From NCBI RefSeq assembly GCF_000519325.1, contig NZ_KI912613.1:730935-794934 (forward strand): a stretch of DNA of 64,000 bases, written 5' to 3'. Both the position numbers and the translations under genes were made by a program. Shown in pieces: positions 1 through 64,000 of this stretch. How positions within the stretch are numbered: position 1 is the stretch's first letter; each line of letters begins with the position of its first letter. The stretch comes from Patulibacter minatonensis DSM 18081. Lineage in GTDB: Bacteria > Actinomycetota > Thermoleophilia > Solirubrobacterales > Solirubrobacteraceae. The notes under the pieces were generated by a model that did not search any database, had not been told where the DNA came from, and was given only the letters and a program-made list of their open reading frames with translations.

Positions 1-1100
1 CGGACCAGGACGCCGACCAGGCCCGGCGCCTGATCGACGCGATGGACGCCACGCTCGATCGTCTGGGGACGACGCTCCTCTCGGTCCCGCTCGCGCCGCG
101 CGCGTCGGCCGACCTCGCCGAGGAGATGATGGCGACCGGCGAGCTCCAGTCCCGGCTGCGCCGCCACGTCTCCGACCTCCGCCTGCACGTCCTGCGCCGC
201 ACGTACGAGTCGCTCGCGCGGATCAGGTCCGCGTCGTCGGTCGCCGAGCTCACGCGGATCGTCCCCGTCGAGCTGTGCTCCGCCTGCGGGTTCGACCGCG
301 GGGTGATCTCGAGCGTCAACGGCTCCACGTGGGTGCCGTCGTCGCTCCACATCGCGGCGGGCGGGCACACCGACGCCGCCCGTCGCCTGCAGGAGCGGAT
401 CGGCCGCCTCCAGATCCCGCTCCGGCCGCCGCTGATCGAGGCCGAGCTCGTGCGCCGCGGGACCGCGGTCCTCGTCGACGACATCGACTCCGGCGAGCGG
501 ACCTACGAGCCGCTGATGGAGCTCGCGGACACGCAGGCCTACGTCGTCGCACCGATGACGATCGGCGGCCGGGTCGTGGGGTTCCTGCACGCCGACGCCA
601 ACTGGACCCGCCGCCCCCTGACCGAGGCCGACGTCGACAACATCCGCACGTTCGCGGCCGGCGTCGCGCTGGCGATCGAGCGGGCCGTGCTCCGCGAGCG
701 CCTGGCCACGCAGCGCCGCAGGGTCACCGAGTCCTTCGACTCGACCACCGCCTCGATCGCGGACCTCTCCGAGGCCGACATCCGGCTCACCCGCCGCCTC
801 GAGCGGCGCGAGCCCGACTCCGCGTCCGCCGCCGGCGGCATGGCGCGGATCGCCACGATCGACGCGGACGTCGCCCGCGACTCCCAGATCCACGGCATGC
901 TCACCCCAAGGGAGCGCGACGTCCTCGAGCGTCTCGCCCGGGGGGCGACGAACGGCCAGATCGCCGACGAGCTCGTCGTCTGCGTCAGCACCGTCAAGTC
1001 GCACGTCAAGCACATCCTGCGCAAGCTGAAGGCGACGAACCGCGCCGAGGCGGTGTCCCGGTACATGCGCCTCGCCGACGACCAGCGGGTGGCGTCGTGA
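1..1100 (+). CDS. GAF-LuxR transcriptional regulator, 5'-truncated by window edge
   Basis: The reading frame is open from the first bases of the window, so the true start probably lies to the left; the first in-window ATG is at 42. The C-terminal 60 residues form a LuxR/NarL helix-turn-helix that begins LTPRERDVLERLARGATN and continues with STVKSHVKHILRKL. A GAF-like sensor lies in the middle, with the strand pattern VVAPMTIGGRVVGFLHADAN. The stop overlaps the GTG of the next gene, which has the same architecture, so the two are probably co-transcribed paralogs. The family binds DNA through the HTH in response to a small molecule sensed by GAF. The ligand and targets cannot be read from sequence. 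Confidence 0.85.
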   Translation, partial: DQDADQARRLIDAMDATLDRLGTTLLSVPLAPRASADLAEEMMATGELQSRLRRHVSDLRLHVLRRTYESLARIRSASSVAELTRIVPVELCSACGFDRGVISSVNGSTWVPSSLHIAAGGHTDAARRLQERIGRLQIPLRPPLIEAELVRRGTAVLVDDIDSGERTYEPLMELADTQAYVVAPMTIGGRVVGFLHADANWTRRPLTEADVDNIRTFAAGVALAIERAVLRERLATQRRRVTESFDSTTASIADLSEADIRLTRRLERREPDSASAAGGMARIATIDADVARDSQIHGMLTPRERDVLERLARGATNGQIADELVVCVSTVKSHVKHILRKLKATNRAEAVSRYMRLADDQRVAS

Positions 1101-2302
1101 GCACCGTCGCGACGACGTCCCGCAGCACCCCGGCGCCGACGAGCGCCGTCGGCTGGCGCCGGCGGGAGGTCGAGCTCGCCGCCCGCGCGACCGAGCTCCA
1201 CGGCGCCGCCGTCGAGATCCTCGGCGCCGACGCCGACGGGATGCCGGCCCTCGACGAGGCGCGGCCGTGGCGGACCGCGAGCGTGGTCACCGGCATGCTG
1301 CGGAGCTGCATCGAGGCGATGCGCAGCGCGCCGCAGCCGGACGAGCCCGAGGTCCACGCCGTCTGCCTCGTCGTCCCGGACCTCCAGCGCCTGGCCTCGG
1401 AGATCATCGAGCACAACGTCCACCTCCGCGGCCGCCGCCTGGCCGAGTGCGAGGACGGGCTCTCCCGCCTGCAGTCGCTGCCGTCCTCGGGCGACCTGAT
1501 CGACCAGACGTGCGAGGTCCTCGCGCGGCGCTGCGGGTTCGGCCGGGCGATGCTCTCCCGCGTCGAGGGCGACAGCTGGCGCCCCTGGACGGGCCACTTC
1601 GCCGCCGACGGGTCGGTGCCGCCGTGGTTCCACGACTGGGTCAACCGGAAGATCCCGCTGGGGACCGACTCGATCGAGTCGCAGACCGTGCGGGAGCGGA
1701 CGCCCGCCATCGCGCACGCCACGGTGTCGGGCTCGGTGCTCGGCTCGCTCCTGATCGACGCGAGCGGCGCGCGGTCGTACGTGGTCGCCCCGATCCTCGA
1801 GGGCGACGAGGTCGTCGGACTGCTGCACGCCGACCACCACCCGACGGACCGCCCGGTCGACGAGACCGACCGCAGCGTGCTCGAGCGCTACGCCGAGGGG
1901 TTCGCCCAGGTGTACGAGCGCGCCGTGCTCGCCGAGCGGCTCGACGACCAGCGCGACCGCGTCCGCGAGGCCCTCACCGCGACCAAGCGGATGATGGACG
2001 AGCTCAGCGCGTCGCCGATCACCCTCGGCGCGCCCGGTCAGGACCTCGCGACCCGCCCGATCGGTCCCGGGGCGCCCGCCGCGCCCGACCCGGCCTCGTT
2101 CGACGGGCTCACGCCGCGTGAGCGGGACGTGCTCGACCTGATGCTCACCGGTGCCGGCAACCACGCGATCGCGGAGCAGCTGGTGATCGCGCCGGGGACC
2201 GTGAAGTTCCACGTGCAGAACATCCTGCGCAAGCTCGGCGCCGTGAACCGCGCGCAGGCGATCGCGTCCTGCCTGAACCTCCACCCCGCACAGCAGGGCT
2301 GA
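1097..2302 (+). CDS. GAF-LuxR transcriptional regulator
   Basis: This 401-residue protein starts at a GTG that overlaps the upstream stop (GTGA), the usual sign of translational coupling. A helical N-terminal region (about 1-125) is followed by a GAF-like domain (about 130-290; the end reads VVAPILEGDEVVGLLHADHH) and a LuxR HTH (about 335-395; LTPRERDVLDLMLTGAG, then GTVKFHVQNILRKLGAVNRA). It is a clear paralog of the gene before it and of the one at 31876-33030. No receiver domain or phospho-acceptor Asp context is present, so it is probably not a two-component response regulator. Signal and regulon are unknown. Confidence 0.88.
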   Translation: MSTVATTSRSTPAPTSAVGWRRREVELAARATELHGAAVEILGADADGMPALDEARPWRTASVVTGMLRSCIEAMRSAPQPDEPEVHAVCLVVPDLQRLASEIIEHNVHLRGRRLAECEDGLSRLQSLPSSGDLIDQTCEVLARRCGFGRAMLSRVEGDSWRPWTGHFAADGSVPPWFHDWVNRKIPLGTDSIESQTVRERTPAIAHATVSGSVLGSLLIDASGARSYVVAPILEGDEVVGLLHADHHPTDRPVDETDRSVLERYAEGFAQVYERAVLAERLDDQRDRVREALTATKRMMDELSASPITLGAPGQDLATRPIGPGAPAAPDPASFDGLTPRERDVLDLMLTGAGNHAIAEQLVIAPGTVKFHVQNILRKLGAVNRAQAIASCLNLHPAQQG

Positions 2303-2466
2303 GCGGGTCGGGCCGTGAACGGGTCCCGGGACCTGCGCACCGTGCTCGACGCCAGGCACCGGTGCGTGTCGGAGACGCTCTTCGGGGAGTCCGGGGGTCC
2401 GGCCGCCGGGGACCTCCACGAGCTCGGCAGCACACTGGCCCCGGTCGTCACGGGCTCGTTCCGCGG

Positions 2467-3747
2467 TCAGTGGTGGTGCGCGTGCCCGCCGCCCGCGAGC
2501 GCCGCGGTCGGCAGCCGCCCGACGAGGACCGCCGCCAGCGCCGTCGACAGCGGGACCGAGAGGACGAGCGCCGCGCTGCCGACCAGGGTCGAGACGATCG
2601 GCTCGGCCAGGCTCGCGTCGTTGATCGCGTCGCCGAACGACACGCCGTTGGCGGACGCCACGAGCAGCAGCGGGAGGGTCGCCCCGGCGTACGCGAGGAC
2701 GAGGGTGTGGATCGTGGCGGCCAGGTGGTCGCGGCCGACGACGAACGCCTCGCGGTAGAGGGCCCGGGGCTGCAGCGCCGCGTTCGCGCGGTGCAGCGCG
2801 GCGACCGTCGACACCTGCGAGACGACGGTGTCGGTGAGCACGCCGAGCGCGCCGATCACCATGCCGGCGAGCAGGATCCCCTGGAGCGGCAGCTGCCCGC
2901 CGTTCTGCAGCGCGAAGCCGCCGAGGTCGCCTTCCTTGCCGTCGAGCCCCGCGAGGTCCGACCAGAGCGTCCCGAGGAGCCCCGCGGCGAGCAGCGACAC
3001 GCCGATGCCCGTCACCGCCGCCAGGCTCTGCGCGGTCACCCCGTAGGTCAGCCCGGTGGTCACGAACATCACCGCCAGCGCGCCGACCGTCGCCACCAGG
3101 AGCGGCGGGTGCCCGTGGAGGATCGCCGGGACGAGCCAGAGGATCACGAGCGACAGGCTGAGCGCGGTGCCGACGAGCGCCAGCAGCCCGCGACCGCGCG
3201 CGACCACCGCCCCGAGGACGCCGAAGAGGATCGCGAGCCAGAGGAGCGGCGTCCGGCGGTCGACCCCGGAGAACGCGTAGACGGGCTCGCGGGCGCCGGA
3301 CGAGGCGGACGTCCCGGGATCGTCCGCCGCGGTCGTGCCGGCGTCCCCGGCGTCACCCGGCGCCCCGGACGGGGCCCGCGTCGCCGGCGCCGTCTGGTCC
3401 GCCATCCGCACCCGTTGCCCACGGTCGAGCTCCGGACTGACCTCCGCGGGGCCGAGGACGACGTCGACGACCAGCCCGTCGTCCCGGCCCTCGTCGATCC
3501 GGACCTTCGCCGTCCGGCACCGCTGGTCGGTCGGCCCGCCGCAGGAGGCGGTGGCGACGGACTCGACCGTTCCGGCGACCGTCCGGACGCCGGCGCCCTG
3601 GACCGTCGGCCGCTCCCCGGACGGCCGCAGCGCCACCAGACCGACGACGGTGAGGAGCGCGACGAGGACGACGACGCCGACGAGGACCCGGCCCGGACGC
3701 GTGGAGACGATGGTGCGGAGCGCGGCGGCGCGCGGGCGGTCGGGCAT
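2467..3747 (-). CDS. YibE/F-like integral membrane protein
   Basis: The protein has 426 residues, with one N-terminal membrane helix (about 20-42), an extracytoplasmic stretch containing a C-x(6)-C pair (CGGPTDQRC), and then about eight hydrophobic helices (160-415). Motifs such as GVLTDTVVSQVSTVAALH and GRDHLAATIHTLVLAYAGA are typical of the YibE/F family, whose biochemical role is not established. The C-terminus is His-rich (GGHAHHH), which could bind metal. A Fur/Zur-like palindrome sits just upstream (3785-3797). It is convergent with the LuxR gene at its 3' end. The family call is confident; a link to metal homeostasis is inference. Confidence 0.82.
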   Translation of the reverse strand: MPDRPRAAALRTIVSTRPGRVLVGVVVLVALLTVVGLVALRPSGERPTVQGAGVRTVAGTVESVATASCGGPTDQRCRTAKVRIDEGRDDGLVVDVVLGPAEVSPELDRGQRVRMADQTAPATRAPSGAPGDAGDAGTTAADDPGTSASSGAREPVYAFSGVDRRTPLLWLAILFGVLGAVVARGRGLLALVGTALSLSLVILWLVPAILHGHPPLLVATVGALAVMFVTTGLTYGVTAQSLAAVTGIGVSLLAAGLLGTLWSDLAGLDGKEGDLGGFALQNGGQLPLQGILLAGMVIGALGVLTDTVVSQVSTVAALHRANAALQPRALYREAFVVGRDHLAATIHTLVLAYAGATLPLLLVASANGVSFGDAINDASLAEPIVSTLVGSAALVLSVPLSTALAAVLVGRLPTAALAGGGHAHHH

Positions 3748-3784
3748 CCCCGCTGGCTACGACGCCCGCGGTCGCGACCCTTCC

Positions 3785-3797
3785 GAGAATGGTTCTC
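3785..3797. promoter_or_regulatory. Fur/Zur-like palindromic box upstream of the YibE/F gene
   Basis: GAGAATGGTTCTC reads as GAGAA-tgg-TTCTC, a palindrome with the A/T-rich look of Fur-family operators in otherwise very G+C-rich DNA. It lies 38 bases before the YibE/F start and overlaps the last codons of the PucR gene behind it. Binding by a Fur or Zur protein is inference. Confidence 0.4.
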
Positions 3798-5031
3798 ATT
3801 CAGTCGACTGCAGCACCGCGTCGAGGCGCAGGGCGACGAGCAGCTCGGTCCGCCGGTGCGCCAGGACCGCGGGCAGCACGGACTCGGCGCGCCGGACGTG
3901 CTGCCGGACCGTGTTCTCGTGGACCCCGAGCGCCGCGGCCGCCGCGGCCTGGCTGCCGCAGGAGAGCCACGCGAGCAGCGAGCGCCGGACGCGGACGTCG
4001 TGCGGGTCCTCGCCTGCCAGGGGGCCGAGCTCCTCCGCGACGAAGTTCCGGGCCTGCCCCTCGTCGCGCAGCAGCAGGGCCTCGAGCCGCACGTCGGCGT
4101 ACCAGCACGTGCAGGTGTCCCCGGTGGCCTCGACGACGACGCGGCGGACCCGCCGCGCCAGCAGCGCCTGGACCCGCGACCGCCGGAAGCCGTCGACGCC
4201 GCCGCCCGGCTCGCCGACCGCGACCGAGCCGGCGATCGTCGCGAGGTGCGCCCGGAGGCGGCCCATCGGCTCGTCCGCGAACCCGTCCGGGCGGCCGAGC
4301 CAGAGGACCCACGCACCGTCCTCCTCGTCGCGGACCGTCGTGGCGGTGGCGCCGGCGGCCTCGGCGATGCGGGCCGCAAGAGTCTCCCGGGGCACGCGGC
4401 CCTCCGGCTCGACCAGGACGGCGAGGTGCTCGGCGCCCAGCCGGTAGCCGAGCGTGGTGTCCCACCGCGGGTCGGCGGGGCCGTCGTCGGCGAGGAGCTC
4501 GTCGAGGACCGCCCGGCGCAGGTCGTCGACGCGACGCACCATGCTCGCCCGCGTCGCCTCGTAGCACGGGACGACGACCCCGAGCACGCGGTCGACGTAC
4601 GCGAACAGCAGCCGTCCGGGCTCGCCGACGAGCGCCTGGAGGTCCTCCGGCCCCGGCGCCGCGACGGTGACCTCCTCGACCCAGGCGTCCCACAGCCGTC
4701 CCGCGCCGAGCCAGTAGGTGCGCTCCAGCGCGCTCAGCGGGATCCGGGCCTCCGCGGTCGCCCGCGCGAAGCCGAGCGCGTGGTCGGGCGAGACGTCCTC
4801 CAGCGTCGTCCGGCCGGCCCAGAGGTCGAGGATGGCCTCCACGTTCTCGCGGACGCACGACTGCAGGAGCGACCGGAACGCCGGGTCCTCCCCGCGCTCG
4901 GGGTAGACCTCGCGGGCGATCCCGGCGGCGATGGCGGCCGCGAGCGTCGCGGGCCGCATGGCGACGGTGACGGTCGCGGCGGAGGTGCTCGCGGACGGGG
5001 CGCGATCCAGGAGGTCCGTTCGCGCGTGCAC
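3796..5031 (-). CDS. PucR-type transcriptional regulator (1 of 5)
   Basis: This 411-residue protein ends with the PucR-type helix-turn-helix (about 345-400), recognisable from SLLAWLSCGSQ, ALGVHENTVRQHVRRAES and the trailing ELLVALRLDA. The N-terminal part contains the ERTYWLGAGRLWDAW helix that matches ERAYRSGQNRFWAAW and RAYRVGQNHLW in the paralogs here (RsbT-co-antagonist-like or GGDEF-like sensor region). Such proteins usually control nearby catabolic genes. It diverges from the oxidoreductase operon at 5317, with inverted repeats in between, so that operon is the first target to consider. The start is the ATG 285 bases from that operon; a later in-frame ATG near residue 25 is possible. 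Confidence 0.87.
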   Translation of the reverse strand: MHARTDLLDRAPSASTSAATVTVAMRPATLAAAIAAGIAREVYPERGEDPAFRSLLQSCVRENVEAILDLWAGRTTLEDVSPDHALGFARATAEARIPLSALERTYWLGAGRLWDAWVEEVTVAAPGPEDLQALVGEPGRLLFAYVDRVLGVVVPCYEATRASMVRRVDDLRRAVLDELLADDGPADPRWDTTLGYRLGAEHLAVLVEPEGRVPRETLAARIAEAAGATATTVRDEEDGAWVLWLGRPDGFADEPMGRLRAHLATIAGSVAVGEPGGGVDGFRRSRVQALLARRVRRVVVEATGDTCTCWYADVRLEALLLRDEGQARNFVAEELGPLAGEDPHDVRVRRSLLAWLSCGSQAAAAAALGVHENTVRQHVRRAESVLPAVLAHRRTELLVALRLDAVLQSTE

Positions 5032-5129
5032 GAGCAGACGCTACGCCCTCGGGACCCCCCGGGGCGATCTCTGATTCCACCAACGGGCCGCCGAACCGTT
5101 CTCCGCATCCGCCAACGGCGTGGGAATCC

Positions 5130-5175
5130 GACATCCGGAGGCGCCCCGAACCCGGCGATCCGACACGCGGATGTC
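5130..5175. promoter_or_regulatory. Inverted repeat in the divergent PucR/oxidoreductase intergenic region
   Basis: GACATCCG (5130-5137) and CGGATGTC (5168-5175) are perfect 8-base arms 30 bases apart. They lie in the 285-base gap between the PucR gene and the oxidoreductase operon. Two CCAACGG elements also occur around 5080-5120. This is a candidate operator, most simply for the adjacent PucR protein. Confidence 0.35.
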
Positions 5176-5316
5176 GCTGTCCGCCTGGGACGGTCGCGGC
5201 AGTCCGGAGCCCCGCGCCGCCTTCTCGCGGCCGGGTCGTCCCGGAGGAGACCGAGCCCCGGGAGGGTCCGAGCGCCGACCGCGCGGAGGCCCACCCCCAC
5301 CGAGGAGGAGACCATC

Positions 5317-6438
5317 ATGGCCAAGCACCCCGTCGTCGTCTACGGCGCCAGCGGCTACACCGGCAGGCTGATCTGCGAGTACCTGCGCGAGCTGCGGATC
5401 CCGTTCACGGCCGCCGGCCGCAACGAGGAGCGCACCAAGAACGTCGTCGACCACATCCCGGGCGTGGCCGACACCGGCGTCTACGACGTCGTCGCCGTCG
5501 AGCACACCGTCGCGGGGCTCTCCGAGCTGTTCGAGGGCTCGAAGGTCGTCCTGAACACGGTCGGCCCCTTCGCCGACCTGGGCCACGAGGTCGTCGAGGC
5601 GTGCATCGCCACCGGCTGCCACTACCTCGACACCACCGGCGAGCAGAACTGGATGCTCTCGTCGCAGGAGCGCCACGCGGCGGCGATGGAGGAGAAGGGC
5701 CTCCTGCTCGCCCCCGGCATCGCGCAGATGTACACGACGGGCGAGATCGCGGCCGAGATCGCCCTCGAGGAGCCGGGCTACGAGACGCTCGACACCGTCA
5801 TCCTCTGGAAGGGCGCGCCGACGACCGCCTCCACGGAGACGATCTTCTCCAACCTGCTCTCGACGGCGTACAAGCTCGAGGGTGGCGAGTACGTGGCGTG
5901 GGACAGCACGCCGCAGCTCCACGAGGTCAGCTTCCCCGGCCAGCACGAGACCGCGCTCGCGCTCCCGTGGGGCGGCACCTCGCTGCCGGTCTGGTTCAAG
6001 GACGACCCGCGCGTCAACGACGTCACGTCGCTCGGCGGCGTCTACAACCGCGAGCTGATGAAGGTCGTGCTCTCCATCGCCGAGGCCGTCGAGCAGGCGA
6101 TCCGCCCGCTGCCGGAGGCCGAGCAGCGCGCGAAGCTCGACGAGATGGCCGCCGCGAACGCCGCACCCATGCCGCCGCGCGAGATGGCCGCCTACAACCG
6201 CTCGATGGACTCGGTGCACGCCACCGGACCCCTCAAGCACGCGCACGTCGTCCTCCGCGGCAACTCGAACTACAAGCAGACCGCCCTGCTCCAGGCCTAC
6301 GGCGCCCTGCACCTGCTGCGCCAGAAGCCGAACCGCGTCGGCTTCGCGTCGGGCTGCCAGGCCTTCGGCCACCGCCGCCTGCTCGACGTCCTGCAGCAGT
6401 ACGGCCTGACCGGCGAGCCGATCGTCGTGCGCGACTGA
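5317..6438 (+). CDS. Saccharopine-dehydrogenase-like NAD(P)-binding oxidoreductase
   Basis: The start is the ATG directly behind a strong Shine-Dalgarno (GAGGAGG at about 5302-5309), giving 373 residues. The N-terminus is a Rossmann fold of the saccharopine dehydrogenase/trans-acting enoyl reductase type (VVVYGASGYTGRL, then VVLNTVGPFADLGHEVVEAC and YLDTTGEQ). The C-terminal half is less familiar. It is the first gene of an apparent operon with two SDR genes 34 bases downstream. The substrate is unknown; true saccharopine dehydrogenase activity is unlikely because this subfamily is broadly used in lipid and secondary metabolism. Confidence 0.82.
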   Translation: MAKHPVVVYGASGYTGRLICEYLRELRIPFTAAGRNEERTKNVVDHIPGVADTGVYDVVAVEHTVAGLSELFEGSKVVLNTVGPFADLGHEVVEACIATGCHYLDTTGEQNWMLSSQERHAAAMEEKGLLLAPGIAQMYTTGEIAAEIALEEPGYETLDTVILWKGAPTTASTETIFSNLLSTAYKLEGGEYVAWDSTPQLHEVSFPGQHETALALPWGGTSLPVWFKDDPRVNDVTSLGGVYNRELMKVVLSIAEAVEQAIRPLPEAEQRAKLDEMAAANAAPMPPREMAAYNRSMDSVHATGPLKHAHVVLRGNSNYKQTALLQAYGALHLLRQKPNRVGFASGCQAFGHRRLLDVLQQYGLTGEPIVVRD

Positions 6439-6472
6439 TGCGCCCGGCCACGTACATCGTCAGGAGGATCCC

Positions 6473-7237
6473 GTGATCTCCAGCCTGGAGGGCAAGCGCG
6501 CCCTCATCACCGGCGCGGCCGCCGGGCTCGGCAAGGCCACCGCCGAGCTGTTCATCGAGCAGGGCGCGAGCGTCGTCGTCACCGACGTCGACGGCGCGGG
6601 AGCCGAGGCCGTCGCCTCGGCGCTGGGCGACAGGGCCGTCGCCGCCACGCACGACGTCACCGTCGAGGCCGAGTGGGAGACCGCCGTCGGCGCCGCCCGC
6701 GACGCCTTCGGCGGCCTCGACGTCCTCGTCAACAACGCCGGCATCGAGATCGGCAAGCCGCTGACCGAGACCGGGCTCGACGAGTTCGAGCGGCTGATGA
6801 AGATCAACGTCTCCGGGACGTTCCTCGGCATCAAGGCCGCGGTCCCTGCGCTGGTCGAGGCCGGCGGCGGATCGATCGTGAACATGGCGTCGGTCGCCGG
6901 CCTGGGCGGCGCACCGCTGCTCGGCGCGTACTGCGCGTCGAAGGGCGCGGTCGTCCGGCTGACGGAGGTCGCGGCGATCGAGCTGCGCGCCGCCGGCATC
7001 CGCGTCAATGCGGTCTGCCCGGCGTTCATCGGCACCGCGATGGTCGACCGCCTGGTCAAGCCGTTCGAGGCCGCGGTCGGCCTGCCGTTCGGTGACGTCG
7101 TGAAGATCAAGCAGGGTCGTCTCGGGACGGCCGAGGAGGTCGCCGAGATGGTGGCCTTCCTGGCCTCCGACGACGCGAAGTGGACCACGGGCACGGCCAA
7201 CGTGCTCGACGGCGGACTGGTGGAGGGACTCCTGTGA
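6473..7237 (+). CDS. SDR family NAD(P)-dependent oxidoreductase
   Basis: This is a classical short-chain dehydrogenase of 254 residues. It has the cofactor motif TGAAAGLG near residue 13, an acidic residue after the second strand (VVVTDVDG) that favours NAD(H), NNAG near residue 87, and the catalytic YCASK. The GTG start follows AGGAGG at about 6462-6467. It overlaps the next SDR by 4 bases and follows the Rossmann-fold gene by 34 bases, so the three are probably one transcript. The C-terminus lies close to that of the next SDR (IKQGRLGTAEEVAEMVAFLAS against INARQGRLGTVEEIANTVLFLVS), so the pair probably arose by duplication. Substrate unknown. Confidence 0.9.
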   Translation: MISSLEGKRALITGAAAGLGKATAELFIEQGASVVVTDVDGAGAEAVASALGDRAVAATHDVTVEAEWETAVGAARDAFGGLDVLVNNAGIEIGKPLTETGLDEFERLMKINVSGTFLGIKAAVPALVEAGGGSIVNMASVAGLGGAPLLGAYCASKGAVVRLTEVAAIELRAAGIRVNAVCPAFIGTAMVDRLVKPFEAAVGLPFGDVVKIKQGRLGTAEEVAEMVAFLASDDAKWTTGTANVLDGGLVEGLL

Positions 7238-7956
7238 GTGGTGAGCTGGAGGGCCGTGTCGCCCTCGTGACCGGGGCCGGCCAGGGGGTCGGCGCCGCCA
7301 TCTCCGACGCGCTGGAGCGCGAGGGTGCGACCGTCGTGCGCACCGACATCAAGGGCACCGACGTGACCCTCGACGTCCGCGACGAGGACGCGGTCGGCCG
7401 CGTCGTGGCGGACATCGTCGCCGAGCACGGCAAGCTCGACATCGCCGTGCCGAACGCCGGGGTGGCGTTCGTCAAGCCGCTCGTCGAGGTCTCCCTCGCC
7501 GAGTGGCGCGAGCTCATGGCCGTGAACCTCGACGGCGTCTTCGTGACGGCACGCGAGGCCGCGAAGGTCATGGCGCCGGCCGGGAAGGGCGCGATCGTCA
7601 ACGTCGCCTCCGTCACCGGCCTGCGCAGCGCGCCGCTGATCGGGGCCTACGGGGCCTCGAAGCACGGCGTCGTCGGCCTGACGAAGACCCTCGGCGCCGA
7701 GCTGCGGGACGTCGGGGTGCGCGTCAACTGCGTGTGCCCGGGCTTCGCGGACACCGAGATGGTCTCCTCGCACGCGCAGGAGCTGACCGACGCGATCGGC
7801 GCGCCGGTCCACGACGTCATCAACGCCCGCCAGGGCCGGCTGGGCACCGTCGAGGAGATCGCGAACACGGTCCTCTTCCTCGTCTCGGACCGCGCGAGCT
7901 TCAGCACGTCGAACGCGTACGTGATGGACGGCGGCCTGTACGGGGCGCTGGTCTAG
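7234..7956 (+). CDS. SDR family NAD(P)-dependent oxidoreductase
   Basis: This is a 240-residue SDR starting at a GTG that overlaps the previous stop. It shows TGAGQGVG for cofactor binding, PNAG in place of the usual NNAG (the first Asn is Pro), and the catalytic pair in YGASK. It is a tandem paralog of the preceding gene and the last gene of the three-gene set, followed by a strong hairpin. The two SDRs may act on successive substrates or form a heteromer. Either is inference. Confidence 0.9.
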   Translation: MSGELEGRVALVTGAGQGVGAAISDALEREGATVVRTDIKGTDVTLDVRDEDAVGRVVADIVAEHGKLDIAVPNAGVAFVKPLVEVSLAEWRELMAVNLDGVFVTAREAAKVMAPAGKGAIVNVASVTGLRSAPLIGAYGASKHGVVGLTKTLGAELRDVGVRVNCVCPGFADTEMVSSHAQELTDAIGAPVHDVINARQGRLGTVEEIANTVLFLVSDRASFSTSNAYVMDGGLYGALV

Positions 7957-7966
7957 GAGGTCGCGT

Positions 7967-8001
7967 GGGGCCGCCCCGGCCCGATGGGGCGGGGCGGCCC
8001 C
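7967..8001 (+). terminator. GC-rich hairpin after the oxidoreductase operon
   Basis: GGGGCCGCCCCG (7967-7978) and CGGGGCGGCCCC (7990-8001) form a perfect 12-base stem with an 11-base loop, starting 10 bases after the SDR stop. No U-tract follows, which is usual for hairpins in such G+C-rich genomes. Confidence 0.6.
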
Positions 8002-8074
8002 GCACAGCGGGACCGCGACCGGCCCGCCCCGGACACAGGCGGCGACCGGCCGCCGGTGGACTACCGTCCCGGCA

Positions 8075-8656
8075 GTGCCCTTCGCGACGACACGCACGCC
8101 GTGGGTCCAGGCGCTCGCGTGCACGATCGTCGCCCTCGCCGTGAACGGATGTGGGACCGGGACCTCCGGCACCGGCGGTGGCGCGCCGCCCGGCGGCGCG
8201 GGAGCGGACGGGGCGCCGGTCCGGGACGGCGGCCGCGTGACCCGGGTCGTCGACGGCGACACGGTCCACGTCCGGATCCGGGGCGGCGGGGACGAGACCG
8301 TCCGGCTGGCGCTCGTCGATGCACCCGAGTCGTCGACCACCCGCTACGGCCGGACCGAGTGCGGCGGCGTCGAGGCTACGACGTTCCTCCGGCGGCTCGT
8401 CGACGGCCGCGAGGTCGCGCTGCGCCGGCCGGGCGGCGAGGACCGCGACCGTTTCGGACGCACCGTCGCCGAACTGATGGCCGATGGCCGGAGCGTCGAC
8501 GAGCAGGTCGTCGCGGCCGGATGGGCGAAGCCGTTCCGCGTCCCGTCGACCGCGGGCGGGTCCGCCGCGAACCGCCGGATCCGGACGGCCGCCGACGACG
8601 CGCGGACCGACCGCGTGGGCGTGTGGCGGCTCTGCGGCGGATTCGAGCGGCGGTAG
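8075..8656 (+). CDS. Thermonuclease (SNase-like) lipoprotein
   Basis: The protein has 193 residues, with a signal peptide ending in a lipobox-like AVNGC (Cys about 26), a Gly-rich linker, and an SNase/thermonuclease fold (about 50-190). Key motifs are VVDGDTVHVRI, the Arg-containing RLALVDAPES and DRFGRTVAEL, and QVVAAGWAKPF. In the family, Arg and Glu residues at these places cleave phosphodiester bonds with Ca2+. The protein probably acts outside the membrane. The GTG start is 7 bases after TACCGT, a likely -10 box, suggesting a leaderless mRNA. It is convergent with the small membrane-protein gene. Confidence 0.82.
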   Translation: MPFATTRTPWVQALACTIVALAVNGCGTGTSGTGGGAPPGGAGADGAPVRDGGRVTRVVDGDTVHVRIRGGGDETVRLALVDAPESSTTRYGRTECGGVEATTFLRRLVDGREVALRRPGGEDRDRFGRTVAELMADGRSVDEQVVAAGWAKPFRVPSTAGGSAANRRIRTAADDARTDRVGVWRLCGGFERR

Positions 8657-8711
8657 CGCGGGGCGGCGCCACGTGCTCCGGGCACGGCGGCCCCCTGGAG
8701 GTGCCGGAGCG

Positions 8712-8780
8712 GGGGTCAGCGGGCGGCGGCGAAGACCGGCGCGTGGGCGCGGGGTCAGCGGGCGGCGGCGAAGACCGGCG
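8712..8780. repeat. 39-base tandem duplication over the end of the small membrane-protein gene
   Basis: Thirty bases beginning GGGGTCAGCGGGCGGCGGCG occur at 8712-8741 and again at 8751-8780, with a diverged 9-base joint. On the minus strand each copy encodes PVFAAAR followed by TGA. The second copy is therefore a duplicated gene end lying behind the functional stop. Confidence 0.75.
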
Positions 8781-8934
8781 TGTGGACCGCTTCGACGGCG
8801 GCGCGGTCGACGGCCTTCTGGCCGCGCTGGTTCGCCACGGCCACGGCACCGAGGAGCGTCACGTTGACGACGAGCCAGGCGGCGAGGAGGACCAGGACGA
8901 TGAGCATGGACCTGATGATGCGCCCACCGCCCAT
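8755..8934 (-). CDS. 59-residue single-span membrane protein
   Basis: The frame runs from ATG (complement of 8932-8934) to TGA (complement of 8755-8757). The N-terminus is MGGGRIIRSM, then a long hydrophobic helix (about 10-34, LIVLVLLAAWLVV), then a short charged tail with NQRGQKAVDR. Third positions are almost all G or C and the protein looks natural, unlike shadow frames. A GGGAG stands 3 bases before the ATG. It is orientated N-in/C-out or the reverse; no family is recognised. The last 13 codons including the stop have been duplicated downstream. Confidence 0.6.
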   Translation of the reverse strand: MGGGRIIRSMLIVLVLLAAWLVVNVTLLGAVAVANQRGQKAVDRAAVEAVHTPVFAAAR

Positions 8935-9020
8935 CGACTCCCGGTCTCCGACCCATCAGATCCGTATCGCCGTACGAACCCGTACCCGACCGCATAGGCG
9001 GACGCCACCACCCCGCTCCG

Positions 9021-9050
9021 CGACCGACCGACCGACCGACCGACCGACCG
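9021..9050. repeat. (CGAC)n tetranucleotide microsatellite
   Basis: Seven and a half uninterrupted copies of CGAC stand in the gap between the small membrane-protein gene and the acyl-CoA ligase gene, where no gene is visible. Such tracts can change length by slippage. Confidence 0.9.
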
Positions 9051-9101
9051 CGATGGTCCCCCGGCCGTGCCCCGCGCAGGGGCGATCCGCGCCGGGTCCC
9101 C

Positions 9102-10646
9102 TCAGGCCGTCGCCTCGGCGTACTGCCGGCGCAGCGCCGGCTTGTCGTGCTTGCCGACCGCGGTCAGCGGGATCGCGTCGACGCGATCGACGGACTTCGG
9201 CGTCATCACGGAGCCCTTACGCTCCTTGACCCAGAGCATCAGCTCCTTGGGGTCGACCTCGCCGTCGGTGACGACGATCGCCTTGACGGCCTCGCCCCAC
9301 TTCTCGTCCGGCACGCCGATCACGCAGACGTCGCGGACCTTCGGGTGCTGGAAGAGGCAGGACTCGACCTCCTTCGGGTACACGTTGAACCCGCCGGAGA
9401 TCAGCATGTCCTTCTTGCGGTCCACGATCCGCAGGAAGCCGCGCGCGTCGACCGTCGCGATGTCGCCGGTGTGGAGCCAGCCGTCGATCAGGGTCTCGGC
9501 CGTCTGCTCGGGCTTGTTCCAGTACTCGAGCATCACGTGGGGCCCGCGGCAGACGATCTCGCCGCGCTCGCCGACCGGGACCTCGTTGCCCTCGTCGTCG
9601 ACGACGCGCACGTCGGCGATCGTCACCGGCTTGCCGCACGACGACAGCACGTCGAGGTCGCCGCGCTCGATCGCGTCGGCGTGGTCCGCGGCGGTGAGCG
9701 CGCAGATCTGGTTCGGGGCCTCGGTCTGGCCGTAGAGCTGCACGAAGATCGGCCCGAGCCGGTCGATCGCCTGCAGGAGCCGCTCGCGGCCCATCGGCGC
9801 GGCGCCGTAGATCACGGTCTGCAGCGACGAGAGGTCGCGCGTCGCGAAGTCCGGGTGGTCGAGCAGCACGTAGAGCATCGTCGGGACGACGAGCATCGAC
9901 GTGATGCGGTCCCGCTCGATCGCCGCGAGCATCTGCGCCGGGTCGAACCCGCCGAGGATCACGTTCGTGCCCCCGCGCATCCAGACGGGGATGCAGAACA
10001 TGCCGCTCGAGTGGGTCAGCGGCGCGGCGTGCGCGAACACCGTGCGGTCGTAGAGGCCCATCTCGAGCGCCTCGGAGAGGAACGACGTCACGAGGCTCTG
10101 CTGGGTGTGCGCGACGCCCTTCGGCCGGCCGGTCGTCCCGCCGGTGTAGAAGATCGCCGCCAGGTCGGCGGGCTCCGGGGCACCGGCGCGCCCCTCGGCG
10201 GGCTGCGCGGCCAGGAGCGCCTGGAAGCCGTCGGGGCCGTCGTCGTCGAGGGACACCAGCCGGACACCCGTCTCGGTCGCGATCCGGCCGGCGCGCTCGG
10301 CGAACGCGCCGTCGTGGACGAGGACCTTCGCCCCGGAGTCGCCGACGATGAACACGTGGTCCTCCTCGGACATGCGCGCGTTCAGCGGCGAGACCGCGAA
10401 GCCCGCCGCGATCGTGCCGTAGAACGCGACGAGGAGGTCGGTGCGGTCGGCCGAGAGGATCGACACGCGGTCGCCCGGCTCCAGCCCGAGGGCGCGGAAG
10501 GCGTGGCCCGCGCGGCGGACGGCCTCCCCGAACGCGCCGAAGGTCAGGCGCGACTCGCCCTCGACGATCGCGTCGCGGTCGACGTACGCCCGGGTGGCCC
10601 GGTCGAGCAGGTCGCCGACGGTCTGGTGGAGCAGCGCGGAGGACAC
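9102..10646 (-). CDS. AMP-forming acyl-CoA synthetase (fatty-acid/aryl CoA ligase)
   Basis: This 514-residue ANL-superfamily enzyme activates a carboxylic acid with ATP to an acyl-AMP and transfers it to CoA. Motifs in order: YTGGTTGRPKGV (P-loop, about 168), YGAAPMGRE, QLYGQTEAPN, GWLHTGD (about 393), DRKKDMLISGGFNVYPKEVE and the C-terminal catalytic Lys in LTAVGKHDK. The GTG start is 7 bases after TAGGCT, a probable -10, suggesting a leaderless transcript. It diverges from two PucR genes across a gap with a perfect palindrome. The substrate cannot be assigned; medium- or long-chain fatty acids or aromatic acids are both possible. Confidence 0.9.
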   Translation of the reverse strand: MSSALLHQTVGDLLDRATRAYVDRDAIVEGESRLTFGAFGEAVRRAGHAFRALGLEPGDRVSILSADRTDLLVAFYGTIAAGFAVSPLNARMSEEDHVFIVGDSGAKVLVHDGAFAERAGRIATETGVRLVSLDDDGPDGFQALLAAQPAEGRAGAPEPADLAAIFYTGGTTGRPKGVAHTQQSLVTSFLSEALEMGLYDRTVFAHAAPLTHSSGMFCIPVWMRGGTNVILGGFDPAQMLAAIERDRITSMLVVPTMLYVLLDHPDFATRDLSSLQTVIYGAAPMGRERLLQAIDRLGPIFVQLYGQTEAPNQICALTAADHADAIERGDLDVLSSCGKPVTIADVRVVDDEGNEVPVGERGEIVCRGPHVMLEYWNKPEQTAETLIDGWLHTGDIATVDARGFLRIVDRKKDMLISGGFNVYPKEVESCLFQHPKVRDVCVIGVPDEKWGEAVKAIVVTDGEVDPKELMLWVKERKGSVMTPKSVDRVDAIPLTAVGKHDKPALRRQYAEATA

Positions 10647-10713
10647 GGGCGCGAGCCTACGTCCGGACGCGCGTGTCGGCCAATGACGTCCCCCGGATCC
10701 CGGAGCCGCTCGC

Positions 10714-10732
10714 GTTCACGACATCCGTGAAC
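10714..10732. promoter_or_regulatory. Perfect palindrome between acyl-CoA ligase and PucR genes
   Basis: GTTCACGACATCCGTGAAC consists of 7-base perfect arms around ACATC. It is placed 68 bases before the ligase start and 172 before the PucR start. A TAGGTT hexamer at 10812-10817 is a plausible -10 box for the PucR gene. Candidate operator for the adjacent regulator. Confidence 0.45.
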
Positions 10733-10903
10733 GGCCGGCCGCCACCGGCCGGACCACCGTCCCTCGGGGCCCATGTGACACGAGCACATGCGCCCGCCCG
10801 CGTGCGCCGCCTAGGTTCGGGACGGAGGTCGGACGCGCGCGGGCGCGGGCGGTGACCTCCGGACCCCGCGGGAGCACGCGGGACCCGACCGACGAGGAGC
10901 GAG

Positions 10904-12163
10904 ATGAGCGGGACGGCGACGACGGAGGCCCCTGACGCGGTGCGGGACGCGGCAGCGGGACTGGACCTCGACCACCTGACGCAGGAGGTGTCCGGGTCCC
11001 TCATGCGCGACGTCTTCGGCGGACGGCGGGCCGACCCGGAGTTCACGGCGCTCGTCGCGCACAGCACCCACGGCAACCTGGCCAACATCCAGGGGGTGTT
11101 CTCGGGCCGGCTGCGGGTCCGCGACACCCGGGCGAGCGACGGTGCCCTCGAGCTCGCGGGCGCGGCCGCCGAGCTGCGGCTGCCGCAGACGATGCTCGAG
11201 CGGGCGTACCGGTCGGGCCAGAACCGCTTCTGGGCCGCGTGGTTCCGCACCGCGAGCGGGCATGCACGCGCGAGCGGCACGCCGCTGGAGACGTACCTCG
11301 GGGATCCGAGCGAGCAGCTCTTCGACTACATCGGCCACGTGCTGGAGCCCGTCGGCGCCCAGTACCAGGCCGTCGCCGCCGAGCAGACGGGCGGCGGCGA
11401 GCTGCTGCGCGAGACCGTCCTGCGACGGATCGCCACCACCTGCGAGGACGTGCCGGCGGACGAGGTCGAGCGCGTCCTCGGATACCCCGTCCTCGGCCAT
11501 CACGCCTACGTGATCGCCCGCATCGCCGGTCCCGCGGTGCCCGACGCGCTCCAGGCCGACCTCCGGCGCGCGGCCGGCGCCGTGGCCGTCCTGCCGTTCC
11601 GCGAGAGCCTGGGGAGCTGGGGCGTCTGGCTCGCGCTGCGCGACCCCGCCGGCCCCGCGGTCTCCGCCCGGGTGCGGCGCGCGCTCGAGGCCTCCGGCAT
11701 CATCGCCGCCGTCGCGGCCGGCGGGGACGGCGTCCAGGGGATGCGGGCCGCCCGCACCGCCACCGACCGCGTCGCCCGCGTCCAGCGCGCGCTCGGCGAC
11801 GTCCCCCGCGTGGTCTGCGACCAGGACGTCCGGCTCGAGACGCTGCTGCTCGACGACCCGGAGCGCGCCGACGGCTTCGTCCGGGCCGAGCTCGGTCCCC
11901 TGGCCGTGCACGACGAGCGCGCCGAGCGCCTGCGGAGCACCCTGCTGACGTGGCTCTCCACCGGGTCCCACGTCTCCGCCGCCGCGACCCTCGGGGTGCA
12001 CGAGCACACCATCCGCAACCGCATCCGCGAGATCGAGGCGCTGCTGGGCCTCCCCGTGTCCGGCCGCCGCGCGGAGCTCCAGGTGGCGCTCCGGCTCCAC
12101 CGCGTGTCGCCGGCGCCGGCGGGCCCCGGATCCCCCGAGGCCCCGACGGCCGCGGGCGGCTGA
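10904..12163 (+). CDS. PucR-type transcriptional regulator (2 of 5)
   Basis: The protein has 419 residues and starts at an ATG behind GAGGAGCG. The N-terminal sensor region contains QTMLERAYRSGQNRFWAAW. The C-terminal PucR-type HTH (about 345-400) reads LLTWLSTGSH, ATLGVHEHTIRNRIREIEALLG. It is followed with a 1-base stop/start overlap (TGATG) by another PucR gene, so the two are co-transcribed. It diverges from the acyl-CoA ligase, a natural target. The effector is unknown. Confidence 0.88.
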   Translation: MSGTATTEAPDAVRDAAAGLDLDHLTQEVSGSLMRDVFGGRRADPEFTALVAHSTHGNLANIQGVFSGRLRVRDTRASDGALELAGAAAELRLPQTMLERAYRSGQNRFWAAWFRTASGHARASGTPLETYLGDPSEQLFDYIGHVLEPVGAQYQAVAAEQTGGGELLRETVLRRIATTCEDVPADEVERVLGYPVLGHHAYVIARIAGPAVPDALQADLRRAAGAVAVLPFRESLGSWGVWLALRDPAGPAVSARVRRALEASGIIAAVAAGGDGVQGMRAARTATDRVARVQRALGDVPRVVCDQDVRLETLLLDDPERADGFVRAELGPLAVHDERAERLRSTLLTWLSTGSHVSAAATLGVHEHTIRNRIREIEALLGLPVSGRRAELQVALRLHRVSPAPAGPGSPEAPTAAGG

Positions 12164-13458
12164 TGGCGACCCCCGGCCCCATCGCCCACCGCCCTGCGAC
12201 CGGCGCCGCGTCGTCCCCGACCGTCGTGCAGGAGCTGCTCGCCGCCCTGACGTCCGGTGGCGTCGAGCACGGGCGCCTGATGGCCACCACGGTCCACGAG
12301 CGGATCCCCGAGCTCGGGAACGTCCCCGAGCAGCGGGCGATGTTCGCCGAGACGGAGGCGAGCTGCCGGGCGAACGTCACCGAGATCCTGCGGCTCCTGG
12401 AGTCCGGGCTGCCGGTCTCCGACGTCGACGTGCCCGACGCCGCCCGCGACTACGCGGTCTCGCTCGTGCACCGGCGGATCCCGCTGGCGGTCCTGCTCCG
12501 GGCCTACCGCGTGGGTCAGAACCACCTGTGGACGACCTTCGCCGAGCGCCTGCGGACGGTCCGTGGCGACGACCCCGCCACGGTGGGGGCGATGGAGGCG
12601 ATCGCCGCGCTCCTGTTCGAGTACGTCGACCGGGTCTCCGACGAGCTCGCCGAGATCTACCAGCAGGAGCGCGACCAGTGGATCCGCAGCGCCTCGGCGG
12701 TCCGCGTCGAGACCGTCCGCGAGCTCCTCGCCGGCCGGCCGGTGGACGTCGACGTCGCCTCGCAGCGCCTGGGCCACGAGCTCCGCGGACGACACCTCGC
12801 GATGATCGTGTCCGCCGCGCCGTCGCAGGACGCGCTGCCCGCCCCCGGTGCCCTCGAGCGTGCCGCGACGGCCGCGGCGCTCGCGGCCGGGTGCACGGAG
12901 CCGCTGCTCGTGCCGGCCGGCACCTCCGTCCTGTGGGCCTGGGCGACGCCGGGGGAGCTGCCCGATCCGGACGTCCTCGCGCGGCTCGAGGCGCACGGCC
13001 CGGGCGACGGCCTGCGCCTGGCGATCGGCCGGCCGGGCGTCGGGGCCGCGGGGTTCCGGGTGTCGCACGAGGAGGCCCGGCACGCGGCCGAGCTCTGCGC
13101 CGACGTCGGCCGCGCCACGGCGTCGTACCGGTCCCTCGAGCTCCTGTCGCTGCTGACCGCCGACTTCGAGCGCAGCCGCCGGTTCGTGCTGCGCGAACTG
13201 GGGCCGCTCGCCGGGGAGGACGACGCGACGGCCCGGCTGCGCGAGACCGCCCTGGCGTTCCTCGACCACAGCGGCAGCCACCTCGCCGCCGCGCGGGCGC
13301 TCCACCTGCACAAGAACACGGTCTACACGCGGGTCCGCCGGGCCGAGCGGGCCCTCGGGTCGCCGGTCGTCCCCGGCCGCGTGGCCCTGCACGCCGCGCT
13401 GGCCCTCGCGGTGGCGATGCCCGACCGGGTGATCCGCGCGGCGCCCGGCGAGGCGTGA
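12163..13458 (+). CDS. PucR-type transcriptional regulator (3 of 5)
   Basis: This 431-residue protein starts at the ATG sharing one base with the upstream stop. The N-terminal half carries LVHRRIPLAVLLRAYRVGQN and LLFEYVDRVSDELAEIYQ. The C-terminal HTH reads LAFLDHSGSHLAAARAL, LHKNTVYTRVRRAERALG. Its closest relative in the window is the convergent gene at 13492-14802, which shares long stretches (LVHRRxPLAVLLRxYRVGQNHLW). The two look like an inverted, tail-to-tail duplication only 33 bases apart. Confidence 0.88.
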   Translation: MATPGPIAHRPATGAASSPTVVQELLAALTSGGVEHGRLMATTVHERIPELGNVPEQRAMFAETEASCRANVTEILRLLESGLPVSDVDVPDAARDYAVSLVHRRIPLAVLLRAYRVGQNHLWTTFAERLRTVRGDDPATVGAMEAIAALLFEYVDRVSDELAEIYQQERDQWIRSASAVRVETVRELLAGRPVDVDVASQRLGHELRGRHLAMIVSAAPSQDALPAPGALERAATAAALAAGCTEPLLVPAGTSVLWAWATPGELPDPDVLARLEAHGPGDGLRLAIGRPGVGAAGFRVSHEEARHAAELCADVGRATASYRSLELLSLLTADFERSRRFVLRELGPLAGEDDATARLRETALAFLDHSGSHLAAARALHLHKNTVYTRVRRAERALGSPVVPGRVALHAALALAVAMPDRVIRAAPGEA

Positions 13459-13491
13459 CCGCGACCCGGTGTCCTGCCGCGCCCCGGAGTC

Positions 13492-14802
13492 CTAGCGCGG
13501 CCCGGGGAGCAGCCGGTCCGGGAGCGCCACGGCGAGCCGCAGGGCGTCCTGCAGCGCCGCGTCGCCGACCACGACGGGCCGGCCGAGCAGCCGCTCCGCG
13601 CGTCGCACGCGGGTGTAGACGGTGTTCTTGTGGAGGTGCTTCGCACGGGCGGCGGCGGTGTGGCTGCCCCCGTGCTCGAGGAACGCGAGCGTCGTCTCGC
13701 GCAGGCCGGCGGTGCCCGCCCCCGGGTCGGCCAGCGGCCCGAGCTGGCGGAGCACGAACCGGCGGCTGCGCTCCAGGTCGGCGATCAGCAGCGAGAGGAG
13801 CTCGATCGTGCGGTAGGACGCGACCTTCCGGCACGACGGGTCCTCCACGGCGACGAGGTCGGCGGTCAGCCGGGCCTCCTCGTGCCCGGAGCGGAAGCCG
13901 TCCAGGCCGACGCCGGGATGCCCGGCGCAGAGCCGCACGCCTGCGGGCGGCACGTGGGCCTCCGCGCGCTCGAGGGCCTCGTCGTCCGTCCACTCGCCGA
14001 GGCCGATCCAGGCCCACAGCGTCGTGCGGCCGACGGGCACGAGCAGCGTGTCGCCGGCGCCGAGCGCCCCGACCAGCCCGAGCACCGCCGACGCGAGCAC
14101 CTGCCCGTCGTCCGGGGTGTCCAGCGTCGCCACGACCGCGAGGTGCCGGCCGCGCAGCTCGTAGCCTGCGCGGCGCGACGCGACGCCGACGTCGACGTCC
14201 TCGCCGGCGAGGATCTCGAGCACGGTGTCGCGACGGACCGACGCCGGGCTGCGGACCCAGCGCTCGAGCTCGTCCTGGTAGATCGTGACGAGCTGGTCGC
14301 TCAGGTGGTCGACGTACTCGAAGAGCAGGTTCTCGATCGTCGCCAGCGCGACCGTCGCGGACGGGTCGTCGCCGGCCGCGTCGCGGAGCAGCACCGCGAA
14401 CTCCCGCCACAGGTGATTCTGGCCCACCCGGTAGCCGCGCAGCAGCACCGCGAGCGGGAGCCGGCGGTGGACGAGGCTGAGCACGTAGTCGCGAGCGGGG
14501 TCGGAGACCTCGACGGACTCGACCGGCAGCCGGCCCGTGAGGACGCGCACGATCTCCGTGACGTTCGCGGTGCAGCTCGCCGCGGTCTCGGGCAGCAGGT
14601 CCGGCGCGGCCATGAGCTCGGGGATCCGCTGGTGCAGGGCCTCCGCCATGCGGGTGCCGTGCCCGGCGGCGTCCCCGGACGCGAGGACGGCGAGGAGCCG
14701 CGGCGGGATCGGCTCGGCCGCCGCCCCGGTCGCGTCCCGCGCGCCGACGGCGGCCAGGGGCGCCGCCGGCTCCACCGGGACGTGACGGGCGGCGGGCCTC
14801 AC
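13492..14802 (-). CDS. PucR-type transcriptional regulator (4 of 5)
   Basis: The protein has about 436 residues. The start chosen is the GTG that overlaps the stop of the upstream FAD-enzyme gene by 4 bases; another GTG ten codons later is possible. Sensor-region helices (LPLAVLLRGYRVGQNHLW) and the C-terminal HTH (GGSHTAAARAKHLHKNTVYTR) are clear. It is coupled to the desaturase-like/DUF3556 pair, which it may regulate, and is convergent with its close paralog at 12163. Confidence 0.85.
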   Translation of the reverse strand: MRPAARHVPVEPAAPLAAVGARDATGAAAEPIPPRLLAVLASGDAAGHGTRMAEALHQRIPELMAAPDLLPETAASCTANVTEIVRVLTGRLPVESVEVSDPARDYVLSLVHRRLPLAVLLRGYRVGQNHLWREFAVLLRDAAGDDPSATVALATIENLLFEYVDHLSDQLVTIYQDELERWVRSPASVRRDTVLEILAGEDVDVGVASRRAGYELRGRHLAVVATLDTPDDGQVLASAVLGLVGALGAGDTLLVPVGRTTLWAWIGLGEWTDDEALERAEAHVPPAGVRLCAGHPGVGLDGFRSGHEEARLTADLVAVEDPSCRKVASYRTIELLSLLIADLERSRRFVLRQLGPLADPGAGTAGLRETTLAFLEHGGSHTAAARAKHLHKNTVYTRVRRAERLLGRPVVVGDAALQDALRLAVALPDRLLPGPR

Positions 14803-16223
14803 GACGCCGGCGCGCCGATCCGCCGCAGCGCCGACCGCGCCGCGTTGAAGCCGCACATCCCGTGCGCGCCGGCCCCGGGCGGGGTCGCCGCGGAGCAGAT
14901 GAAGAGGCCGGGCGCGCCGAGCGCGTAGGGGTCGAGCGCCGCGCGTGGCCGGAAGACCATCTGGAGCGGATCGTTCGAGCCGGTGATCGTGTCGCCGCCC
15001 ACGAAGTTCGCGTTGTAGTCGACGGTCTGCGCGACCGTGCGCACGGCGCGCCCCACGATGCGGTCGCGGAAGCCTGGGGCGAAGCGCTCGATCTGTGCCT
15101 CGATCGCGGCCGTCGCGTCGCCGGTCCAGCCGGAGGGCACGTGAGCGTAGCTGTAGATCGGGTGGACGTCGCCCTGGGACCGCGTCGGGTCCGCCAGGTA
15201 CTGCTGGCAGAGCAGGACGAACGGCCGGTCGGGCATCCGGCCGCGGTGGAGGTCCCGCTCGGTCGCCGCGATCTCCTGCAGGTCGCCGCCGACGTGGACC
15301 GTGCCCGCGCGGCGCGTCGGCTCGTACGTCCACGGGACGCCGCCCTCCACGGCGAACTCGACCTTGAACGTGCCGGGGCCGTGCCGGTACTTCCGCAGGG
15401 CGCGCGCGACGCGGGGAGGGATCCGGGTGCCGGCGATGTCCGCCGCCGCGGCCGGCGCGACGTCGAGCATCACGATCTCCGGCCCACCGAGCTCGTCGAG
15501 CGAGCCGACGCGGACGCCGGTCTCGAACGTCGCGCCGTGGGACCGCGCGAGGGAGATCATCGCGTCGGTGATCGCCCGCGACCCGCCCTCGGCGACCGGC
15601 CAGCCGTAGCGGTGCGCGGCCGTGCCGAGCGCGACGCCGATCGCGGCGGACAGGGGGCTCGAGAGCGGGCGCAGCGCATGGGCCGCCACGCCGGCGAACA
15701 GCGCCCGGGCCTCCGGCGTCGACCAGCGGCGCGCGAGCACCGCGGCCGGCAGCCCGGAGTACGCGCCGAAGCGCGCCATCTTGATCGGGTGCGACGGCAT
15801 CCGGACCATCGGCTGCGTGAAGTCCTCGACGATGTCGTCGAAGCGCTCGGTCAGGCGGCCGAAGACCTTGTCCCACGCCTTGCCGTCCTTCCCGAGCCCG
15901 GCCGCGGTCTCCGCGACCGAGCGGTACGCCGCGGCGCCGCCGCCCCCGTCCAGCGGGTGCGCGTACTCGACGTCCGCCCACTTCCACGTCAGCCCGTGGG
16001 CGCCGAGGTCGAACGCCTGCGAGAAGGCGTTGTCGACCGCCAACGGGTGCGCGGCGGAGCACTCGTCGTGGAGCACCCCCGGCACCGTGAGCTCGCTCGT
16101 GCGGGTGCCGCCCCCGAGGCGGTCGGACGCCTCGAGGACCGTGACCTCGACGCCGGCGGCGGCGAGGGTGACGGCTGCGGCGAGCCCGTTGGGCCCGCTG
16201 CCGACCACCGTCGCGCGGGTCAT
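14799..16223 (-). CDS. FAD-dependent oxidoreductase, phytoene-desaturase-like
   Basis: This 474-residue protein begins with a dinucleotide-binding motif (VVGSGPNGLAAAVTLAAAG) followed by VLEASDRLGGGTRT. It ends with the CrtI/amine-oxidase-type C-terminal FAD motif (LFICSAATPPGAGAHGMCGF). These are the hallmarks of the NAD(P)/FAD desaturase/isomerase superfamily. No phytoene synthase or other carotenoid gene is nearby, so carotenoid desaturation is not supported. It starts inside the stop of the DUF3556-type gene (ATGA overlap) and overlaps the next PucR gene, giving a three-gene unit. A lipid or polyprenyl substrate is a guess. Confidence 0.85.
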   Translation of the reverse strand: MTRATVVGSGPNGLAAAVTLAAAGVEVTVLEASDRLGGGTRTSELTVPGVLHDECSAAHPLAVDNAFSQAFDLGAHGLTWKWADVEYAHPLDGGGGAAAYRSVAETAAGLGKDGKAWDKVFGRLTERFDDIVEDFTQPMVRMPSHPIKMARFGAYSGLPAAVLARRWSTPEARALFAGVAAHALRPLSSPLSAAIGVALGTAAHRYGWPVAEGGSRAITDAMISLARSHGATFETGVRVGSLDELGGPEIVMLDVAPAAAADIAGTRIPPRVARALRKYRHGPGTFKVEFAVEGGVPWTYEPTRRAGTVHVGGDLQEIAATERDLHRGRMPDRPFVLLCQQYLADPTRSQGDVHPIYSYAHVPSGWTGDATAAIEAQIERFAPGFRDRIVGRAVRTVAQTVDYNANFVGGDTITGSNDPLQMVFRPRAALDPYALGAPGLFICSAATPPGAGAHGMCGFNAARSALRRIGAPAS

Positions 16224-18133
16224 GCGGTGACGGGCTCCCCGCCGGCCGCCGCGCCGCCCTGTGGCGTGCTCGCCCCGGCCTGCACCTGCCCGTTCTGCGA
16301 CTGGCCGGCCTCGGCCCGCCGGCGCTCGACGGCCTCGCCCGATCCGCCGCGGCCGCCGGGGTGGCTGACGCGCTCGTAGCCGTCCATCTTCCAGTCGACC
16401 TGCGTCGGGATCGGGCCGTCGGGCAGCCACGGCTGCGCCTCGACGCAGTCCTTCACCGACCAGCTGCCGCGCTCGACGACGCCGACGGCCGCGTCGATCA
16501 CGCGGTACTGCTGGCGCCCGTTGCCGTACGGCTCGGACTCCACCCAGACGACGATGAACTCGCCCGGCGCGAAGTTGCAGCGCCGCTGCAACGCGGCGAT
16601 CAGGCGCTCGTCGTGCAGGTGGCCCTCGCCGAAGTTCCAGCCGATGCAGGCGTTCGTGGCGAACTCGGCCTCGCGCAGGTCGTACCGGTCGATGTCGTCA
16701 CCGAGGGTGTTGATCATCACCGAGTTCATGCCGCGGCCCTGGCTGTGCAGGGAGCGCCAGCCGAGCAGCTGCTGCAGGACGACGGTGCCCTCGTCCTTGC
16801 CGTACTCGGCCTCGAGCTGGTCCTGCTGCATGAGCGACGCCTTCTTGACGTGGTCGTTCAGCTTCTGCTCGGCGCCCGGCGCCAGCGCCCACATGCCCGA
16901 CGCCCAGTTGCCGGCGTACTGCCGCAGCGCGGGGAGGAACGAGATCTGGTCCGGGCGGATGTTGCCCCAGATCGGGAAGAGCACCATGCCGACGACCGTG
17001 AGGATGAGGAGGCCGGTGTCCATGTCCGCCAGGCCGTATCCGACGTCGGACCCGTGCTCGAGGAACAGGTAGCCGATCAGGAACATGAACATGATGTTCC
17101 ACTCGATCGGCGTCGCCAGCGGGAAGCAGCTGATGATGAAGACGCAGTAGCCGAGCATGATGATCGCCGCGATCACGGTGATCGTCTTGTTCGTCGAGAA
17201 CAGCAGGATCAGCGGGACGATGATCTCGAACGCGGTGCCCGGGATCTCCGCCATGAACTTCGCCTGCTTCGAGGGCCGCAGGTCGTTCGGGAAGTCGGCG
17301 TACTGCGCGCGCTTGAACGCTCGCGAGGGGAGCCACGGCGTGTTCGAGACCATCGGCGGGATGACGAGCGGGAAGTGCTTCGTGAGCTTCGAGAAGCCCG
17401 CGCCGACCCAGACGGCGACGATGAGGATCTTGGCGGCGACGACCATGTCGACGAACGGGAAGAACGCGAAGAAGATCAGGGCCGGCAGGTACTGCTCGGA
17501 GCGCGCGGCGAGGAAGACGATCTTGTCGCGGAGGCCCATCAGGACGAGGAGGACGATGATCGGGATCACCGACGCCATCGCCATCAGGCCCTCGTTGTCC
17601 GAGCCGACCATGCGGGAGAGCTCGTCGTCGTACTGGCCGGGGATCGCGATCGCCGCGATGTAGCTGACGATCAGCAGCGTGTAGAGCCCGACGTCGACGA
17701 TCGTGCGCTCGTCGCCCTTCGTGAACGGCACCCTGTCCTCCCACGGCGGGAGGCGGATCGTGCCCAGGCGGAAGTAGTGCCGGAAGCCCGCGGTGAACGG
17801 CTTGAAGTGCCCGGAGAGCGGGCCCCAGGAGCCGCCCATGCCGAGCGACTCGATGAGCAGCATCCAGACGATGAGCTTCTGCCAGACGATCGCCTGGTCG
17901 AACCACTCCGACGGCTTGAACGGGTTGAGGTCCGACGTCAGCGTCGCCGCGAGGATGCCGCACCCGACGGTGAACAGGATCATCCGGAACAGGTAGATGA
18001 ACATGACCATCTTGGGCGCGCCGAAGCCGTACTCCGCCCAGTGCCGCGAGAGGACCTTCAGCCGTTCGCGGTACGGCATGTGCAGGAACGTCGGCGGATC
18101 GACGGGTGGGAAGTTCCCGGTGGTCAGGGGCAT
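16220..18133 (-). CDS. DUF3556-type polytopic membrane protein
   Basis: This 637-residue protein starts MPLTTGNFPPVDP. It has about nine to eleven hydrophobic helices between residues 40 and 430 and a soluble C-terminal domain (450-590) ending in a Gly/Ala/Gln-rich tail. The sequence (FLHMPYRERLKVLSRHWAEY, GGSWGPLSGHFKPF, LGYCVFIISCFPLATPIEWN) matches what I know of the mycobacterial DUF3556 transmembrane family, which has no assigned function. The 4-base overlap with the FAD enzyme implies a membrane oxidoreductase pair. The C-terminal tail beyond about 590 is longer than needed for the family. Confidence 0.8.
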   Translation of the reverse strand: MPLTTGNFPPVDPPTFLHMPYRERLKVLSRHWAEYGFGAPKMVMFIYLFRMILFTVGCGILAATLTSDLNPFKPSEWFDQAIVWQKLIVWMLLIESLGMGGSWGPLSGHFKPFTAGFRHYFRLGTIRLPPWEDRVPFTKGDERTIVDVGLYTLLIVSYIAAIAIPGQYDDELSRMVGSDNEGLMAMASVIPIIVLLVLMGLRDKIVFLAARSEQYLPALIFFAFFPFVDMVVAAKILIVAVWVGAGFSKLTKHFPLVIPPMVSNTPWLPSRAFKRAQYADFPNDLRPSKQAKFMAEIPGTAFEIIVPLILLFSTNKTITVIAAIIMLGYCVFIISCFPLATPIEWNIMFMFLIGYLFLEHGSDVGYGLADMDTGLLILTVVGMVLFPIWGNIRPDQISFLPALRQYAGNWASGMWALAPGAEQKLNDHVKKASLMQQDQLEAEYGKDEGTVVLQQLLGWRSLHSQGRGMNSVMINTLGDDIDRYDLREAEFATNACIGWNFGEGHLHDERLIAALQRRCNFAPGEFIVVWVESEPYGNGRQQYRVIDAAVGVVERGSWSVKDCVEAQPWLPDGPIPTQVDWKMDGYERVSHPGGRGGSGEAVERRRAEAGQSQNGQVQAGASTPQGGAAAGGEPVTA

Positions 18134-18322
18134 GGCGGGTGAGTCCTTGGATCGATTCGGGGAAGTCCGCGGGCCGGGGCGTGGGCCCGGCCGCGATGGC
18201 TCGCTCGGTGTGCCCAACCTCCCACCGGGCGGGGAGCCCATGCGGGTGCATCCGCCCCCTGATGCCGAACGAAGCGGTGCAGACGCCTACCGCGGCGCCC
18301 GGATCTCGGCTACCATCGCGCC

Positions 18323-19573
18323 GTGACCGCCCCGTTGCGCTGGGAGCCGCCGTCCCCCGAGGCCGCCCGGGAGATCGGGGCCGTGGCCCGTCGCATGCGC
18401 GCCGGGTTCGACGAGCTCGTCGACCACATGTGCGCCGCGATCCTCGAGGCGTCCCCGGTCCTCGCGGCGGATCCCGTCCTGGCCGCGTCGACCCGGGCCA
18501 GCACCGGCGCCAACATGCGCCGCTGGATCGGTTCCACGATGGCGCGACCGGACGCTCCCGTCGGGGCGGACGTGCCGCCCGAGGCGCTCGACCTCGCCCG
18601 CGAGATGACGCGGCGCGGCATCGACCGCGATAGCCTCCTGACCGCCTACCGGCAGGGGCAGAACGTCGCCTGGCGGACCTGGATGCGGTGCGCCCAGGAC
18701 GAGGGCCTCGACGGCGACGCGCTCGTCGCGACGCTCGACTACGGATCGCGGTCGCTGTTCGGGTTCGTCGACGGGGTCCTGAGCGCGCTCGCCGAGCAGA
18801 TGGACGCGGAGCGCGAGGAGCTGAACGGCGGGGTCCTGTCCCGCCGGCGCGAGGCCGTGCTCCTGATCCTCGACGGCGCGCCGATCAGCGAGGCGCGCGC
18901 CGGCGCACGCCTGGGCTACGAGCTCGGCGGGGACCACACCGCGCTCGTCCTCTGGGCGACCGACGGCGGCGTGGTCGCCGGGGAGCTCGAGCGGGCCGCG
19001 GGCGTCGTCTGCCACGCCATCGGCGGCGGGCGCCCGTTCACGGTCTCCGCCGGCTCGGCGCTCTGGGCGTGGACCTCGAGCGCGGCGCCAGAGCCGGAGC
19101 TCGTCCGGTCGACCGCGTCCGAGCTGCCGCCCGGGATCGCGGTGGCGGTGGGCACGTCGTCGGCCGGGATGAACGGGTTTCGCGACAGCCACCGCGAGGC
19201 CGTCGCGACCCAGCGCCTGCTGATGCGCACGCCGGGCGGCCCGAGCACGATGACCTACGCGGAGGTCCAGGTCGCGTCGCTGGCGCTGCAGGACGAGGAC
19301 CGTGCGCGGGCCTTCGTCGCCGGGACGCTCGGGGCGCTGGCGACCGCGGACCCGGAGCTCCGGGAGACCGTCCGCGTCTACCTGCGCGAGGACTCGAGCG
19401 CCCCGCGCGCGGCCACGCTCCTCCACACGCACCGCAACACGGTCCTCAAGCGCCTGACCCGCGCGGACGCGCTCCTGCCCCTGCCGCTCGCGGGGCGGGG
19501 GCTGGAGGTCCGCCTGGCGCTCGAGCTCGAGCGCTGGCTGAGGCCGGCCGGGACGCTCGCCGTGGTCGCCTGA
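18323..19573 (+). CDS. PucR-type transcriptional regulator (5 of 5)
   Basis: The protein has 416 residues. The GTG start lies 8 bases after TACCAT (18311-18316), a good -10 box, suggesting leaderless transcription. The N-terminal sensor has RDSLLTAYRQGQNVAWRTW. The C-terminal HTH reads RAATLLHTHRNTVLKRLTRADALL. It diverges from the DUF3556/FAD unit across a 189-base gap and ends 2 bases before the convergent end of the mce operon, so it could serve either. Effector unknown. Confidence 0.87.
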   Translation: MTAPLRWEPPSPEAAREIGAVARRMRAGFDELVDHMCAAILEASPVLAADPVLAASTRASTGANMRRWIGSTMARPDAPVGADVPPEALDLAREMTRRGIDRDSLLTAYRQGQNVAWRTWMRCAQDEGLDGDALVATLDYGSRSLFGFVDGVLSALAEQMDAEREELNGGVLSRRREAVLLILDGAPISEARAGARLGYELGGDHTALVLWATDGGVVAGELERAAGVVCHAIGGGRPFTVSAGSALWAWTSSAAPEPELVRSTASELPPGIAVAVGTSSAGMNGFRDSHREAVATQRLLMRTPGGPSTMTYAEVQVASLALQDEDRARAFVAGTLGALATADPELRETVRVYLREDSSAPRAATLLHTHRNTVLKRLTRADALLPLPLAGRGLEVRLALELERWLRPAGTLAVVA

Positions 19574-19575
19574 GG

Positions 19576-20532
19576 TCAGGACCGCGGCAGGTCCCCCGAC
19601 CGCTGGGCGTGTGCGTGACGCGCGATCGCGGCCTGCTCCGCCTCGGCCGCGCGCTCGACGTCGGCGGTCGTGGTCGGGTCCTCGCCCGAGCGCCACCGGT
19701 CGACGACGTCCTGCAGCTGCTCCGCGGCGGTGAGGATCGCCTCCGGCTCGGCGGCGATCCGGACGTCCACGGACCCGACCCGTGTCGCGGCGAGACCGCT
19801 GAGCTCCTCCGCGAGCAGGTCGCCCGCAGCATCCAGTGCCGCGAGGGCGGAGCGGACGCGGCCGTGGTTGGCCTCGCGGACCGCGAAGGCCACGAGCTCC
19901 TCGCCCTCCAGCAGCGGGAGCCCGCCGGTCAGGGCCAGGCCCACGGTCTCACCCGGCTGGGCGCGTTGCGACGACGTCATCCGGCCGCGGCTCCGGGGCA
20001 GCGCGCTCAGCTGCTCCCCGGCGCCGCCGACGGCCAGGACATCCGCCGCGGCGCACCCGACGGCGGCCCAGACGACGTCGTCGAGCGTGACCTCCACGGC
20101 GTACGGGTCGCGATGGACGAGTCGCTGCGCACGGATGGCGCGGTTGACCGCGGCGAGCGCGGCACCCACCCACCGCTGGGCCTCGGCCTCGTCGCGGCGC
20201 CACCCCTCCAGCACGCTCGCGCCGGCCGACGCGTCGAGCGGCTCGCTGGCCCGCACGAGCGTGACGACGAAGCGGGTCCCGGCCGGGTCGGGGGCCCGAC
20301 GCCGTCGCTTCGGCGCCGTCCGCGACACCTTCTCGGGTTCGGGCACCTCGAGGTCGAGGACGTCGGCCCCGCCCTGGTCCCGTGCCACCCCGGTCACGCG
20401 GTCGCCGCGCGCTCCGGACGGCCCTGCGGCGATGACATTCCTGCCCGGGGGGATCGGCAGCGCGCGGTCCAGCCCCAGCCGGACGTACGCGAGCGTCACG
20501 TCCCGGCCACCGTCACCGTCGCGCCGGCTCAC
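19576..20532 (-). CDS. Hypothetical protein, last gene of the mce operon
   Basis: The protein has 318 residues, starting at a GTG that overlaps the stop of the sixth mce gene, so it is translated with the operon. I see no membrane helix and no known domain. A basic KRRRRAPDP segment (about 75-83) follows a variable N-terminus, then a helical Ala-rich region. It occupies the place where mycobacterial mce operons carry Mce-associated genes, but it lacks the N-terminal transmembrane anchor typical of those. Function unknown; a cytosolic accessory factor is possible. Confidence 0.7.
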   Translation of the reverse strand: MSRRDGDGGRDVTLAYVRLGLDRALPIPPGRNVIAAGPSGARGDRVTGVARDQGGADVLDLEVPEPEKVSRTAPKRRRRAPDPAGTRFVVTLVRASEPLDASAGASVLEGWRRDEAEAQRWVGAALAAVNRAIRAQRLVHRDPYAVEVTLDDVVWAAVGCAAADVLAVGGAGEQLSALPRSRGRMTSSQRAQPGETVGLALTGGLPLLEGEELVAFAVREANHGRVRSALAALDAAGDLLAEELSGLAATRVGSVDVRIAAEPEAILTAAEQLQDVVDRWRSGEDPTTTADVERAAEAEQAAIARHAHAQRSGDLPRS

Positions 20533-21875
20533 TTCGGCCCCAGCGCGGTCGGGTCGGCGGTCAGGCGCGGCGGGGCCTTCGTCCCGGGCTTGGGCGACGT
20601 GCGGTCGCCCGGCGACGGGTAGGCGTTGTACTGCACGCCACGCGTCTTGTCGACGGCACCGGCGTTGGCCAGTGCGTCGATCGCGTCGTAGACCTCCTTC
20701 GGCAGCCCGCTCAGCGTCTCCTGGTCGACGAGCGCGTGGACCCGACCGAGGTTGCTCGAGACGTCGCGCGTGTCGGTCGCCGACCCGATGTTCGCGAACA
20801 CCGTGCCGAGGTCCGTGGCGTGCGGCATGAAGTACCGCAGCATCGGGTTCGTCTCGCTCAGGAACCGGTCGACCGACGGGACGGCGTCCGTCGTCGCGCC
20901 GCTGAACGTCTTCAGCCGGCTGAGCATCGGCTCCGCCTGCTTCGACACCGACGGCAGGATGCGGAACAGCTGGCGACCCGCTTCGGTCGAGGTCTGCAGG
21001 CGCTTCGTCACCGCGGGCAACGCCGTCATGGCGACCCGCAGATCCGCGGCGACCGGTGTGCTGCGGCGCGACACCCGGCCGAGCTTGGCCGAGGTCGTGC
21101 GCAGCTGCCGGAGCGTGTCCGGGAGCGCCGCCAGCGTCGCGGCGAGCTGCTTGTCGCGCGAGGCCGCCGCCGCCGCCGTGCGCTGGGACTGGACCGACAG
21201 GTTCCGGACGTCCGCCGTCCGGTTCGCGAACGCCTGGAGCGTCTTGCCGGTCTGGTCGATCATCGACGCGAGCTGCGGCCGCTGGTCCTTCAGGAGGTCG
21301 CTGAGCTGTGCGACGCCCTTGAGGGTCCCGGGCGTGACCGCGAACAGGCGGCTGAGCTCGGGCCCGCGGTCGCCGAACCCGCCGCCGAACGCGTCGAGGT
21401 TCCGCTGGACGGCGGCGCGGGTCCTCGCGTCGAGCCCGGAGAGGATCTCGTCGAGCTGGACGGCCTCGCCGGCCTGGGCCAGCGGGATGACGCCGTCGTC
21501 GCCCAGCGGGCCGGCCTTCGGCGTGCCCGGGTCGAGGTCGACGTAGTTCTCGCCGACCAGGGTCTTCGTGCGGATCCGGACGGTGGCGTCCTTGTAGAGC
21601 GGGCCCTTGTCCTGGTCGACGTTGAACTCGACGAGGCCGAAGTCGCCGCGGTTCTTCACGTCGCGGACGTGGCCGATCGTGACGCCGGCGCGCCGGACGT
21701 CGGCGTTCTGCACGAGCTGGAAGGCCGTGGGCACGAGGGCCCGCGCCTTCAGCGGCTTCTGCCCACCGGGCAGGTCACCGCCGGCCTTGACGAAGAGCCA
21801 CCCGAAGATGCCCACGCACGCCGCGATGAAGAGGGCGATCGTGAGCAGCTTGCCCACGCGGTGCTCGATCCTCAT
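20529..21875 (-). CDS. Mce/MlaD family protein, sixth in operon
   Basis: The protein has 448 residues. A membrane anchor (about 12-30, LLTIALFIAACVGIFGWLF) precedes an MlaD/MCE domain (about 38-120; VRRAGVTIGHVRDV, LVGENYVDLDPG) and a long helical region (140-400) as in Mce1-type proteins. MCE domains form hexameric rings that carry lipids from outside to the YrbE permease. Position matches MceF of mycobacterial operons. The ATG start overlaps the upstream stop (ATGA). No lipobox is present. Confidence 0.9.
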   Translation of the reverse strand: MRIEHRVGKLLTIALFIAACVGIFGWLFVKAGGDLPGGQKPLKARALVPTAFQLVQNADVRRAGVTIGHVRDVKNRGDFGLVEFNVDQDKGPLYKDATVRIRTKTLVGENYVDLDPGTPKAGPLGDDGVIPLAQAGEAVQLDEILSGLDARTRAAVQRNLDAFGGGFGDRGPELSRLFAVTPGTLKGVAQLSDLLKDQRPQLASMIDQTGKTLQAFANRTADVRNLSVQSQRTAAAAASRDKQLAATLAALPDTLRQLRTTSAKLGRVSRRSTPVAADLRVAMTALPAVTKRLQTSTEAGRQLFRILPSVSKQAEPMLSRLKTFSGATTDAVPSVDRFLSETNPMLRYFMPHATDLGTVFANIGSATDTRDVSSNLGRVHALVDQETLSGLPKEVYDAIDALANAGAVDKTRGVQYNAYPSPGDRTSPKPGTKAPPRLTADPTALGPK

Positions 21876-23137
21876 TTGGGCTTCCCCCCCTGGGTGCAGG
21901 ACCAGCCTCGTCGGAGGACCGGGTCCTTGACGGTGCCGAGCGAGAACGCGGGCGCGCCGAGCACGAGCTCGCCACGCGGCCACGCGCCGTTGTCGTCGTA
22001 GAACTTGAACACGGAGAGCGTCCACTGGAAGAACTTCGTCGTGCTCAGGCGGCACGGCACGAGGTCCTGGGTGACGCGGTCCAGGCGCGGTGCGGTCGGC
22101 GCGAGCTTCGTGAACGCGTCCTTCAGCGCCGTGGACGTCGGCGACAGCGAGGTCGCCAGCGGCCGGAGGTCCTTCGCCGCCGGGCTGAGCGCCTTCAGCG
22201 ACGGGGTCGCGTCGTCGCTCAGGCCCTCGAGCGACTTCAGGCCGCTCTCGAGCTTCGCGGCGACCGGGCGCAGCGACGCCAGGGCCGGATCGACCTCGGT
22301 CTCCGCGTCGCGCAGCGTGGCGAACGACGACCGCATCTGCGACATCGTCCGCGGCAGCTCGCTCAGCGTCGCGGCCAGGGTCTGGTCGTGCGCCGCCAGC
22401 TCCGCGACGGTCGTGTGCCCGTCGCGGACCAGGGCCGTGAGCTGCTTGTCGCGGGTGTTGACCGCGGCGGTCAGGCGCCCGAGGTTGTCGACGACCCGCG
22501 CGATCTCGCGCCGGCGGTCGGTCATCGCTCCGGCGAGCCGGTCCGCGGTCCGCAGGAACGGGGCCAGCGACGCGAACGCCTGCCGGAGCTCCTCGCCGTG
22601 CCCGCCGACGCCCTTGCCGAAGTCGTCGGTCAGCTGCGCCAGGCGCGAGCGGGTGTCGGTGTCGAAGGTGTTGAGGACCCGCGAGATGTCCACCGGCGAG
22701 TCGGTGCGCTGCATCCCGAGGATCTCGGACTTCCCGAGCTCGCCCGCGGACGGCGTGCCGCGCGAGTCGATCGACACGTACATGTCCTGCAACGGGGTCA
22801 CCGGCCGCAGGCGCATCCGTGCGTTCTTGTAGAGCTTGCCGTACTTGTCGTCCAGCGAGAGCGTGAGGACGGCGGTCTTGCCGCTGACCTTCGCCTTGGA
22901 GATCAGGCCGACCTTCACGCCGGCGATGCGCACCTGCTGCTGCCCGGGGCGCACGCCCTTCACGTCCTGGAAGGCGACCTGGTACTTCCTCGTGGCCTGC
23001 CAGGGCCACTGGGCCTCCTGCTTGTGGAAGACGTACCAGGCCGCGACGACGGCGAAGGCCACGAGCACCAACAGGATGCCGAACGGACGCCGAGCGCGCT
23101 TGAGCTCGAGCGCGAGGCGGTCGGTGTTGATCCTCAT
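21872..23137 (-). CDS. Mce/MlaD family protein, fifth in operon
   Basis: The protein has 421 residues: basic N-terminus, membrane helix (about 19-36, FGILLVLVAFAVVAAWYVF), MCE domain (about 47-125; QQQVRIAGVKVGLISKAKV, QDMYVSIDSRG), then a helical domain. The C-terminus contains two Cys (VPCRLSTTKFF and WSCTQGGKPK) that could pair outside the cell. It occupies the MceE position, but unlike mycobacterial MceE it has no lipobox Cys near the N-terminus. Both ends overlap neighbours by 4 bases. Confidence 0.9.
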   Translation of the reverse strand: MRINTDRLALELKRARRPFGILLVLVAFAVVAAWYVFHKQEAQWPWQATRKYQVAFQDVKGVRPGQQQVRIAGVKVGLISKAKVSGKTAVLTLSLDDKYGKLYKNARMRLRPVTPLQDMYVSIDSRGTPSAGELGKSEILGMQRTDSPVDISRVLNTFDTDTRSRLAQLTDDFGKGVGGHGEELRQAFASLAPFLRTADRLAGAMTDRRREIARVVDNLGRLTAAVNTRDKQLTALVRDGHTTVAELAAHDQTLAATLSELPRTMSQMRSSFATLRDAETEVDPALASLRPVAAKLESGLKSLEGLSDDATPSLKALSPAAKDLRPLATSLSPTSTALKDAFTKLAPTAPRLDRVTQDLVPCRLSTTKFFQWTLSVFKFYDDNGAWPRGELVLGAPAFSLGTVKDPVLRRGWSCTQGGKPK

Positions 23138-24540
23138 CGGTCGCTCCTCTTGATGCTCTTGCTGTCGGGCCTCGGCGGATCTGCCGGGAAGTCGCCCGAC
23201 GGCGGCAGCGGCGAGCCGCTGAGCCCGCGGACGATGTCCCCGAGCGCGTCGCAGTTGATCTTGTTCTCCGGGCTCGCGCTCGGGTCCGTCAGACGCAGGG
23301 TGCACGGGAACGACTGGAAGGTCCGCTCGTCCGGCGCCGTCTGGAAGTTCTGCATGAACCCGTTGGCGTCGAACGGCGAGGCCGACGAGTCCAGCGCCGC
23401 GAAGAACGGTCCGATGGCCTCCGACAGCTTCAGGTTCGTGCCGGGGTCCTTCGAGTTCAGCCACGGGAGCAGCGTGCTGTTCGTGCGGTCGACCGTCGGC
23501 TTCAGCGCGTTCAGCGTCGTGATGCCGGGGTTCACCGTCGTCGCCAGGCGGTTGACGGCCGGCCGCAGCGACCGGATCGTCGGCTCGGCGTCGTCGAGCA
23601 CCGTGTCGAGCTGCGCGAGCGCCGGGCGGGCCGCGTCCGCGGAGCCGGGCAGCGCCCGCGCACCGGGGAGGAGGTCCTTGGCGGTCGGGTCGAGCTCGTC
23701 GAGCGTCCCGCGGAGCCGCGCCAGCGTCAGGCGCGTGTCGTCCATGGTCTGGGGCGCCTGGTCGAGCATCGATCCGAGGTCGTCGCGGCGGGCGGCCGCG
23801 ACGCCGAGCGCCACACGCCCGTCGTCGACGAGCCCGGCGAGGTCCTCGTCGGACGCCGACAGCGCGCCCATCGTCCGGCTCGTCTGCCGCACGAGGTCGG
23901 TGAGCGACCCGGCGTGCGTGCCGCGGAGCGAGACGACGCCGCTGCGGATCTTCTTCAGCGCGGGGCCGGCGGCGTCGAGGGTCGCCTGGATCTCCTTCGG
24001 TGCCTTCGTCCCCTCGTCGAACGCCTCGATCGACCTCTGGATCGACTTTCGCTGGGTCGTGCCGAGCGGCTGCAGCGCTTGGTCGGCCTCGGTCTGGACC
24101 TGGGTGTGGGCGAGCGGGATCTCCTGCCCACCGATGTCCCCGCGGCCCGGGGTGCCCGGGTCGAGGTCGATGTACATGTTGCGGCCCAGGACGGTGCGCC
24201 AGAGGATCGCGGCGCGGGCGTCCGACTGGACGTCGACGCCCTTGCCGTCGTCGATGTTCATCGTGATCAGCGCGCCGCGCCGGCCGCGCTGGCGCTCGAC
24301 CTTCTTGACCTTGCCGACGTCGACGCCGGCGACGCGGACGACGGTGCCGCTCTGCACCTGGGTGGCGTTCGAGAACCGCGCCTGGACCTCCGTGCCGCCC
24401 TCGGGCAGGAACGGGATGTGGCGCGTGTAGCCGGCCCACAGCAGGAGGAGGACGAGGCCGAGCAGGATCAGGCCGTTGCGCAGCGGCTTCGGCCGGTGCA
24501 TGCCCGGCGCGTAGGAGAAGCGGTCGGAGAAGCGGCTCAT
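23134..24540 (-). CDS. Mce/MlaD family protein, fourth in operon
   Basis: The protein has 468 residues, with a membrane helix (about 22-38, NGLILLGLVLLLLWAGY), MCE domain (about 48-130; TVVRVAGVDVGKVKKVE, LGRNMYIDLDPG), a helical body and a polar, Pro/Asp/Lys-rich C-terminal tail. Two Cys (FPCTLRL, INCDALGD) near residues 415-435 may form a disulfide. Overlaps both neighbours by 4 bases. Role as an MCE-ring subunit is inferred from family and position. Confidence 0.9.
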   Translation of the reverse strand: MSRFSDRFSYAPGMHRPKPLRNGLILLGLVLLLLWAGYTRHIPFLPEGGTEVQARFSNATQVQSGTVVRVAGVDVGKVKKVERQRGRRGALITMNIDDGKGVDVQSDARAAILWRTVLGRNMYIDLDPGTPGRGDIGGQEIPLAHTQVQTEADQALQPLGTTQRKSIQRSIEAFDEGTKAPKEIQATLDAAGPALKKIRSGVVSLRGTHAGSLTDLVRQTSRTMGALSASDEDLAGLVDDGRVALGVAAARRDDLGSMLDQAPQTMDDTRLTLARLRGTLDELDPTAKDLLPGARALPGSADAARPALAQLDTVLDDAEPTIRSLRPAVNRLATTVNPGITTLNALKPTVDRTNSTLLPWLNSKDPGTNLKLSEAIGPFFAALDSSASPFDANGFMQNFQTAPDERTFQSFPCTLRLTDPSASPENKINCDALGDIVRGLSGSPLPPSGDFPADPPRPDSKSIKRSDR

Positions 24541-25844
24541 CGGTGGGTCCTTGCGTCCTGCGTGACGGTGCACGGCGCCGGATAGGGGTTGTCGACGACC
24601 AGCGGTGAGCGGACGCGCGCACCGGTGATGCTCTCCTCGCTGCTCAGGACGTTGAGCCGGAGGCTGTTGATCGTCCCGATGTCGGGGTCGCCGCCCGGGA
24701 CGCCCTGGCCCATCATGCTGCTCCAGTTCTTCGCGAACAGCGCGAAGTCGCACCCGTGGGCGCCGAGCCGGTCGACGACCGGGAGGCTCGACGCCAGGCC
24801 CTTGCGGAAGGCCGGCAGCACCGGGTCCACCTTCGCCAGGAGCCCCAGCGTCGGGTCGACGGCGTCGTCGAGCTTGCCGAGGGTCGTGCGGGCGCTCTTG
24901 AGACCCGCGGGCGAGTCCTGGATCAGGCGGCTCGTCGAGCGCAGACCCGCGGGCGCGGGCTGCAGTGCGGGCAGCGACACGCGCGAGAGCGCCCGGATCT
25001 CCCGGAGGAGCGGCTCGGCGTCGGCGAGGCCCGCACGTGCCGTCGAGAGCGAGGACGGGGCCTCGTCGAGCGAGGACGCGAGGTCGTCGCCGGAGGCCGC
25101 GATCGCGGCTAGGGCGTCGGAGCCGTCGCCGAACCCGCGACGGATGGTGTCGCGGACCGGGTCCGCGGCGGTCGACGCCCCGTCGGCGCCACGGACGAAC
25201 CCGCGGACGGCGTCGGTGCGGTCGTTGATCGGCTTCGCGATCCGCTGCAGCCCGCGGAGGCCGTCGGGCCCGTCGTCGAGCAGCGTCTGGATGTCGGTGC
25301 CGCGCCCGAGGACGCCGGTGCCGAGGCCGTTCGCCAGCTCCTGCGCCTTCTTGCGGCGCCGGGCGTCGAACGTGCTGAGCGTGGTGTCCAGCTCGGTCGA
25401 GGCCGACGTCTGGTCGGTGGCGATCACGTCACCGTCGCGGAGCGGCCGACCCTTCGATCCGGGCGAGAGCTCGACGAAGCGCACGCCGATCGGCGACCGC
25501 GGCCGGACGCGGAGCGTGGAGTCCGACAGGAGCGGCTCGACCTCCGGGTTCAGCTGCAGGTCGACCACGGCCTTGCCGTTCTCGACGCGCGGGTCGAGCA
25601 CCTGGCCGACGTTCCGGCCGGCGATCCGCACCTGGTAGTGGGCGGTGAGGTTGTCGGCGTTGTCGAACGCGGCCTTGACCGTCAGGTACTGCCGTCCCGG
25701 GATCGAGTTCGGTGCGTTGTACCCGACCAGGAACATCAGGACGACCGCTCCGATGCCCGCGAGGCCGATGCCCCACAGGACCGGGCGCGGGAGGCTCCGG
25801 CTCGCTGCGCGGCCGGCGAATCTGCTGCGACTGCGGCGCCTCAT
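24537..25844 (-). CDS. Mce/MlaD family protein, third in operon
   Basis: The protein has 435 residues: Arg-rich N-terminus (MRRRSRSRF), membrane helix (about 22-41, VLWGIGLAGIGAVVLMFLVG), MCE domain (about 50-130; YQVRIAGRNVGQVLDPRV, GVRFVELSPGS), a long helical domain and a C-terminal segment with two Cys (GCDFALFAKNW, YPAPCTVTQ). The ATG overlaps the stop of the previous gene. Part of the six-component MCE assembly. Confidence 0.9.
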   Translation of the reverse strand: MRRRSRSRFAGRAASRSLPRPVLWGIGLAGIGAVVLMFLVGYNAPNSIPGRQYLTVKAAFDNADNLTAHYQVRIAGRNVGQVLDPRVENGKAVVDLQLNPEVEPLLSDSTLRVRPRSPIGVRFVELSPGSKGRPLRDGDVIATDQTSASTELDTTLSTFDARRRKKAQELANGLGTGVLGRGTDIQTLLDDGPDGLRGLQRIAKPINDRTDAVRGFVRGADGASTAADPVRDTIRRGFGDGSDALAAIAASGDDLASSLDEAPSSLSTARAGLADAEPLLREIRALSRVSLPALQPAPAGLRSTSRLIQDSPAGLKSARTTLGKLDDAVDPTLGLLAKVDPVLPAFRKGLASSLPVVDRLGAHGCDFALFAKNWSSMMGQGVPGGDPDIGTINSLRLNVLSSEESITGARVRSPLVVDNPYPAPCTVTQDARTHR

Positions 25845-27247
25845 CGGCCCGTCACCAATCCCTTGAGTCCGTCGAGGAGCCCCGAGACGAGCCCCTCGGG
25901 CTTCGTCAGGTCGACGGCGGGCGGGGCCGTCGTGGTGGTCGGGGTCGTGGCCGTCGTGCTCGGGGCGGTGGACGCCCCGGGCGACGCGACCTTCGGCTTC
26001 GCCTTCAGCTCGCTGCCGTCGGCTCCGGGCGAGGGCCCGGTGTCCTGCGGCCGCACGGCCTTGGCCCCGTTGTTCTCGATCTTCGAGGTCAGGACCCCGA
26101 GGAGCTGCTTGTCGACGACGGCCTCCGTCCGGAACATGTGGCCGGCGTTGTCGCGGGTCTGGATGGTCCTCGTCCAGCCCTCGAGCACGCGGAGGAGCGG
26201 GTTCGTCTGCTGGTCGAGCACGCGGCTCAGCGGGTCGAAGACCGTCGAGAAGCGCTCCAGCTCGCGGGCGGGCAGGCGGAGTCGCGCGACGACCGGCGAG
26301 CCCTTCTTCCCGAGGCGCGAGAGGTCCGGCGAGACGGCCTTCACCTTGGCGAGGGTCGGCTTGGCGTTCTTCTCGAGGTCCGGCAGGCGGTCGAGCGTGT
26401 CGGTCAGCGGCGGGGCGGTGCGCTGGATCTCCGCGGCCGCGGGCTTCAGCCGCCGGCTCGCCGAGTCGAGCGTGACGAGCGTCGCCTGGAGCTGGCGCAG
26501 CGTGCTCGGCGCCTGGTCGACGGTCTGCCCGAGCTGCTGGCGCTTCGTCGCCGTCAGCGCGAGCACCTTGTGCGCGTTGTCGACGAGGTCGGCGAGCTTG
26601 TCGCGGCCGGCGGTGAACGAGCCGAGGACGCGGTCGCCGGTGGAGGCGAGGTGCTTCAGCTGCTCGGTGTCGGCGGCGAAGTCGGCCATCAGCTCCTGCC
26701 CCTCCTTCAGGGACGGGGGCATGCGGTCGAGCAGCGCGTTGAAGTCGGTGCCCCGGCCGCGGAGGCCGATGCCGGCCTCGTTGATCAGGACGCGCAGGCG
26801 ACCGCGGGTCGTGGGGTCCAGCGTGTCGATGACCTGGTCGAGCTCGACCGGCGCGGACGTGCGGGCCAGCGGGATCTGGGCGCCCGAGGACGCCGGGCGC
26901 TTGACGTCGCCGATCCGCAGGTCGACGTACTTCTCGCCGAGCAGGTTGACCGGGCGGGCCTCGGCGGAGGCGCCGGTCCCGATCGGGACGGCCCCGCCCT
27001 CGAGCTTCATCGTGACCTGGGCGGTGTCGCGCGAGGTCAGGTCGATCTTCGTGATGTGCCCTGCGGGAACGCCGCCGATCTTGACGTCGGAGTTCTTGCG
27101 CAGGCCGGCCGAGTCCTTGAACTCGGCCTTCACCGTGTAGCCGTCGTCCCCGCCCGTGAGGGAGAGGACGGCGACGATGACGGCGACCAGGGCGACCGCC
27201 GCGATCGCGAGGATGCGCGGGGTCGAGTGACGGACCGTCCGATTCAT
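25841..27247 (-). CDS. Mce/MlaD family protein, second in operon
   Basis: The protein has 468 residues, with membrane helix (about 11-30, ILAIAAVALVAVIVAVLSL), MCE domain (about 36-115; SDVKIGGVPAGHITKIDL, NLLGEKYVDLRIG) and a helical body. It has a low-complexity Thr/Pro/Ala-rich region (about 415-447) typical of extracytoplasmic linkers in actinobacterial Mce proteins, then a short amphipathic end. The start ATG overlaps the upstream stop. Confidence 0.9.
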   Translation of the reverse strand: MNRTVRHSTPRILAIAAVALVAVIVAVLSLTGGDDGYTVKAEFKDSAGLRKNSDVKIGGVPAGHITKIDLTSRDTAQVTMKLEGGAVPIGTGASAEARPVNLLGEKYVDLRIGDVKRPASSGAQIPLARTSAPVELDQVIDTLDPTTRGRLRVLINEAGIGLRGRGTDFNALLDRMPPSLKEGQELMADFAADTEQLKHLASTGDRVLGSFTAGRDKLADLVDNAHKVLALTATKRQQLGQTVDQAPSTLRQLQATLVTLDSASRRLKPAAAEIQRTAPPLTDTLDRLPDLEKNAKPTLAKVKAVSPDLSRLGKKGSPVVARLRLPARELERFSTVFDPLSRVLDQQTNPLLRVLEGWTRTIQTRDNAGHMFRTEAVVDKQLLGVLTSKIENNGAKAVRPQDTGPSPGADGSELKAKPKVASPGASTAPSTTATTPTTTTAPPAVDLTKPEGLVSGLLDGLKGLVTGR

Positions 27248-28557
27248 GGCTTCTCCGGGTCCTTCGACGCGTCGAGGGCGTCCTTCGTGATGCCGCACTG
27301 TGGGTCGAACCACGGCGAGCCGGCGTTCAGTCCCGGAGGACGCGGCATCGCGTAGCGGTTGTCGGTGCCCGGGAGCTTGTTGATGAACTCGGAGCTCGGG
27401 AACACGCCGTTGGCGGACGTGACCCCCTCCTTGAGCTTGATCCGGGCGTAGTGCGACGTGTTGTCGTAGTTCTTGGACCACCCGCCCCAGGTCCCGGCCC
27501 AGCCGGCGATCTCGGGGGCGTAGTTCCGCACGCAGCGCACGACCGGCGAGAGGCCGTCGAGCGCGGAGCTCGCGGGCTTCATGAACGGCGTCGCGACGTC
27601 CAGCAGCGACGAGACGCGCGGCGAGACGGTGCGGACGGTCTTCAGCGTCCGCACGGCCACCGGTGCGACGTCCTGCAGGCGGACGAGCGCGGGGCCGGCG
27701 GTCTTCGCGAGCGCCGGCAGCTTCTGGGCCCCCGGCTGGACCGTCTGCATCAGCGTGTCCATCCGGTCGAGGCTCCCGTCGGCGCGGCCGAGCGTCGAGT
27801 CGACGTCCTTCAGCATCGGCGCGAAGCGGTCCAGCGACTGCTGGATCCGCTCCGTGCGCCGGCCGAACGCGTCGAACGTGCCGCTCGCGGCGGTCACGAG
27901 GTCGGAGACGACCTCCTGACGCTGCGCGAGCGTCGTGGTGACGCGGTCGCCGTTGCGCACGAGCGCCTTCAGCGCGGTCCCGTCGGCGAGCAGGTCGGCG
28001 ACGACGTTCTGGGTGCCCTCGAGCGCGCCGGGGGCGTTCTTCAGCGCCTCGCGGATCTGCGCGTCGCGCTTGTCCGTCGACGCCGCCGCGCCCTGGAGCG
28101 CCTGGCGCAGTCGGGTGCGCGTCTTCGCGTCGAGGGTGTCGAAGGCCTGGTCGAACTCGACCGGGGTCGTGGTGTCCTTGCGGGCGATGATCCCGTCCTC
28201 CGGGATCGCCGGCGCGCTCTCCGGACCGGGCGTCAGCGCGACGGAGCGCGTGCCGTTGCCGATCGTGGTGCCGAAGCGGATCTCGGCCTTGGTGCCCTGA
28301 CGCAGCGGCCAGGCGTCCTCGTCGGAGATCCCGAGGTCGACCAGCGCCTGGCCGTCCTCGTAACGGACCTTCTGGACCTTGCCCACGTCGACGCCGTCGA
28401 TCTGGACGTCCAGACCGGGGACGACGCTGACGGCTGAGGAGAAGGCGGCCCGGACCGTGTGGTCCTGTGAGCGGCTCTGGACGGCCCAGACCCCGAACGC
28501 CACCACCAACGCGGTGACGATCAGGGCCCAGGGCCGGTCGAGGAACAGGCGCCTCAC
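27244..28557 (-). CDS. Mce/MlaD family protein, first in operon
   Basis: The protein has 437 residues starting at GTG two bases after the YrbE stop (an ATG two bases earlier is immediately followed by TGA). The membrane helix is about residues 10-27 (ALIVTALVVAFGVWAVQ), with an MCE domain about 35-115 (LDVQIDGVDVGKVQKVRY, NGTRSVALTPGP) and a helical domain. The C-terminal region is Trp/Tyr-rich (WAGTWGGWSKNYDNTSHY) with two Cys. Position matches MceA. Confidence 0.9.
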   Translation of the reverse strand: MRRLFLDRPWALIVTALVVAFGVWAVQSRSQDHTVRAAFSSAVSVVPGLDVQIDGVDVGKVQKVRYEDGQALVDLGISDEDAWPLRQGTKAEIRFGTTIGNGTRSVALTPGPESAPAIPEDGIIARKDTTTPVEFDQAFDTLDAKTRTRLRQALQGAAASTDKRDAQIREALKNAPGALEGTQNVVADLLADGTALKALVRNGDRVTTTLAQRQEVVSDLVTAASGTFDAFGRRTERIQQSLDRFAPMLKDVDSTLGRADGSLDRMDTLMQTVQPGAQKLPALAKTAGPALVRLQDVAPVAVRTLKTVRTVSPRVSSLLDVATPFMKPASSALDGLSPVVRCVRNYAPEIAGWAGTWGGWSKNYDNTSHYARIKLKEGVTSANGVFPSSEFINKLPGTDNRYAMPRPPGLNAGSPWFDPQCGITKDALDASKDPEKP

Positions 28558-28558
28558 A

Positions 28559-29413
28559 TCAGCCTCCGACCGGGGACGCGGGGTTCAGACCCCAGAACAC
28601 CATCGTCAGGACCGATCCGATGACGTGGATCAGGACGAGGTTGAGGATCATCGACCGCGCGGTCGCCGATCCGACGCCGACCGGTCCACCCTTGGCGGTG
28701 TAGCCGTAGTACATCGCCACCAGGACGATCGCCATGCCCATCGCCATGATCTTGATCTCGGAGTACAGGACGTCGACGGGCCGGATGAAGGCCCAGTGGA
28801 CCCCTTCCCAGCCGCCCTTGGAGACCTCGCCGATCTGGTCGACGATGATCACCTGGTTGGCGACCATGTGGAACGCCAGGCCGACGAGGTAGATCATCGG
28901 GAACGCGATGATGCAGGCCATCAGGCGCGTCGCGACGACGTAGCGCATCGGGTTGATGCCGAGCGACTCCATCGCGGAGAACTCGTTGTTGATGCGCATC
29001 GACCCGAGCTCGGCGACGAGGCCGCAGCCGACCTTCGCGGCGATGATGTAGCCCCACATGTAGGGCCCCATCTCGCGGATGCCGCACCAGGCGGTGAACA
29101 CGCCGGAGTACGCCGAGGCGCCGTACCCGCGGAGCACGTAGTTCGCCTCCGTCGCGCACTGCATGCCGATGACGAACTGCATGAGGGCCACGACCACGAG
29201 CGACCCGGTGACGAGGATGCCGACCTGCCGCAGGATCTCGGCCGAGTAGCGGAAGACGCCACGGAGCTCGAGCACGGCGCGGCCCGAGAACTGCGCGAGC
29301 TCCCCGGCCTCCTTCAGGACGCCGCGGACGGGCCCGGTCAGGCCCTCGCGCAGACGAGCGGGGGCGGTGGGCCGGCGGACGACGGGGTCGCCGGCGAGCG
29401 AGGGAGCCGACAT
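28559..29413 (-). CDS. YrbE/MlaE-type ABC permease (second)
   Basis: The protein has 284 residues with five to six hydrophobic helices. The family signature region reads VAELGSMRINNEFSAMESLGINP, which is the EExDA-like motif of MlaE permeases that contacts the ATPase. It pairs with the permease encoded immediately upstream (start and stop share one base). The two would form a heterodimeric channel beneath the MCE ring. Start: ATG at 29413, sharing its first base position with the upstream stop. Confidence 0.92.
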   Translation of the reverse strand: MSAPSLAGDPVVRRPTAPARLREGLTGPVRGVLKEAGELAQFSGRAVLELRGVFRYSAEILRQVGILVTGSLVVVALMQFVIGMQCATEANYVLRGYGASAYSGVFTAWCGIREMGPYMWGYIIAAKVGCGLVAELGSMRINNEFSAMESLGINPMRYVVATRLMACIIAFPMIYLVGLAFHMVANQVIIVDQIGEVSKGGWEGVHWAFIRPVDVLYSEIKIMAMGMAIVLVAMYYGYTAKGGPVGVGSATARSMILNLVLIHVIGSVLTMVFWGLNPASPVGG

Positions 29414-30276
29414 CAGTGGAGGTTCCCGGTCTCGGGGAAGGCGGCGAGCATCGTCGTCGTGAAGACGAAGTTGAACGCCCAGATGCCGACGAACGACAGG
29501 ACGACGGCCTGGTTGACGGCGCGACCGACGCCCTCGGCCCCGCCCTTGACCGTCATGCCCTTGTAACAGCAGACGACCGCGACGATGAAGCCGAAGAGGC
29601 TGGTCTTGATCACGCTGCCCAGGAGGTCCGGCAACGTGAAGTTCGAGGAGAAGGTGGCGAGGTAGCCGGCCGACGTGTCGCCGAAGACGGGGACCGCGGC
29701 GATCCAGCCGCCGACGAGGCCGAAGACGATCGCGACGAGGTTCATCAGCGCGGTCACGAGGCCGAGGGCGAGGAAGCGCGGGACGACGATCGTGCGCACC
29801 GGGTCCATGCCGAGGACGGCGAGCGCGTCGAGCTCCTGGCGGACCTTGCGGGCGCCGAGGTCGGCGCAGATCGCCGTGCCGCCGACGCCGGCGATCACCA
29901 TGCCGTTGATCCATGGCGCGAACTCGCGCACGGACGCCATCACGAAGAACGCGCCGAGCCGGTCGACCGTCCCGAAGATGTACGTGATGTTGCCGCCCTG
30001 GATGCCGGGGGCACCGAGGCCGAAGAACGTCGTCGAGATCACGACCGGGATGAAGCACCGGCGGATGATCAGGAACGTCTGCTCGATGAACTCGTCGCGC
30101 CAGACGAACGGGCGCGTCACCGACGCCCGCGCGGCCTGGCCGACGAGCAGGAGCATCGCGGCGATCTCTTCGAGCACGGCGGCGAGGCCGCTGCTCGACT
30201 TCTTGTCCGGCGGCGGCGTGGACGGCTCGGTGGGCGTCTGCGGCAGCGTCGGGGGTGCGAGGGTCGCGGCTTCCAT
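29413..30276 (-). CDS. YrbE/MlaE-type ABC permease (first)
   Basis: The protein has 287 residues. A Pro/Thr-rich cytosolic N-terminus (1-30) is followed by five to six membrane helices and the MlaE signature CADLGARKVRQELDALAVLG, whose ExDAL motif couples to the ATPase. It lies 27 bases after the ABC ATPase gene. With the second permease, the ATPase and the Mce proteins it makes a complete lipid importer. Confidence 0.92.
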   Translation of the reverse strand: MEAATLAPPTLPQTPTEPSTPPPDKKSSSGLAAVLEEIAAMLLLVGQAARASVTRPFVWRDEFIEQTFLIIRRCFIPVVISTTFFGLGAPGIQGGNITYIFGTVDRLGAFFVMASVREFAPWINGMVIAGVGGTAICADLGARKVRQELDALAVLGMDPVRTIVVPRFLALGLVTALMNLVAIVFGLVGGWIAAVPVFGDTSAGYLATFSSNFTLPDLLGSVIKTSLFGFIVAVVCCYKGMTVKGGAEGVGRAVNQAVVLSFVGIWAFNFVFTTTMLAAFPETGNLH

Positions 30277-30303
30277 CAGCCCGCCCTCCTCTCGGATCGG
30301 GGG

Positions 30304-31161
30304 CTATTCCATGCCAAGGGGACCACCTGGGTTTCCGGCGAGGAACTGTCGGACGAAGGGGTTGGGCGAGTCGAACATGTCGTCCCGGTCGCCCGACTGC
30401 ACGATGCGGCCCTTCCACAGCACGGCGATGTACTCGCCGATGCGCCGGGCCGACGCGATGTCGTGGGTGATGACCACGTAGGTGCCGCCGTTCTCGGCGT
30501 GGACCTTCTCGATCAGCTGGCAGAGCAGCGCCGTGCGGACGGGGTCCAGACCGGAGTCGGGCTCGTCGAACAGGACGATCTGCGGCTCGAGCACGAGCGC
30601 GCGGGCGAAGCCGGCGCGCTTCTTCATGCCGCCGGAGAGCTCGGCCGGCGACCGCGTCTCGGCGCCGTTGGCGAGGCCGACCTCGTCGAGGCGGCGCATG
30701 ACGACGTCCTTGATCTGCTCCTCGGACATGTCGGTGTGCTGGCGCAGCGGGAACGCGACGTTGTCGTACACGTTCATGGACCCGAAGAGGGCGCCGTCCT
30801 GGAAGAGGATCCCGAACTTGCGGCGCATCTCCAGGAGGCGCGCCTGCTTCATGCGGGGGACCGACTCGCCGTGCACGAGGATGTCGCCCTTGTCGGGGAA
30901 CATCAGGCCGATCAGGTGCGACAGCAGCACCGACTTGCCGGTGCCGGACGGCCCGAGGATGACGGTGATCATGCCCTCGGGGATGCCGACGTTCAGGCCG
31001 TTCATCACCCGGTTGGAGCCGAACGACTTGTAGAGGTCGATGCACTCGATCGACCAGAAGTCGCCCGGGTTCGTCTGCGGGACCGTCATCGGCCCCTGGT
31101 GGTAGTCGTAGCCCGAGGCGCGATCCAGCAGCGCGGCGGTCTTGGCGTCGGCGGCGGTCAT
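30304..31161 (-). CDS. ABC transporter ATP-binding protein of the Mce system (MceG/MlaF type)
   Basis: The protein has 285 residues. Motifs in order: Walker A GPSGTGKS, Q-loop GILFQDGALFGSM, signature LSGGMKKRAGFARAL, Walker B VLFDEPDSGLDP, His switch VVITHD. The sequence closely follows MlaF/MceG ATPases. An ATG start overlapping the SCP2-like gene gives an N-terminal extension of about 40 residues before the nucleotide-binding fold. In mycobacteria the mce ATPase is encoded away from the mce operons; here it is inside. Confidence 0.93.
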   Translation of the reverse strand: MTAADAKTAALLDRASGYDYHQGPMTVPQTNPGDFWSIECIDLYKSFGSNRVMNGLNVGIPEGMITVILGPSGTGKSVLLSHLIGLMFPDKGDILVHGESVPRMKQARLLEMRRKFGILFQDGALFGSMNVYDNVAFPLRQHTDMSEEQIKDVVMRRLDEVGLANGAETRSPAELSGGMKKRAGFARALVLEPQIVLFDEPDSGLDPVRTALLCQLIEKVHAENGGTYVVITHDIASARRIGEYIAVLWKGRIVQSGDRDDMFDSPNPFVRQFLAGNPGGPLGME

Positions 31162-31751
31162 GCGATCTCCTCGACGAGCTCGTCGTCGGTGTTGGTGCCC
31201 ATGGCCACGGGCGGGTTGACCATCGCCTGCACCAGCGGCAGGACCCGGAGGAACTGGCGGACGGGGCCGGCGTAGGTGGCACGGCCGTCCGCGATCGCCA
31301 TCGCCGTGCGGAGCTTCCCGACGGCGAGCTTCTCGATCTCCGGCGTGCGCAGCGCGAGCTCGATCGTCGGCTGCTCCGACGCCCCGTCGCGGTCGACGAC
31401 CTCGAGTCGACCGCCCCGACAGACGAGCAGCACGCCGGACCCGTCGAGGTCGAGGGAGCGCAGCAGGACGACCTGCTCGATCCGGCCGATCGGCTCGGCG
31501 ATCCGCGGCTCGTCGCCGGCCTGCTCGAAGACGTCGATCAGGGTCTCCCACGCCTCGCGGTGGTCGGCGCGCGGCGCGGCATCCTCTGCGACCGCACCCC
31601 GGGCTCCGTGGGCGTCGACGGGGAGGCGGGTGGCGGGGTCTGGGTTCTCGGAGGAGGTGGTCACGGGAGTCGTCGGCCTCGTCGGCGGGGGCGAACCGCA
31701 CGTCGTGCGGTCGTCGTCCAACAAAACCAACGGATGTGTGACCGGCGCCAT
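31158..31751 (-). CDS. SCP2-like sterol-carrier domain protein, head of the mce operon
   Basis: The last 110 residues resemble an SCP2 sterol-binding fold (LLVCRGGRLEVVDRDG, LALRTPEIEKLAVGKLRTAM, ATYAGPVRQFLRVLP). The first part is low-complexity. The start is uncertain: ATG at 31751 (197 residues) is used here, but the GTG at 31664 gives a more natural protein. It overlaps the ATPase gene by 4 bases. A cytosolic lipid-binding protein made with an MCE importer could receive the imported lipid, which is inference. Confidence 0.68.
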   Translation of the reverse strand: MAPVTHPLVLLDDDRTTCGSPPPTRPTTPVTTSSENPDPATRLPVDAHGARGAVAEDAAPRADHREAWETLIDVFEQAGDEPRIAEPIGRIEQVVLLRSLDLDGSGVLLVCRGGRLEVVDRDGASEQPTIELALRTPEIEKLAVGKLRTAMAIADGRATYAGPVRQFLRVLPLVQAMVNPPVAMGTNTDDELVEEIA

Positions 31752-31875
31752 ACTCCGGAAGGGGCATCCTCCTACCCCCGGCCAGGTTTTCTCCACCAAC
31801 GGGGATGTGACCCGTACACAGGCTGTCGCGCACGGCCCGGCCGCACGGAGGAGAGGGGGCTGGCCGCGGCGGGGG

Positions 31876-33030
31876 CTATCCGACGTCGTCGCCGTCGTCC
31901 ACGCCGCCCAGGAACCGCGACACCGCCTCGGCGCGGTTGCCGACCTCGAGCTTTCGCAGGATGTTCTTGACGTGCGTCTTCGCGGTGCCCTCGGCGATGA
32001 CCAGGGTGGCCGCGATCGCGGCGTTGGTCGCCCCGGTGGCCATCAGGCGCAGGACCTCCGCCTCACGCGCCGTGAGCAGTCCCTCGACCTCGGGTCGAGG
32101 CTGACCTTGGGCTCGCGGGGCCCGCACGGCGCCGGGGTCGAACGCGGCCTCGATCGACCGCACCGCCCGACGGACCTGGTCGCGGGCCTCTCGGCTGCGG
32201 TGCTCGGCGGCGAGGCGCTCGAAGGTCGCGCCTGCGGCGTCGGCCAGGACGCCGAGCAGGTCGGCCTCGCGTGGCCCGACCGGCGCGACCCCGCGGTCGG
32301 CATGGACGAACCCCACCACGCGGTCCCGCAGCGTCACGGGTGCCGCGACGTACGACGTCCAGCCGGTGGCGCGCGCCAGGCCCGGGTGTCCCCGCGGGTC
32401 GCCCTGGGCGTCGGCCACGACGATCGGCTGGCGGGACCGCACGAGGTCGGTCTCACGCAGCCCGCGGTCCAGGAGGACCGGTGGTTCGCTCCCCGCCCGG
32501 ACGATCGCGTCCTCGCGATCGGGGTGGTCGAGATCGAGGCAGTGCTCCGTGACGAAGACGCCGTTTCGTGCGGCCGACAGGACCGCCCGCCGGAACCCGA
32601 GCCCCACGACGGCCGACGGCGCCACGTCGAGGAGCTCGTCGAGGGTGCCGACCCGGCGGACCGCCGTCACCGCGACCGCGAGGCGACCGAGGATCCCGGC
32701 CCTGCGGTCCGTGGCCTCGACCTCCACCCGCTCGGCGACGACGCGCACGTCGAGCAGCAGGTCGACGAGCTGGTCGCGGGTGGCCGTCCAGCGGCCGTCG
32801 CCCGGAGGACGACGCAGGCGCTCGGCCAGCCGGACCACCCGCACCGCGAGCTCCGCACGCGCGACCTCGGCGTCGACCAGCGCGTCGGCCGCGCCCCGAT
32901 CCGTCGACGGGGTCTCGAGGGCGCGGTCGACCCGACCGACGACGTCGACCACGGCTCCGCGGAGGACCGGATCCCGGATCGGGTCGGCCGAGACGTCGCT
33001 GCGACCGCGCACCTGGGGCCGCGTCAGCAC
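31876..33030 (-). CDS. GAF-LuxR transcriptional regulator upstream of mce
   Basis: The protein has about 384 residues from a GTG at 33030; a second GTG six codons later is possible, and no ATG fits. It has a helical N-terminus, a GAF-like domain (about 120-290; SYVAAPVTLRDRVVGFVHADRG) and a C-terminal LuxR HTH (LLTAREAEVLRLMATGATN, GTAKTHVKNILRKLEVGNRA). It is a paralog of the two regulators at the window start. It lies on the same strand just upstream of the mce operon (125 bases to the chosen SCP2-like start), so it may control lipid import. Ligand unknown. Confidence 0.84.
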   Translation of the reverse strand: MLTRPQVRGRSDVSADPIRDPVLRGAVVDVVGRVDRALETPSTDRGAADALVDAEVARAELAVRVVRLAERLRRPPGDGRWTATRDQLVDLLLDVRVVAERVEVEATDRRAGILGRLAVAVTAVRRVGTLDELLDVAPSAVVGLGFRRAVLSAARNGVFVTEHCLDLDHPDREDAIVRAGSEPPVLLDRGLRETDLVRSRQPIVVADAQGDPRGHPGLARATGWTSYVAAPVTLRDRVVGFVHADRGVAPVGPREADLLGVLADAAGATFERLAAEHRSREARDQVRRAVRSIEAAFDPGAVRAPRAQGQPRPEVEGLLTAREAEVLRLMATGATNAAIAATLVIAEGTAKTHVKNILRKLEVGNRAEAVSRFLGGVDDGDDVG

Positions 33031-33327
33031 GGACGCGGCCGCGTCGTACGTGGGCCGGGGAGCGTCGTGGGAGTCATGGTCCGGGGGCGCGGGGGAGTCC
33101 GCGTTCTGGGTCCCGCTCGCCGGACGACCGGCAGGGTCGTTCGGTCGGGAGACAGCAACGTCGCACGTCGTACCCCGGGTGTCGATGGGGCCGGAACACC
33201 ATCCGGGCGGCGCCGGGAGTGCCCCGGCACCCGTCGTCTCCCGGGACCGCGGATCCGCGCCGACTCCCGCGCCGCGAGTGGCATGCTGGTGGTCCGGGCC
33301 TCCACGAGGCCCCTCCGCACCGGCACC

Positions 33328-34041
33328 ATGCCCGCCCCCAGATCCCCCGACGACCTCCAGACGCACGGCGCCCGCCCGCCGGCCGGGCCCCCGGTGGGCC
33401 ACGGCTGGGTGGCGCCGGACGTCGCCGAGGAGCACCCGGGCCTCGAGCTCCTGACCTGGACCGTCGCGACCGACTGGCCACGCCGGACGCCCCCGGCCGT
33501 CCGGGACCTGCTCGCCCGTGCCTCCACGCGCGTCGACGGGCCGGCCGTCCTCCGGGCGCACGAGGACGACGCGCCCGCCGCGCACCGGCGGTTCCACCAC
33601 CGGATCGGCCGCCGCGGCGACGACCTGCGCTCGCCGATCGAGCTCGCGTACCACGCGCGCATCGCCCACGGCGGCTTCGCGATCCGCGGGACGCCGCACG
33701 ACGTCCTCCTCGCGGTCCTGCTGGAGACCGGCGTCCCGATCTGGGCGCTCGACGCCTCCACCTCGAGCGGGGACCTCGGGATCCGGCGGAGCCTCCTGGG
33801 CGAGCTGCGCCGTCCCGAGGACGACCCCCGGACCCCCGAGCCCGGCCCCGAGCCGGCGGTCGTCGACGCCGGCGGCCTCGTGGCACGGCTCGGCCGGGAG
33901 CCCGGCGAGCCGCGCCGCGCGACGCGCAGGACCCGCCGGACGACGTTCTTCTGCGCCCGGGTCCCGGGGCTGCCGGACCTGCGCGTCGACGAGGCCGTGT
34001 GGCTCTGCCGCTCGCTCGCGGAGTGCGGCACCACGGGGTGA
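33328..34041 (+). CDS. Hypothetical protein
   Basis: The protein has 237 residues from the ATG at 33328; an in-frame ATG 45 bases earlier is an alternative. The core (about 60-150) is conserved-looking (HHRIGRRGDDLRSPIELAYH, RGTPHDVLLAVLLETGVPIW), and the end contains an Arg-rich segment (RRATRRTRRTTFF). No signal peptide or membrane helix. Third-position G+C is high, supporting coding. I do not recognise the family. It is convergent with the TetR gene and divergent from the GAF-LuxR gene; the 297-base gap before it shows no other gene. Confidence 0.62.
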   Translation: MPAPRSPDDLQTHGARPPAGPPVGHGWVAPDVAEEHPGLELLTWTVATDWPRRTPPAVRDLLARASTRVDGPAVLRAHEDDAPAAHRRFHHRIGRRGDDLRSPIELAYHARIAHGGFAIRGTPHDVLLAVLLETGVPIWALDASTSSGDLGIRRSLLGELRRPEDDPRTPEPGPEPAVVDAGGLVARLGREPGEPRRATRRTRRTTFFCARVPGLPDLRVDEAVWLCRSLAECGTTG

Positions 34042-34102
34042 CGCCGACCGGGACGCGCCGTGGGCGGCGGGCGGAGCGGCGCGCCCGTGGGACGCGGCGG
34101 CC

Positions 34103-34720
34103 CTACCGGCCGAGCACCGGCGGCCCGGCCTGCCGTTCCCGGCCGTCGACCAGGAACGGCACGAGGTACCGCCGTGCGTAGTCCTCGGCGCCCCCGGGCT
34201 CGTCGAGCGCGAACACCTTCGACGGCGACAGCACGAGCGTGTGGATCGCCCGCACGAGGTGCTCGGCGACCTCCGCCCGGGGAGCGCGCAGCGGCAGGTC
34301 GGCGGGGAGCATCGCGAGGACGAACTCCCTCCCGGCGTCGATCGCCGTGCTCTCGCCCCACACGTACGGGAGGAGCCACTCGGGGTTCAGCGTCAGGACC
34401 GCGCGCAGCACCCGGTGGTCGCGGAGCTTGCGGTACGCCACCGCGAACAGCCGGACGAGCAGGTCCTCGGGCGTCTCGTCGACGCCGGCGAGCGCGCGGA
34501 TCTCGCCGAAGAGGACGTCGAGCTCGGACTGCAGCGCGGCGTCCATCAGCGCCCGACGCCCGCGGTAGTGCGTGTACAGGGTGGCTCGGCCGATCCCGGC
34601 CCGCCGGGCGACTGCGTCCATCGAGAGCTTCCGGAGTCCGGTCTCCTCCGCGCATCCCAGGGCGGCGTCGAGGATCCTCTCGCGGGTGGCGGCTCCGGCC
34701 GGTGGTGGGTGGTGCGGCAC
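34103..34720 (-). CDS. TetR family transcriptional regulator
   Basis: The protein has 205 residues. The N-terminal HTH (about 12-58) has ATRERILDAALGCAEETGL, then VARRAGIGRATLYTHYRGR, the standard TetR pattern. The C-terminal ligand domain is not assignable. The GTG start is 6 bases behind TAGGCT, a likely -10 box. It diverges from the gene at 34913, with a short A/T-rich palindrome in the gap, so self-regulation and control of that gene are expected. Confidence 0.88.
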   Translation of the reverse strand: MPHHPPPAGAATRERILDAALGCAEETGLRKLSMDAVARRAGIGRATLYTHYRGRRALMDAALQSELDVLFGEIRALAGVDETPEDLLVRLFAVAYRKLRDHRVLRAVLTLNPEWLLPYVWGESTAIDAGREFVLAMLPADLPLRAPRAEVAEHLVRAIHTLVLSPSKVFALDEPGGAEDYARRYLVPFLVDGRERQAGPPVLGR

Positions 34721-34783
34721 GGCCGCAGCCTAACGCTGGACAGTTCACCCGGATATGTCTGGACACGTCCGCGGCCAGCATCT

Positions 34784-34798
34784 ATACAACTCCTGTAT
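34784..34798. promoter_or_regulatory. A/T-rich palindrome in the TetR divergent region
   Basis: ATACA-ACTCC-TGTAT is a perfect 5-base inverted repeat in an unusually A/T-rich spot. TCTGGACA-like repeats (TGGACAG near 34738, TGGACAC near 34760) lie beside it. Candidate TetR operator or -10 region for the plus-strand gene. Confidence 0.35.
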
Positions 34799-34912
34799 GA
34801 GCTGTGCAGCCGATCACACGCCCAGGGGGCTCCCCCGAGCGGCCCGCGGTCCCCGTCCGCGTGCCGGGCGTCACGAGTCGACGGGCGCCACGTACGGCCG
34901 GACGGTGCGCTC

Positions 34913-35578
34913 GTGAGCGAGGAGGCGGCGGACCCCAAGGCGAACGAGAAGAACCGCTCGCGCGCCCTGAAGGACATGGAGCGCCGCGAGCGCGAGCTCC
35001 AGCGCGCACGCGACGAGGCCCCCACCACGTTCCTCGACCGGGTCCGCAAGGTCCCGGGCCTCAGCTCGATCCCGGGCGGCGACGCCCCGCTGCGGAGCGT
35101 GGCGGAGGAGGAGGCCGCGATCCGCAAGCTCGCGGTCGAGGCCGGGACCGACATCCCGGAGTGGGAGGAGGACCACTTCAGCTTCAGCGACTTCATGACG
35201 CGGGTCGTCGCGCTGTCGCTGACCACCATCGCCGCCCTGATCTTCCTCGTCGGCTCGTACTTCTGGACCGACGTCATGGTCGGCAACATCGGCCCGCTCG
35301 GGTTCGGCATGACGCCGATCGGCATGTACGGGATCCTGATCGCGTTGATCCCGGTGATGGGCATCATCCACGCGCTGTGGACGAGCAGCGACGTGAAGCG
35401 CCGGAAGGCCCAGGTCCTCGCCGCCGCACGCGACAAGCTCCGGGTCTCCCTGCTGTCCGGGCCGGAGGGCGTGCGGAACGTGCGCGCCGCCCCGATGCCC
35501 GCCAGCATGCTCTTCGGCGAGAGCGAGGAGGACCTCGTCCGCCGTCGCCGCGAGCAGCACCAGCGCCGCGGCGAGTAG
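34913..35578 (+). CDS. Hypothetical two-span membrane protein
   Basis: The protein has 221 residues from a GTG at 34913. The N-terminal 40 residues are highly charged (ALKDMERRERELQRARDEAP, probably coiled), followed by a soluble part. Two membrane helices lie at about 98-120 (VVALSLTTIAALIFLVGSYF) and 130-155 (GMYGILIALIPVMGIIHALW), then a basic tail that ends RRRREQHQRRGE. Both termini would be cytosolic. No family recognised. It is divergent from the TetR gene, which may regulate it. Confidence 0.68.
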   Translation: MSEEAADPKANEKNRSRALKDMERRERELQRARDEAPTTFLDRVRKVPGLSSIPGGDAPLRSVAEEEAAIRKLAVEAGTDIPEWEEDHFSFSDFMTRVVALSLTTIAALIFLVGSYFWTDVMVGNIGPLGFGMTPIGMYGILIALIPVMGIIHALWTSSDVKRRKAQVLAAARDKLRVSLLSGPEGVRNVRAAPMPASMLFGESEEDLVRRRREQHQRRGE

Positions 35579-35658
35579 GGCGGCGCGGGCGCGGCGACGC
35601 CCACGCCCGCCGTCGCCGACCACCCGCTCCGCCGCTCTCTTGCGGTGCGTCCGTCCGA

Positions 35659-35763
35659 CGTTGCCCCCGAAGAGCGGCAACGCGCCAACTTCGGCGGAAG
35701 TGGCCCTGCGTCACGGTGCGGCGCCCCGAACTTCCACGCGCACGCGCACGTCGCGCGTAGGTT
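35659..35763 (+). promoter_or_regulatory. Upstream region of the frameshifted GAF regulator
   Basis: CGTTGCC (35659-35665) and GGCAACG (35676-35682) form an inverted repeat. It is followed by CGCGCCAACTTCG (35681-35693) and GCGTAGGTT (35755-35763, TAGGTT as possible -10). The 13-base motif recurs in inverted orientation, and GCGTAGGTT in the same orientation, upstream of the paralogous regulator at 37768. Confidence 0.45.
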
Positions 35764-35824
35764 CTGGGGACGGTCGGTGACCCCGGGCTCCGGGGTCCGG
35801 CCGACGGAGCGAGGGAGGGACGGC

Positions 35825-37398
35825 ATGAGCGCGCACACGATCGACCCCTGGGCCGCGACCGACGCGGCCGGCGATCCCGTCCGCCATGCCCTGCGCCTGG
35901 CCCGGCTGAACGAGTCCGCCCGCGGCGGTCGGCGGATGGGCACCGAGGTCCGGTCCGTGGTCGACCGCTCGTGGCAGCGCTCCGCGGCCGCCGGCGTCGA
36001 CCCCGAGCTCGACCGGCCCGTGGCACCGCTCGCGGCGGAGATCCTCGAGCTGCGTCGCCGCGAGCACCCCCTCGCCGTCGTGCGGCCGACGCTCGCCCGC
36101 GTCCTCACCGACCTGACCGCGAGCGCCCCGCACGTCTTCGCGCTCAGCGACGCCCGGGGCGTCCTGCTCTGGGTCGACGGCGCCGAGGAGGTCGTCGAGC
36201 GGGCCGGCGGCGAGATGGCCTTCGAGGCCGGGGCCGACTGGTCCGAGCGGGCGGCCGGGACCAACGCGGTCGGCACCGCGCTGGTCGAGGAGCACGCCGT
36301 CCAGATCTTCTCCGCCGAGCACTTCCGTCCGGCGGTCCACGGCTGGACGTGCTCCGCCTCACCGATCCGGTGCCCGGAGACCGGTGAGATCCTCGGCGTC
36401 CTCGACGCGACCGCCGACCTGCGCACCGTCGACCCGCGGACGCTGCCGTACCTCGTCGGCGCCACCCGCGCGGCCGAACGGATGCTGCGCGGCCAGGCCG
36501 AGCGACGCACCAGCGGCTCCGCGCCCTCGTCCGCCAGCGGCCGGCCGGGGCCCCGCGCCCGGAGCTCGCGCTCAGCCCGCTCGGGCGCGTCGTCGCCATG
36601 GACCACGCCTCGCGCAGCGGGGAGGACGGCGACCCCGATCGCCGCTGGCGCCTGCCGCGGCCCGCCGCCGAGGGCGGCCCGATCCGCCTGCCGGACGGTC
36701 GGATGGGTCACGCCGAGCCCGCCGGGGACGACGGCTTCCTCGTCTATGCCGACCACGCGGTCTCCCGCCCGCGCTCCACCGTCTCGCTCGAGCTCCTGGG
36801 CACCCACAGCCCGCTGGCCCGCAAGCGCGACGGCGCGCAGCCGCTCTCGCGCGGCCACGCCGAGATCCTGGCGCTCCTGGCGCACACGCCCGCCGGGCTG
36901 ACGGCCGAGCGCCTCGCCGTCCTGCTCCACGGCGACCGCGCGAACGCCGGCACCGCGCGCGCCGCGTGCTCCCGGCTGCGCACCCGGCTCCCGGGCGTCG
37001 TCTCGACCCGCCCGTACCGGCTCGCCGACGGGGTCGACAGCGATCTGCGCGAGGTCCGGCGCCACCTGCGCGCCGGCGACCTCGCCGCCGCCGTCGAGGC
37101 CTACCGCGGACCGCTCCTGCCCGACAGCCCCGCCCCCGGGATCCGCGAGATCGCGGACGACCTGCACGCCGAGCTGCGCGGCGCCCTGCTCGAGGCCGGC
37201 GACGCCGAGGCCCTCGCGTCGTGGTGCGCCACGCCGCACGGGTCCGAGGACCTGCGGGCCGCGGAGGCCCTGGTCAAGGCCCTCCCGCACGGCGACCCGC
37301 GACGCGGTGCCGCGGCCGGGCGGATCGCGTCCCTCCGCCGCCGGCTCGGCATCGGCTGGTCGCCCGCGACCGCCGAGGGCCGTCGCCCGGGTCGCTGA
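35825..37398 (+). pseudogene. GAF/winged-helix regulator interrupted by a -1 frameshift
   Basis: The ATG at 35825 follows GGGAGGGAC. The first frame encodes a helical N-terminus and a GAF-like domain (WSERAAGTNAVGTALVEEHA, IFSAEHFRPAVHGWTCSASP) up to about 36505, then turns into Arg/Ser/Pro-rich shadow sequence (it stops only at 36901). The other frame continues the homology from THQRLRALVRQR (about 36508) through a winged-helix/BTAD-like C-terminus to 37398. The intact paralog at 37768 shows both halves in one frame. One missing base near 36505-36510 explains it. It could be a real mutation, a sequencing error or, least likely, recoding. Confidence 0.75.
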
Positions 37399-37526
37399 GC
37401 GTCGCCCCGGCGTTCGCCGCACCCCGGTCGCCCCCGGACCGCCACGTCGACCGACGGCCCGAGGAGCCGGTGCCGAGGGCCGGGGCCGAGGGCCGGTCCG
37501 GCGCGGGGCGCCGAGTCGCGTCCCGT

Positions 37527-37661
37527 GTGACACCGGGCGCGGTCCGGCAGGGCGCGCGGTCGTCCGCGTCCGTGGGCGTGGCGCTGCGCACACCGTCCGC
37601 GAAGTTGGCGCGCAGACGCTCTCCCGGTGTCACCCGGTTGCAACCGGGCGCTGCGTAGGTT
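37527..37661 (+). promoter_or_regulatory. Promoter/operator region of the intact GAF/winged-helix regulator
   Basis: The 369-base gap between 37398 and 37768 holds no gene but dense symmetry: GTGACACCGGG (37527-37537) with CCCGGTGTCAC (37623-37633); the perfect palindrome CCCGGTTGCAACCGGG (37633-37648); CGAAGTTGGCGCG (37600-37612), shared with the paralog's upstream region; and GCGTAGGTT (37653-37661) as a possible -10. CCCGGTGTC and GGTTGCA also occur before the alcohol dehydrogenase gene. Confidence 0.55.
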
Positions 37662-37767
37662 CGTGCCTCCCCACCGGCACGCCCGTCGTGCCGCCCGCCC
37701 CGGACCGCGTACCGGGGCGGCGCGGGTGGGTCGACGGTCGGAGGAGGTTCGGGTGCGAAATCCGTGA

Positions 37768-39093
37768 TTGGGGATCGATTGCCATGAGGACCGCGTCGGG
37801 CGCGCCCGATCGCTCGTCGCCGCCCACGAGCAGGCACTCGCGGGCGAGGATCCGGACTCCGACGTCCGCCAGGTCGTCGCGGCGTCGTGGCGCCGCGCGC
37901 AGGAGGCCGGCGTCGATCCGGAGCGTCACCACGCTCCGGTCACGCACGCGAGCGACGAGGCCGCGGAGCGCTGGCGCGAGCACCCCCTCGGTCGCTTCGG
38001 TCCGCTGATCCGCCGCACCCTCGGCGACTTCTCGCACGACGCGCAGCGCATCGTGGTGGTCGCCGACGCCGACGGCTGCATCCTCTGGTCGGCGGGCAGC
38101 AAGGGCGTGCTCGCCGCCGCGTCGGCGATCGAGTTCGAGCCCGGCCACTCCTGGGACGAGGCCACGGTCGGCACCAACGGGGTCGGCACCGCGCTGGCGG
38201 TCGGACACCCCGTGCAGATCTTCTCGGCGGAGCACTTCCGCCGCCGCGTGCACCCGTGGGTCTGCTCCGGCGCCCCGGTCCGGGACCCCGAGACGCACGA
38301 CATCCTCGGCGTGATCGACGTCTCGTGCGGCATCCGCGCCGCGCACCCCGACTCGCTGTCCCTCGCGATGACGACCGCCAGCCTCGTCGAGGCGTCCCTG
38401 CGGTCGGACCTCGCCGAGCGGCGCGAACGCGCCCGGTCGCAGTTCTTCGAGCACCTCCAGCACCGCCCGTCGTCCCGGACCGCCCTGGTCGACCGTCGCG
38501 GCCGGATCCTCGCCGCCCACCCGCGCAGCTGGGTCTTCGGGCCGCTCGTGCGCGCCCCCGGCGACGGCTGGGTCTCGCCCGGCGGCGACGACGTCCTCGA
38601 GGGGCGTCCCCTCGGCGACGGCATGTGGATCGTGGAGGCCTCGGGCGCCGCCGTGCCCCGGCCGCGGGTCCGCGTGGAGGCCCTGGGCCGCACCCGCGCG
38701 CAGGTGTCGATCAACGGCGCGACCGTCGAGCTGTCGCCGCGGCGCAGCGAGATCGTGGCGCTCCTCTGCATGACGCCCGAGGGCCTCGGCGCCGGCGACA
38801 TCGCGGAGGAGGTCTACGGCAGCGACGAGCGCCGCGTGACCGTGCGCGCCGAGATGTCGCGCCTGCGCCGACAGATGGCAGGCGTCCTCGCGACCCAGCC
38901 GTACCGCCTGCTCGCCGACGTCAGCGCCGATTTCCTCGACCTCGCCGCGCGGGTGCGCGGCCACGGCGACCTGACCGCCGACCTCGCCCCCGGGCCGCTG
39001 CTCCCGGAGGCCACGAGCCCGCGCCTCGTCGCCCTGCGCGAGGAGCTCCTCGCGGGGCACCGCGGCGGCGCCCCGCTGGCCGGCGTGTCCTGA
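37768..39093 (+). CDS. GAF-domain regulator with winged-helix/BTAD-like C-terminus
   Basis: The protein has 441 residues. The start is a TTG directly after an in-frame TGA; no ATG or GTG fits, so the start is weak. The N-terminus (VRQVVAASWRRAQEAGVDPE) and GAF (GHSWDEATVGTNGVGTALAV, IFSAEHFRRRVHPWVCSGAP) match AcoR-type sensors of sigma-54 activators. Instead of an AAA+ domain it ends with a winged helix (about 315-380; LSPRRSEIVALLCMTPEGLG, VRAEMSRLRRQMAGVLATQP). Proteins of this shape often control alcohol/aldehyde dehydrogenase genes in actinobacteria. Shared motifs suggest it controls the mdo gene at 43189. Confidence 0.78.
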   Translation: MGIDCHEDRVGRARSLVAAHEQALAGEDPDSDVRQVVAASWRRAQEAGVDPERHHAPVTHASDEAAERWREHPLGRFGPLIRRTLGDFSHDAQRIVVVADADGCILWSAGSKGVLAAASAIEFEPGHSWDEATVGTNGVGTALAVGHPVQIFSAEHFRRRVHPWVCSGAPVRDPETHDILGVIDVSCGIRAAHPDSLSLAMTTASLVEASLRSDLAERRERARSQFFEHLQHRPSSRTALVDRRGRILAAHPRSWVFGPLVRAPGDGWVSPGGDDVLEGRPLGDGMWIVEASGAAVPRPRVRVEALGRTRAQVSINGATVELSPRRSEIVALLCMTPEGLGAGDIAEEVYGSDERRVTVRAEMSRLRRQMAGVLATQPYRLLADVSADFLDLAARVRGHGDLTADLAPGPLLPEATSPRLVALREELLAGHRGGAPLAGVS

Positions 39094-39141
39094 GGCCGGC
39101 GGGGCGGCCCGCCGGCGCGTCCGCGCGTCGGCGGAGGCGGG

Positions 39142-39385
39142 ACGTGGTCGGCCTTCGGCCGCTGGGAGCGCACAAGTCGCGACCACGTCCCGACGGCCGG
39201 GGGCGTGGTCGACGTTCGGCCCCTGGCAGCGCTCGGATCGCGACCACGTGCCGACGGCCGGCGACGTGGTCGACCTTCGGCCGCTGGGAGCGCACAAGTC
39301 GCGACCACGTCCGGGTGGCCGAGGACGTGGTCGACGTTCGGCCCCTGGCAGCGCCCGAACCGCGACCACGTCCCGACGGCCGACG
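39142..39385. repeat. Tandem palindromic repeat array A, 4 x 61 bases
   Basis: Four units start at 39142, 39203, 39264 and 39325. Each has inverted arms ACGTGGTCG...CGACCACGT (the second unit begins GCGTGGTCG) around about 27 bases. Units 1 and 3 are nearly identical, as are 2 and 4, so a 122-base dimer was duplicated. The array fills most of the 301-base gap between the convergent regulator and mftM genes; no gene is seen there. A single related unit lies at 58573-58615. Confidence 0.92.
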
Positions 39386-39394
39386 CCGCCCTCG

Positions 39395-40453
39395 TCAGTC
39401 CTTGCGGTCGAGCACCAGCCAGCCGCCGCGCATCGTCGCCGTGCGGGCGTGCCAGCCGCGGAGCCCGCGCGCGAGCGCGAGGAGCCCGTCGGCGTCGAAC
39501 GCCTGACGGTGGCCGTAGGCCGGGTCGGGCGTGCGCTCCAGCGGGACCGCGACGACCACCCGCCGGGCGGCCAGGCGGGTGAGCTCGTGGAGCACCAGGC
39601 GGTTCATGCGGGCGGGGAGGTGCTCGAGGACGTGCAGCATCGTGACCGTGTCGAACGCTCCGGCCCGGTGCGGGGTGCGGGTCGTGATGTCGAGCGGCTC
39701 GAAGCGCACCGACGAGCCGCGGTCCGCCGCCATGCGCGAGGCGAGCGCCGCCGTCCCCGGGAGCAGGTCGCTGCCCGTCACGCGGAGCGACGGATCACGC
39801 CCGAGCAGCAGCGGGAAGAAGCCGAAGCAGCTGCCGACGTCGAGGACGCGGTGGCCGACGACGAGGCCCGCCGCGAGCCGGTAGATCGGCGCGAACGTCG
39901 CGACCGCCCCCGTGCCCTGCCGGGTCGGCGGTCGCAGCAGCGCACGGATCGTGTTCGCGTAGAACGCGCGCCACGCGACCGCCGGGTCCTCGTGCAGGGA
40001 CGCCACCACGCCGACGAACACGGCCTCGAACGCTGTGCACGGGTCGCCGGGCAGGAGGCCGGGACGGATCAGGTCGTGCGCGATCGCGTCGCCGAGGTCG
40101 TCGTCGACCTCCGTGACCCGGAACGTGTGGAGGACGACGGTCCGGCCGCCCTCGCGCCGGAGCAGGAACCGGCCGGCGTGCTGTTCGTGGGCCCCGTACG
40201 ACCGGGCCGAGGCGGGGAGCCTGCGGACGACGATCTGCGCGGCGGTATCGGGGATCGGGACGCCGGCCGATCCGACCGCCCGGCGACCGCCGACAGTGCG
40301 GGTCGCCGACCTCGGGGCGAGGCCGCCCGCACCGTCGACATCTGACGACGCGTCACGGCCCTCGCCGGGGATCCCCGTCCCGCCGAGGTCGAGGTCGAGG
40401 AACTCCGGCAGCGCCCACGCGGGGCCCGCGTCCTGTCGTGTCACGGTGCTCAT
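39395..40453 (-). CDS. mftM: Mycofactocin-associated SAM-dependent methyltransferase (MftM-like)
   Basis: The protein has 352 residues. It has a variable N-terminus (1-90), a conserved block (FLLRREGGRTVVLHTFRVTE, AVAWRAFYANTIRALLR) and a class I methyltransferase fold (about 195-345) with motif I VLDVGSCFGFFPLLLG and motif LHVLEHLP. The block before the fold fits the mycofactocin oligosaccharide methyltransferase, which methylates the glucose chain on mycofactocin. Location beside the MFT locus supports this. The ATG overlaps the VWA gene stop, so it is co-transcribed with coxE-like/moxR. Assignment is from memory of the family. Confidence 0.7.
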   Translation of the reverse strand: MSTVTRQDAGPAWALPEFLDLDLGGTGIPGEGRDASSDVDGAGGLAPRSATRTVGGRRAVGSAGVPIPDTAAQIVVRRLPASARSYGAHEQHAGRFLLRREGGRTVVLHTFRVTEVDDDLGDAIAHDLIRPGLLPGDPCTAFEAVFVGVVASLHEDPAVAWRAFYANTIRALLRPPTRQGTGAVATFAPIYRLAAGLVVGHRVLDVGSCFGFFPLLLGRDPSLRVTGSDLLPGTAALASRMAADRGSSVRFEPLDITTRTPHRAGAFDTVTMLHVLEHLPARMNRLVLHELTRLAARRVVVAVPLERTPDPAYGHRQAFDADGLLALARGLRGWHARTATMRGGWLVLDRKD

Positions 40454-42018
40454 CCGACGAACGCCTCCCGGGCGCGCTCCTCGAGCTGGTCGAGGTCGCG
40501 CACCTGCTCGACCACGTCGCAGACGGGGGTGTAGAGGTCCATGTCGCACGAGCCGAGGCGACGGTTGCGCTCGGCCTCGGGCGTCAGCCACGTCAGCCGA
40601 CGGCAGCGGCTCCCGATCTCCTCGAGCGCCTCGACGTTCGGCGGCCGGCCGTTGCCGCGCCCGTCGCCGAGGACGAGGACGATCGTGCGGCGGTCGACGG
40701 AGCGGAGGTGGTCGGTCGTGAACGTCCCGAGCGCGCGGCCGTAGTCCGACGAGGCGTCGAGGTCGAGGCCGGAGCGGGTCATCATCTGGGCCAGGGCGAC
40801 GTCGGGGTCGGGGTCGCGGAGCTGCTCGGAGATGTCGACGAGCTCGTCGACGAACGCGAACGTGCGGACGCGGTCGAAGCGCTGCTGGACCCCGTGGACG
40901 AGGTGCAGGGCGAACCGCGCGGTGTTGCGGACCGACAGGCTCAGGTCGACGAGGACCACCAGGCGCGGCCGGTCGGGCTTCCTGGCGACGGTCGCCGGGC
41001 GGACCGGGACGCCGTCGTGGCGGAGCGCCGAGCGCATCGTCCGCGCGGCGTGGATCCGGCCGTGCTCGGCGGGCTGCCTGCGCGGGGACGCGGCGCCGCG
41101 CAGCTGACGGGAGAGGCGGCCGAGCAGCTCGTCCATCCGCACGCGCTCGACGTGCGTGAGGTCCAGCCGGAGGCCCATCGGCAGCTCGTCCTCCGGCGAC
41201 TCCTCGGCCTCGAAGCCCTCCAGGTGCTTCCGGAGGAGCTCGGCGAGGTTGTCGATCTCGCCGCCGCGGACCTGCGCCATCCCCTTGCGCTCCTCCTCCT
41301 CGCCGTCCTGCAGCAGCGACGGGAGGACGCCGGCGGCGAGGTCGAAGCCGCCCTCGAGCGGGTCGCCGTCGTCGTCGGCCAGCCCGCCGGCCTCGCCGGC
41401 GTCGGAGACCCGGTCGAGGTTCAGGACCTGACCGAGCCCGGACGCGTCGCCCTCGAGCGCGCCGCCGAGGGTCAGCTCGTCGTCCTCGGAGGACAGGTCG
41501 AAGCCGTCGTCCTCCTTGTCGAGCCGCTCGGTCCGGACGTCGGGGTCGCTCTCGACGTCGAAGAGGTCGCCGAGCTGCGCGCCCGCGGAGCCGTCGTCCT
41601 CGACCTGCTCCTCGTCGGGGTCGGCGAGGCCCGTGATGTGCCCCTGCCGGAGGGCAGCGTCGTCCTCCGGGTCGACCGACCACGGCAGGAAGAAGCGCGC
41701 GAACAGCTCGTCGAAGACGTCCTCGTCGCGCCCCCGCTTGACCAGGGTCGTGCGCAGCGCGGCGCGCACCCCGTCGCGGCGGTCGAGCGAGACGGCGCGG
41801 ACCGCCCGCAGTGCGTCGAGGGTCTCGGACGGCGAGACCCGGAGGCCGGCGGACCGCAGCGCCGTCGCGAACGCGAGCAGCACGCCGTCGAAGTCGTCGG
41901 CCGGCCGGGCGCCGTCGACGCCCGGGACGATCGTCCTGGGGCGCGCCGCCGCGCGGGCGGCGGGCGTCACCGCGGTGCCGACGCGGCCGTGCCCGTCGCG
42001 GCGGGTCTGCCAGGTCAT
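40450..42018 (-). CDS. CoxE-like VWA-domain protein
   Basis: The protein has 522 residues. An N-terminal helical domain (about 40-125) and a strongly acidic, low-complexity middle (130-280) precede a von Willebrand A domain (about 340-510) with an intact MIDAS start DLSLSVRNT and later VLVLGDGRGN. Such proteins partner with MoxR AAA+ ATPases in assembling or activating metalloenzymes (CoxE/CoxD for CO dehydrogenase; MoxR in methanol oxidation). The MoxR gene is 3 bases upstream. Proposed client: the adjacent MFT-dependent alcohol dehydrogenase. Confidence 0.85.
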   Translation of the reverse strand: MTWQTRRDGHGRVGTAVTPAARAAARPRTIVPGVDGARPADDFDGVLLAFATALRSAGLRVSPSETLDALRAVRAVSLDRRDGVRAALRTTLVKRGRDEDVFDELFARFFLPWSVDPEDDAALRQGHITGLADPDEEQVEDDGSAGAQLGDLFDVESDPDVRTERLDKEDDGFDLSSEDDELTLGGALEGDASGLGQVLNLDRVSDAGEAGGLADDDGDPLEGGFDLAAGVLPSLLQDGEEEERKGMAQVRGGEIDNLAELLRKHLEGFEAEESPEDELPMGLRLDLTHVERVRMDELLGRLSRQLRGAASPRRQPAEHGRIHAARTMRSALRHDGVPVRPATVARKPDRPRLVVLVDLSLSVRNTARFALHLVHGVQQRFDRVRTFAFVDELVDISEQLRDPDPDVALAQMMTRSGLDLDASSDYGRALGTFTTDHLRSVDRRTIVLVLGDGRGNGRPPNVEALEEIGSRCRRLTWLTPEAERNRRLGSCDMDLYTPVCDVVEQVRDLDQLEERAREAFVG

Positions 42019-42021
42019 CGC

Positions 42022-43119
42022 TCAGCCCGTCGACTTCACGGAGCCGTAGTACCCGCCCGACCGCGTCGCGCGGTGGTTCGCCGCGTCCTCGGGTGCGACG
42101 CGGTCGCCGGCGTACCGCGAGGAGCGGCCCTCGGCGCCGTCGAGCACCTCGCGGATCGAGCGCCGCACCGTGTCGACGTCGCGGTCGTACTTCACGAGCA
42201 GCGTCAGGGTGTCCTCGAGGATCCGGCGGTCGAGCGTGCGGGCGCCGAGGACGACGAGCGCGCGGGCCCAGTCGATGGCCTCGCTGATCGACGGCGCCTT
42301 GCGGAGCTCCAGCTCGCGGATCGCGCGGACGGCGCGGACCGCCTGGGTGCGCAGCTCGTCGTCGATGCCGGGGACGCGCAGGCGCACGATCTCGAGCTCG
42401 CGGGCCTCGTCGGGGTAGCCGAGCGAGAGGTGCAGGCAGCGGCGCTTGAAGGCCTCCGACACGTCGCGGGTCGCGTTGGACGTCGCGATCACGATCGGGG
42501 CCGTCCGGGCCGTCAGGGTGCCGATCTCGGGGACCGTCACCTGCATCTCGGCGAGGACCTCGAGCATCAGGGCCTCGAGCTGCTCGTCGGCGCGGTCGAT
42601 CTCGTCGATCAGGAGCACGCAGGGCTCGGGCGAGCGGATCGCCTGGAGCAGCGGGCGCTCGACGAGGAAGCGCTCGGAGAAGAAGATCTCGCCGTGCTCG
42701 TGGAGGCGGTCGGCGGCCTCCTCGATGGTCGAGGTGTCCTCCAGCAGGCCGTCGATGCGGGACTTCAGGAGCTGCGTGTAGAGCAGCTGCTTGCCGTAGT
42801 CCCACTCGTACAGGGCCTTCGTGTCGTCCTGGCCCTCGTAGCACTGCAGGCGCACGAGCCGGCGGCCCGTGACGGTCGCCAGGGTCTTCGCGAGCTCGGT
42901 CTTGCCGACGCCGGCGGGGCCCTCGATGAGCACCGGGCGCTGCAGGCGCTCGGCGAGGAAGACGGTCGTCTCGGTCTGGCTGGTGGAGACGTAGTCGTGG
43001 TCGCGCAGGCGTTCCCGGACGTCCTCGACGGACGAGAAGCCGGCGACCCGGTCGGTCGTCGGGGCAGCCGGCTGGTCGGGCATCCGGGGGACCACCTGGT
43101 CGGTCGTGCGGTCGTGCAT
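42022..43119 (-). CDS. MoxR-type AAA+ ATPase
   Basis: The protein has 365 residues. Walker A is GPAGVGKTEL (about 67), Walker B CVLLIDEIDRAD (about 165), sensor 1 IVIATSNATRD and an arginine-finger region FKRRCLHL; a C-terminal lid domain follows. MoxR ATPases work with VWA proteins as chaperone-like activators of enzymes. It lies 69 bases after the dehydrogenase gene and 3 bases before the VWA gene, all on the minus strand, so the four genes from the dehydrogenase to mftM may be one transcript. Confidence 0.9.
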   Translation of the reverse strand: MHDRTTDQVVPRMPDQPAAPTTDRVAGFSSVEDVRERLRDHDYVSTSQTETTVFLAERLQRPVLIEGPAGVGKTELAKTLATVTGRRLVRLQCYEGQDDTKALYEWDYGKQLLYTQLLKSRIDGLLEDTSTIEEAADRLHEHGEIFFSERFLVERPLLQAIRSPEPCVLLIDEIDRADEQLEALMLEVLAEMQVTVPEIGTLTARTAPIVIATSNATRDVSEAFKRRCLHLSLGYPDEARELEIVRLRVPGIDDELRTQAVRAVRAIRELELRKAPSISEAIDWARALVVLGARTLDRRILEDTLTLLVKYDRDVDTVRRSIREVLDGAEGRSSRYAGDRVAPEDAANHRATRSGGYYGSVKSTG

Positions 43120-43188
43120 CGGGAAGCACCGGGACGCGTCCGCGCGCCGCTCCGGGGAGCAGCGCGCGGACGCGTCGTGCGGCGTCGC

Positions 43189-44448
43189 TCAGCGGCTGCC
43201 CGAGAGGGCGGCGCGGACGACCGGCTTCATGCGCTCGTACGTGACCTCCATCGGGTTGCCCGGGGTGCAGGAGTCGCCGAGGATGTGCTTCGAGATCCGC
43301 TCCACGTCGTTCTCGTCGCCCTTGATCTGGCGGCCCTTGCCCTCGTAGACGCCCTCGTTCATCCGGTTCTTGGAGTACTCGCCGACCTCCTTGAAGTTCT
43401 TCGGGATGCCGACGTCGTCCGCCAGGCGGATCGCTGCCTCGACGGCGGCCTCCGCGCGCTGGACGGTGGAGAGGCCCTTCGTCTCGACGCCCATCGCCTT
43501 GGCCAGGTGGGCGTAGCGCTCGTAGCGGGCGGAGAGGTTGTACTCCCACACGTGCGGCAGCGCGATCGCGTTGTTCAGGCCGTGGTGGCTGTCGTAGAAC
43601 GCCGACACCGCGTGCGAGATCGAGTGGACGATGCCGAGGCCGCCGGAGTTGAACGCCTGCGCGGCGATGTAATGGGCCCACATGAGGCCGGTGCGGGCCT
43701 CGTAGTTGTGCGGCTCGGCGACGGCCTTGCGCAGCCACTTGTTCGTCCACTCGACGGCCGTGTAGGCCTGGCCGAGGGACGGCGGGAAGTCGAGACGCGA
43801 CACGTACGGCTCGGAGCCGTGCGCGAGGATGTCGAAGCCGCAGAACGCCGTCAGGTCGGTCGGCAGGTCGTAGTAGAGGATCGGGTCGCAGATCGCGAGC
43901 GTCGCGATCGAGCGGTCGTCGAACGCGACGTACTTGTGCGGGTTCTCCGGGTCGGACGTGTCGGTGATGACGTACGCCCAGGAGGTCTCCGAGCCGGTGC
44001 CGGCCGTGGTGGAGATCGCGATGTGCGGCGGGTTGACCGGGTTCGTGGACTGGTTGAAGCCCTCGAACTCGTTGATGTTGCGGCCGTCGTGCGCCGCGAC
44101 GATGCGGGCGCCCTTGCAGGCGTCGTGGGTCGAGCCGCCACCCACGGAGACGAAGCTGTCGAGCCCCTCGTCCTTGTACACCTGGTAGGCGTCCATGACG
44201 TTGTAGTCCTTGGGGTTGGACTCGACCTTGTCGAAGACGACGACGTCGATCCCCTGGTGCCGGAGCTTGCCGGCGATGTCGTCGACGATGTCCGTGCCCC
44301 GGAGACCCGAGGTCATGAGCAGCGTCTTCTTGAAGCCGAGGTTCTTGGCCTCGACCCCGACGAGCTCGTACGCACCGGCGCCGATCAGGCCTCGCGGAAC
44401 GTTGTGGAACTCCTTGATGGGGAACTCGTGCAGACGATCGAACTGCAT
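43189..44448 (-). CDS. mdo: Mycofactocin-type NDMA-dependent methanol/alcohol dehydrogenase
   Basis: This 419-residue iron-containing (group III) alcohol dehydrogenase has GGGSTHDACKG for cofactor binding, and metal ligands in DILAHGSEPYV, GIVHSISHAVSAF and DSHHGLNNAIALPHV. The sequence follows the Mdo/ThcE class of actinobacterial NDMA-dependent enzymes, in which NAD(P) stays bound and electrons pass to mycofactocin. Substrates are methanol and other short alcohols. GAGGAG stands 10 bases before the ATG. The upstream region shares motifs with the promoter of the GAF regulator at 37768, which may activate it. Confidence 0.85.
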   Translation of the reverse strand: MQFDRLHEFPIKEFHNVPRGLIGAGAYELVGVEAKNLGFKKTLLMTSGLRGTDIVDDIAGKLRHQGIDVVVFDKVESNPKDYNVMDAYQVYKDEGLDSFVSVGGGSTHDACKGARIVAAHDGRNINEFEGFNQSTNPVNPPHIAISTTAGTGSETSWAYVITDTSDPENPHKYVAFDDRSIATLAICDPILYYDLPTDLTAFCGFDILAHGSEPYVSRLDFPPSLGQAYTAVEWTNKWLRKAVAEPHNYEARTGLMWAHYIAAQAFNSGGLGIVHSISHAVSAFYDSHHGLNNAIALPHVWEYNLSARYERYAHLAKAMGVETKGLSTVQRAEAAVEAAIRLADDVGIPKNFKEVGEYSKNRMNEGVYEGKGRQIKGDENDVERISKHILGDSCTPGNPMEVTYERMKPVVRAALSGSR

Positions 44449-44566
44449 GGTGGGTGCTCTCCTCGCGCGGTCCTGGGGGGACCCGGTCGTGTTCGACCGC
44501 GGGCCATCCGGCGACCGCGGTTCCTCGACCGTCCGGTCGAGGTGGTCGCCAGTGAACCGGCCGTCT

Positions 44567-44628
44567 CCGGGTTGCAGAGAGGTTGCAGTTGCACCCGGTG
44601 TCGAATCGATGAGGCACCGGGTGTCGAA
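44567..44628 (-). promoter_or_regulatory. Upstream regulatory motifs of the alcohol dehydrogenase gene
   Basis: Two 14-base near-repeats, CACCCGGTGTCGAA (44592-44605) and CACCGGGTGTCGAA (44615-44628), stand next to three GTTGCA elements (44571, 44582 and 44588), and CCGGGTTGCA (44567-44576) faces TTGCACCCGG (44589-44598). The same CCCGGTGTC and GGTTGCA words occur in the promoter of the GAF regulator at 37768. Candidate activator sites. Confidence 0.5.
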
Positions 44629-44675
44629 AACCCCCGTTCCGACGCGGGACGCGGCCGGTGTGCGGCCGCGGCGGG

Positions 44676-45293
44676 TCAGCCCGCGGCGGGCGGCGCGAGG
44701 CCGAGGGCCTCGTCGGAGAAGCCGGCGCCCAGGAGGTCGAGCGCCCGCTCGAGGTGCGTCAGGAGCTCCCCGCCGTGGGAGACCCAGTACCGGTAGCTGG
44801 CCATCGCGGTGCCCAGCGCGGTCGACGCGATCGTCTCCGGCAGGAGGTCGTCCGGCCCGACACCCAGCCGCTCGCCGACGTGGTCCTGGACGACGCGGCA
44901 CCAGTCGGCGTAGCGGATCGCCGAGTGGGCCTGGAGCGCCGGGACGGAGGTGATGAGCTCCATCCGCGCCCGGATCGACTCGTCCCCGTCGGCCGGCCAG
45001 CTGTTGAAGGCGACGATCGCCCGGCGCACCCCGGCGAACAGCGGCTCGTCCGCCGGGGACTTCCGCAGCTCGGCCGCGAACCGCTCGAGCTCGCGGTCGA
45101 ACTCGCCCCACACGATGTCGTTCTTCGACGCGAAGTAGCGGAAGAGCGTGCGGCGGGTGACGCCGACCGCGGCGGCGATGTCGTCGACCGTCGTCTCCTC
45201 GAAGCCGTCGCGGACGAAGAGCGCGAGCGCGACGTCCTGCACCTGGTCGCGGGACGTCGACCGCGGCCGGCCGGTCGGTGCGGGACCGCTCAC
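44676..45293 (-). CDS. mftR: TetR-family mycofactocin system regulator
   Basis: The protein has 205 residues from GTG at 45293. The TetR HTH (about 12-58) reads DQVQDVALALFVRDGFEETT, VGVTRRTLFRYFASKNDIVW. The C-terminal part (DEPLFAGVRRAIVAFNSW, ITSVPALQAHSAIRYADW) matches MftR. In mycobacteria MftR represses the mft operon and is released by long-chain acyl-CoA. It is divergent from mftA across a 108-base gap holding a perfect operator-like palindrome. Confidence 0.88.
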   Translation of the reverse strand: MSGPAPTGRPRSTSRDQVQDVALALFVRDGFEETTVDDIAAAVGVTRRTLFRYFASKNDIVWGEFDRELERFAAELRKSPADEPLFAGVRRAIVAFNSWPADGDESIRARMELITSVPALQAHSAIRYADWCRVVQDHVGERLGVGPDDLLPETIASTALGTAMASYRYWVSHGGELLTHLERALDLLGAGFSDEALGLAPPAAG

Positions 45294-45324
45294 GGTGCAA
45301 CCCCCATGCAACTCGACGGATGTT

Positions 45325-45355
45325 TTGACACTGAGGGGCGAAAGTGTCCTAGGAT
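45325..45355 (+). promoter_or_regulatory. mftA promoter with embedded palindromic operator
   Basis: TTGACA (45325-45330, consensus -35) and TAGGAT (45350-45355, -10) are 19 bases apart. GACACT (45327-45332) and AGTGTC (45343-45348) form a perfect inverted repeat covering the -35 and the spacer. A TetR-type repressor bound here would block RNA polymerase; MftR is the obvious candidate. Confidence 0.7.
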
Positions 45356-45401
45356 GCGGTCCGTCACACGAGGCAACCTAGAGCAGAACGGAGCCAGGAC
45401 C

Positions 45402-45536
45402 ATGAACAACGATCCCCAGATCGAGACCGCCGAGGCCACGGAGACCGAGGTCGAGACGACCGCGACCACCGAGCTGATCGACGAGCAGCTGCTCGTCGAG
45501 GACGTGTCCATCGACGGCATGTGCGGCGTCTACTAG
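45402..45536 (+). CDS. mftA: Mycofactocin precursor peptide MftA
   Basis: The precursor has 44 residues, too short for many gene callers. It has an acidic, Thr/Glu-rich leader (VETTATTELIDEQLLVEDV) and the diagnostic core IDGMCGVY at the C-terminus. The last Val-Tyr are decarboxylated and cross-linked by MftC, then released and processed to the redox cofactor by MftE, MftD and MftF. The stop is followed 3 bases later by mftB. It is the first gene of the operon, behind a strong promoter. Confidence 0.97.
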   Translation: MNNDPQIETAEATETEVETTATTELIDEQLLVEDVSIDGMCGVY

Positions 45537-45539
45537 GCC

Positions 45540-45890
45540 ATGTCGACGCCGACCACCGCGCCCGCCCCGGCGGACGCCACCACACAGGCGGGCGCGGCGG
45601 ACTGGGCGGGTGGGCACGAATTCTCGCTCGACGCCGCCTGGACCCTGAACCCGCAGGTCGCCCTGCGCCCCGAGCGCTTCGGCGCCCTCGCCTACCACTT
45701 CGGCACGCGCCGGCTCTCGTTCCTGAAGAGCCCGCACCTGCTCACCGTCGTCGAGCGGCTCGCCGACCACCCCACCGCCCGCGCCGCGTGCCTGGACGCC
45801 GGCCTCGACGCCGCCCAGACCGCCACGTTCGGCAAGGCGCTGGCCACCCTGGCCCGCACCGACATGATCGTCCCGAGGAACCCCGCATGA
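45540..45890 (+). CDS. mftB: Mycofactocin peptide chaperone MftB
   Basis: This 116-residue RRE-type (PqqD-like) chaperone binds the MftA leader and delivers it to the radical SAM enzyme. Family features are ALRPERFGALAYHFGTRRLSF and LKSPHLLTVVERLADH. An N-terminal Ala/Pro/Thr-rich stretch of about 25 residues is extra. The stop overlaps the mftC start (ATGA), so B and C are translationally coupled. Confidence 0.95.
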   Translation: MSTPTTAPAPADATTQAGAADWAGGHEFSLDAAWTLNPQVALRPERFGALAYHFGTRRLSFLKSPHLLTVVERLADHPTARAACLDAGLDAAQTATFGKALATLARTDMIVPRNPA

Positions 45891-47365
45891 GCACCGTCCT
45901 TCCCCGCGCCGGGGTGCCCGGCCCGACCGCCGCGTCCGCGACGTCCACCCGCACGCCGATGGACGACCTGCTCGCCACGAGCGCCGCCGCCTCCGCGCAC
46001 GCCACCGGCCACGCGACCACCGCCGCCCCGACCGGCGCGCAGATGCGCCCCGTCGGCAGCCTCGTCGACGAGTTCCAGTCCGGCCTCGACGCCCCGATCT
46101 GCCTGACGTGGGAGCTCACGTACGCCTGCAACCTGGCCTGCGTCCACTGCCTCTCCTCGTCCGGCCGCCGCGACCCGCGCGAGCTCTCGACCGCCGAGTG
46201 CAAGGGCGTCATCGACGAGCTGCAGCGGATGCAGGTCTTCTACGTGAACATCGGCGGCGGCGAGCCGACGGTGCGCAAGGACTTCTGGGAGCTCGTCGAC
46301 TACGCGACCGCCCACCAGGTCGGCGTGAAGTTCTCGACCAACGGCTCGCGCATCGACGCCGCCGTCGCGGAGAAGCTCGCCGCCTCGGACTACGTCGACG
46401 TGCAGATCTCGCTCGACGGCGCGACCGCGGAGGTCAACGACTACGTCCGCGGGCCCGGCTCGTACGACACCGCCATGACGGCGATGGGCCACCTGAAGGA
46501 CGCCGGCTTCTCGGGCTTCAAGCTTTCCGTCGTCTGCACCCGCCAGAACATCGGGCAGCTCGACGAGTTCAAGGCGATCGCCGACCACTACGGCGCGCAG
46601 CTGCGCCTGACCCGCCTGCGCCCGTCGGGCCGCGGCGCGGACACGTGGGACGAGCTGCACCCGCTCCCGGAGCAGCAGAAGGAGCTCTACGACTGGCTCG
46701 TGGCGCACGGCGAGGACGTCCTCACGGGCGACTCGTTCTTCCACCTCGCCGCGTACGGCGACGCCCTGCCGGGCCTGAACCTCTGCGGCGCCGGGCGCGT
46801 CGTCTGCCTGATCGACCCGATCGGCGACGTCTACGCCTGCCCGTTCGCGATCCACGACGAGTTCCTCGCCGGCAACGTCCGCTCCGAGGGTGGGTTCCAG
46901 GGCGTGTGGCAGACGTCCGAGCTCTTCCTCGAGCTGCGCGAGCCCCAGTCCGCCGGCGCGTGCAACTCCTGCGACTTCTTCGACAAGTGCCGCGGCGGCT
47001 GCATGGCCGCGAAGTTCTTCACCGGCCTGCCGATGGACGGCCCGGACCCCGAGTGCGTGCTCGGCCACGGCGAGGAGCTCCTGAAGCAGCGCGGCGACGC
47101 GTTCATCCCGAAGCCGTCGATGGACCACTCCAAGAACCTGTCCAAGCGCCAGCGCCTGGAGAAGGCCGCCGCCGAGCGCGGCATCACGCTGCCGCCCGAG
47201 GGCCAGCCGCTGCCGGTCCGCCAGAACGGCGCGGGGATCCCGGACAAGGCGTGCGACGAGAACCCGCTCGCGGGCTTCGGCACCGCCGAGGTCGTCGACC
47301 GCGGCGCGAGCCCGTCCGTCGACCGCCTCGCCGGCCTCGGCTTCCCCAGTCGGCTCGAGGGCTGA
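45887..47365 (+). CDS. mftC: Mycofactocin radical SAM maturase MftC
   Basis: This 492-residue radical SAM/SPASM protein catalyses oxidative decarboxylation and C-C bond formation on the MftA Val-Tyr pair. The SAM cluster motif CNLACVHC has Cys at about 81, 85 and 88, followed by YVNIGGGEPTVRKDF. SPASM cluster Cys occur in NLCGAGRVVCLIDPIGDVYA and CNSCDFFDKCRGGC. An in-frame N-terminal extension of about 50 low-complexity residues and a C-terminal tail of about 90 residues make it longer than usual. A downstream ATG at residue 53 would give the standard N-terminus. Confidence 0.96.
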   Translation: MSTVLPRAGVPGPTAASATSTRTPMDDLLATSAAASAHATGHATTAAPTGAQMRPVGSLVDEFQSGLDAPICLTWELTYACNLACVHCLSSSGRRDPRELSTAECKGVIDELQRMQVFYVNIGGGEPTVRKDFWELVDYATAHQVGVKFSTNGSRIDAAVAEKLAASDYVDVQISLDGATAEVNDYVRGPGSYDTAMTAMGHLKDAGFSGFKLSVVCTRQNIGQLDEFKAIADHYGAQLRLTRLRPSGRGADTWDELHPLPEQQKELYDWLVAHGEDVLTGDSFFHLAAYGDALPGLNLCGAGRVVCLIDPIGDVYACPFAIHDEFLAGNVRSEGGFQGVWQTSELFLELREPQSAGACNSCDFFDKCRGGCMAAKFFTGLPMDGPDPECVLGHGEELLKQRGDAFIPKPSMDHSKNLSKRQRLEKAAAERGITLPPEGQPLPVRQNGAGIPDKACDENPLAGFGTAEVVDRGASPSVDRLAGLGFPSRLEG

Positions 47366-47368
47366 GCC

Positions 47369-48559
47369 GTGGCGAGCACGAAGGAGTGGTTCGAGTCGGT
47401 CGCCGAGGCCCAGCGGCGCGCGAAGAAGCGCCTGCCGGCCTCGGTCTACGGCGCCCTGATCGCGGGCGCCGAGTCCGGTGCCACCGTCGACGACAACACC
47501 GCCGCGTTCCGTGAGCTCGGCTTCTTCCCGCGCATCGCGACGGGCCTGAACCAGCCGCGCGAGCTCGGCACGACGGTCCTCGGCCAGGAGCTGTCGCTGC
47601 CGGTCCTCGTCTCCCCGACGGGCGTGCAGGCCGTGCACCCGGAGGGAGAGCTCGCCGTCGCGCGCGCCACGAAGGCCGCCGGCACGGGGATGGGCCTCAG
47701 CTCGTTCGCGTCGAAGGCCGTCGAGGACGTCGTCGAGCAGAACCCGACGACCTTCTTCCAGGTCTACTGGATGGGCGGACGCGACCGGATCGTGCAGATC
47801 CTCGACCGGGCGCGGGCCGCGGGGGCGAAGGGCATCATCCTGACGCTCGACTGGACGTTCGCGCACCGTCGCGACTGGGGCTCCCCGGAGATCCCGGAGC
47901 ACCTCGACCTGCGCGCGATGGCGAAGCTCTCGCCCGAGGTCCTCCGCCGGCCGAAGTGGCTCGCGGCGTTCCTGAAGGCGGGCGCGCTGCCGGACCTCAC
48001 GGCGCCGAACATGACCCATCCGGGCGGTGAGGCGCCGACGTTCTTCGGCGCCTACGGCGAGTGGATGATGACCGAGAAGCCCTCCTGGGACGACATCGCG
48101 TGGATGCGCGAGCAGTGGGACGGGCCGTTCCTGATCAAGGGCATCACGCACCCCGAGGACGCCCTGAACGCCATCGAGGCCGGGGCGAGCGCGATCTCCG
48201 TCTCCAACCACGGCGGCAACAACCTCGACGGCACCCCGGCGACGATCCGCGCGCTGCCGGCCATCGTCGAGGCCGTCGACGGCCGGCTCGAGGTCCTGCT
48301 CGACGGCGGCATCCGCCGGGGCTCCGACGTCGTCAAGGCGCTCGCCCTGGGCGCCGACGCCGTGCTGATCGGCCGCGCCTCCCTGTGGGGCCTGGCCGCG
48401 AACGGCGAGGCCGGCGTGAACAACGTCCTCGAGATCCTCCGCGCGGGGATCGACGAGACGCTGCTCGGGCTCGGTCTGACGTCGGTGCATCAGCTCGACG
48501 CCGACCACGTCGTCGTGCCGGACGGCTTCACCCGCCGACCGGTCCACCAGACGACCTGA
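47369..48559 (+). CDS. mftD: Mycofactocin FMN-dependent oxidoreductase MftD
   Basis: This 396-residue member of the FMN-dependent alpha-hydroxy-acid dehydrogenase family starts at GTG 3 bases after mftC. Signature regions: LPVLVSPTGVQAVHPEGELA, FQVYWMGGRD, ISVSNHGGNNLDGTPAT (catalytic His) and LLDGGIRRGSDVVKALALGA (FMN phosphate). MftD oxidises the AHDP intermediate to the dione pre-mycofactocin, creating the redox-active group. Confidence 0.95.
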   Translation: MASTKEWFESVAEAQRRAKKRLPASVYGALIAGAESGATVDDNTAAFRELGFFPRIATGLNQPRELGTTVLGQELSLPVLVSPTGVQAVHPEGELAVARATKAAGTGMGLSSFASKAVEDVVEQNPTTFFQVYWMGGRDRIVQILDRARAAGAKGIILTLDWTFAHRRDWGSPEIPEHLDLRAMAKLSPEVLRRPKWLAAFLKAGALPDLTAPNMTHPGGEAPTFFGAYGEWMMTEKPSWDDIAWMREQWDGPFLIKGITHPEDALNAIEAGASAISVSNHGGNNLDGTPATIRALPAIVEAVDGRLEVLLDGGIRRGSDVVKALALGADAVLIGRASLWGLAANGEAGVNNVLEILRAGIDETLLGLGLTSVHQLDADHVVVPDGFTRRPVHQTT

Positions 48560-48569
48560 GCGGGCCCGC

Positions 48570-49433
48570 GTGTCCGTCGACGGTCCCGAGGTGCCGGCGC
48601 GCCATGGTGCGCGCCGTCGTCGGGACGCGTCGGCGGACCGCCCCGCGGGGTCGGGCGACGTGCGCGGCGTGCCGGCCGACGGCGTCCCGCGGCCGGCCCC
48701 GGACGGCTCCGGCGGCGTCGCCGCCTCGCGGGAGCACCTCTCAACGCGGACGTGGCCCGACCTCGAGGCCGCGCGCGGGCGGACGCTCGTCGTCCCCGTC
48801 GGCGCCACGGAGCAGCACGGCCCGCACCTGCCGCTGACGGTCGACACCGACATCGCGGTGGCGGTCGCCGCCCGGCTCGCGGAGGGCCGCGACGACGTCC
48901 TCGTCGCCCCGCCCGTCCACTACGGCGCCAGCGGCGAGCACCAGGCCTTCCCCGGGACGCTCTCGATCGGCCTGGAGGTCACGGAGCTCGTCCTCGTCGA
49001 GCTCGGCCGCTCGGCGACCCACACCGTCGACCGCGTGGTGTTCCTCTCGACCCACGGCGGCAACGCGTCCGCCGTCGCCCGCGCCGCCGCCCGCCTCCGC
49101 GACGAGGGCCGCGACGCCCGCGGCTGGTCCCCCCGCTGGGGCGGCGACGCGCACGCCGGCCGCGCCGAGACGTCGCTGATGCTCGCGATCGCCCCGGACC
49201 GCGTCCGGACCGCCGACGCCCGGCCCGGGAACACCGGGGCCCTGGTCGACCTCCTGCCGGCGATGCGCGAGGGCGGCGTCGTCGCGGTCAGCGACAACGG
49301 GATCCTCGGCGACCCGACCGGCGCGACCGCCGCGGAGGGCGAGGCCCTGCTGTCCCGCGCCGCCGCCGAGCTCGGGGCGGTCCTCGACGCGTGGGTGCCG
49401 CGCGGAAGCAGGACCGCCGGGGAGGGCACGTGA
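48570..49433 (+). CDS. mftE: Mycofactocin creatininase-family peptidase MftE
   Basis: The protein has 287 residues from a GTG 10 bases after mftD. The first 55 residues are low-complexity and may not all be translated; the enzyme core starts near LSTRTWPDLEAARG. Metal-binding motifs are GATEQHGPHLPLTVDTDIA and STHGGNASAV, with DAHAGRAETSLML downstream. MftE cleaves the modified Val-Tyr from the leader. Its stop overlaps the mftF start (GTGA). Confidence 0.93.
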   Translation: MSVDGPEVPARHGARRRRDASADRPAGSGDVRGVPADGVPRPAPDGSGGVAASREHLSTRTWPDLEAARGRTLVVPVGATEQHGPHLPLTVDTDIAVAVAARLAEGRDDVLVAPPVHYGASGEHQAFPGTLSIGLEVTELVLVELGRSATHTVDRVVFLSTHGGNASAVARAAARLRDEGRDARGWSPRWGGDAHAGRAETSLMLAIAPDRVRTADARPGNTGALVDLLPAMREGGVVAVSDNGILGDPTGATAAEGEALLSRAAAELGAVLDAWVPRGSRTAGEGT

Positions 49434-51061
49434 CCTCGGCCGCGGCGCGCGACGCCGGTGGGCCGCGCGATCCCGGAGCGCCGTCGTCCACTCCGCGGGC
49501 GGCCGGCCTCGACGTCCCGGTGGCGCTCTCGGCCGGCACCCGGAGGAGCGGCGGCGGACGGGTGCTCGCCGGCGGCATGCCGCGGCGGATCCTCCGGCTC
49601 TCCGCGGCCGGCGCGACGACCCTGGACGCCCTGCTCGAGGGCTGGCCCGTCGGCCCCGCGGGCGCCGGGCTCGCGCGCAGCCTCGTCGACGCGGGCGCGC
49701 TCGACCCCGTGCCGGTCGCCGGAGCCCCCCGCCCCGCCGTCACCGTCGTGATCCCCGTCCGCGACCGCGCGGAGGAGCTCGACCGCTGCCTGACCGCCCT
49801 GGGCACCGCCGACCCGGTGGTCGTCGTCGACGACGGCTCGACCGACCCGGCCTGGCTCGCGGCGGTCGCCGGTGCGCACGGAGCGCGCCTGCTGCGCCGG
49901 GACGAGAACGGCGGTCCCGCCGCCGCCCGCAACGACGGCCTCCGCCTCGTCGAGACCCCCGTCGTCGCCTTCCTCGACAGCGACTGCGTCGTCCCGACCG
50001 GGTGGCTCGACGCCCTCGGCGGCCACTTCGCCGACCCGCTGGTGGCGGCCGTCGCGCCACGGGTGGCGTCGGCGGGAGGCGGGGACGCGGGTGGCCGGAC
50101 CGGGCCCGTCGCCGCCCACCGCGGGGCCGCCTCCGACGACGTGGACGTCGCCCACCCCCCGTCGGGACTCGAGTCGACGGGCCGTGGAGCACCGCCGAGC
50201 GCGGTCCGCACCCTGACCGGTGGCCGCCGGCCGACGCGCACCACGCTGGCGCGCTTCACCGCCGTCCGCTCGCCCCTCGACCTGGGGCCGCGGGCAGCGT
50301 CGGTCCGGCCCGGCGGCCCCGTCCCGTACGTGCCGACCGCCGCGCTGCTCGTCCGTCGCGATGCCCTCGGCGCCGGCTTCGACCCGGCCCTCCGGTTCGG
50401 GGAGGACGTCGATCTCGTCTGGCGCCTCCACGACGCGGGCCGCCGGATCCGGTACGACCCGCGGGTCGTCGTCCGCCACGCCGAGCCCGGATCGTGGCGC
50501 GCGCTCCTGCACCGCCGCTACCGGTACGGCACCTCCGCGGCCCCGCTGGCCGCGCGCCACGAGGGGCGGCTCACCCCGCTGGTGCTCCGGCCCTGGCCGA
50601 CGGCCGCGGTCGCCCTCGCCCTCGCCGGTCGACCGCGCGCAGCCGGGGTCGTGGCCCTCGCCCAGACCGTCGTGCTCGGCCGGACGGTCCGCGCCGCCGG
50701 AGGACCGGCCGCGATCGCCGTCCCCTGGGGCGGTGAGGCCCTCCTGATGACCGCCGAGGCCTCCGGGCGCGCAGCGATCCAGCTCGCCGGGCCCGCCCTG
50801 GCCGCGGGCCTCCTCCGCCGTCGCACCCGTCGCGCCGCCGCGACGCTCGTCCTCGCCGCATCCGCCCGCGGGGCCTGGCGCGCCCGCGCCCACATCGACC
50901 CGATCCGCTGGACCCTGGCCTCCGCCGCCGACGAGGCCGCGTACGGCCTGGGCGTGTGGCGCGGCGCCTGGCGCCACCGCACCTGGGCCCCGGTCCGCCC
51001 GTCGACCAGGTCGCCGGGGGACGCGGCGCGCACGGCGAGGGGTTCCCGCCGGGAACCGTAG
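49430..51061 (+). CDS. mftF: Mycofactocin glycosyltransferase MftF
   Basis: This 543-residue GT2-family glycosyltransferase has a fold from about 100: VTVVIPVRDRAEELDRCL, VVVDDGSTD, AFLDSDCVVP and, after an insertion, RFGEDVDLVWRLHDAGRRI. The N-terminal domain (to 100) is MftF-specific in position. The C-terminal part (about 380-510) has hydrophobic helices suggesting membrane contact. MftF adds beta-1,4-glucose units to pre-mycofactocin. A Gly/Ala/Ser-rich insert (about 210-255) between the DxD-like motif and the acceptor region looks longer than typical. Confidence 0.93.
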   Translation: MTSAAARDAGGPRDPGAPSSTPRAAGLDVPVALSAGTRRSGGGRVLAGGMPRRILRLSAAGATTLDALLEGWPVGPAGAGLARSLVDAGALDPVPVAGAPRPAVTVVIPVRDRAEELDRCLTALGTADPVVVVDDGSTDPAWLAAVAGAHGARLLRRDENGGPAAARNDGLRLVETPVVAFLDSDCVVPTGWLDALGGHFADPLVAAVAPRVASAGGGDAGGRTGPVAAHRGAASDDVDVAHPPSGLESTGRGAPPSAVRTLTGGRRPTRTTLARFTAVRSPLDLGPRAASVRPGGPVPYVPTAALLVRRDALGAGFDPALRFGEDVDLVWRLHDAGRRIRYDPRVVVRHAEPGSWRALLHRRYRYGTSAAPLAARHEGRLTPLVLRPWPTAAVALALAGRPRAAGVVALAQTVVLGRTVRAAGGPAAIAVPWGGEALLMTAEASGRAAIQLAGPALAAGLLRRRTRRAAATLVLAASARGAWRARAHIDPIRWTLASAADEAAYGLGVWRGAWRHRTWAPVRPSTRSPGDAARTARGSRREP

Positions 51062-51155
51062 GGTCGCTGCGGACGGGTCCCCCGAGTCGTCTGGCGACGG
51101 GGACGACGATCAGCCGGTGGCGCGGAGCCCTCCGGTCGCTGGGGCAGCCCGAGAT

Positions 51156-51277
51156 GGCGGGCGGTCGGGTGCTATTCGTCAAGCCCTGCCGCACGACGGA
51201 CCATCGGCTCTGCCACGGCGGGCGGTCAGGTGCGATTCGTCAAGCCCTGCCGCACGACGGACCATCGGCCGTACGCC
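51156..51277. repeat. Tandem repeat array B, 2 x 61 bases
   Basis: Two units start at 51156 and 51217 and share GGTCGGGTGC or GGTCAGGTGC, ATTCGTCAAGCCCTGCCGCA and GACGGACCATCGG. They lie between mftF and the convergent AbiEi-like gene. Unit length and edge sequences match array C on the far side of that gene. Confidence 0.85.
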
Positions 51278-51354
51278 ACGCATCGGTCGTGAGACGCGCG
51301 TCGACCCCCGGAACCTGCCCGTGTCGCCCCGCGAGCGCGGAACGGCCGAGTCGC

Positions 51355-52275
51355 TCACCCGCCCGGCTTCCACCCGCGGTGGATGGCGGCGCCGACGAGA
51401 TCGCGGCCGACGCGGATCGGGTCCGTCAGCACCTGCGTCCGCGTGAAGCGCATCGGCAGCCAACCGGCCGCACCGAGGTCCGCGTCCCGTCGGCGGTCCT
51501 CGGCGAACGCCGCGGCCCGTTCGTGGGCCGAGCGCCCATCCGCCTCGACCGCGATCCGCAGGTCGGGCCACACGAAGTCGATGCGGTACCGCCGCCCCGA
51601 AGCACCTGGGACCCAGTACTGCCGGGCAGGATCCGGGAGCGGAAGTGTCGCGATCACGGCCTCGAGGTCGTCCTCGAGCGGCGTCTGCCCGAGCGCCGAC
51701 TCGACCGTGAAGGGATCGACCCGCCGGACCCGACCGGCACCCGGGTGCAACGGCCGTCCCGCGACGCAGGCCGCCATCGCGCCGGCCGGGAGCAGCCCGA
51801 GGTACTCGCCCTCCCGGATCATCCTGAGCACCTGGTCGTCCGACCGCACGGCCGCCATGTCCAGCACCGTCCTCGCGGGACTCGTGATCCGCAGCCCTTG
51901 CACGACGACGACGTCGTCGGAGCGGAGGGTCGTCGACCGGTGGACCGTGACTCCCGCGACCCGGCGGCGCCCGGTTCCCGGGACCGTGACGTGGTGCGCA
52001 CCCGGTCGCCGACGCTCGAGCCGGTGGAACATCGATGCCGACCCGTGGCTCAGCACCGCTCGTGCGGGGTCGGAGGCGAGCACGGCGGCCCAACGCCATC
52101 CGGCCTCGGTGATGTGCGGACTCGGCGTGTACACCCCGCGCAGGGGGCGGAACAGGCGCGCGGTTCGGACCCGGTGGTGGGCTCCGGCGCGCGTGAACCC
52201 GCACGCCACGATCTGCGTGATCGTCGCCATCCCGCACTGCCCGGCGAAGATCGCCGCGAGGGCCCGCTCGTCCAT
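51355..52275 (-). CDS. AbiEi-type/DUF559 domain protein, orphan
   Basis: The protein has 306 residues from the ATG at 52275. The N-terminal HTH-like AbiEi domain (about 5-60) reads LAAIFAGQCGMATITQIVAC, then LFRPLRGVYT. The middle resembles AbiEi antitoxin C-terminal regions (SARTVLDMA type: ITSPARTVLDMAAV). The C-terminus is a Vsr-like DUF559 fold (IDFVWPDLRIAVEADGRSAH, FAEDRRRDADLGAAGWLPMR). No AbiEii toxin partner is adjacent. These proteins are common and uncharacterised in actinobacteria. Here it is bracketed by related tandem repeats. Confidence 0.82.
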   Translation of the reverse strand: MDERALAAIFAGQCGMATITQIVACGFTRAGAHHRVRTARLFRPLRGVYTPSPHITEAGWRWAAVLASDPARAVLSHGSASMFHRLERRRPGAHHVTVPGTGRRRVAGVTVHRSTTLRSDDVVVVQGLRITSPARTVLDMAAVRSDDQVLRMIREGEYLGLLPAGAMAACVAGRPLHPGAGRVRRVDPFTVESALGQTPLEDDLEAVIATLPLPDPARQYWVPGASGRRYRIDFVWPDLRIAVEADGRSAHERAAAFAEDRRRDADLGAAGWLPMRFTRTQVLTDPIRVGRDLVGAAIHRGWKPGG

Positions 52276-52448
52276 GACCGGATCGTGTCCGGTCCGGTGT
52301 TGTGCAGGGTGGGTCGATTGCGCCGATTCCGTGCCGATCGTCATCGGGCTCCGTGTGATCGAGGACCACTGGCCTGCCCGCCCGCATGGTGCGGTCAGGT
52401 CCGGCTCCTCTCGCATGACCTGACGATGACCATCACCCTGGCCGCACG

Positions 52449-52753
52449 TCCCGGTCGGGTGCGCTTCGTCGCGTCACGCGCGACAACGGACCATCGCCCC
52501 GCCCATGCCTCCCGGTCGGGTGCGCTTCGTCGCGTCACGCGCGACAACCGACCATCGCCCCGCCCATGCCTCCCGGTCGGGTGCGCTTCGTCGCGTCACG
52601 CGCGACAACCGACCATCGCCCCGCCCATGCCTCCCGGTCGGGTGCGCGTCGTCGCGTCACGCGCGACAACCGACCATCGCCCCGCCCATGCCTCCCGGTC
52701 GGGTGCGCGTCGTCGCGCCACACGCGACAACCGACCATCGGCCGCCATCCCTC
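52449..52753. repeat. Tandem palindromic repeat array C, 5 x 61 bases
   Basis: Five units start at 52449, 52510, 52571, 52632 and 52693. In each unit after the first, outer arms GGTCGG...CCGACC enclose inner arms GTCGCG-TCACG-CGCGAC (the last unit has lost part). The array fills half of the 582-base gap between the AbiEi-like and L,D-transpeptidase genes; the rest shows nothing clear. A frame is open through it, but 61 is not a multiple of 3, so it is not protein repeats. Confidence 0.93.
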
Positions 52754-52857
52754 GCCTGGACCTCCAAGCCACCACCCCTCCCACGCCTCGGACCCCCACC
52801 GGCCCCTCCCCGCACCTCTCACGATTGGCGCCACCCGCGACAGGGAATCGGTACCTG

Positions 52858-53901
52858 GTGTCCCGGTCCCGCACCATCGCCCTGGGGTCCGTCGTCGCCG
52901 CGGCCCTGCTCGTCCTCGCCGTGCTGTGGTGGCAGGCCGACCGGGCCTCCGGCAGGATCGCCGACGGCGTGTCCGTCGCCGGGGTCGACGTCGGCGGCCT
53001 GACGCGGTCGGAGGCCCTCGCCAAGGTGCAGGAGCAGGCCGCGCGGCCGCTCAACCGCTCCGCGCGGCTGACGATCGGCGGGGAGACCCACGTTCTGACG
53101 GCGAAGCGCGCCGGGGTCCGTGCGGACTTCGCCGGGGCGGTCGACCGCGCGACCGAGGCCGGGTCCGGCGGCTCGTTCCTCTCCCGCGGCTGGCGCGAGC
53201 TCACCGGCGGCGAGGTCGTCGAGGCCCTCGACGTGCCGGTCCGCGTCGACGAGACCGCCGTGAAGCGCTTCGTCGCCACCGTCGCCGACGACGTCAGGAA
53301 AGCGCCCGTCGAGGCGTCGATCGACATCGCCGTCACGCGCGTCAGCGTCAAGGACGGGAAGAACGGCAGCCGCCTGCGCGACCGCTCCGGTCTGCAGCGG
53401 CAGCTGGTCACCGTCCTCCGCGACGGCTCGTCCGAGCGCACCGTCCGCGCCCGGACGATCAGCGTGAAGCCGAAGAAGACCGCGAAACAGGTCATGGCGG
53501 CCCAGCCGACGGTCGTCACGGTCGCGCACGACGAGCGGCGCGTCCGGGTCTTCGACGAGGGCAAGCAGGTCGCGACCTACCGCGTGGCGGTCGGCAGCGC
53601 CCAGTACCCGACGCCCTACGGCCGCTTCCAGGTCCAGACGATGCAGAAGAACCCCGTCTGGAACGTGCCGAACTCGTCCTGGGCCGGCAGCCTCGCCGGG
53701 CAGACGATCCCGGGCGGCGATCCGCGCAACCCGCTGAAGGAGCGCTGGATCGGGTTCTCCGGATCGGTCGGGTTCCACGGCACGTCCGAGGCCGGGTCGC
53801 TCGGGTCCGCCGCCTCGCACGGCTGCGTCCGGATGGACCCGACCGACGTGAAGGCCCTCTTCGAGCAGGTCGAGGTCGGGACCCCGGTGCTCGTGGGCTG
53901 A
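52858..53901 (+). CDS. L,D-transpeptidase (YkuD) with putative peptidoglycan-binding domain
   Basis: The protein has 347 residues from GTG at 52858. A signal anchor (about 5-25, IALGSVVAAALLVLAVLWW) precedes a region like the YoaR/PG-binding-4 domain (about 35-200; GVSVAGVDVGGLTRSEALAK). The YkuD catalytic domain (about 215-345) has the active-site signature VGFHGTSEAG...ASHGCVRM with the nucleophile Cys. The enzyme forms 3-3 cross-links in peptidoglycan in the cell wall space. A hairpin terminator follows. Confidence 0.9.
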   Translation: MSRSRTIALGSVVAAALLVLAVLWWQADRASGRIADGVSVAGVDVGGLTRSEALAKVQEQAARPLNRSARLTIGGETHVLTAKRAGVRADFAGAVDRATEAGSGGSFLSRGWRELTGGEVVEALDVPVRVDETAVKRFVATVADDVRKAPVEASIDIAVTRVSVKDGKNGSRLRDRSGLQRQLVTVLRDGSSERTVRARTISVKPKKTAKQVMAAQPTVVTVAHDERRVRVFDEGKQVATYRVAVGSAQYPTPYGRFQVQTMQKNPVWNVPNSSWAGSLAGQTIPGGDPRNPLKERWIGFSGSVGFHGTSEAGSLGSAASHGCVRMDPTDVKALFEQVEVGTPVLVG

Positions 53902-53905
53902 CGGG

Positions 53906-53936
53906 CGAGGGCCCGCCGCGGTGCGCCGGGCCCTCG
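53906..53936 (+). terminator. Hairpin after the L,D-transpeptidase gene
   Basis: CGAGGGCCC (53906-53914) and GGGCCCTCG (53928-53936) form a perfect 9-base stem with a 13-base loop, 5 bases after the stop codon. No T-run follows. Confidence 0.6.
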
Positions 53937-54133
53937 GGCGCCGGACGCCGTCGGGCGCTCCACGACGACCGCGCGGTGCTGCGGCGTGCGCGGAACGCGA
54001 CGCGTGACGAGCGGCTACGCGCCAACACTGTCGCATCCACCAAATTCCCGTCGACGAGGCCTTCGGCGATACCGCTCGCGCTTCTACGATCGCGTCATCC
54101 GCCGCGGAACCCCGCGGACGGCCGGACCCGCCG

Positions 54134-54391
54134 ATGCGCTCCGCTCCGACCACCACCACCGAGCCACCGGCCGCCGAGACGCCCGAGCGGCTGTCGCTGC
54201 TCGCCGAGCTCCGCGTGCTCGACGCCGGTCTGCGGGAGTCCCGCGTGGACTGGCGCAGCGAGCTCCGCGAGGGGCTGCGCTGCGCGTTCGGCCTGCGCCG
54301 GACGGTCCGGCGGGACGCACCGGTCGACGCGGTCCAGCCCCGCCCGGCGGTCGCGCCGACCTACGCCAAGCCCCGCACCGCCGCCCGGTAG
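54134..54391 (+). CDS. Small hypothetical protein (85 residues)
   Basis: The ATG at 54134 leads a frame with almost all third positions G or C. It encodes a Thr/Pro/Glu-rich start (MRSAPTTTTEPPAAETPERL), an amphipathic helix (LSLLAELRVLDAGLRES) and a basic segment (CAFGLRRTVRRD). No membrane helix. TACGAT at 54085-54090 could be a -10 box. The last 31 bases overlap the 3' end of the convergent AraC-type gene. No family recognised; coding potential is the main evidence. Confidence 0.5.
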   Translation: MRSAPTTTTEPPAAETPERLSLLAELRVLDAGLRESRVDWRSELREGLRCAFGLRRTVRRDAPVDAVQPRPAVAPTYAKPRTAAR

Positions 54392-55260
54392 GCGACCGGC
54401 GAGCGGCCCTCGTGCCGCTTGAACGCGCGCGAGAAGTAGAGCGGGTCGTCGTAGCCGCAGCGGTGGGAGACCTGCCCGACGGCGAGGTCGGTGAACCGCA
54501 GGAGCCGGGTGGCCTCGAGCATCACGCGGTCGAGGACGAGCTCCTTCGTCGTCCGGCCGGTGGCCGTCTGGAGCGCCCGGGCCAGTGCCGCGGGCGGGAC
54601 GGCGAGCGCGTCCGCGTAGTGCGCCGCGTCGTGGTGCCGGACGAAGTCGCGCTCCAACAGCCGCGAGAACCGCGCGTGCAGGCGCTGCTCGGACGCGCCC
54701 TCCCGCGGCGACCCGTCGTCGTGCCAGCGGTCGATCCACAGCAGCAGCGCGCAGAGCAGGTGGCGCTGGAGGTCCGCGGAGCGCTCGTCGGGCGGCCGGC
54801 GGGCCTCGTCGTCCAGCGCGCGCACCAGGGCCTCGAGCCCCGCCACCCGCGACGGCGGGACGGCGACGGTGGGGGTCGTGCCTCCGACCACGAGCCACCC
54901 CGGGACGGCACGCGCACCGAGCGGCGCCTCCCCGGCGTCCTCGAAGAGCGCGGCCTCGGAGAAGTCGACGACCGCCCCGTCGATGCCGCGCGCCTCGTCG
55001 AAGCGGTGCACCTGGCCGCGGCCGATCACGGTGATCGTGCCCGCCCCCGCGTCGACCCGCTCCCCGTCGACGGAGTGCCGCCCCGAGCCCGACCGGACCC
55101 AGATCAGCTCGTGGTAGTCGTGGCGGTGCGGCGCGACCCGGTCCTCGACCGTCATCACCGTGTCCTCGAGCCACCGGACCTCGACGGGCGCGCGGGCGCG
55201 ACGGAGCGGGCCGGCGAGCTGCGGCGCCCCGTCCCGGGCGTCGTCCGCGGGAATGTCCAT
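54361..55260 (-). CDS. AraC family transcriptional regulator
   Basis: The protein has about 299 residues from ATG at 55260 (GGAAGG 10 bases before it; an ATG at 55281 adds seven residues). The N-terminal cupin sensor (about 20-110; HRHDYHELIWVRSGSGRHSV, ITVIGRGQVHRFDEA) is followed by the AraC double HTH (about 195-295; ALARALQTATGRTTKELVLD, VGQVSHRCGYDDPLYFSRAF, RHEGRSPVAYR). It diverges from the VOC dioxygenase-like gene with under 60 bases between them, which it probably regulates. Confidence 0.88.
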   Translation of the reverse strand: MDIPADDARDGAPQLAGPLRRARAPVEVRWLEDTVMTVEDRVAPHRHDYHELIWVRSGSGRHSVDGERVDAGAGTITVIGRGQVHRFDEARGIDGAVVDFSEAALFEDAGEAPLGARAVPGWLVVGGTTPTVAVPPSRVAGLEALVRALDDEARRPPDERSADLQRHLLCALLLWIDRWHDDGSPREGASEQRLHARFSRLLERDFVRHHDAAHYADALAVPPAALARALQTATGRTTKELVLDRVMLEATRLLRFTDLAVGQVSHRCGYDDPLYFSRAFKRHEGRSPVAYRAAVRGLA

Positions 55261-55315
55261 GTCCTCGCGGCCTTCCGCCATGGGAAGAACGGTACGCGGA
55301 GCGCACCATGGACCC

Positions 55316-56212
55316 ATGAGCACCACCACCGACCCCGCCGCCACCGCCGCGCACGCGTCCCTGCCCGCCGCGACCCGCCTGGGCACCGTCCACCTCACCG
55401 TCCGCGACCTCGAGCGGTCCGTCGACTTCTACCGCGAGGCGATCGGCCTGGCCGAGCTGCGCCGCGAGGACCGTACCGCCTGGGTCGGGGCCGGCGACCG
55501 CGCGATGCTCGCCCTCCACGAGGACCCGTCCGCCGCCGACCCGGGCCGCACCGCGGGCCTCTACCACGTCGCCCTGAACACGCTCGACCGCCTCGAGCTC
55601 GCCCGCCTGACCCGCCGACTGGCCGAGACGCGCACCCCGATCCAGGGCGCCTCGGACCACGGCACGCACGAGGCGATCTACCTGCCCGACCCCGACGGCA
55701 ACGGCCTGGAGCTCGCCGCCGACCGCGAGCGCGAGGTCTGGCCCGACCTCACGAAGGTCGAGGAGATCCGCCCCCGTCCGCTCGACCTCGACGCGCTGCT
55801 GCAGCTCACCGCCGGCGAGTCCCTCGTCGAGCTGACCGCCCCCGGCGCGCGCGTCGGCCACCTCCACCTGCACCTCGGCGACCTCGACCGCGGGCTCGCC
55901 TTCCACCGCGACCTCCTCGGCTTCGACCTGCAGACCCTGATCCCCGGCCAGGCGGCGTTCGTCTCCGCCGGCGGCTACCACCACCACCTGGCCTTCAACC
56001 TCTGGAAGGGCGCCGGCGTCCCGCCCCAGCCGGAGGGCCGCGTCGGGCTGCGCCACTGGACCGTCGTGGTGCCGACCGCCGACGACGTCGCCGAGGTCTG
56101 CGGCCGCCTCGTCGCCGCGGGCGCCCCGACGTCCGACGTCGAGGGCGGCTTCCGCGCCCAAGACCCGGGCGCGCTCGCCGTGCACGTGGTGGCGGAGGGC
56201 GGGGACCGCTGA
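55316..56212 (+). CDS. Two-domain VOC/glyoxalase protein, extradiol-dioxygenase-like
   Basis: The protein has 298 residues with two VOC folds. The first has LGTVHLTVRDLERSVDFYRE, GLYHVALNT and IYLPDPDGNGLEL, with metal ligands His, His and Glu. The second has GHLHLHLGDLDRGLAFHRDL and GGYHHHLAFNLW. This arrangement fits CatE-like catechol 2,3-dioxygenase or glyoxalase-type enzymes. Substrate unknown; the divergent AraC regulator probably senses it. Confidence 0.86.
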   Translation: MSTTTDPAATAAHASLPAATRLGTVHLTVRDLERSVDFYREAIGLAELRREDRTAWVGAGDRAMLALHEDPSAADPGRTAGLYHVALNTLDRLELARLTRRLAETRTPIQGASDHGTHEAIYLPDPDGNGLELAADREREVWPDLTKVEEIRPRPLDLDALLQLTAGESLVELTAPGARVGHLHLHLGDLDRGLAFHRDLLGFDLQTLIPGQAAFVSAGGYHHHLAFNLWKGAGVPPQPEGRVGLRHWTVVVPTADDVAEVCGRLVAAGAPTSDVEGGFRAQDPGALAVHVVAEGGDR

Positions 56213-56222
56213 GGGCGAGGGC

Positions 56223-57131
56223 CTAGACCGCGTCGGCGTCCCGCCCGATCCGCTCGGCCGTGGCGATGAACGCCCGCGCGACGGCGCTCACGGGCCGGTC
56301 GACCGGAGCGACGAGGCGGACGAGGAAGCGCGGGGCCTCCGGGACGATCGGGACGAACACCACCCCGGCGTCGTCGGCCACCGTCCGCGGGACGATCGCG
56401 ACCGCGAGCCCGTGGCGGACGAAGTCGACGACCGTGCCCATGTCGTTGATCTCGTGCCGGACCCGCCGCGTCGTGCCGGCGGCGGCGAAGGCGCGGTCCA
56501 CGATCACCCGGATGCTCCACGTCGGCGGGAGGTCGGCGAAGGCCTCGTCGCGGAGGTCTGCGAGCGTCACTGCGGGGCGGGCCGCCAGCGGGTGCCCCGG
56601 CGCGCAGGCCAGCGCCATCCCGCCGTCCACGAGCGGGACGCTGCGCAGCCCCACGAGGTCCCGGTCGGGCATCCCGACCATCGCCAGGTCGAGCGCCCCG
56701 GAGCGGACCGCGGCGGCCTGCGTGACGCTGCCGTCCTGCCGGACCTCGACCTCCACCGCCGGGTGCTCGGCGCGGAAGGCCGACAGCAGCGTCCCCGCGC
56801 TGCGCCCCTCGGGGACGGCGGAGGCCTGCATGATCCCCAGCCGCAGCGTTCCGCGGAGTCCGCCGTGGACCTCGTCGACCGCGTGGCCGACGGCGTCGGC
56901 GGCGGCGAGCGCGGTCCGGACGTCGGGCAGGAGCGTCCGCCCCTCGACGCTCAGCTCGACGCGGTGCGTGGTGCGGTGGAAGAGCGTGACGCCCCACTCC
57001 CGCTCGAGCGCCCGGATCGTCGCCGACACCGCGGACTGGACGACCTGCAGCCGGTCGGCGGCGCGGGAGAAGCTGCGCTCCTCGGCCACGGCCACGAACG
57101 TCCTGAGGTGCCGGAGATCCACGCCAGGCAT
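56223..57131 (-). CDS. LysR family transcriptional regulator
   Basis: The protein has 302 residues. The N-terminal winged HTH reads VDLRHLRTFVAVAEERSFSR, AADRLQVVQSAVSATIRALE. The C-terminal half is the periplasmic-binding-like effector domain. It diverges from the MFS transporter gene 75 bases away. LysR proteins typically regulate the divergent gene, so control of the exporter is likely. It is convergent with the VOC gene. Confidence 0.92.
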   Translation of the reverse strand: MPGVDLRHLRTFVAVAEERSFSRAADRLQVVQSAVSATIRALEREWGVTLFHRTTHRVELSVEGRTLLPDVRTALAAADAVGHAVDEVHGGLRGTLRLGIMQASAVPEGRSAGTLLSAFRAEHPAVEVEVRQDGSVTQAAAVRSGALDLAMVGMPDRDLVGLRSVPLVDGGMALACAPGHPLAARPAVTLADLRDEAFADLPPTWSIRVIVDRAFAAAGTTRRVRHEINDMGTVVDFVRHGLAVAIVPRTVADDAGVVFVPIVPEAPRFLVRLVAPVDRPVSAVARAFIATAERIGRDADAV

Positions 57132-57206
57132 GGTAATCGTCGGATGTGATCACGGAGAGCTCTGATCGGCGTTGCCCGCGATCACCGAGCGGCGGACCAT
57201 GGATGC

Positions 57207-58511
57207 ATGTCCAGCTCCTCGACCGCCGTGCCCGCGTCCCGCGCACCCGGCGACCCCACGCCCTCCGACCTGGGCGCCCGCCGGCGCCGTCACCACGGCC
57301 TCGCCTTCTGGTCGGTCGCCTTCGCGTTCCTCGTCGTGATGGCGTTCTCCACCGCGCCGAGCCCGCTCTACGGCCTCTACCAGGAGCGCGACGGCTTCTC
57401 CTCGTTCGTCGTCACCCTCGTCTACGCCGGCTACGCGGTCGGCGTCGTCGGCGCGCTCGTGTTCGCGGGGCACCTCTCCGACTGGCACGGGCGGCGGCGT
57501 GTGATGCTGCCCGCGATCGCGGTCTCCGTCCTGAGCGCGATCGTCTTCCTGCTGTGGCGCGACGTGCCCGGGCTGGTCGTCGCGCGGATCCTGAACGGCA
57601 TCTCCGTCGGGGTCGTCGCCGCGACCGCCACCGCGTACCTCGCGGAGCTCCACGCCGTCAGCCGACCGGACGCCGGGCCGCGGCACTCGCAACTCGTCGC
57701 GACGGCCGTGAACCTCGGGGGACTGGCCCTCGGTCCGATCGTCTCCGGCGTGCTCGCCCAGTGGACCGACCGGCCGCTGTCCCTGCCCTACCTCGTCTTC
57801 CTGGTCGTCCTGGTCGCCGCGATCGCCGTGGTCGCCCTGGCGCCGGAGACCCGGGACCGCCTCGACCCGCTGCCGTCGTACCGCCCGCAGCGCATCTCGG
57901 TGCCCGCGGAGTCGCGCTCCGCGTTCTCGGCCGCGGCGCTCGGCGCGTTCCTCGCGTTCGGGGTGCTCGGCCTCTTCACCGGGCTCGCGAGCGTCTTCCT
58001 CGTCGGCACGCTCCACCATCCGTCGCACGCACTGGCCGGCCTGACCCTCGCGCTCATGTTCGGCGGCGGGGTCGTCGCGCAGACCCTGACCAGCTCGTGG
58101 GCCCTGCCGCGCGTCCTCGCCGCGGGGACGGCGTCGATGCTCCTCGGCCTGACGCTCGTGGTCGTGGCGGTCTGGCTCGACACCCCGAGCCTGGCCCTCT
58201 TCCTGGCCGGGGGCGCGTTCAGCGGCGCCGGCGCCGGCGCGGTGTTCAAGGGGACCGTCGGCACCGTGGCCGCGATCGCGCCGCCCGAGACCCGCGCCGA
58301 GGCGCTCGCCGGGCTCTTCCTCGCCGGCTACCTGGGGTTGTCCGTCCCGGTCGTCGGTGCCGGCGTCGCCCTGCAGTACGCGAGCCCGAGGGCGACGCTC
58401 ACGGGCTTCGCGCTCCTCGTCGGCGGCGCGATCCTGCTGGCCGCGCCGCGACTGGTGCGCGGCCCGCGCGTGCCGACGCCGACCGGCCGGCCCGCGGGCT
58501 CCCCGGCCTGA
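57207..58511 (+). CDS. MFS transporter
   Basis: The protein has 434 residues with about twelve hydrophobic helices. The MFS loop motif occurs as GHLSDWHGRRRVMLPA between helices 2 and 3, and MVFSTAPSPL-like sequence (AFSTAPSPLYGLYQERDG) near the start. It resembles drug/sugar exporter-type MFS proteins. Under probable LysR control. Its 3' end faces a 616-base gap with tandem repeats. Confidence 0.9.
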   Translation: MSSSSTAVPASRAPGDPTPSDLGARRRRHHGLAFWSVAFAFLVVMAFSTAPSPLYGLYQERDGFSSFVVTLVYAGYAVGVVGALVFAGHLSDWHGRRRVMLPAIAVSVLSAIVFLLWRDVPGLVVARILNGISVGVVAATATAYLAELHAVSRPDAGPRHSQLVATAVNLGGLALGPIVSGVLAQWTDRPLSLPYLVFLVVLVAAIAVVALAPETRDRLDPLPSYRPQRISVPAESRSAFSAAALGAFLAFGVLGLFTGLASVFLVGTLHHPSHALAGLTLALMFGGGVVAQTLTSSWALPRVLAAGTASMLLGLTLVVVAVWLDTPSLALFLAGGAFSGAGAGAVFKGTVGTVAAIAPPETRAEALAGLFLAGYLGLSVPVVGAGVALQYASPRATLTGFALLVGGAILLAAPRLVRGPRVPTPTGRPAGSPA

Positions 58512-58572
58512 CGCCGCGACGGGTCGCGGTCGGAGCGGCGGCCGCCGGGACCGGTCGGCGGCCGTCGCGGAC

Positions 58573-58615
58573 GTGGTCGCGAAACGAACGCCCCGAGAGG
58601 CCGAAGGCCGACCAC
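58573..58615. repeat. Single palindromic unit related to array A, inverted
   Basis: GTGGTCGCGAAACG...GGCCGACCAC, read on the other strand, matches array A (GTGGTCGGCCTTCGGCC at one end and TCGCGACCAC at the other, same 43-base length). The middle is diverged. It shows that the array A element is a dispersed family, here 19 kb away. Confidence 0.75.
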
Positions 58616-58650
58616 CCCGCGGGCAGCCGTGCCAGCGGGCCAGGGGGGCC

Positions 58651-59062
58651 GGCGTTCCTCGTCGGGTTGTGTACCGCAAAGGTTCCGAACCCGACGCGGA
58701 GCGTGGGCGGCCGGCGGGCGGGCGTTCCGCGTCGAGTTGTGTACCGCAGAGGTTCCAAACCCGACGCAAAGCGTGGGCCGCCGGCGGGCCGACGTTCCTC
58801 GTCGGGTTGTGTACCGCAGAGGTTCCGAACCCGACGCGGAGCGTGGGCGGCCGGCGGGCGGGCGTTCAGCGTCGAGTTGTGTACCGCAGAGGTTCCAAAC
58901 CCGACGCGAAGCGTGGGCCGCCGGCGGGCCGACGTTCCTCGTCGGGTTGTGTACCGCGAGAGGTTCCAAACCGACGCGGAGCGTGGGCGGCCGGCGGGCG
59001 GCGTTCCGCGTCGAGTTGTGTACCGCAGAGGTTCCGAAGTCGATGCGAGGCGGGGGCGGCCC
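58651..59062. repeat. Tandem palindromic repeat array D, 6 x 70 bases
   Basis: GTTGTGTACCGC recurs at 58666, 58736, 58806, 58876, 58946 and 59015 (period 70, last 69). Each unit has arms CGTCGGGTT...AACCCGACG (alternate units CGTCGAGTT) around about 19 bases. Two unit types alternate, so a 140-base dimer is present three times. It fills the gap between the convergent MFS and NAD-kinase-like genes; no gene is seen there. Confidence 0.93.
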
Positions 59063-59127
59063 GCCCGCCCCCGCCGCCCGGCCCCGACTGCCGGCCGCTC
59101 TCCGCCCCCGCCCGCCGACCGCCCCCG

Positions 59128-60015
59128 TCAGACCAGCACCCGCAGCCGCCGGTCCGCCACGCCGATCGTCACGCGCTGCCCCCAGTCGAGCGGGACGTGG
59201 TCGGCTTCGATGCCGTCGCCGAAGAGGACGCCGCCGTCGCCGTTCTCGCTGACGACCTCGAGCGTGTCGCCCGCCGCGAGCGCGCCCGCGGTCAGCGTCG
59301 TCGCGGTCCGCGGACCGGGCCAGGCCTCGCGCACGAACCACGCGAGCGCCGGGTCGGCCGGTCCGGGGAGCGCCAGCGGCTCGGGACGTGCGCGGTTGAT
59401 GCTTGCGGCCCAGCCGGTGGCGCCGGTCCCGGTCGTGACGATCAGGCCCGACGAGCTCTGGTGCTCCCGGCGACCGTCGGCGGCGAGCTCGTACCGCGCC
59501 GACTGGTGGCTGCGGTGCCCGAGGAACAGCTCGTTCAGCGCCGTGAGCGTCCGCCCGTCGTCGAGGGTCGCGGCGACCATGGTGCGTTCGCGGACCACCG
59601 TGCGCTCCGCGGCGACGTCGGCGCAGAGGTCCGCGGTCGCCGCCGGCGCGTGCGTGACCAGGACACCCGGGTTGAAGCCCGGGTCGGGATCCAGTCCGGC
59701 GAGCGGCTGGCCGTCCAGGTACTTCGCGACGTTGGCGACCAGGCCGTCGGGGCCGAGCACGAGGACGAGGTCGTCCTGCTCGAAGAGGAAGCGATCGAGC
59801 TCGTCGCGCCGGACCGTCGCCGTCCGCCACTCCGACGGCACCGCGCGCAGCACGGTCGCGCGGGCCTCCTCGTGGCGCAGGTGCCGCTCCTCGGTCTCCG
59901 CCAGGTCGAGCCCGCGGGTGCGGAGGAAGAACCGCGCCTGCTCCCGCGTGCCGTGCCGTTGCAGCAGCTCCTGCAGCTCGGTGGGACGCTCGACGAGGAC
60001 GGCACGGCGCAGCAC
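59128..60015 (-). CDS. NAD-kinase-like protein
   Basis: The protein has 295 residues from a GTG. After a helical N-terminus (1-75), the fold resembles ATP-NAD kinases: VLVLGPDGLVANVAKYL stands where GGDG occurs, NELFLGHRS for the NE motif, and SGLIVTTGTGATGWAASI for the Gly-rich TPTGSTAY-like loop. GGDG is replaced by LGPDG, so activity may be altered. The gene follows the SPFH gene by 3 bases. Possible roles: phosphorylating NAD or a lipid/sugar substrate at a membrane microdomain. Confidence 0.72.
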   Translation of the reverse strand: MLRRAVLVERPTELQELLQRHGTREQARFFLRTRGLDLAETEERHLRHEEARATVLRAVPSEWRTATVRRDELDRFLFEQDDLVLVLGPDGLVANVAKYLDGQPLAGLDPDPGFNPGVLVTHAPAATADLCADVAAERTVVRERTMVAATLDDGRTLTALNELFLGHRSHQSARYELAADGRREHQSSSGLIVTTGTGATGWAASINRARPEPLALPGPADPALAWFVREAWPGPRTATTLTAGALAAGDTLEVVSENGDGGVLFGDGIEADHVPLDWGQRVTIGVADRRLRVLV

Positions 60016-60018
60016 GGC

Positions 60019-61041
60019 TCACCCCTCCGTCCGGCGGGTGGCGTCGCCCGCGGCGGCGAGGCCGCCCAGGAGGGGCTGGAGCAGGTCGGGCGTGATGGTC
60101 AGGTGCTCCACCTTGCCGATCTCGCCGGCCAGCTGCTGCAGCGCCAGGGCGAGCAGCACCTGCGGCCCGGCCTCCGCCTGGATGCGGGTGCGCTCGGTCT
60201 CGGCGCGGAGCTTCGCGGCCTCGACCGCGTCGATCGTCGCGGCGCGGCGATCGAGCTCGAGCCGTCCGCGCTCGTCGGCGGCCTGCGCCTCGACGAGCGC
60301 CGCGGCCGCCTCCTCCTCCGCGGTCTGCCGGCGGTTCTGGCCCTCCTGCCGGACGAGCTCCTCCTGCTGCCGGGCGAGCTCCACGCGGTTCTGCAGCTCG
60401 TTCTCCGCGATCGCGCGCTCGTTCTGGACGGCGAGCGCCCGGCGCTGGAACGTCGCGCCGTCGGCCTCCTGCTGGATCACCTCGCGGGCCGGGCGCTGCA
60501 GGGCCTGCTCGACCTCGGCGGTCGGCGCGACGTCGGCGACGCGGACGGCGACGACCTCGAGCCCGAGATCCCGCACGGCGGCCTCACCGGCCAGTCCGAT
60601 CCCGATCCGGTCGCGGATCGGCGCGACGCCGTCCTGGAGGATCCGCCGCAGGTCCATGCCGACGAGCTCGTCGGTGACGAACTGCTGGGCGAGCTGCGTG
60701 AGGAGCCCCGCGACCTGTTCCATCGGGTTCTCGTTCAGGCGGCCGGTCGCGAGGTCGAGCGTGAAGTCGATGCGCGCCGCGACGAGCGCCGGGTCCGTGA
60801 CGCGGTAGGTGATGGCGCCCTGGACCGTCAGCTCCTGGAAGTCGCGGCTGCGGGCCCGGAAGAGGAACGGCAGCTCGCGGTCGTCGACCGGGACCTCGGT
60901 GACCGTCGTGTTCGTCGTGCGGAACCAGAACGCGAGGCCGTTGCCGGCGCGGACCGGCTTCCCGCCGCGGAAGCGCTGCACGTGCACCGTGGGCTCGGCC
61001 CGGAGGTGCCGGAGGAGGGGGTACGTCTTGATCTCGGCCAT
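60019..61041 (-). CDS. SPFH/Band 7 domain protein
   Basis: The protein has 340 residues. The SPFH domain (about 15-200) includes VPVDDRELPFLFRARSRDFQ, QGAITYRVTDPALVAAR and QQFVTDELVGMDLRRILQDG. A long charged coiled-coil (about 200-310; LARQQEELVRQEGQNRRQTA) follows. There is no obvious membrane helix, unlike most stomatins. Such proteins form rings or scaffolds. Paired with the NAD-kinase-like gene and transcribed from a good sigma-70-type promoter. Confidence 0.87.
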   Translation of the reverse strand: MAEIKTYPLLRHLRAEPTVHVQRFRGGKPVRAGNGLAFWFRTTNTTVTEVPVDDRELPFLFRARSRDFQELTVQGAITYRVTDPALVAARIDFTLDLATGRLNENPMEQVAGLLTQLAQQFVTDELVGMDLRRILQDGVAPIRDRIGIGLAGEAAVRDLGLEVVAVRVADVAPTAEVEQALQRPAREVIQQEADGATFQRRALAVQNERAIAENELQNRVELARQQEELVRQEGQNRRQTAEEEAAAALVEAQAADERGRLELDRRAATIDAVEAAKLRAETERTRIQAEAGPQVLLALALQQLAGEIGKVEHLTITPDLLQPLLGGLAAAGDATRRTEG

Positions 61042-61078
61042 CTGCTCTTCTCGTTTCTTGTCGTATTGACTTTTTTAC

Positions 61079-61107
61079 AATCTAGAGCGCCGCCGGCGAG
61101 CCGTCAA
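61079..61107 (-). promoter_or_regulatory. Promoter of the SPFH/NAD-kinase-like operon
   Basis: Read on the minus strand, TTGACG (complement of 61102-61107) and TAGATT (complement of 61079-61084) are 17 bases apart, near consensus. The surrounding 61045-61135 stretch is unusually A/T-rich. It also holds the upstream region of the divergent Nudix-HTH gene. Confidence 0.65.
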
Positions 61108-61184
61108 GGCTTTTTGGTCATTTCGCCATAAACTTGCTCGGCGGCCTTCCGCGGCGGCCCCCGCTGCACTACGCTGGCCTCCGG

Positions 61185-61955
61185 ATGACGGTGGACGCGG
61201 ACACGGGCGGGGAGTCGCGGGTGAGGCCCGCGACGCCGGACGTCCCGGGCGCCCAGGGGTCCGCGCCCCCGCCACCCGGGACGTGGTCCGCGCAGAACAG
61301 CGCGGGGTACCCGAGCCCGGCGGGGCTCACCGCCGACGTCGTCGTCCTGACGGTGCGGGACGGGGCGGTCCGGGTGCTCGCCCTGACCACGGACGACGGG
61401 CGCGTCGCGCTCCCCGGCGGGTTCGTCGGCGCCGGCGAGGACCCCGCGGACACCGCGGCGCGCAAGCTGACGGAGAAGACCGGCCTGCGGGACCTCTACC
61501 TCGAGCAGCTCGGCGCGTTCGCCGCCCCCGGCCGCGACCCCCGGGGGTGGATCCCGACGGTCGCCCACCTCGCGCTCGTCCCGGCGGACACGACACCGGG
61601 CGATCCCGCGGCCGCGTGGATCGACGCGCGGGCCGCGCACGACTGGGCTTTCGACCACCGCGAGATCCTGGCCGCCGCCCTCGAGCGCGTCGAGGGGAAG
61701 CTCTGGTGGTCGAACGTCTGCGTGGGCGTCCTGCCGGGCGACTTCGCGCTCGCCGACGCCCGCGCGGTCTACGACGCCGTCGCGAGGACCACCTACGACC
61801 CGGGCACGTTCGCCCGCGACCTGCGCGCCACCGGCCTGATCGAGCCGACCGGCGAAGAACGGCGCGCAGGCAAGGGTCGCCCGGCGGCCCTCTACCGCTT
61901 CGCGTCGCGCGAGCCCGCGTGGGGCGCGGGACGTCGCAAGCGCGTGAAGGCCTGA
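61185..61955 (+). CDS. Nudix-domain regulator, NrtR-like
   Basis: The protein has 256 residues from ATG at 61185, 9 bases after TACGCT (likely -10). The N-terminus is Pro-rich; a Nudix fold (about 40-160) has ALPGGFVGAGEDPADTAARK, where the Nudix box Glu residues are degenerate (KLTEKTG rather than REExxEExG). A winged-helix C-terminus (about 180-250; YDPGTFARDLRATGLIEP, GKGRPAALYRF) is typical of NrtR. NrtR proteins sense ADP-ribose and control NAD metabolism. It diverges from the SPFH/NAD-kinase-like pair. Confidence 0.83.
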   Translation: MTVDADTGGESRVRPATPDVPGAQGSAPPPPGTWSAQNSAGYPSPAGLTADVVVLTVRDGAVRVLALTTDDGRVALPGGFVGAGEDPADTAARKLTEKTGLRDLYLEQLGAFAAPGRDPRGWIPTVAHLALVPADTTPGDPAAAWIDARAAHDWAFDHREILAAALERVEGKLWWSNVCVGVLPGDFALADARAVYDAVARTTYDPGTFARDLRATGLIEPTGEERRAGKGRPAALYRFASREPAWGAGRRKRVKA

Positions 61956-61990
61956 CCGGCGCCGCCCGGCCCGCGGGCTACGCTGCGCCG

Positions 61991-62665
61991 ATGCCCCCGT
62001 CCGCACCGGACCCGGACCCCGCCCCGGGAGCGCCGGCGCGCGGGGACCGCCCGCCGGAGCCCGCCGCCCCGGACGCGCCGCCCGTCCCGCCGGGCCTCCC
62101 GGACGCGGCCGCAGCGCCCGCCCCGGCCGGGCGTCCCGCCACGACCGATCGTCCCGGTCCGGCCGGCCACCGCGAGCGCCCCTCCCCGGGGGCGCTGGCC
62201 GAGCACCTGCGCGAGCGCGTCTACGGGACCGTCGCGGTGCTCGCGTCGATCCTCACGCTGCTGGACCCGGGCCACGAGGGCGACGCCGTGGGCGCGGCCG
62301 TGACGCTCGTGGTCACGGTGGTGGCGCTGTGGGCCGCGAGCCTCTTCGCGGACCTGACCGCCCACCTCGCCGTGCACCAGCGGCTGCCGGACCGCGGCGC
62401 CACCCGGTCGCTCCTCTCGAGCCACCACCAGATCCTCGTCGTGGCCGTCGTGCCGGCGCTCCTCGTCCTCAGCACGGAGACGGGGTGGTGGGAGGCCCAC
62501 ACCGCGCTCGGGTGGGCGGCGGCCGTCCAGGTCCTGACCCTCGCGCTCGTCGGCGGGCTCGCGGTGCGCGGGACCCGGATCCCGTTCTGGGGCCGGCTCG
62601 TCGTCGTGGCGGGCGTCGTCGGCCTCGGGCTCCTGGTCGTCGGGATCAAGCTCCTGACGCACTGA
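61991..62665 (+). CDS. Hypothetical polytopic membrane protein
   Basis: The protein has 224 residues from an ATG 5 bases after TACGCT, a likely leaderless start. A 70-residue Pro/Ala-rich cytosolic N-terminus is followed by about five membrane helices (VYGTVAVLASILTLL, AAVTLVVTVVALWAASLFA, ILVVAVVPALLVLS, AAAVQVLTLALVGGLAV, VVVAGVVGLGLLVVGIKLL). No family recognised. The first helix pair carries conserved-looking polar residues (LFADLTAHLAVH). Confidence 0.72.
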   Translation: MPPSAPDPDPAPGAPARGDRPPEPAAPDAPPVPPGLPDAAAAPAPAGRPATTDRPGPAGHRERPSPGALAEHLRERVYGTVAVLASILTLLDPGHEGDAVGAAVTLVVTVVALWAASLFADLTAHLAVHQRLPDRGATRSLLSSHHQILVVAVVPALLVLSTETGWWEAHTALGWAAAVQVLTLALVGGLAVRGTRIPFWGRLVVVAGVVGLGLLVVGIKLLTH

Positions 62666-62667
62666 CC

Positions 62668-62762
62668 CGCACCGGGCGGGGCCCGGCGCCATTCCGGGTG
62701 CCCGGTGCCGCGCCGCAGTCCGACGCGCACCGGACCCGCGACGCACCGGGTGGGGCCCGGCG
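62668..62762. repeat. Short direct repeat between convergent genes
   Basis: CGCACCGGGCGGGGCCCGGCG (62668-62688) recurs as CGCACCGGGTGGGGCCCGGCG at 62742-62762 with one change. Each holds a CCGGG-N5-CCCGG-like hairpin. It lies between the membrane-protein gene and ileS, and may act as terminators for both. Confidence 0.55.
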
Positions 62763-62771
62763 GTCTCCCCC

Positions 62772-64000
62772 TCAGACCCGCGTGACCTGCACCACGACGT
62801 CGCGCCCGTCGACCTGCACCGGCGTGCCCGTCGCGCCCTCGTAGGCGACCGACGCGGCGAGGACCTCGCCCAGGAGGTGGTCCTCGTGCGCGCGGACGGC
62901 GTCGAGCGCGCCCGCATCGCCGCCGAGCCGCAGCTCGATCCGGTCGGTGACCTCGAAGCCGGCGTCCTGGCGCGCGACCTGGACCTGGCGCAGCACGGCG
63001 CGGGCGAGGCCCTCGGCGCGGAGGGCGTCGTCGACCTCGAGGTCCAGGGCGACGGCGTGCTGGCCCTCGCGCTCGAGCTGGTAGCCGTCGGGCGTCTCGA
63101 GCGACATCAGGAGGTCGTCGGCGGTCAGCTCGTGCTCGGCGCCGTCGATCTGCACGACGACGGGCTCGCCCTCGCGCAGCGCGGCGGCCACGCGGGTGCC
63201 GTCGAGGCCCTCGATCGCGGCGCGGACGGTGCCCATCGCCTTGCCGAAGCGCGGTCCGAGCGAGCGGAGGTTCGGCTTCAGCGCGACGCGGCCGAGCTCG
63301 TCGGCCTCGGCGACGAACTCGAGCGCCTTGACGTTCAGCTCGTCGGTGATGACGCCGGTCAGGCGCTCGATGGCGGCGCGCTCGTCGCCGGTGGCGACGA
63401 CGACGGCCTTGCGCAGCGGCTGGCGGACGTTCAGCCCGGACGCCGCGCGGGCGGCGAGACCCAGGCGGACGGTCTCGCGGGCGGTCGCCATGTCGGCCTC
63501 GAGCGCCTCGTCGCGGCGCGCGGGGTCGACCGCCGGCCAGTCGGCGAGGTGCACGGAGTCGTGTGTGCCGCCGAGCTGCACGTAGAGCTCGTCGGAGACG
63601 AACGGTGCGAGCGGGGCGAGCAGCGTCGCGACGCGGACGAGGGCCTCGCGGAGCGTGCCGAGGGCGACGGGGTCGCCGTCCCAGAAGCGGCGGCGCGAGC
63701 GCCGGACGTACCAGTTGGAGAGCTCGTCGACGAACGCGCCGATCGCGCGGCCGGCGGTCGTCACGTCGTAGGCGTCGAGCGCCTCGGTGGCCACGGCGGT
63801 CGTGGCCTCCATGCGGCTGACGATCCAGCGGTCGAGCTCGGTCTCCTCGCCGGCGGGCGCCTCGGTGTCGGGGGTGGCGGCGGGAACCGCATCTGCGGCG
63901 ATCGCCGCGTACTGGGCGTAGAAGCTCGCGGTGTTCCAGAGCGGCAGGAGGAACAGCCGCACCCCGTCGCGGACGGCCTCGTCGGAGTAGCGGTAGCCCT
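62772..64000 (-). CDS. ileS: Isoleucyl-tRNA synthetase, C-terminal part (runs off the window)
   Basis: The minus-strand frame is open to the window end; about 409 C-terminal residues are present. They cover the end of the catalytic region (GVRLFLLPLWNTASFYAQYA), the anticodon-binding domain (ELDRWIVSRMEATTAVATEA, ELSNWYVRRSRRRFWDG) and the IleRS-type C-terminal domain (LNVRQPLRKAVV, DELNVKALEFV, ALDLEVDDALRAEGLARAVL). IleRS charges tRNA-Ile in the cytosol. The KMSKS and HIGH motifs lie outside the window. No zinc-finger tail follows, fitting the long (clade II) IleRS form. Confidence 0.9.
   Translation of the reverse strand, partial: GYRYSDEAVRDGVRLFLLPLWNTASFYAQYAAIAADAVPAATPDTEAPAGEETELDRWIVSRMEATTAVATEALDAYDVTTAGRAIGAFVDELSNWYVRRSRRRFWDGDPVALGTLREALVRVATLLAPLAPFVSDELYVQLGGTHDSVHLADWPAVDPARRDEALEADMATARETVRLGLAARAASGLNVRQPLRKAVVVATGDERAAIERLTGVITDELNVKALEFVAEADELGRVALKPNLRSLGPRFGKAMGTVRAAIEGLDGTRVAAALREGEPVVVQIDGAEHELTADDLLMSLETPDGYQLEREGQHAVALDLEVDDALRAEGLARAVLRQVQVARQDAGFEVTDRIELRLGGDAGALDAVRAHEDHLLGEVLAASVAYEGATGTPVQVDGRDVVVQVTRV

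Follow-up and report, generated by a model that had tools for sequence, protein, structure and literature searches.

In Patulibacter minatonensis DSM 18081 the gene of the mycofactocin-type alcohol dehydrogenase, mdo, is followed by those of a MoxR-type AAA+ ATPase (MadB) and a CoxE-type VWA protein (MadC). On balance, and by analogy with NorQ/NorD, this pair may well represent a dedicated MoxR/VWA remodelling machine that would take the adjacent Mdo as its client and open it for the placement of metal or NAD(P). That Mdo is the client appears highly probable, the pair presumably acting on the Mdo protein itself; as for metal loading being the job of the pair, with metal as the putative item placed, the balance is even.

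Locus and gene content

The window analysed here, i.e. the whole stretch of 64,000 nucleotides from the contig NZ_KI912613.1, contains two divergent sets of genes (Table 1). Each of the genes mftA–mftF scores above the cut-off of its own NCBIfam family, which identifies the plus-strand set as a mycofactocin biosynthesis cluster. On the minus strand, 69 nt separate mdo from the ATPase gene and 3 nt the ATPase gene from that of the VWA protein, the latter overlapping mftM by 4 nt, so that the spacing from mdo to mftM is as in an operon. All the genes named in the earlier note on this DNA were confirmed, but mftR, counted there with mftA–mftF, lies on the minus strand and is thus part of the divergent set. 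It should be noted that the genome contains five VWA_CoxE matches, the second strong one being located near 5.306 Mb with a MoxR of its own.

Table 1 Genes of the mycofactocin and mdo locus, with positions in the window
Gene	Product	Position	Strand	Family match
mftM	mycofactocin oligosaccharide methyltransferase	39395..40453	-	NF041255, 242.9 bits (cut-off 200)
madC-like	CoxE-type VWA protein	40450..42018	-	VWA_CoxE PF05762, E 2.8e-37; NF047783, 280 bits
madB-like	MoxR-type AAA+ ATPase	42022..43119	-	AAA_5, AAA_3; NF047784, 375.4 bits
mdo	NDMA-dependent (mycofactocin-type) methanol/alcohol dehydrogenase, type III	43189..44448	-	TIGR04266, 696.5 bits (cut-off 625)
mftR	TetR-type regulator	about 44676..45317, start codon uncertain	-	TIGR03968, 228.4 bits (cut-off 224.9)
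mftA	mycofactocin precursor, 44 aa, C-terminus CGVY	45402..45536	+	TIGR03969, PF23709
mftB		45540..45890	+	TIGR03967, 109.5 bits (cut-off 33)
mftC	radical SAM maturase	45887..47365	+	TIGR03962, 647 bits (cut-off 265)
mftD	pre-mycofactocin synthase	47366..48559	+	TIGR03966, 659 bits (cut-off 471)
mftE	peptidase	within 48570..49433, start codon uncertain (family match from residue 57 of the frame)	+	TIGR03964, 289.6 bits (cut-off 172)
mftF	glycosyltransferase	49430..51061	+	TIGR03965, 363.9 bits (cut-off 280)

The top NCBIfam families for the two proteins are MadB_ATPase (NF047784) and VWA_dom_MadC (NF047783), both of the Patulibacter proteins being well under the respective equivalog cut-offs of 475 and 600 bits; five of the six tested mdo-linked proteins from Rhodococcus and Mycobacterium exceed them. 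Among openly licensed PMC papers none was found that deals with the function of MadB and MadC or the origin of their names. The remark of the earlier note that it knew of no described maturation system for such dehydrogenases has to be amended in that NCBIfam already names both families.

Linkage of the pair to mdo

In total, 382 mdo loci were found, of which the best-scoring 80, several of them near-copies (e.g. L007/L057 and L060/L062), were fetched and examined. A same-strand madB is present downstream of mdo in 78 of these 80 loci and madC in 74, which rules out chance neighbours; the loci come from Actinomycetota, Chloroflexota and Competibacteraceae. Both genes are missing in L015 and L083, and madC alone in L013, L014, L039 and L088, all these loci except for L083 being at contig ends. 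The genomes of L015 and L083 possess the pair on another contig—perhaps the remainder of a broken locus in the former, and part of a second complete mdo-madB-madC-mftM set in the latter. With regard to plasmids, an ATPase gene adjoins mdo in all five records with a full-length mdo at 60% identity or more, and the VWA gene comes next in each of the four records that were read; a sixth match (H46), which covers 54% of the query at 69% identity, is outside this count.

In a phylum sample of 296 evenly drawn genomes, full-length MadC (at least 213 bits) was found in 17 and MadB with at least 356 bits in the same 17, with thresholds chosen after inspecting the scores; the gap to the next best MadC match, a partial one at 163 bits, is clear, that for MadB (356.5 to 353.5) is not. 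All 17 genomes have mdo together with the pair, even if mdo lies below the E 1e-150 cut in five of them and was matched partly or as two pieces in L091, L092 and L096; in G130, mdo and madB are on one contig and madC on another. The co-occurrence thus extends well beyond the source genome; its restriction to that genome would, according to the earlier note, have refuted the idea of a maturation system.

Genomes lacking mycofactocin markers

Twelve genomes with an mdo-like gene lack both MftC and MftD at the family cut-off; they all belong to one family, three of them (G270, G280 and G290) being only 75–82% complete. The madB/madC pair is carried by 11 of the 12, the mdo-like gene of the twelfth being at a contig edge. 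From the opposite side, 29 of the 34 MftC-positive genomes have neither mdo (at E 1e-150) nor full-length MadC; G237 was scored as mycofactocin-positive despite a split mftC match. Since 11 of the 12 mycofactocin-free genomes keep the pair, it follows the dehydrogenase rather than mycofactocin, and because the trio persists even without mycofactocin in some bacteria, the helper likely prepares the dehydrogenase itself. A role of the pair in making mycofactocin was rejected on the same counts.

The mycofactocin-free operons run on into genes of a NUDIX protein, a NicO protein and an SCO4226-like, 'nickel responsive' protein, the NUDIX gene following madC in 10 of the 12 genomes; these names come from Pfam in one or two loci (two for NUDIX) and were assigned by similarity elsewhere.

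Anatomy of MadB, MadC and Mdo

In the alignment, Patulibacter MadB has intact Walker A (GPAGVGKTE) and Walker B (VLLIDEIDRAD) motifs, and its gene adjoins that of the VWA protein. A branch with a support of 97/95 separates 41 mdo-linked MadB proteins from nine other MoxR proteins, including CoxD, the mdo-linked ATPases being one group in the tree. The C-terminal tail is His-rich in 23 of the 79 complete MadB proteins (at least six His per 20 residues, with a maximum of 14), the background being 38 of 988 other ORFs of mdo loci (maximum 9) that were picked by length and may include non-genes. Such a tail is absent from Patulibacter MadB as well as from the Rhodococcus and Mycobacterium mno-type and the Competibacter copies; the nearest relative of Patulibacter MadB, from L011, does have a His-rich stretch. 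A C-terminal motif [YF][YF]G, suggested by the alignment as a hallmark of MadB, was discarded, the pattern [YF][YF][GT] occurring in only 23 of 94 tails.

The predicted model of MadC (mean pLDDT 68.7) consists of a helical N-domain (residues 39–124), a linker (about 125–283) that is undefined and called disordered from its low pLDDT only, and a VWA domain (about 343–521), preceded by a long strand at 310–322 that is a candidate pore finger. The MIDAS site comprises the D-x-S-x-S stretch at 358–362 (D358, S360 and S362) together with S424 and D452, invariant in the 27 aligned MadC sequences; the fourth position is, in our own reading, Ser versus Thr in the DxSxS-T-D motif given in PMC9976466. 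A sequence search of solved structures with five MadC proteins gave no matches. The best Foldseek match of the model is the NorD chain of the NorQD complex (9qhe_G; E 2.8e-6), followed by the MIDAS domain of midasin, the matches having 15–18% sequence identity. VIA-align gave Z 12.8 for the Rea1-MIDAS 6qta (rmsd 3.8 over 193 residues) and 11.7 for NorD 9qh8 (rmsd 6.8 over 220 residues), a level matched by integrin-type VWA domains (Z up to 12.7). The architecture predicted for MadC—N-domain, linker and C-terminal VWA domain—is related in fold to that of NorD.

Patulibacter Mdo contains D206, H210, H275 and H289, which we take to be the metal ligands of this fold. Among solved structures, its closest relatives are methanol dehydrogenases that depend on NAD, with 10 chains per entry. 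A list was also made of the residues that all of 89 Mdo rows share and that are seldom present in 54 paralogues, rows with stops or fewer than 340 residues being left out.

Comparison with known systems

The closest parallel is NorQ/NorD, which serves FeB insertion into nitric oxide reductase and likewise combines a MoxR AAA+ ATPase and a VWA partner for one metalloenzyme client; NorD also has an N-domain, a disordered linker and a C-terminal MIDAS domain (PMC9976466), the same order as in the predicted MadC model. The client of NorQD is, however, a membrane enzyme, whereas that of MadB/MadC would be a soluble type III alcohol dehydrogenase; the His-rich tail of some MadB proteins and the low identity of the MadC fold matches are further differences. 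CoxD/CoxE of the aerobic CO dehydrogenase belong to the same two protein classes, and in Afipia carboxidovorans they adjoin the CO dehydrogenase genes, but their client is a molybdenum enzyme. A misplaced CoxD/CoxE pair was rejected, as MadB is on the opposite side of the 97/95 branch from CoxD and the scanned neighbours are mdo and mft genes. The methanol dehydrogenase Mdh of Bacillus methanolicus, a type III enzyme with 38% identity to Mdo, has a dedicated activator of the NUDIX class, to which a gene of the mycofactocin-free operons also belongs; that activator is a hydrolase, in contrast to the ATP-driven machine proposed for MadB/MadC. The mno operon of Mycolicibacterium smegmatis (MSMEG_6242–6238) shares the alcohol dehydrogenase gene, an AAA ATPase gene (MSMEG_6241) and the co-regulated MSMEG_6240, as described in PMC7174638 and PMC11303327; its gene order is that of Tsukamurella, from which MSMEG_6240 is presumably a VWA protein, and it differs by the presence of a two-component system. 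In one study of this species (PMC11778925) the wild type did not grow on methanol.

Proposed action of the pair

The anatomy of the pair is in keeping with a role in activation or maturation. If the analogy with NorQD applies, MadC would dock onto Mdo via its MIDAS site, the MadB ring—presumably with the VWA protein docked to it—would use ATP hydrolysis to drive a change of shape, and the active-site metal, perhaps along with the tightly bound NAD(P), could be placed into the opened dehydrogenase. The idea of the earlier note that the MoxR/VWA pair matures the dehydrogenase is consequently retained, mdo being its steady partner, but not the option of electron transfer to mycofactocin.

As for metal or nicotinamide, the indirect clues lean towards metal: poly-His MadB tails and nickel-type neighbours are found in some lineages, neither of them at the Patulibacter locus. 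The nickel-type neighbours hardly occur outside the single family to which the mycofactocin-free genomes belong; profiles built from three or two of these genomes detected the SCO4226-like gene in two other loci searched and NicO, which may be an exporter, in none. A further point in favour is published: in an M. smegmatis zur mutant, MSMEG_6240–6242 are jointly down about 24- to 28-fold; zinc excess lowers them as well, less than in the mutant, and does not raise MSMEG_6242 (PMC7174638). The lowering of MSMEG_6242 by zinc excess counts against metal loading, as does the view given in PMC9976466 that NorQD, the relative studied best, probably does not itself deliver the metal.

If Mdo, or Mno—a central mycofactocin-linked alcohol dehydrogenase, of interest in engineered methanol use—requires a two-gene ATP-driven helper, recombinant enzyme made without it could lack some or all of its activity and give misleading assays. 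The client range of MoxR/VWA machines would then gain a soluble alcohol dehydrogenase, and the mycofactocin-free relatives offer a means of separating the role of the helper from that of mycofactocin.

Alternative explanations

A related pair, CbbQO, acts on Rubisco as a reactivase. MadB/MadC could similarly remove a dead-end or wrong nucleotide from Mdo or enable the swap of its tightly bound cofactor, with no metal loading; we regard this as doubtful, yet as the foremost of the alternatives. It agrees with the NAD dependence of the closest solved Mdo relatives and with the NUDIX gene after madC in the mycofactocin-free genomes, NUDIX being the class of the Mdh activator, but in the mycofactocin-type loci the NUDIX profile gave only a weak match in L050 and one at 61 kb of the window, far from mdo. 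A reactivase would give no account of the His-rich tails of MadB or of the nickel-type neighbours. Mdo-type enzymes are grouped with nicotinoproteins, the cofactor of which is not exchangeable, in PMC3023750; in another family, the SDRs, such a cofactor was demonstrated by NMR and structure (PMC5264612).

A more specific version of metal loading, rather unlikely as a whole, takes MadB/MadC for a metal insertase of a natively nickel- or cobalt-using alcohol dehydrogenase: the metal would be held by the poly-His tail of MadB and managed within the cell by NicO together with the SCO4226-like protein, and the machine would predate the mycofactocin link, gained later by one Mdo branch. Less likely still, the pair could be an assembly chaperone, needed only for the folding of Mdo or the building of its oligomer and involving no cofactor-specific step. 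The 10 chains per entry of the solved relatives would agree with this, AAA+/VWA pairs do remodel proteins, and the linkage fits any client-specific chaperone; however, many of the same operons contain Fe-ADH paralogues of the same fold without a MoxR/VWA pair of their own, so that the fold alone does not require the pair, and the metal clues again have no place.

That the pair opens Mdo in order that mycofactocin may reach the bound NAD(P)H is very improbable. Among the best 80 of the 382 mdo loci the fetched flanks do contain mftM in 45 and mftC or mftD in 24, but the 11 mycofactocin-free genomes with the pair and the 29 MftC-positive ones without mdo and full-length MadC speak against such a gate, and the electron-transfer role put forward in the earlier note is likewise not supported; as the mdo of those 11 genomes has diverged, they argue strongly only if the job of the pair there is the same. 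Finally, that the pair serves a different product of the operon, either MftM or the second Fe-ADH, and adjoins mdo owing to operon history is the least probable explanation, for although mftM directly follows madC at the Patulibacter locus and many others, both it and the second dehydrogenase are each absent from many loci, whereas mdo accompanies the pair in every pair-bearing genome of the even sample.

Conservation of the three-gene unit

The gene for the type III alcohol dehydrogenase (mdo) and those for its own MoxR/VWA machine, i.e. the MoxR-type AAA+ ATPase MadB and the CoxE-type VWA protein MadC, form a real and widely conserved three-gene unit, which in the window is attached to the mycofactocin locus. 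Genome contigs were scanned with an alignment of five Mdo proteins, 382 relatives being found and the best 80 loci fetched. In these best 80 of 382—originating from Actinomycetota, Chloroflexota and Competibacteraceae—the ATPase gene lies 3' of mdo on the same strand at 78 loci and the VWA gene follows at 74, so that the association noticed by the earlier note in a single genome extends to several phyla. Six of the 80 loci lack one or both helper genes, five of them being situated at a contig end; the sole true local miss, from Pseudonocardia acidicola (L083), belongs to a genome with another mdo accompanied by both genes and mftM. Concerning plasmids, the ATPase gene adjoins all five full-length mdo genes of at least 60% identity (a sixth match, H46, is partial), with the VWA gene next in the four of these loci that were read. 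On the plasmids of Mycolicibacterium chubuense (L007) and Rhodococcus (L009), the unit is oriented divergently to genes with a methane/ammonia monooxygenase subunit annotation, and the two successive units of a Pseudonocardia MAG are seemingly of two different types, judged by their identity to that of the window.

A less biased sample of 296 genomes, evenly drawn from the phylum, yielded mdo (E 1e-150 or better) in 13 genomes, full-length MadC in 17 and MftC in 34, the 17 genomes with a strong MadB being identical to those with full-length MadC. An mdo with the pair was confirmed from DNA in all 17 (the window itself standing for its own genome); in one of them (G130), the VWA gene sits on a separate contig that starts with an ATPase fragment. 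In total, mdo is present in 18 genomes and the pair in 17 of these, the only additional genome (G163) having about 340 nt between its mdo and a contig end.

Genes of the locus and their public families

The genome carrying the window is a single contig of 5.52 Mb. The gene content of the locus described in the earlier note was recovered in full by family models, but mftR, placed there with mftABCDEF facing the minus-strand set, is itself on the minus strand (see the table).

Features of the locus and of related loci
Feature	Location	Strand	Remarks
mftM, CoxE-type VWA gene, MoxR-type AAA+ gene, mdo, mftR	window, about 39.4-51.1 kb	-	family models
mftA to mftF	window, about 39.4-51.1 kb	+	family models
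Tandem array, left of locus	window 39139-39382		61-bp period
Tandem array, right of locus	window 51156-51280		61-bp period; units related to those of the next array, about 66-68% alike over 53 nt
Tandem array, right of locus	window 52449-52740		61-bp period
Possible mce operon	window, about 20500-30300	-	one MCE-family and one MlaE-like permease match, both under NCBIfam cut-offs
Second MoxR/CoxE-type pair, own genome	G000:C1:5304556-5306965		scores outside the mdo-linked group
Split mftC	G237:C1:4043545-4044547		match in two pieces, profile positions 192-235 absent
Two mdo-madB-madC units in succession, Pseudonocardia MAG	L048 9439-17925		
Two tandem VWA gene copies behind the ATPase gene	L105 6942-10176 (genome G076)		
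Mycofactocin-free operon, family f18	L091-L096, L098-L103		gntR, mdo-like, madB, madC, NUDIX, Fur-like, NicO, SCO4226-like

The NCBIfam cut-offs are passed by the Mdo, MftR, MftM and MftA-F of the window, whereas its ATPase and VWA protein remain below those of their best matches, MadB_ATPase (375 bits vs 475) and VWA_dom_MadC (280 bits vs 600). Five of the six tested mdo-linked mno-type proteins from Rhodococcus/Mycobacterium pass the MadB/MadC cut-offs (the sixth, from L049, scoring 473.8 vs 475), but none of the mdo-linked proteins tested from M. chubuense, Competibacter and Chloroflexales reaches them; the pair is therefore already named by public curation, within one branch. The mno operon, Mdo and the link between Mdo and mycofactocin have been published (PMC11303327, PMC11778925). 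In the openly licensed literature, searching for mycofactocin or nitrosoaniline together with MoxR, CoxE or von Willebrand brought up no paper apart from one on a prophage, and among the matches listed under the names MadB/MadC none concerned these proteins, judged by title and abstract. The type of machine is already known; its client class, its mycofactocin-free version and the clues to a metal are, as far as seen, undescribed.

Dehydrogenase versus mycofactocin as the partner

An mdo-like gene without MftC or MftD over the cut-off occurs in 12 of the 18 mdo genomes, all of them of one family (f18) and nine being at least 92% complete. These genes, under the cut-off of the mdo model TIGR04266, share 50-54% identity with the mdo of the window in full matches (44-59% in partial ones), and their proteins are longer, with 454-463 residues at the three loci with genes called. 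Eleven of these 12 genomes are among the 17 bearing the pair. Mycofactocin markers are present in each of the six genomes whose mdo exceeds the cut-off, mftC being split in one (G237), which may reflect a frameshift, sequencing error or decay. Conversely, 29 of the 34 MftC-positive genomes have neither mdo (1e-150) nor full-length MadC. Since the pair accompanies an mdo-like gene in 11 genomes with no MftC or MftD over the cut-off, and most MftC genomes have no mdo or full-length MadC at these thresholds, the pair tracks the dehydrogenase rather than mycofactocin.

Protein anatomy and probable mechanism

The alignment shows the Walker A and Walker B motifs in MadB, and in the tree the mdo-linked ATPases occupy one side of a well-supported branch, with CoxD and other MoxR proteins on the other. 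In the model of MadC, a linker of low confidence joins a helical N-domain to a VWA domain, whose MIDAS residues are invariant in the alignment. The structure ranked first by Foldseek is NorD from a NorQD complex, and the second is the MIDAS domain of midasin; each of them is the partner of an AAA+ ring. By VIA Z, the Rea1-MIDAS is the highest (12.8), but integrin-type VWA domains do about as well (up to 12.7), with NorD at 11.7. For NorQD to bring iron into nitric oxide reductase, ATP must be hydrolysed, the MIDAS must be intact and the client must have carboxylates on its surface (PMC9976466). MadB and MadC probably work by the same logic, Mdo being the client.

Clues to a metal or a nucleotide

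Mdo retains D206, H210, H275 and H289, which we take to be the metal ligands of type III dehydrogenases. A His-rich C-terminal part (at least 6 His in 20 residues, up to 14) is found in 23 of 79 complete MadB proteins, compared with 38 of 988 other ORFs from the same loci (maximum 9). Such tails are present in Chloroflexota, Rubrobacter, Solirubrobacterales, Geodermatophilus, Streptomyces and others, and absent from the window copy, Competibacter and the Rhodococcus/Mycobacterium mno-type branch. Behind madC, the operons of the 12 mycofactocin-free genomes encode NUDIX (10/12), NicO (8/12), an SCO4226-like 'nickel responsive' protein (5/12) and, judged by sequence, a putative Fur-type regulator (5/12), some genes being missing from some of the genomes. 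As for regulation in M. smegmatis, mutation of zur lowered MSMEG_6240-6242 by 24- to 28-fold, and under zinc excess MSMEG_6242 was down 4.6-fold and MSMEG_6240/6241 less, with bracketed values (PMC7174638); MSMEG_6241 protein was up together with MSMEG_6242 in mft mutants (PMC8406134), and its expression depends on SigB (PMC6529629). The Mdo ligands, the His-rich tails, the nickel-type neighbours and the MSMEG regulation are hints of a metal role of the pair and do not prove it. The NUDIX gene of the mycofactocin-free operons points to a bound nucleotide equally as to a metal.

What the first reader, a model, noticed from the sequence alone, without database searches (positions are those of the whole stretch)
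59128..61955. SPFH + NAD-kinase-like pair divergent from a Nudix-HTH regulator
Three genes with links to NAD or ADP-ribose metabolism share one A/T-rich control region. The kinase-like protein has an altered GGDG motif and the Nudix box is degenerate, as in ligand-sensing NrtR. A membrane scaffold controlling a nucleotide-modifying enzyme under an ADP-ribose sensor could be a stress or defence module.
Basis: inference. Interest (0 to 1): 0.6.

Follow-up and report, generated by a model that had tools for sequence, protein, structure and literature searches.

The report
NrtR-controlled SPFH and NAD-kinase-like pair
[quoted passage not shown] its job in the cell is still unknown.

Summary
The three genes are real and belong together. 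An SPFH protein (60019-61041, -) and a kinase-like protein (59128-60015, -) form a near-overlapping pair, divergent from a Nudix-winged-helix NrtR regulator (61185-61955, +). SPFH stands beside the kinase in all 100 kinase-family loci examined, across Actinomycetota, Planctomycetota, Acidobacteriota, Myxococcota and Pseudomonadota; the regulator lies in the same fetched locus in 69. A distant version sits on Rhizobium etli plasmid p42f.

The kinase is closest to human mitochondrial NADK2. Its GGDG motif reads G-Q/P-DG family-wide; the catalytic Asp is invariant. The SPFH protein has no transmembrane helix. Two palindromes in helical phase (about 34, 45 or 57 bp apart) bracket the promoter. In Streptomyces, where the regulator gene is unlinked, its promoter carries the same operator. 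In the window's genome the operator pattern matches only here, so the regulator looks dedicated.

Best reading: an NrtR-repressed module, induced by ADP-ribose or a related NAD fragment, making a soluble SPFH assembly with an NADK2-type kinase. Ligand, substrate and physical contact are inferred. Defence has no support. I found no published description, but the founding NrtR regulon paper was unavailable to me.

The parts
59128..60015 (-). NADK2-like kinase-family protein (295 aa, GTG start), second gene of the pair
   Evidence: Best solved relative human NADK2: phmmer 4e-10, profile 1.8e-18, VIA-align Z 25.5 on an AF2 model of pLDDT 93. No Pfam or NCBIfam model passes its cut-off.
59743..59754 (-). 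G-P-D-G motif (residues 88-91), in place of GGDG
   Evidence: 97-member alignment: position 89 is Q in 88 and P in 9; G88, D90, G91 invariant
60019..61041 (-). Soluble SPFH/Band-7 protein (340 aa), first gene of the pair; its stop codon lies 3 bp from the kinase start
   Evidence: Band_7 1.4e-14; AF2 model matches HflC/HflK, stomatin, prohibitin, erlin, major vault protein; no transmembrane segment
61055..61075 (.). Proximal NrtR-type operator, minus-strand AAAAAGTCAATACGACAAGAA
   Evidence: Core GKC-RNNNY-GMC in register with relatives; weak on its own (9 of 16 consensus bases, not above shuffles)
61079..61084 (-). Predicted -10 box TAGATT of the SPFH-kinase promoter
   Evidence: 17 bp from the -35 box; read from the sequence
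61102..61107 (-). Predicted -35 box TTGACG
   Evidence: read from the sequence; similar TTGAC-N17/18-TA pairs in L002, L004, L007 (sequences)
61112..61132 (.). Distal NrtR-type operator, minus-strand TTTATGGCGAAATGACCAAAA
   Evidence: 13 of 16 consensus bases; shuffle 95th percentile 10; only 0-mismatch match in the 5.52 Mb genome
61185..61955 (+). NrtR-family regulator: degenerate Nudix domain plus NrtR winged helix (homologues start near residue 33)
   Evidence: NrtR_WHD 3.5e-12 and NUDIX 4.4e-10, both above cut-off; solved relatives AraR 5bs6, Shewanella NrtR 3gz5
61419..61487 (+). Degenerate Nudix box GFVGAGEDPADTAARKLTEKTGL
   Evidence: Two catalytic Glu replaced by Lys; Shewanella NrtR shows the same R-K-L-x-E-K-T pattern

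Best explanation
A dedicated, ligand-relieved repressor module. NrtR dimers bind two operators in helical phase around the divergent promoter and repress the spfh-kinase operon and nrtR itself. ADP-ribose, or a closely related fragment or derivative of NAD, binds the inactive Nudix domain and releases the DNA. The cell then co-produces a soluble SPFH protein, which assembles into a ring or cage through its long C-terminal helix, and an NADK2-type kinase held on it, which phosphorylates NAD(H) or a related adenosine-ribose compound at the 2'-OH. The module would thus adjust the NADP(H)/NAD(H) pool, or clear an NAD breakdown product, under conditions that consume NAD. Shown by comparison: gene unit, regulator family, operators and their sharing with unlinked regulator genes, kinase fold and kept catalytic residues, soluble SPFH fold. 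Inferred: ligand, direction of regulation, substrate, physical contact, physiological role.
For: SPFH beside the kinase in 100 of 100 family loci, regulator in the same locus in 69. In 396 genomes of the phylum, 13 have both, 1 has SPFH only and that gene runs into a contig end. Gene gap mostly -4 to +10 bp. Protein distances agree: Mantel r 0.92 kinase-SPFH, 0.79 with NrtR. Two palindromes in 45 of 45 divergent actinomycete loci; spacing 33-35 in 42, 44-48 in 19, 56-58 in 5 of 70 loci. Unlinked Streptomyces nrtR promoters carry the same operator in 6 of 6 genomes (14 of 16 bases; shuffled maxima 10-11), and so does Plantactinospora (15 of 16). The window genome has no other operator-like site within 1 mismatch. 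The residues reported essential in Mtb PpnK, D85, N159, E160 and T200, are kept as D90, N161, E162 and T200; Y202 is W, as in NADK2 (PMC8553519). ADP-ribose relieves characterised NrtRs (PMC6800001; PMC4666351).
Against: The family-wide G-Q/P-DG change and Asp-to-Ser in region II could change or abolish activity. The genome has a normal NAD kinase, so the pair is not needed for bulk NADP. NrtR relatives can sense other ligands (L-arabinose for AraR; NAD for NdnR). No direct evidence of SPFH-kinase binding. The window's proximal operator is weak by itself.
Confidence: 0.5

Rival explanations
1. Pseudokinase sensor: the NADK2-like protein no longer transfers phosphate but binds NAD(P)(H) or ADP-ribose and thereby controls the SPFH assembly.
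For: The second Gly of the phosphate-binding GGDG loop is Gln or Pro in all 97 relatives, while the rest of the pocket is strongly conserved, as expected of a binding protein.
Against: The catalytic Asp, the NE pair and T200 are invariant or nearly so, more than a binding-only protein needs; NADK2 itself shares the Ser and Trp changes and is an active enzyme.
Confidence: 0.2
2. The kinase acts on a substrate other than NAD, for example ADP-ribose, giving 2'-phospho-ADP-ribose and removing the very ligand that NrtR senses.
For: The nicotinamide-side Asp of classical NAD kinases (D189 in Mtb) is Ser here; the regulator family senses ADP-ribose; this would close a feedback loop. The R. etli homologue is annotated 'sugar kinase', which shows only that the annotation is unsettled.
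Against: NADK2 carries the same Ser and uses NAD, so the change does not point to a new substrate. No direct evidence.
Confidence: 0.15
3. Anti-phage or other conflict module triggered by NAD cleavage, comparable to the Nudix-HTH-regulated ADP-ribose systems predicted by Iyer and colleagues (PMC9503650).
For: Patchy distribution, five phyla, presence on plasmids, a Nudix-HTH regulator.
Against: No PADLOC family, no phage homologue, no effector or defence neighbour recurs in 80 loci, slow and congruent evolution of all three proteins.
Confidence: 0.07
4. Ordinary NAD-biosynthesis regulation, with the SPFH-kinase pair as one of several NrtR targets.
For: Known NrtRs control nadABC, pncB, pnuC and similar genes (PMC6800001).
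Against: No second operator-like site within 1 mismatch in the genome and only one NrtR_WHD protein. In Streptomyces the first NrtR paralogue has a different operator (TTATAGTC type).
Confidence: 0.08

Closest known systems
NrtR regulons of NAD metabolism (Shewanella, M. smegmatis MsNrtR, Corynebacterium NdnR)
   Same: Regulator architecture, impaired Nudix box, divergent autoregulated promoter, palindromic AT-armed operator near 21-23 bp (MsNrtR: GTTTTCGA-N7-TCGAAAAC)
   Different: Targets here are an SPFH protein and an NADK2-like kinase, not NAD synthesis genes; paired operators in helical phase; apparently a dedicated local regulator
Human mitochondrial NAD kinase NADK2 (C5orf33, MNADK)
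   Same: Closest solved relative in sequence and fold; NE motif, SSG and TGTG..W segment
   Different: G-Q/P-DG instead of GGDG; bacterial; translationally coupled to SPFH; activity untested
Soluble SPFH subfamilies SPFH8/SPFH9 of Hinderhofer 2009 (PMC2636767)
   Same: SPFH domain with long C-terminal helix and no transmembrane segment; no documented function
   Different: That paper reports no conserved partner genes for these groups; assignment to SPFH8 or SPFH9 was not tested because their models were not available
SPFH-NfeD operons and HflK/C-FtsH
   Same: SPFH protein co-encoded with, or bound to, an enzyme or partner; ring/cage assembly by the homologues
   Different: Partner is a nucleotide kinase; no NfeD, no protease, no membrane anchor
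Nudix-HTH or WYL regulated ADP-ribose response systems (Iyer 2022, PMC9503650)
   Same: Operon repressed by a Nudix-HTH factor thought to sense ADP-ribose
   Different: No ARG domain, phosphatase or chaperone here; SPFH and NAD kinase are not mentioned in that paper

Membership tests
NrtR family | N-terminal Nudix domain plus C-terminal NrtR winged helix | tested here: met
   PF00293 and PF21906 above cut-off; all 29 aligned relatives match both
NrtR family | Impaired Nudix catalytic box | tested here: met
   RKLTEKTGL in the window; not universal in relatives
NrtR family | Palindromic operator in its own promoter and that of its target | tested here: met
   (by sequence; binding not assayed)
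NrtR family | Ligand ADP-ribose relieves DNA binding | not testable with these tools
   needs a gel shift
NAD kinase (NADK2 type) | NAD kinase fold | tested here: met
   Z 25.5, rmsd 3.2, 278 aligned residues to 7r4l
NAD kinase (NADK2 type) | GGDG motif | tested here: not met
   G-Q/P-DG in all 97 relatives; the Asp is kept
NAD kinase (NADK2 type) | NE/D motif and region II Thr | tested here: met
   N161 97/97, E162 95/97 (Asp in 2), T200 97/97
NAD kinase (NADK2 type) | Phosphorylates NAD(H) | not testable with these tools
   needs an enzyme assay
SPFH superfamily | Band_7/SPFH domain followed by a long helix | tested here: met
   PF01145 1.4e-14; AF2 helix 175-290, matches to HflC, stomatin, MVP
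Membrane-anchored SPFH scaffolds (flotillin, HflK/C, stomatin) | N-terminal transmembrane or hairpin segment | tested here: not met
   highest 19-residue Kyte-Doolittle mean 1.25; family median 1.19
Known anti-phage systems | Match to a catalogued defence protein | tested here: not met
   No PADLOC family for any of the three

The most novel reading that the evidence does not exclude
A previously undescribed bacterial nucleotide-signalling module: a soluble SPFH cage that houses an NADK2-type kinase phosphorylating ADP-ribose or NAD in response to NAD breakdown, with the NrtR ligand being the kinase's substrate or product.
Probability: 0.2. Interest if true: 0.85.

Novelty: new variant of a known kind. 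Interest (0 to 1): 0.56.

Why it matters
SPFH proteins are known mainly as membrane microdomain scaffolds, and their soluble bacterial subgroups have no documented function. A conserved soluble SPFH protein tied to one enzyme family, under a dedicated regulator whose relatives sense ADP-ribose, makes an SPFH-enzyme partnership directly testable in vitro. It also names bacterial relatives of human NADK2 and predicts that NAD breakdown is answered by a local response separate from NAD synthesis.

Tried and rejected
Extra conserved neighbours: none; the only cluster seen in more than 6 of 80 loci was an ABC-transporter ATPase, expected by chance of abundance. Defence families: none. Phage homologues: none. 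RNA elements in 58400-62100: none in Rfam. The Actinomycetes consensus TTATCGTC-N5-GACGATAA is not found upstream of SPFH where nrtR is co-directional; there the palindromes, if any, precede nrtR and look different. An operator shared with the unlinked NrtR homologues in Solirubrobacter (L118-L121) was looked for and not found, so what controls the pair there is open. R. etli intergenic palindromes are only 6 of 8 self-complementary, too weak to call. Seven specific literature searches for this gene set returned no report. Rodionov 2008, the founding NrtR paper, is not held, so a mention there cannot be excluded.

Full report
What is there. The window lies in a 5.52 Mb single-contig genome whose nearest named relatives of these genes are Solirubrobacter and Svornostia. 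The three reported genes are present at the stated coordinates. The SPFH protein has a Band_7 domain (E 1.4e-14). The Nudix protein has NUDIX and NrtR_WHD domains above cut-off. The kinase-like protein passes no curated Pfam or NCBIfam cut-off, and neither does its family.

Conservation. In the window's own genus and family, only 6 of 61 genomes carry the SPFH orthologue; the kinase stands next to it in all 6 and the regulator in 5. Together with the whole-genome loci, 100 of 100 true kinase loci carry the SPFH gene and 69 carry the NrtR gene within the fetched DNA; a few of these loci are the same place fetched twice. Orientation differs: NrtR is divergent in Actinomycetota, and mostly upstream and co-directional in Planctomycetota, Acidobacteriota, Myxococcota and Pseudomonadota. 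In a sample of 396 genomes of the phylum, the SPFH profile finds 14 genomes and the kinase profile finds 13 of the same ones. The exception is a gene cut by the end of its contig. No other gene recurs beside the unit. The gap between SPFH and kinase genes is mostly -4 to +10 bp. Pairwise protein distances agree strongly: Mantel r 0.92 for kinase against SPFH and 0.79 for each against NrtR, while permutations stay below 0.17. Distant members lie on plasmids, including the divergent Nudix / SPFH / 'sugar kinase' set on Rhizobium etli CFN 42 p42f and a Cupriavidus set. A kinase tree mixes phyla in several places, which fits but does not prove transfer.

The kinase. Its best solved relative is human mitochondrial NADK2: phmmer 4e-10, profile 1.8e-18 against 1.7e-8 for the best classical NAD kinase, and structural Z 25.5 against 22 for an AlphaFold2 model of mean pLDDT 93. 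Of the residues reported essential in M. tuberculosis PpnK (D85, N159, E160, T200, Y202; PMC8553519), the first four correspond to D90, N161, E162 and T200 here, invariant or nearly so in 97 relatives; Y202 is Trp, as in NADK2 (residue correspondence for region II is my own reading of the motif). The GGDG motif is G-Q-DG in 88 and G-P-DG in 9 of the 97, the window having Pro. Whether it changes the phosphate donor, the acceptor or abolishes activity cannot be told from sequence. The genome has a separate classical NAD kinase.

The SPFH protein. The AlphaFold2 model (mean pLDDT 86, pTM 0.56) has an SPFH domain and one helix of about 115 residues, and matches HflC/HflK, stomatin, erlins, prohibitin and major vault protein. 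No stretch is hydrophobic enough for a membrane helix. It is therefore predicted to be soluble. Hinderhofer et al. (PMC2636767) list two soluble SPFH subfamilies (8 and 9) without documented members or conserved partner genes; which of these this protein belongs to was not tested.

The control region. In 45 of 45 divergent loci outside the window's family, two 21-bp palindromes TTATCGTC-N5-GACGATAA lie between the genes, with scores of 12 to 16 out of 16 against shuffled 95th percentiles of 9 to 11. The consensus was taken from these same loci, so the scores are descriptive. In the window's relatives the form is TTTTGGTC-N5-GACCAAAA. The distance between the two sites falls in three classes, 33-35, 44-48 and 56-58 bp (42, 19 and 5 of 70 loci), as expected if two dimers must sit on the same face of the helix. 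In the window the sites are 57 bp apart and flank TTGACG-N17-TAGATT. The window's distal site is strong (13 of 16); the proximal one is weak by itself (9 of 16) and rests on its core and position. An independent test is given by genomes where nrtR is not next to the pair: in six of six Streptomyces-like genomes (one genus, g79; the name is my inference) an unlinked nrtR homologue has the same operator upstream of it (14 of 16; shuffled maxima 10-11), and Plantactinospora shows 15 of 16. The same test was negative for three Solirubrobacter genomes and G019. In the window's genome the pattern with at most 1 mismatch hits only these two sites; the reversed control pattern hits once per strand. 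The pattern was shaped partly by these sites, so it is their uniqueness, not their presence, that is informative. The genome has one NrtR_WHD protein. The regulator thus looks dedicated to this locus.

How it most likely works. From characterised NrtRs, which release DNA on binding ADP-ribose and often have an impaired Nudix box (PMC6800001, PMC4666351), I infer that the unit is off by default and is induced when ADP-ribose or a related compound rises. The window's box has lost two catalytic Glu, so it is more likely a sensor than an enzyme; many actinomycete relatives keep an intact box and may also hydrolyse their ligand. Co-translation of SPFH and kinase suggests a complex, with SPFH as a soluble ring or cage. 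The product would be NADP(H) or a phosphorylated NAD fragment. Only the genetic and structural parts of this account are shown; ligand, substrate, complex and physiology are inference.

Defence. Nudix-HTH factors do govern predicted ADP-ribose response systems (PMC9503650), and the patchy distribution would fit. But there are no defence families, no phage homologues, no variable effector genes and no fast evolution here, so I rate that reading low.

Novelty. The parts are known families; the combination was not found in nine searches of an open-licence library. The founding NrtR regulon paper is not held. I therefore call it a new variant of a known kind, with moderate confidence that it is undescribed.

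Noticed in passing
58638-59061: Six-copy 70-bp tandem array with a GTCGGGTT...AACCCGAC hairpin, directly downstream of the kinase gene. Related copies lie at about 29 places in the genome, often as short arrays: a dispersed intergenic repeat.
   Followed up: partly
L126-L129, L134, L140-L145 (unlinked nrtR loci, genus g79): These genomes carry at least two NrtR paralogues with different operator codes, TTATAGTC-type and TTATCGTC-type; only the second matches the SPFH-kinase operon.
   Followed up: partly
A6 alignment; for example L025:3079-3810, L037:3134-3853: Actinomycete members of this NrtR group keep an intact Nudix box (RELAEETG), so they could be both enzyme and sensor, unlike the window's version.
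   Followed up: no
L118-L121 (Solirubrobacter genomes and G019): The SPFH-kinase pair has strong operator-like palindromes there, yet neither a linked NrtR nor a matching operator at the unlinked homologue was found.
   Followed up: partly
L021:7200-7928: In a Holophagaceae bin the NrtR gene lies downstream of the pair instead of upstream.
   Followed up: no
L149:1162-2820: On a Streptomyces yangpuensis plasmid a von Willebrand factor A protein precedes the SPFH-kinase pair; not seen as recurrent.
   Followed up: no
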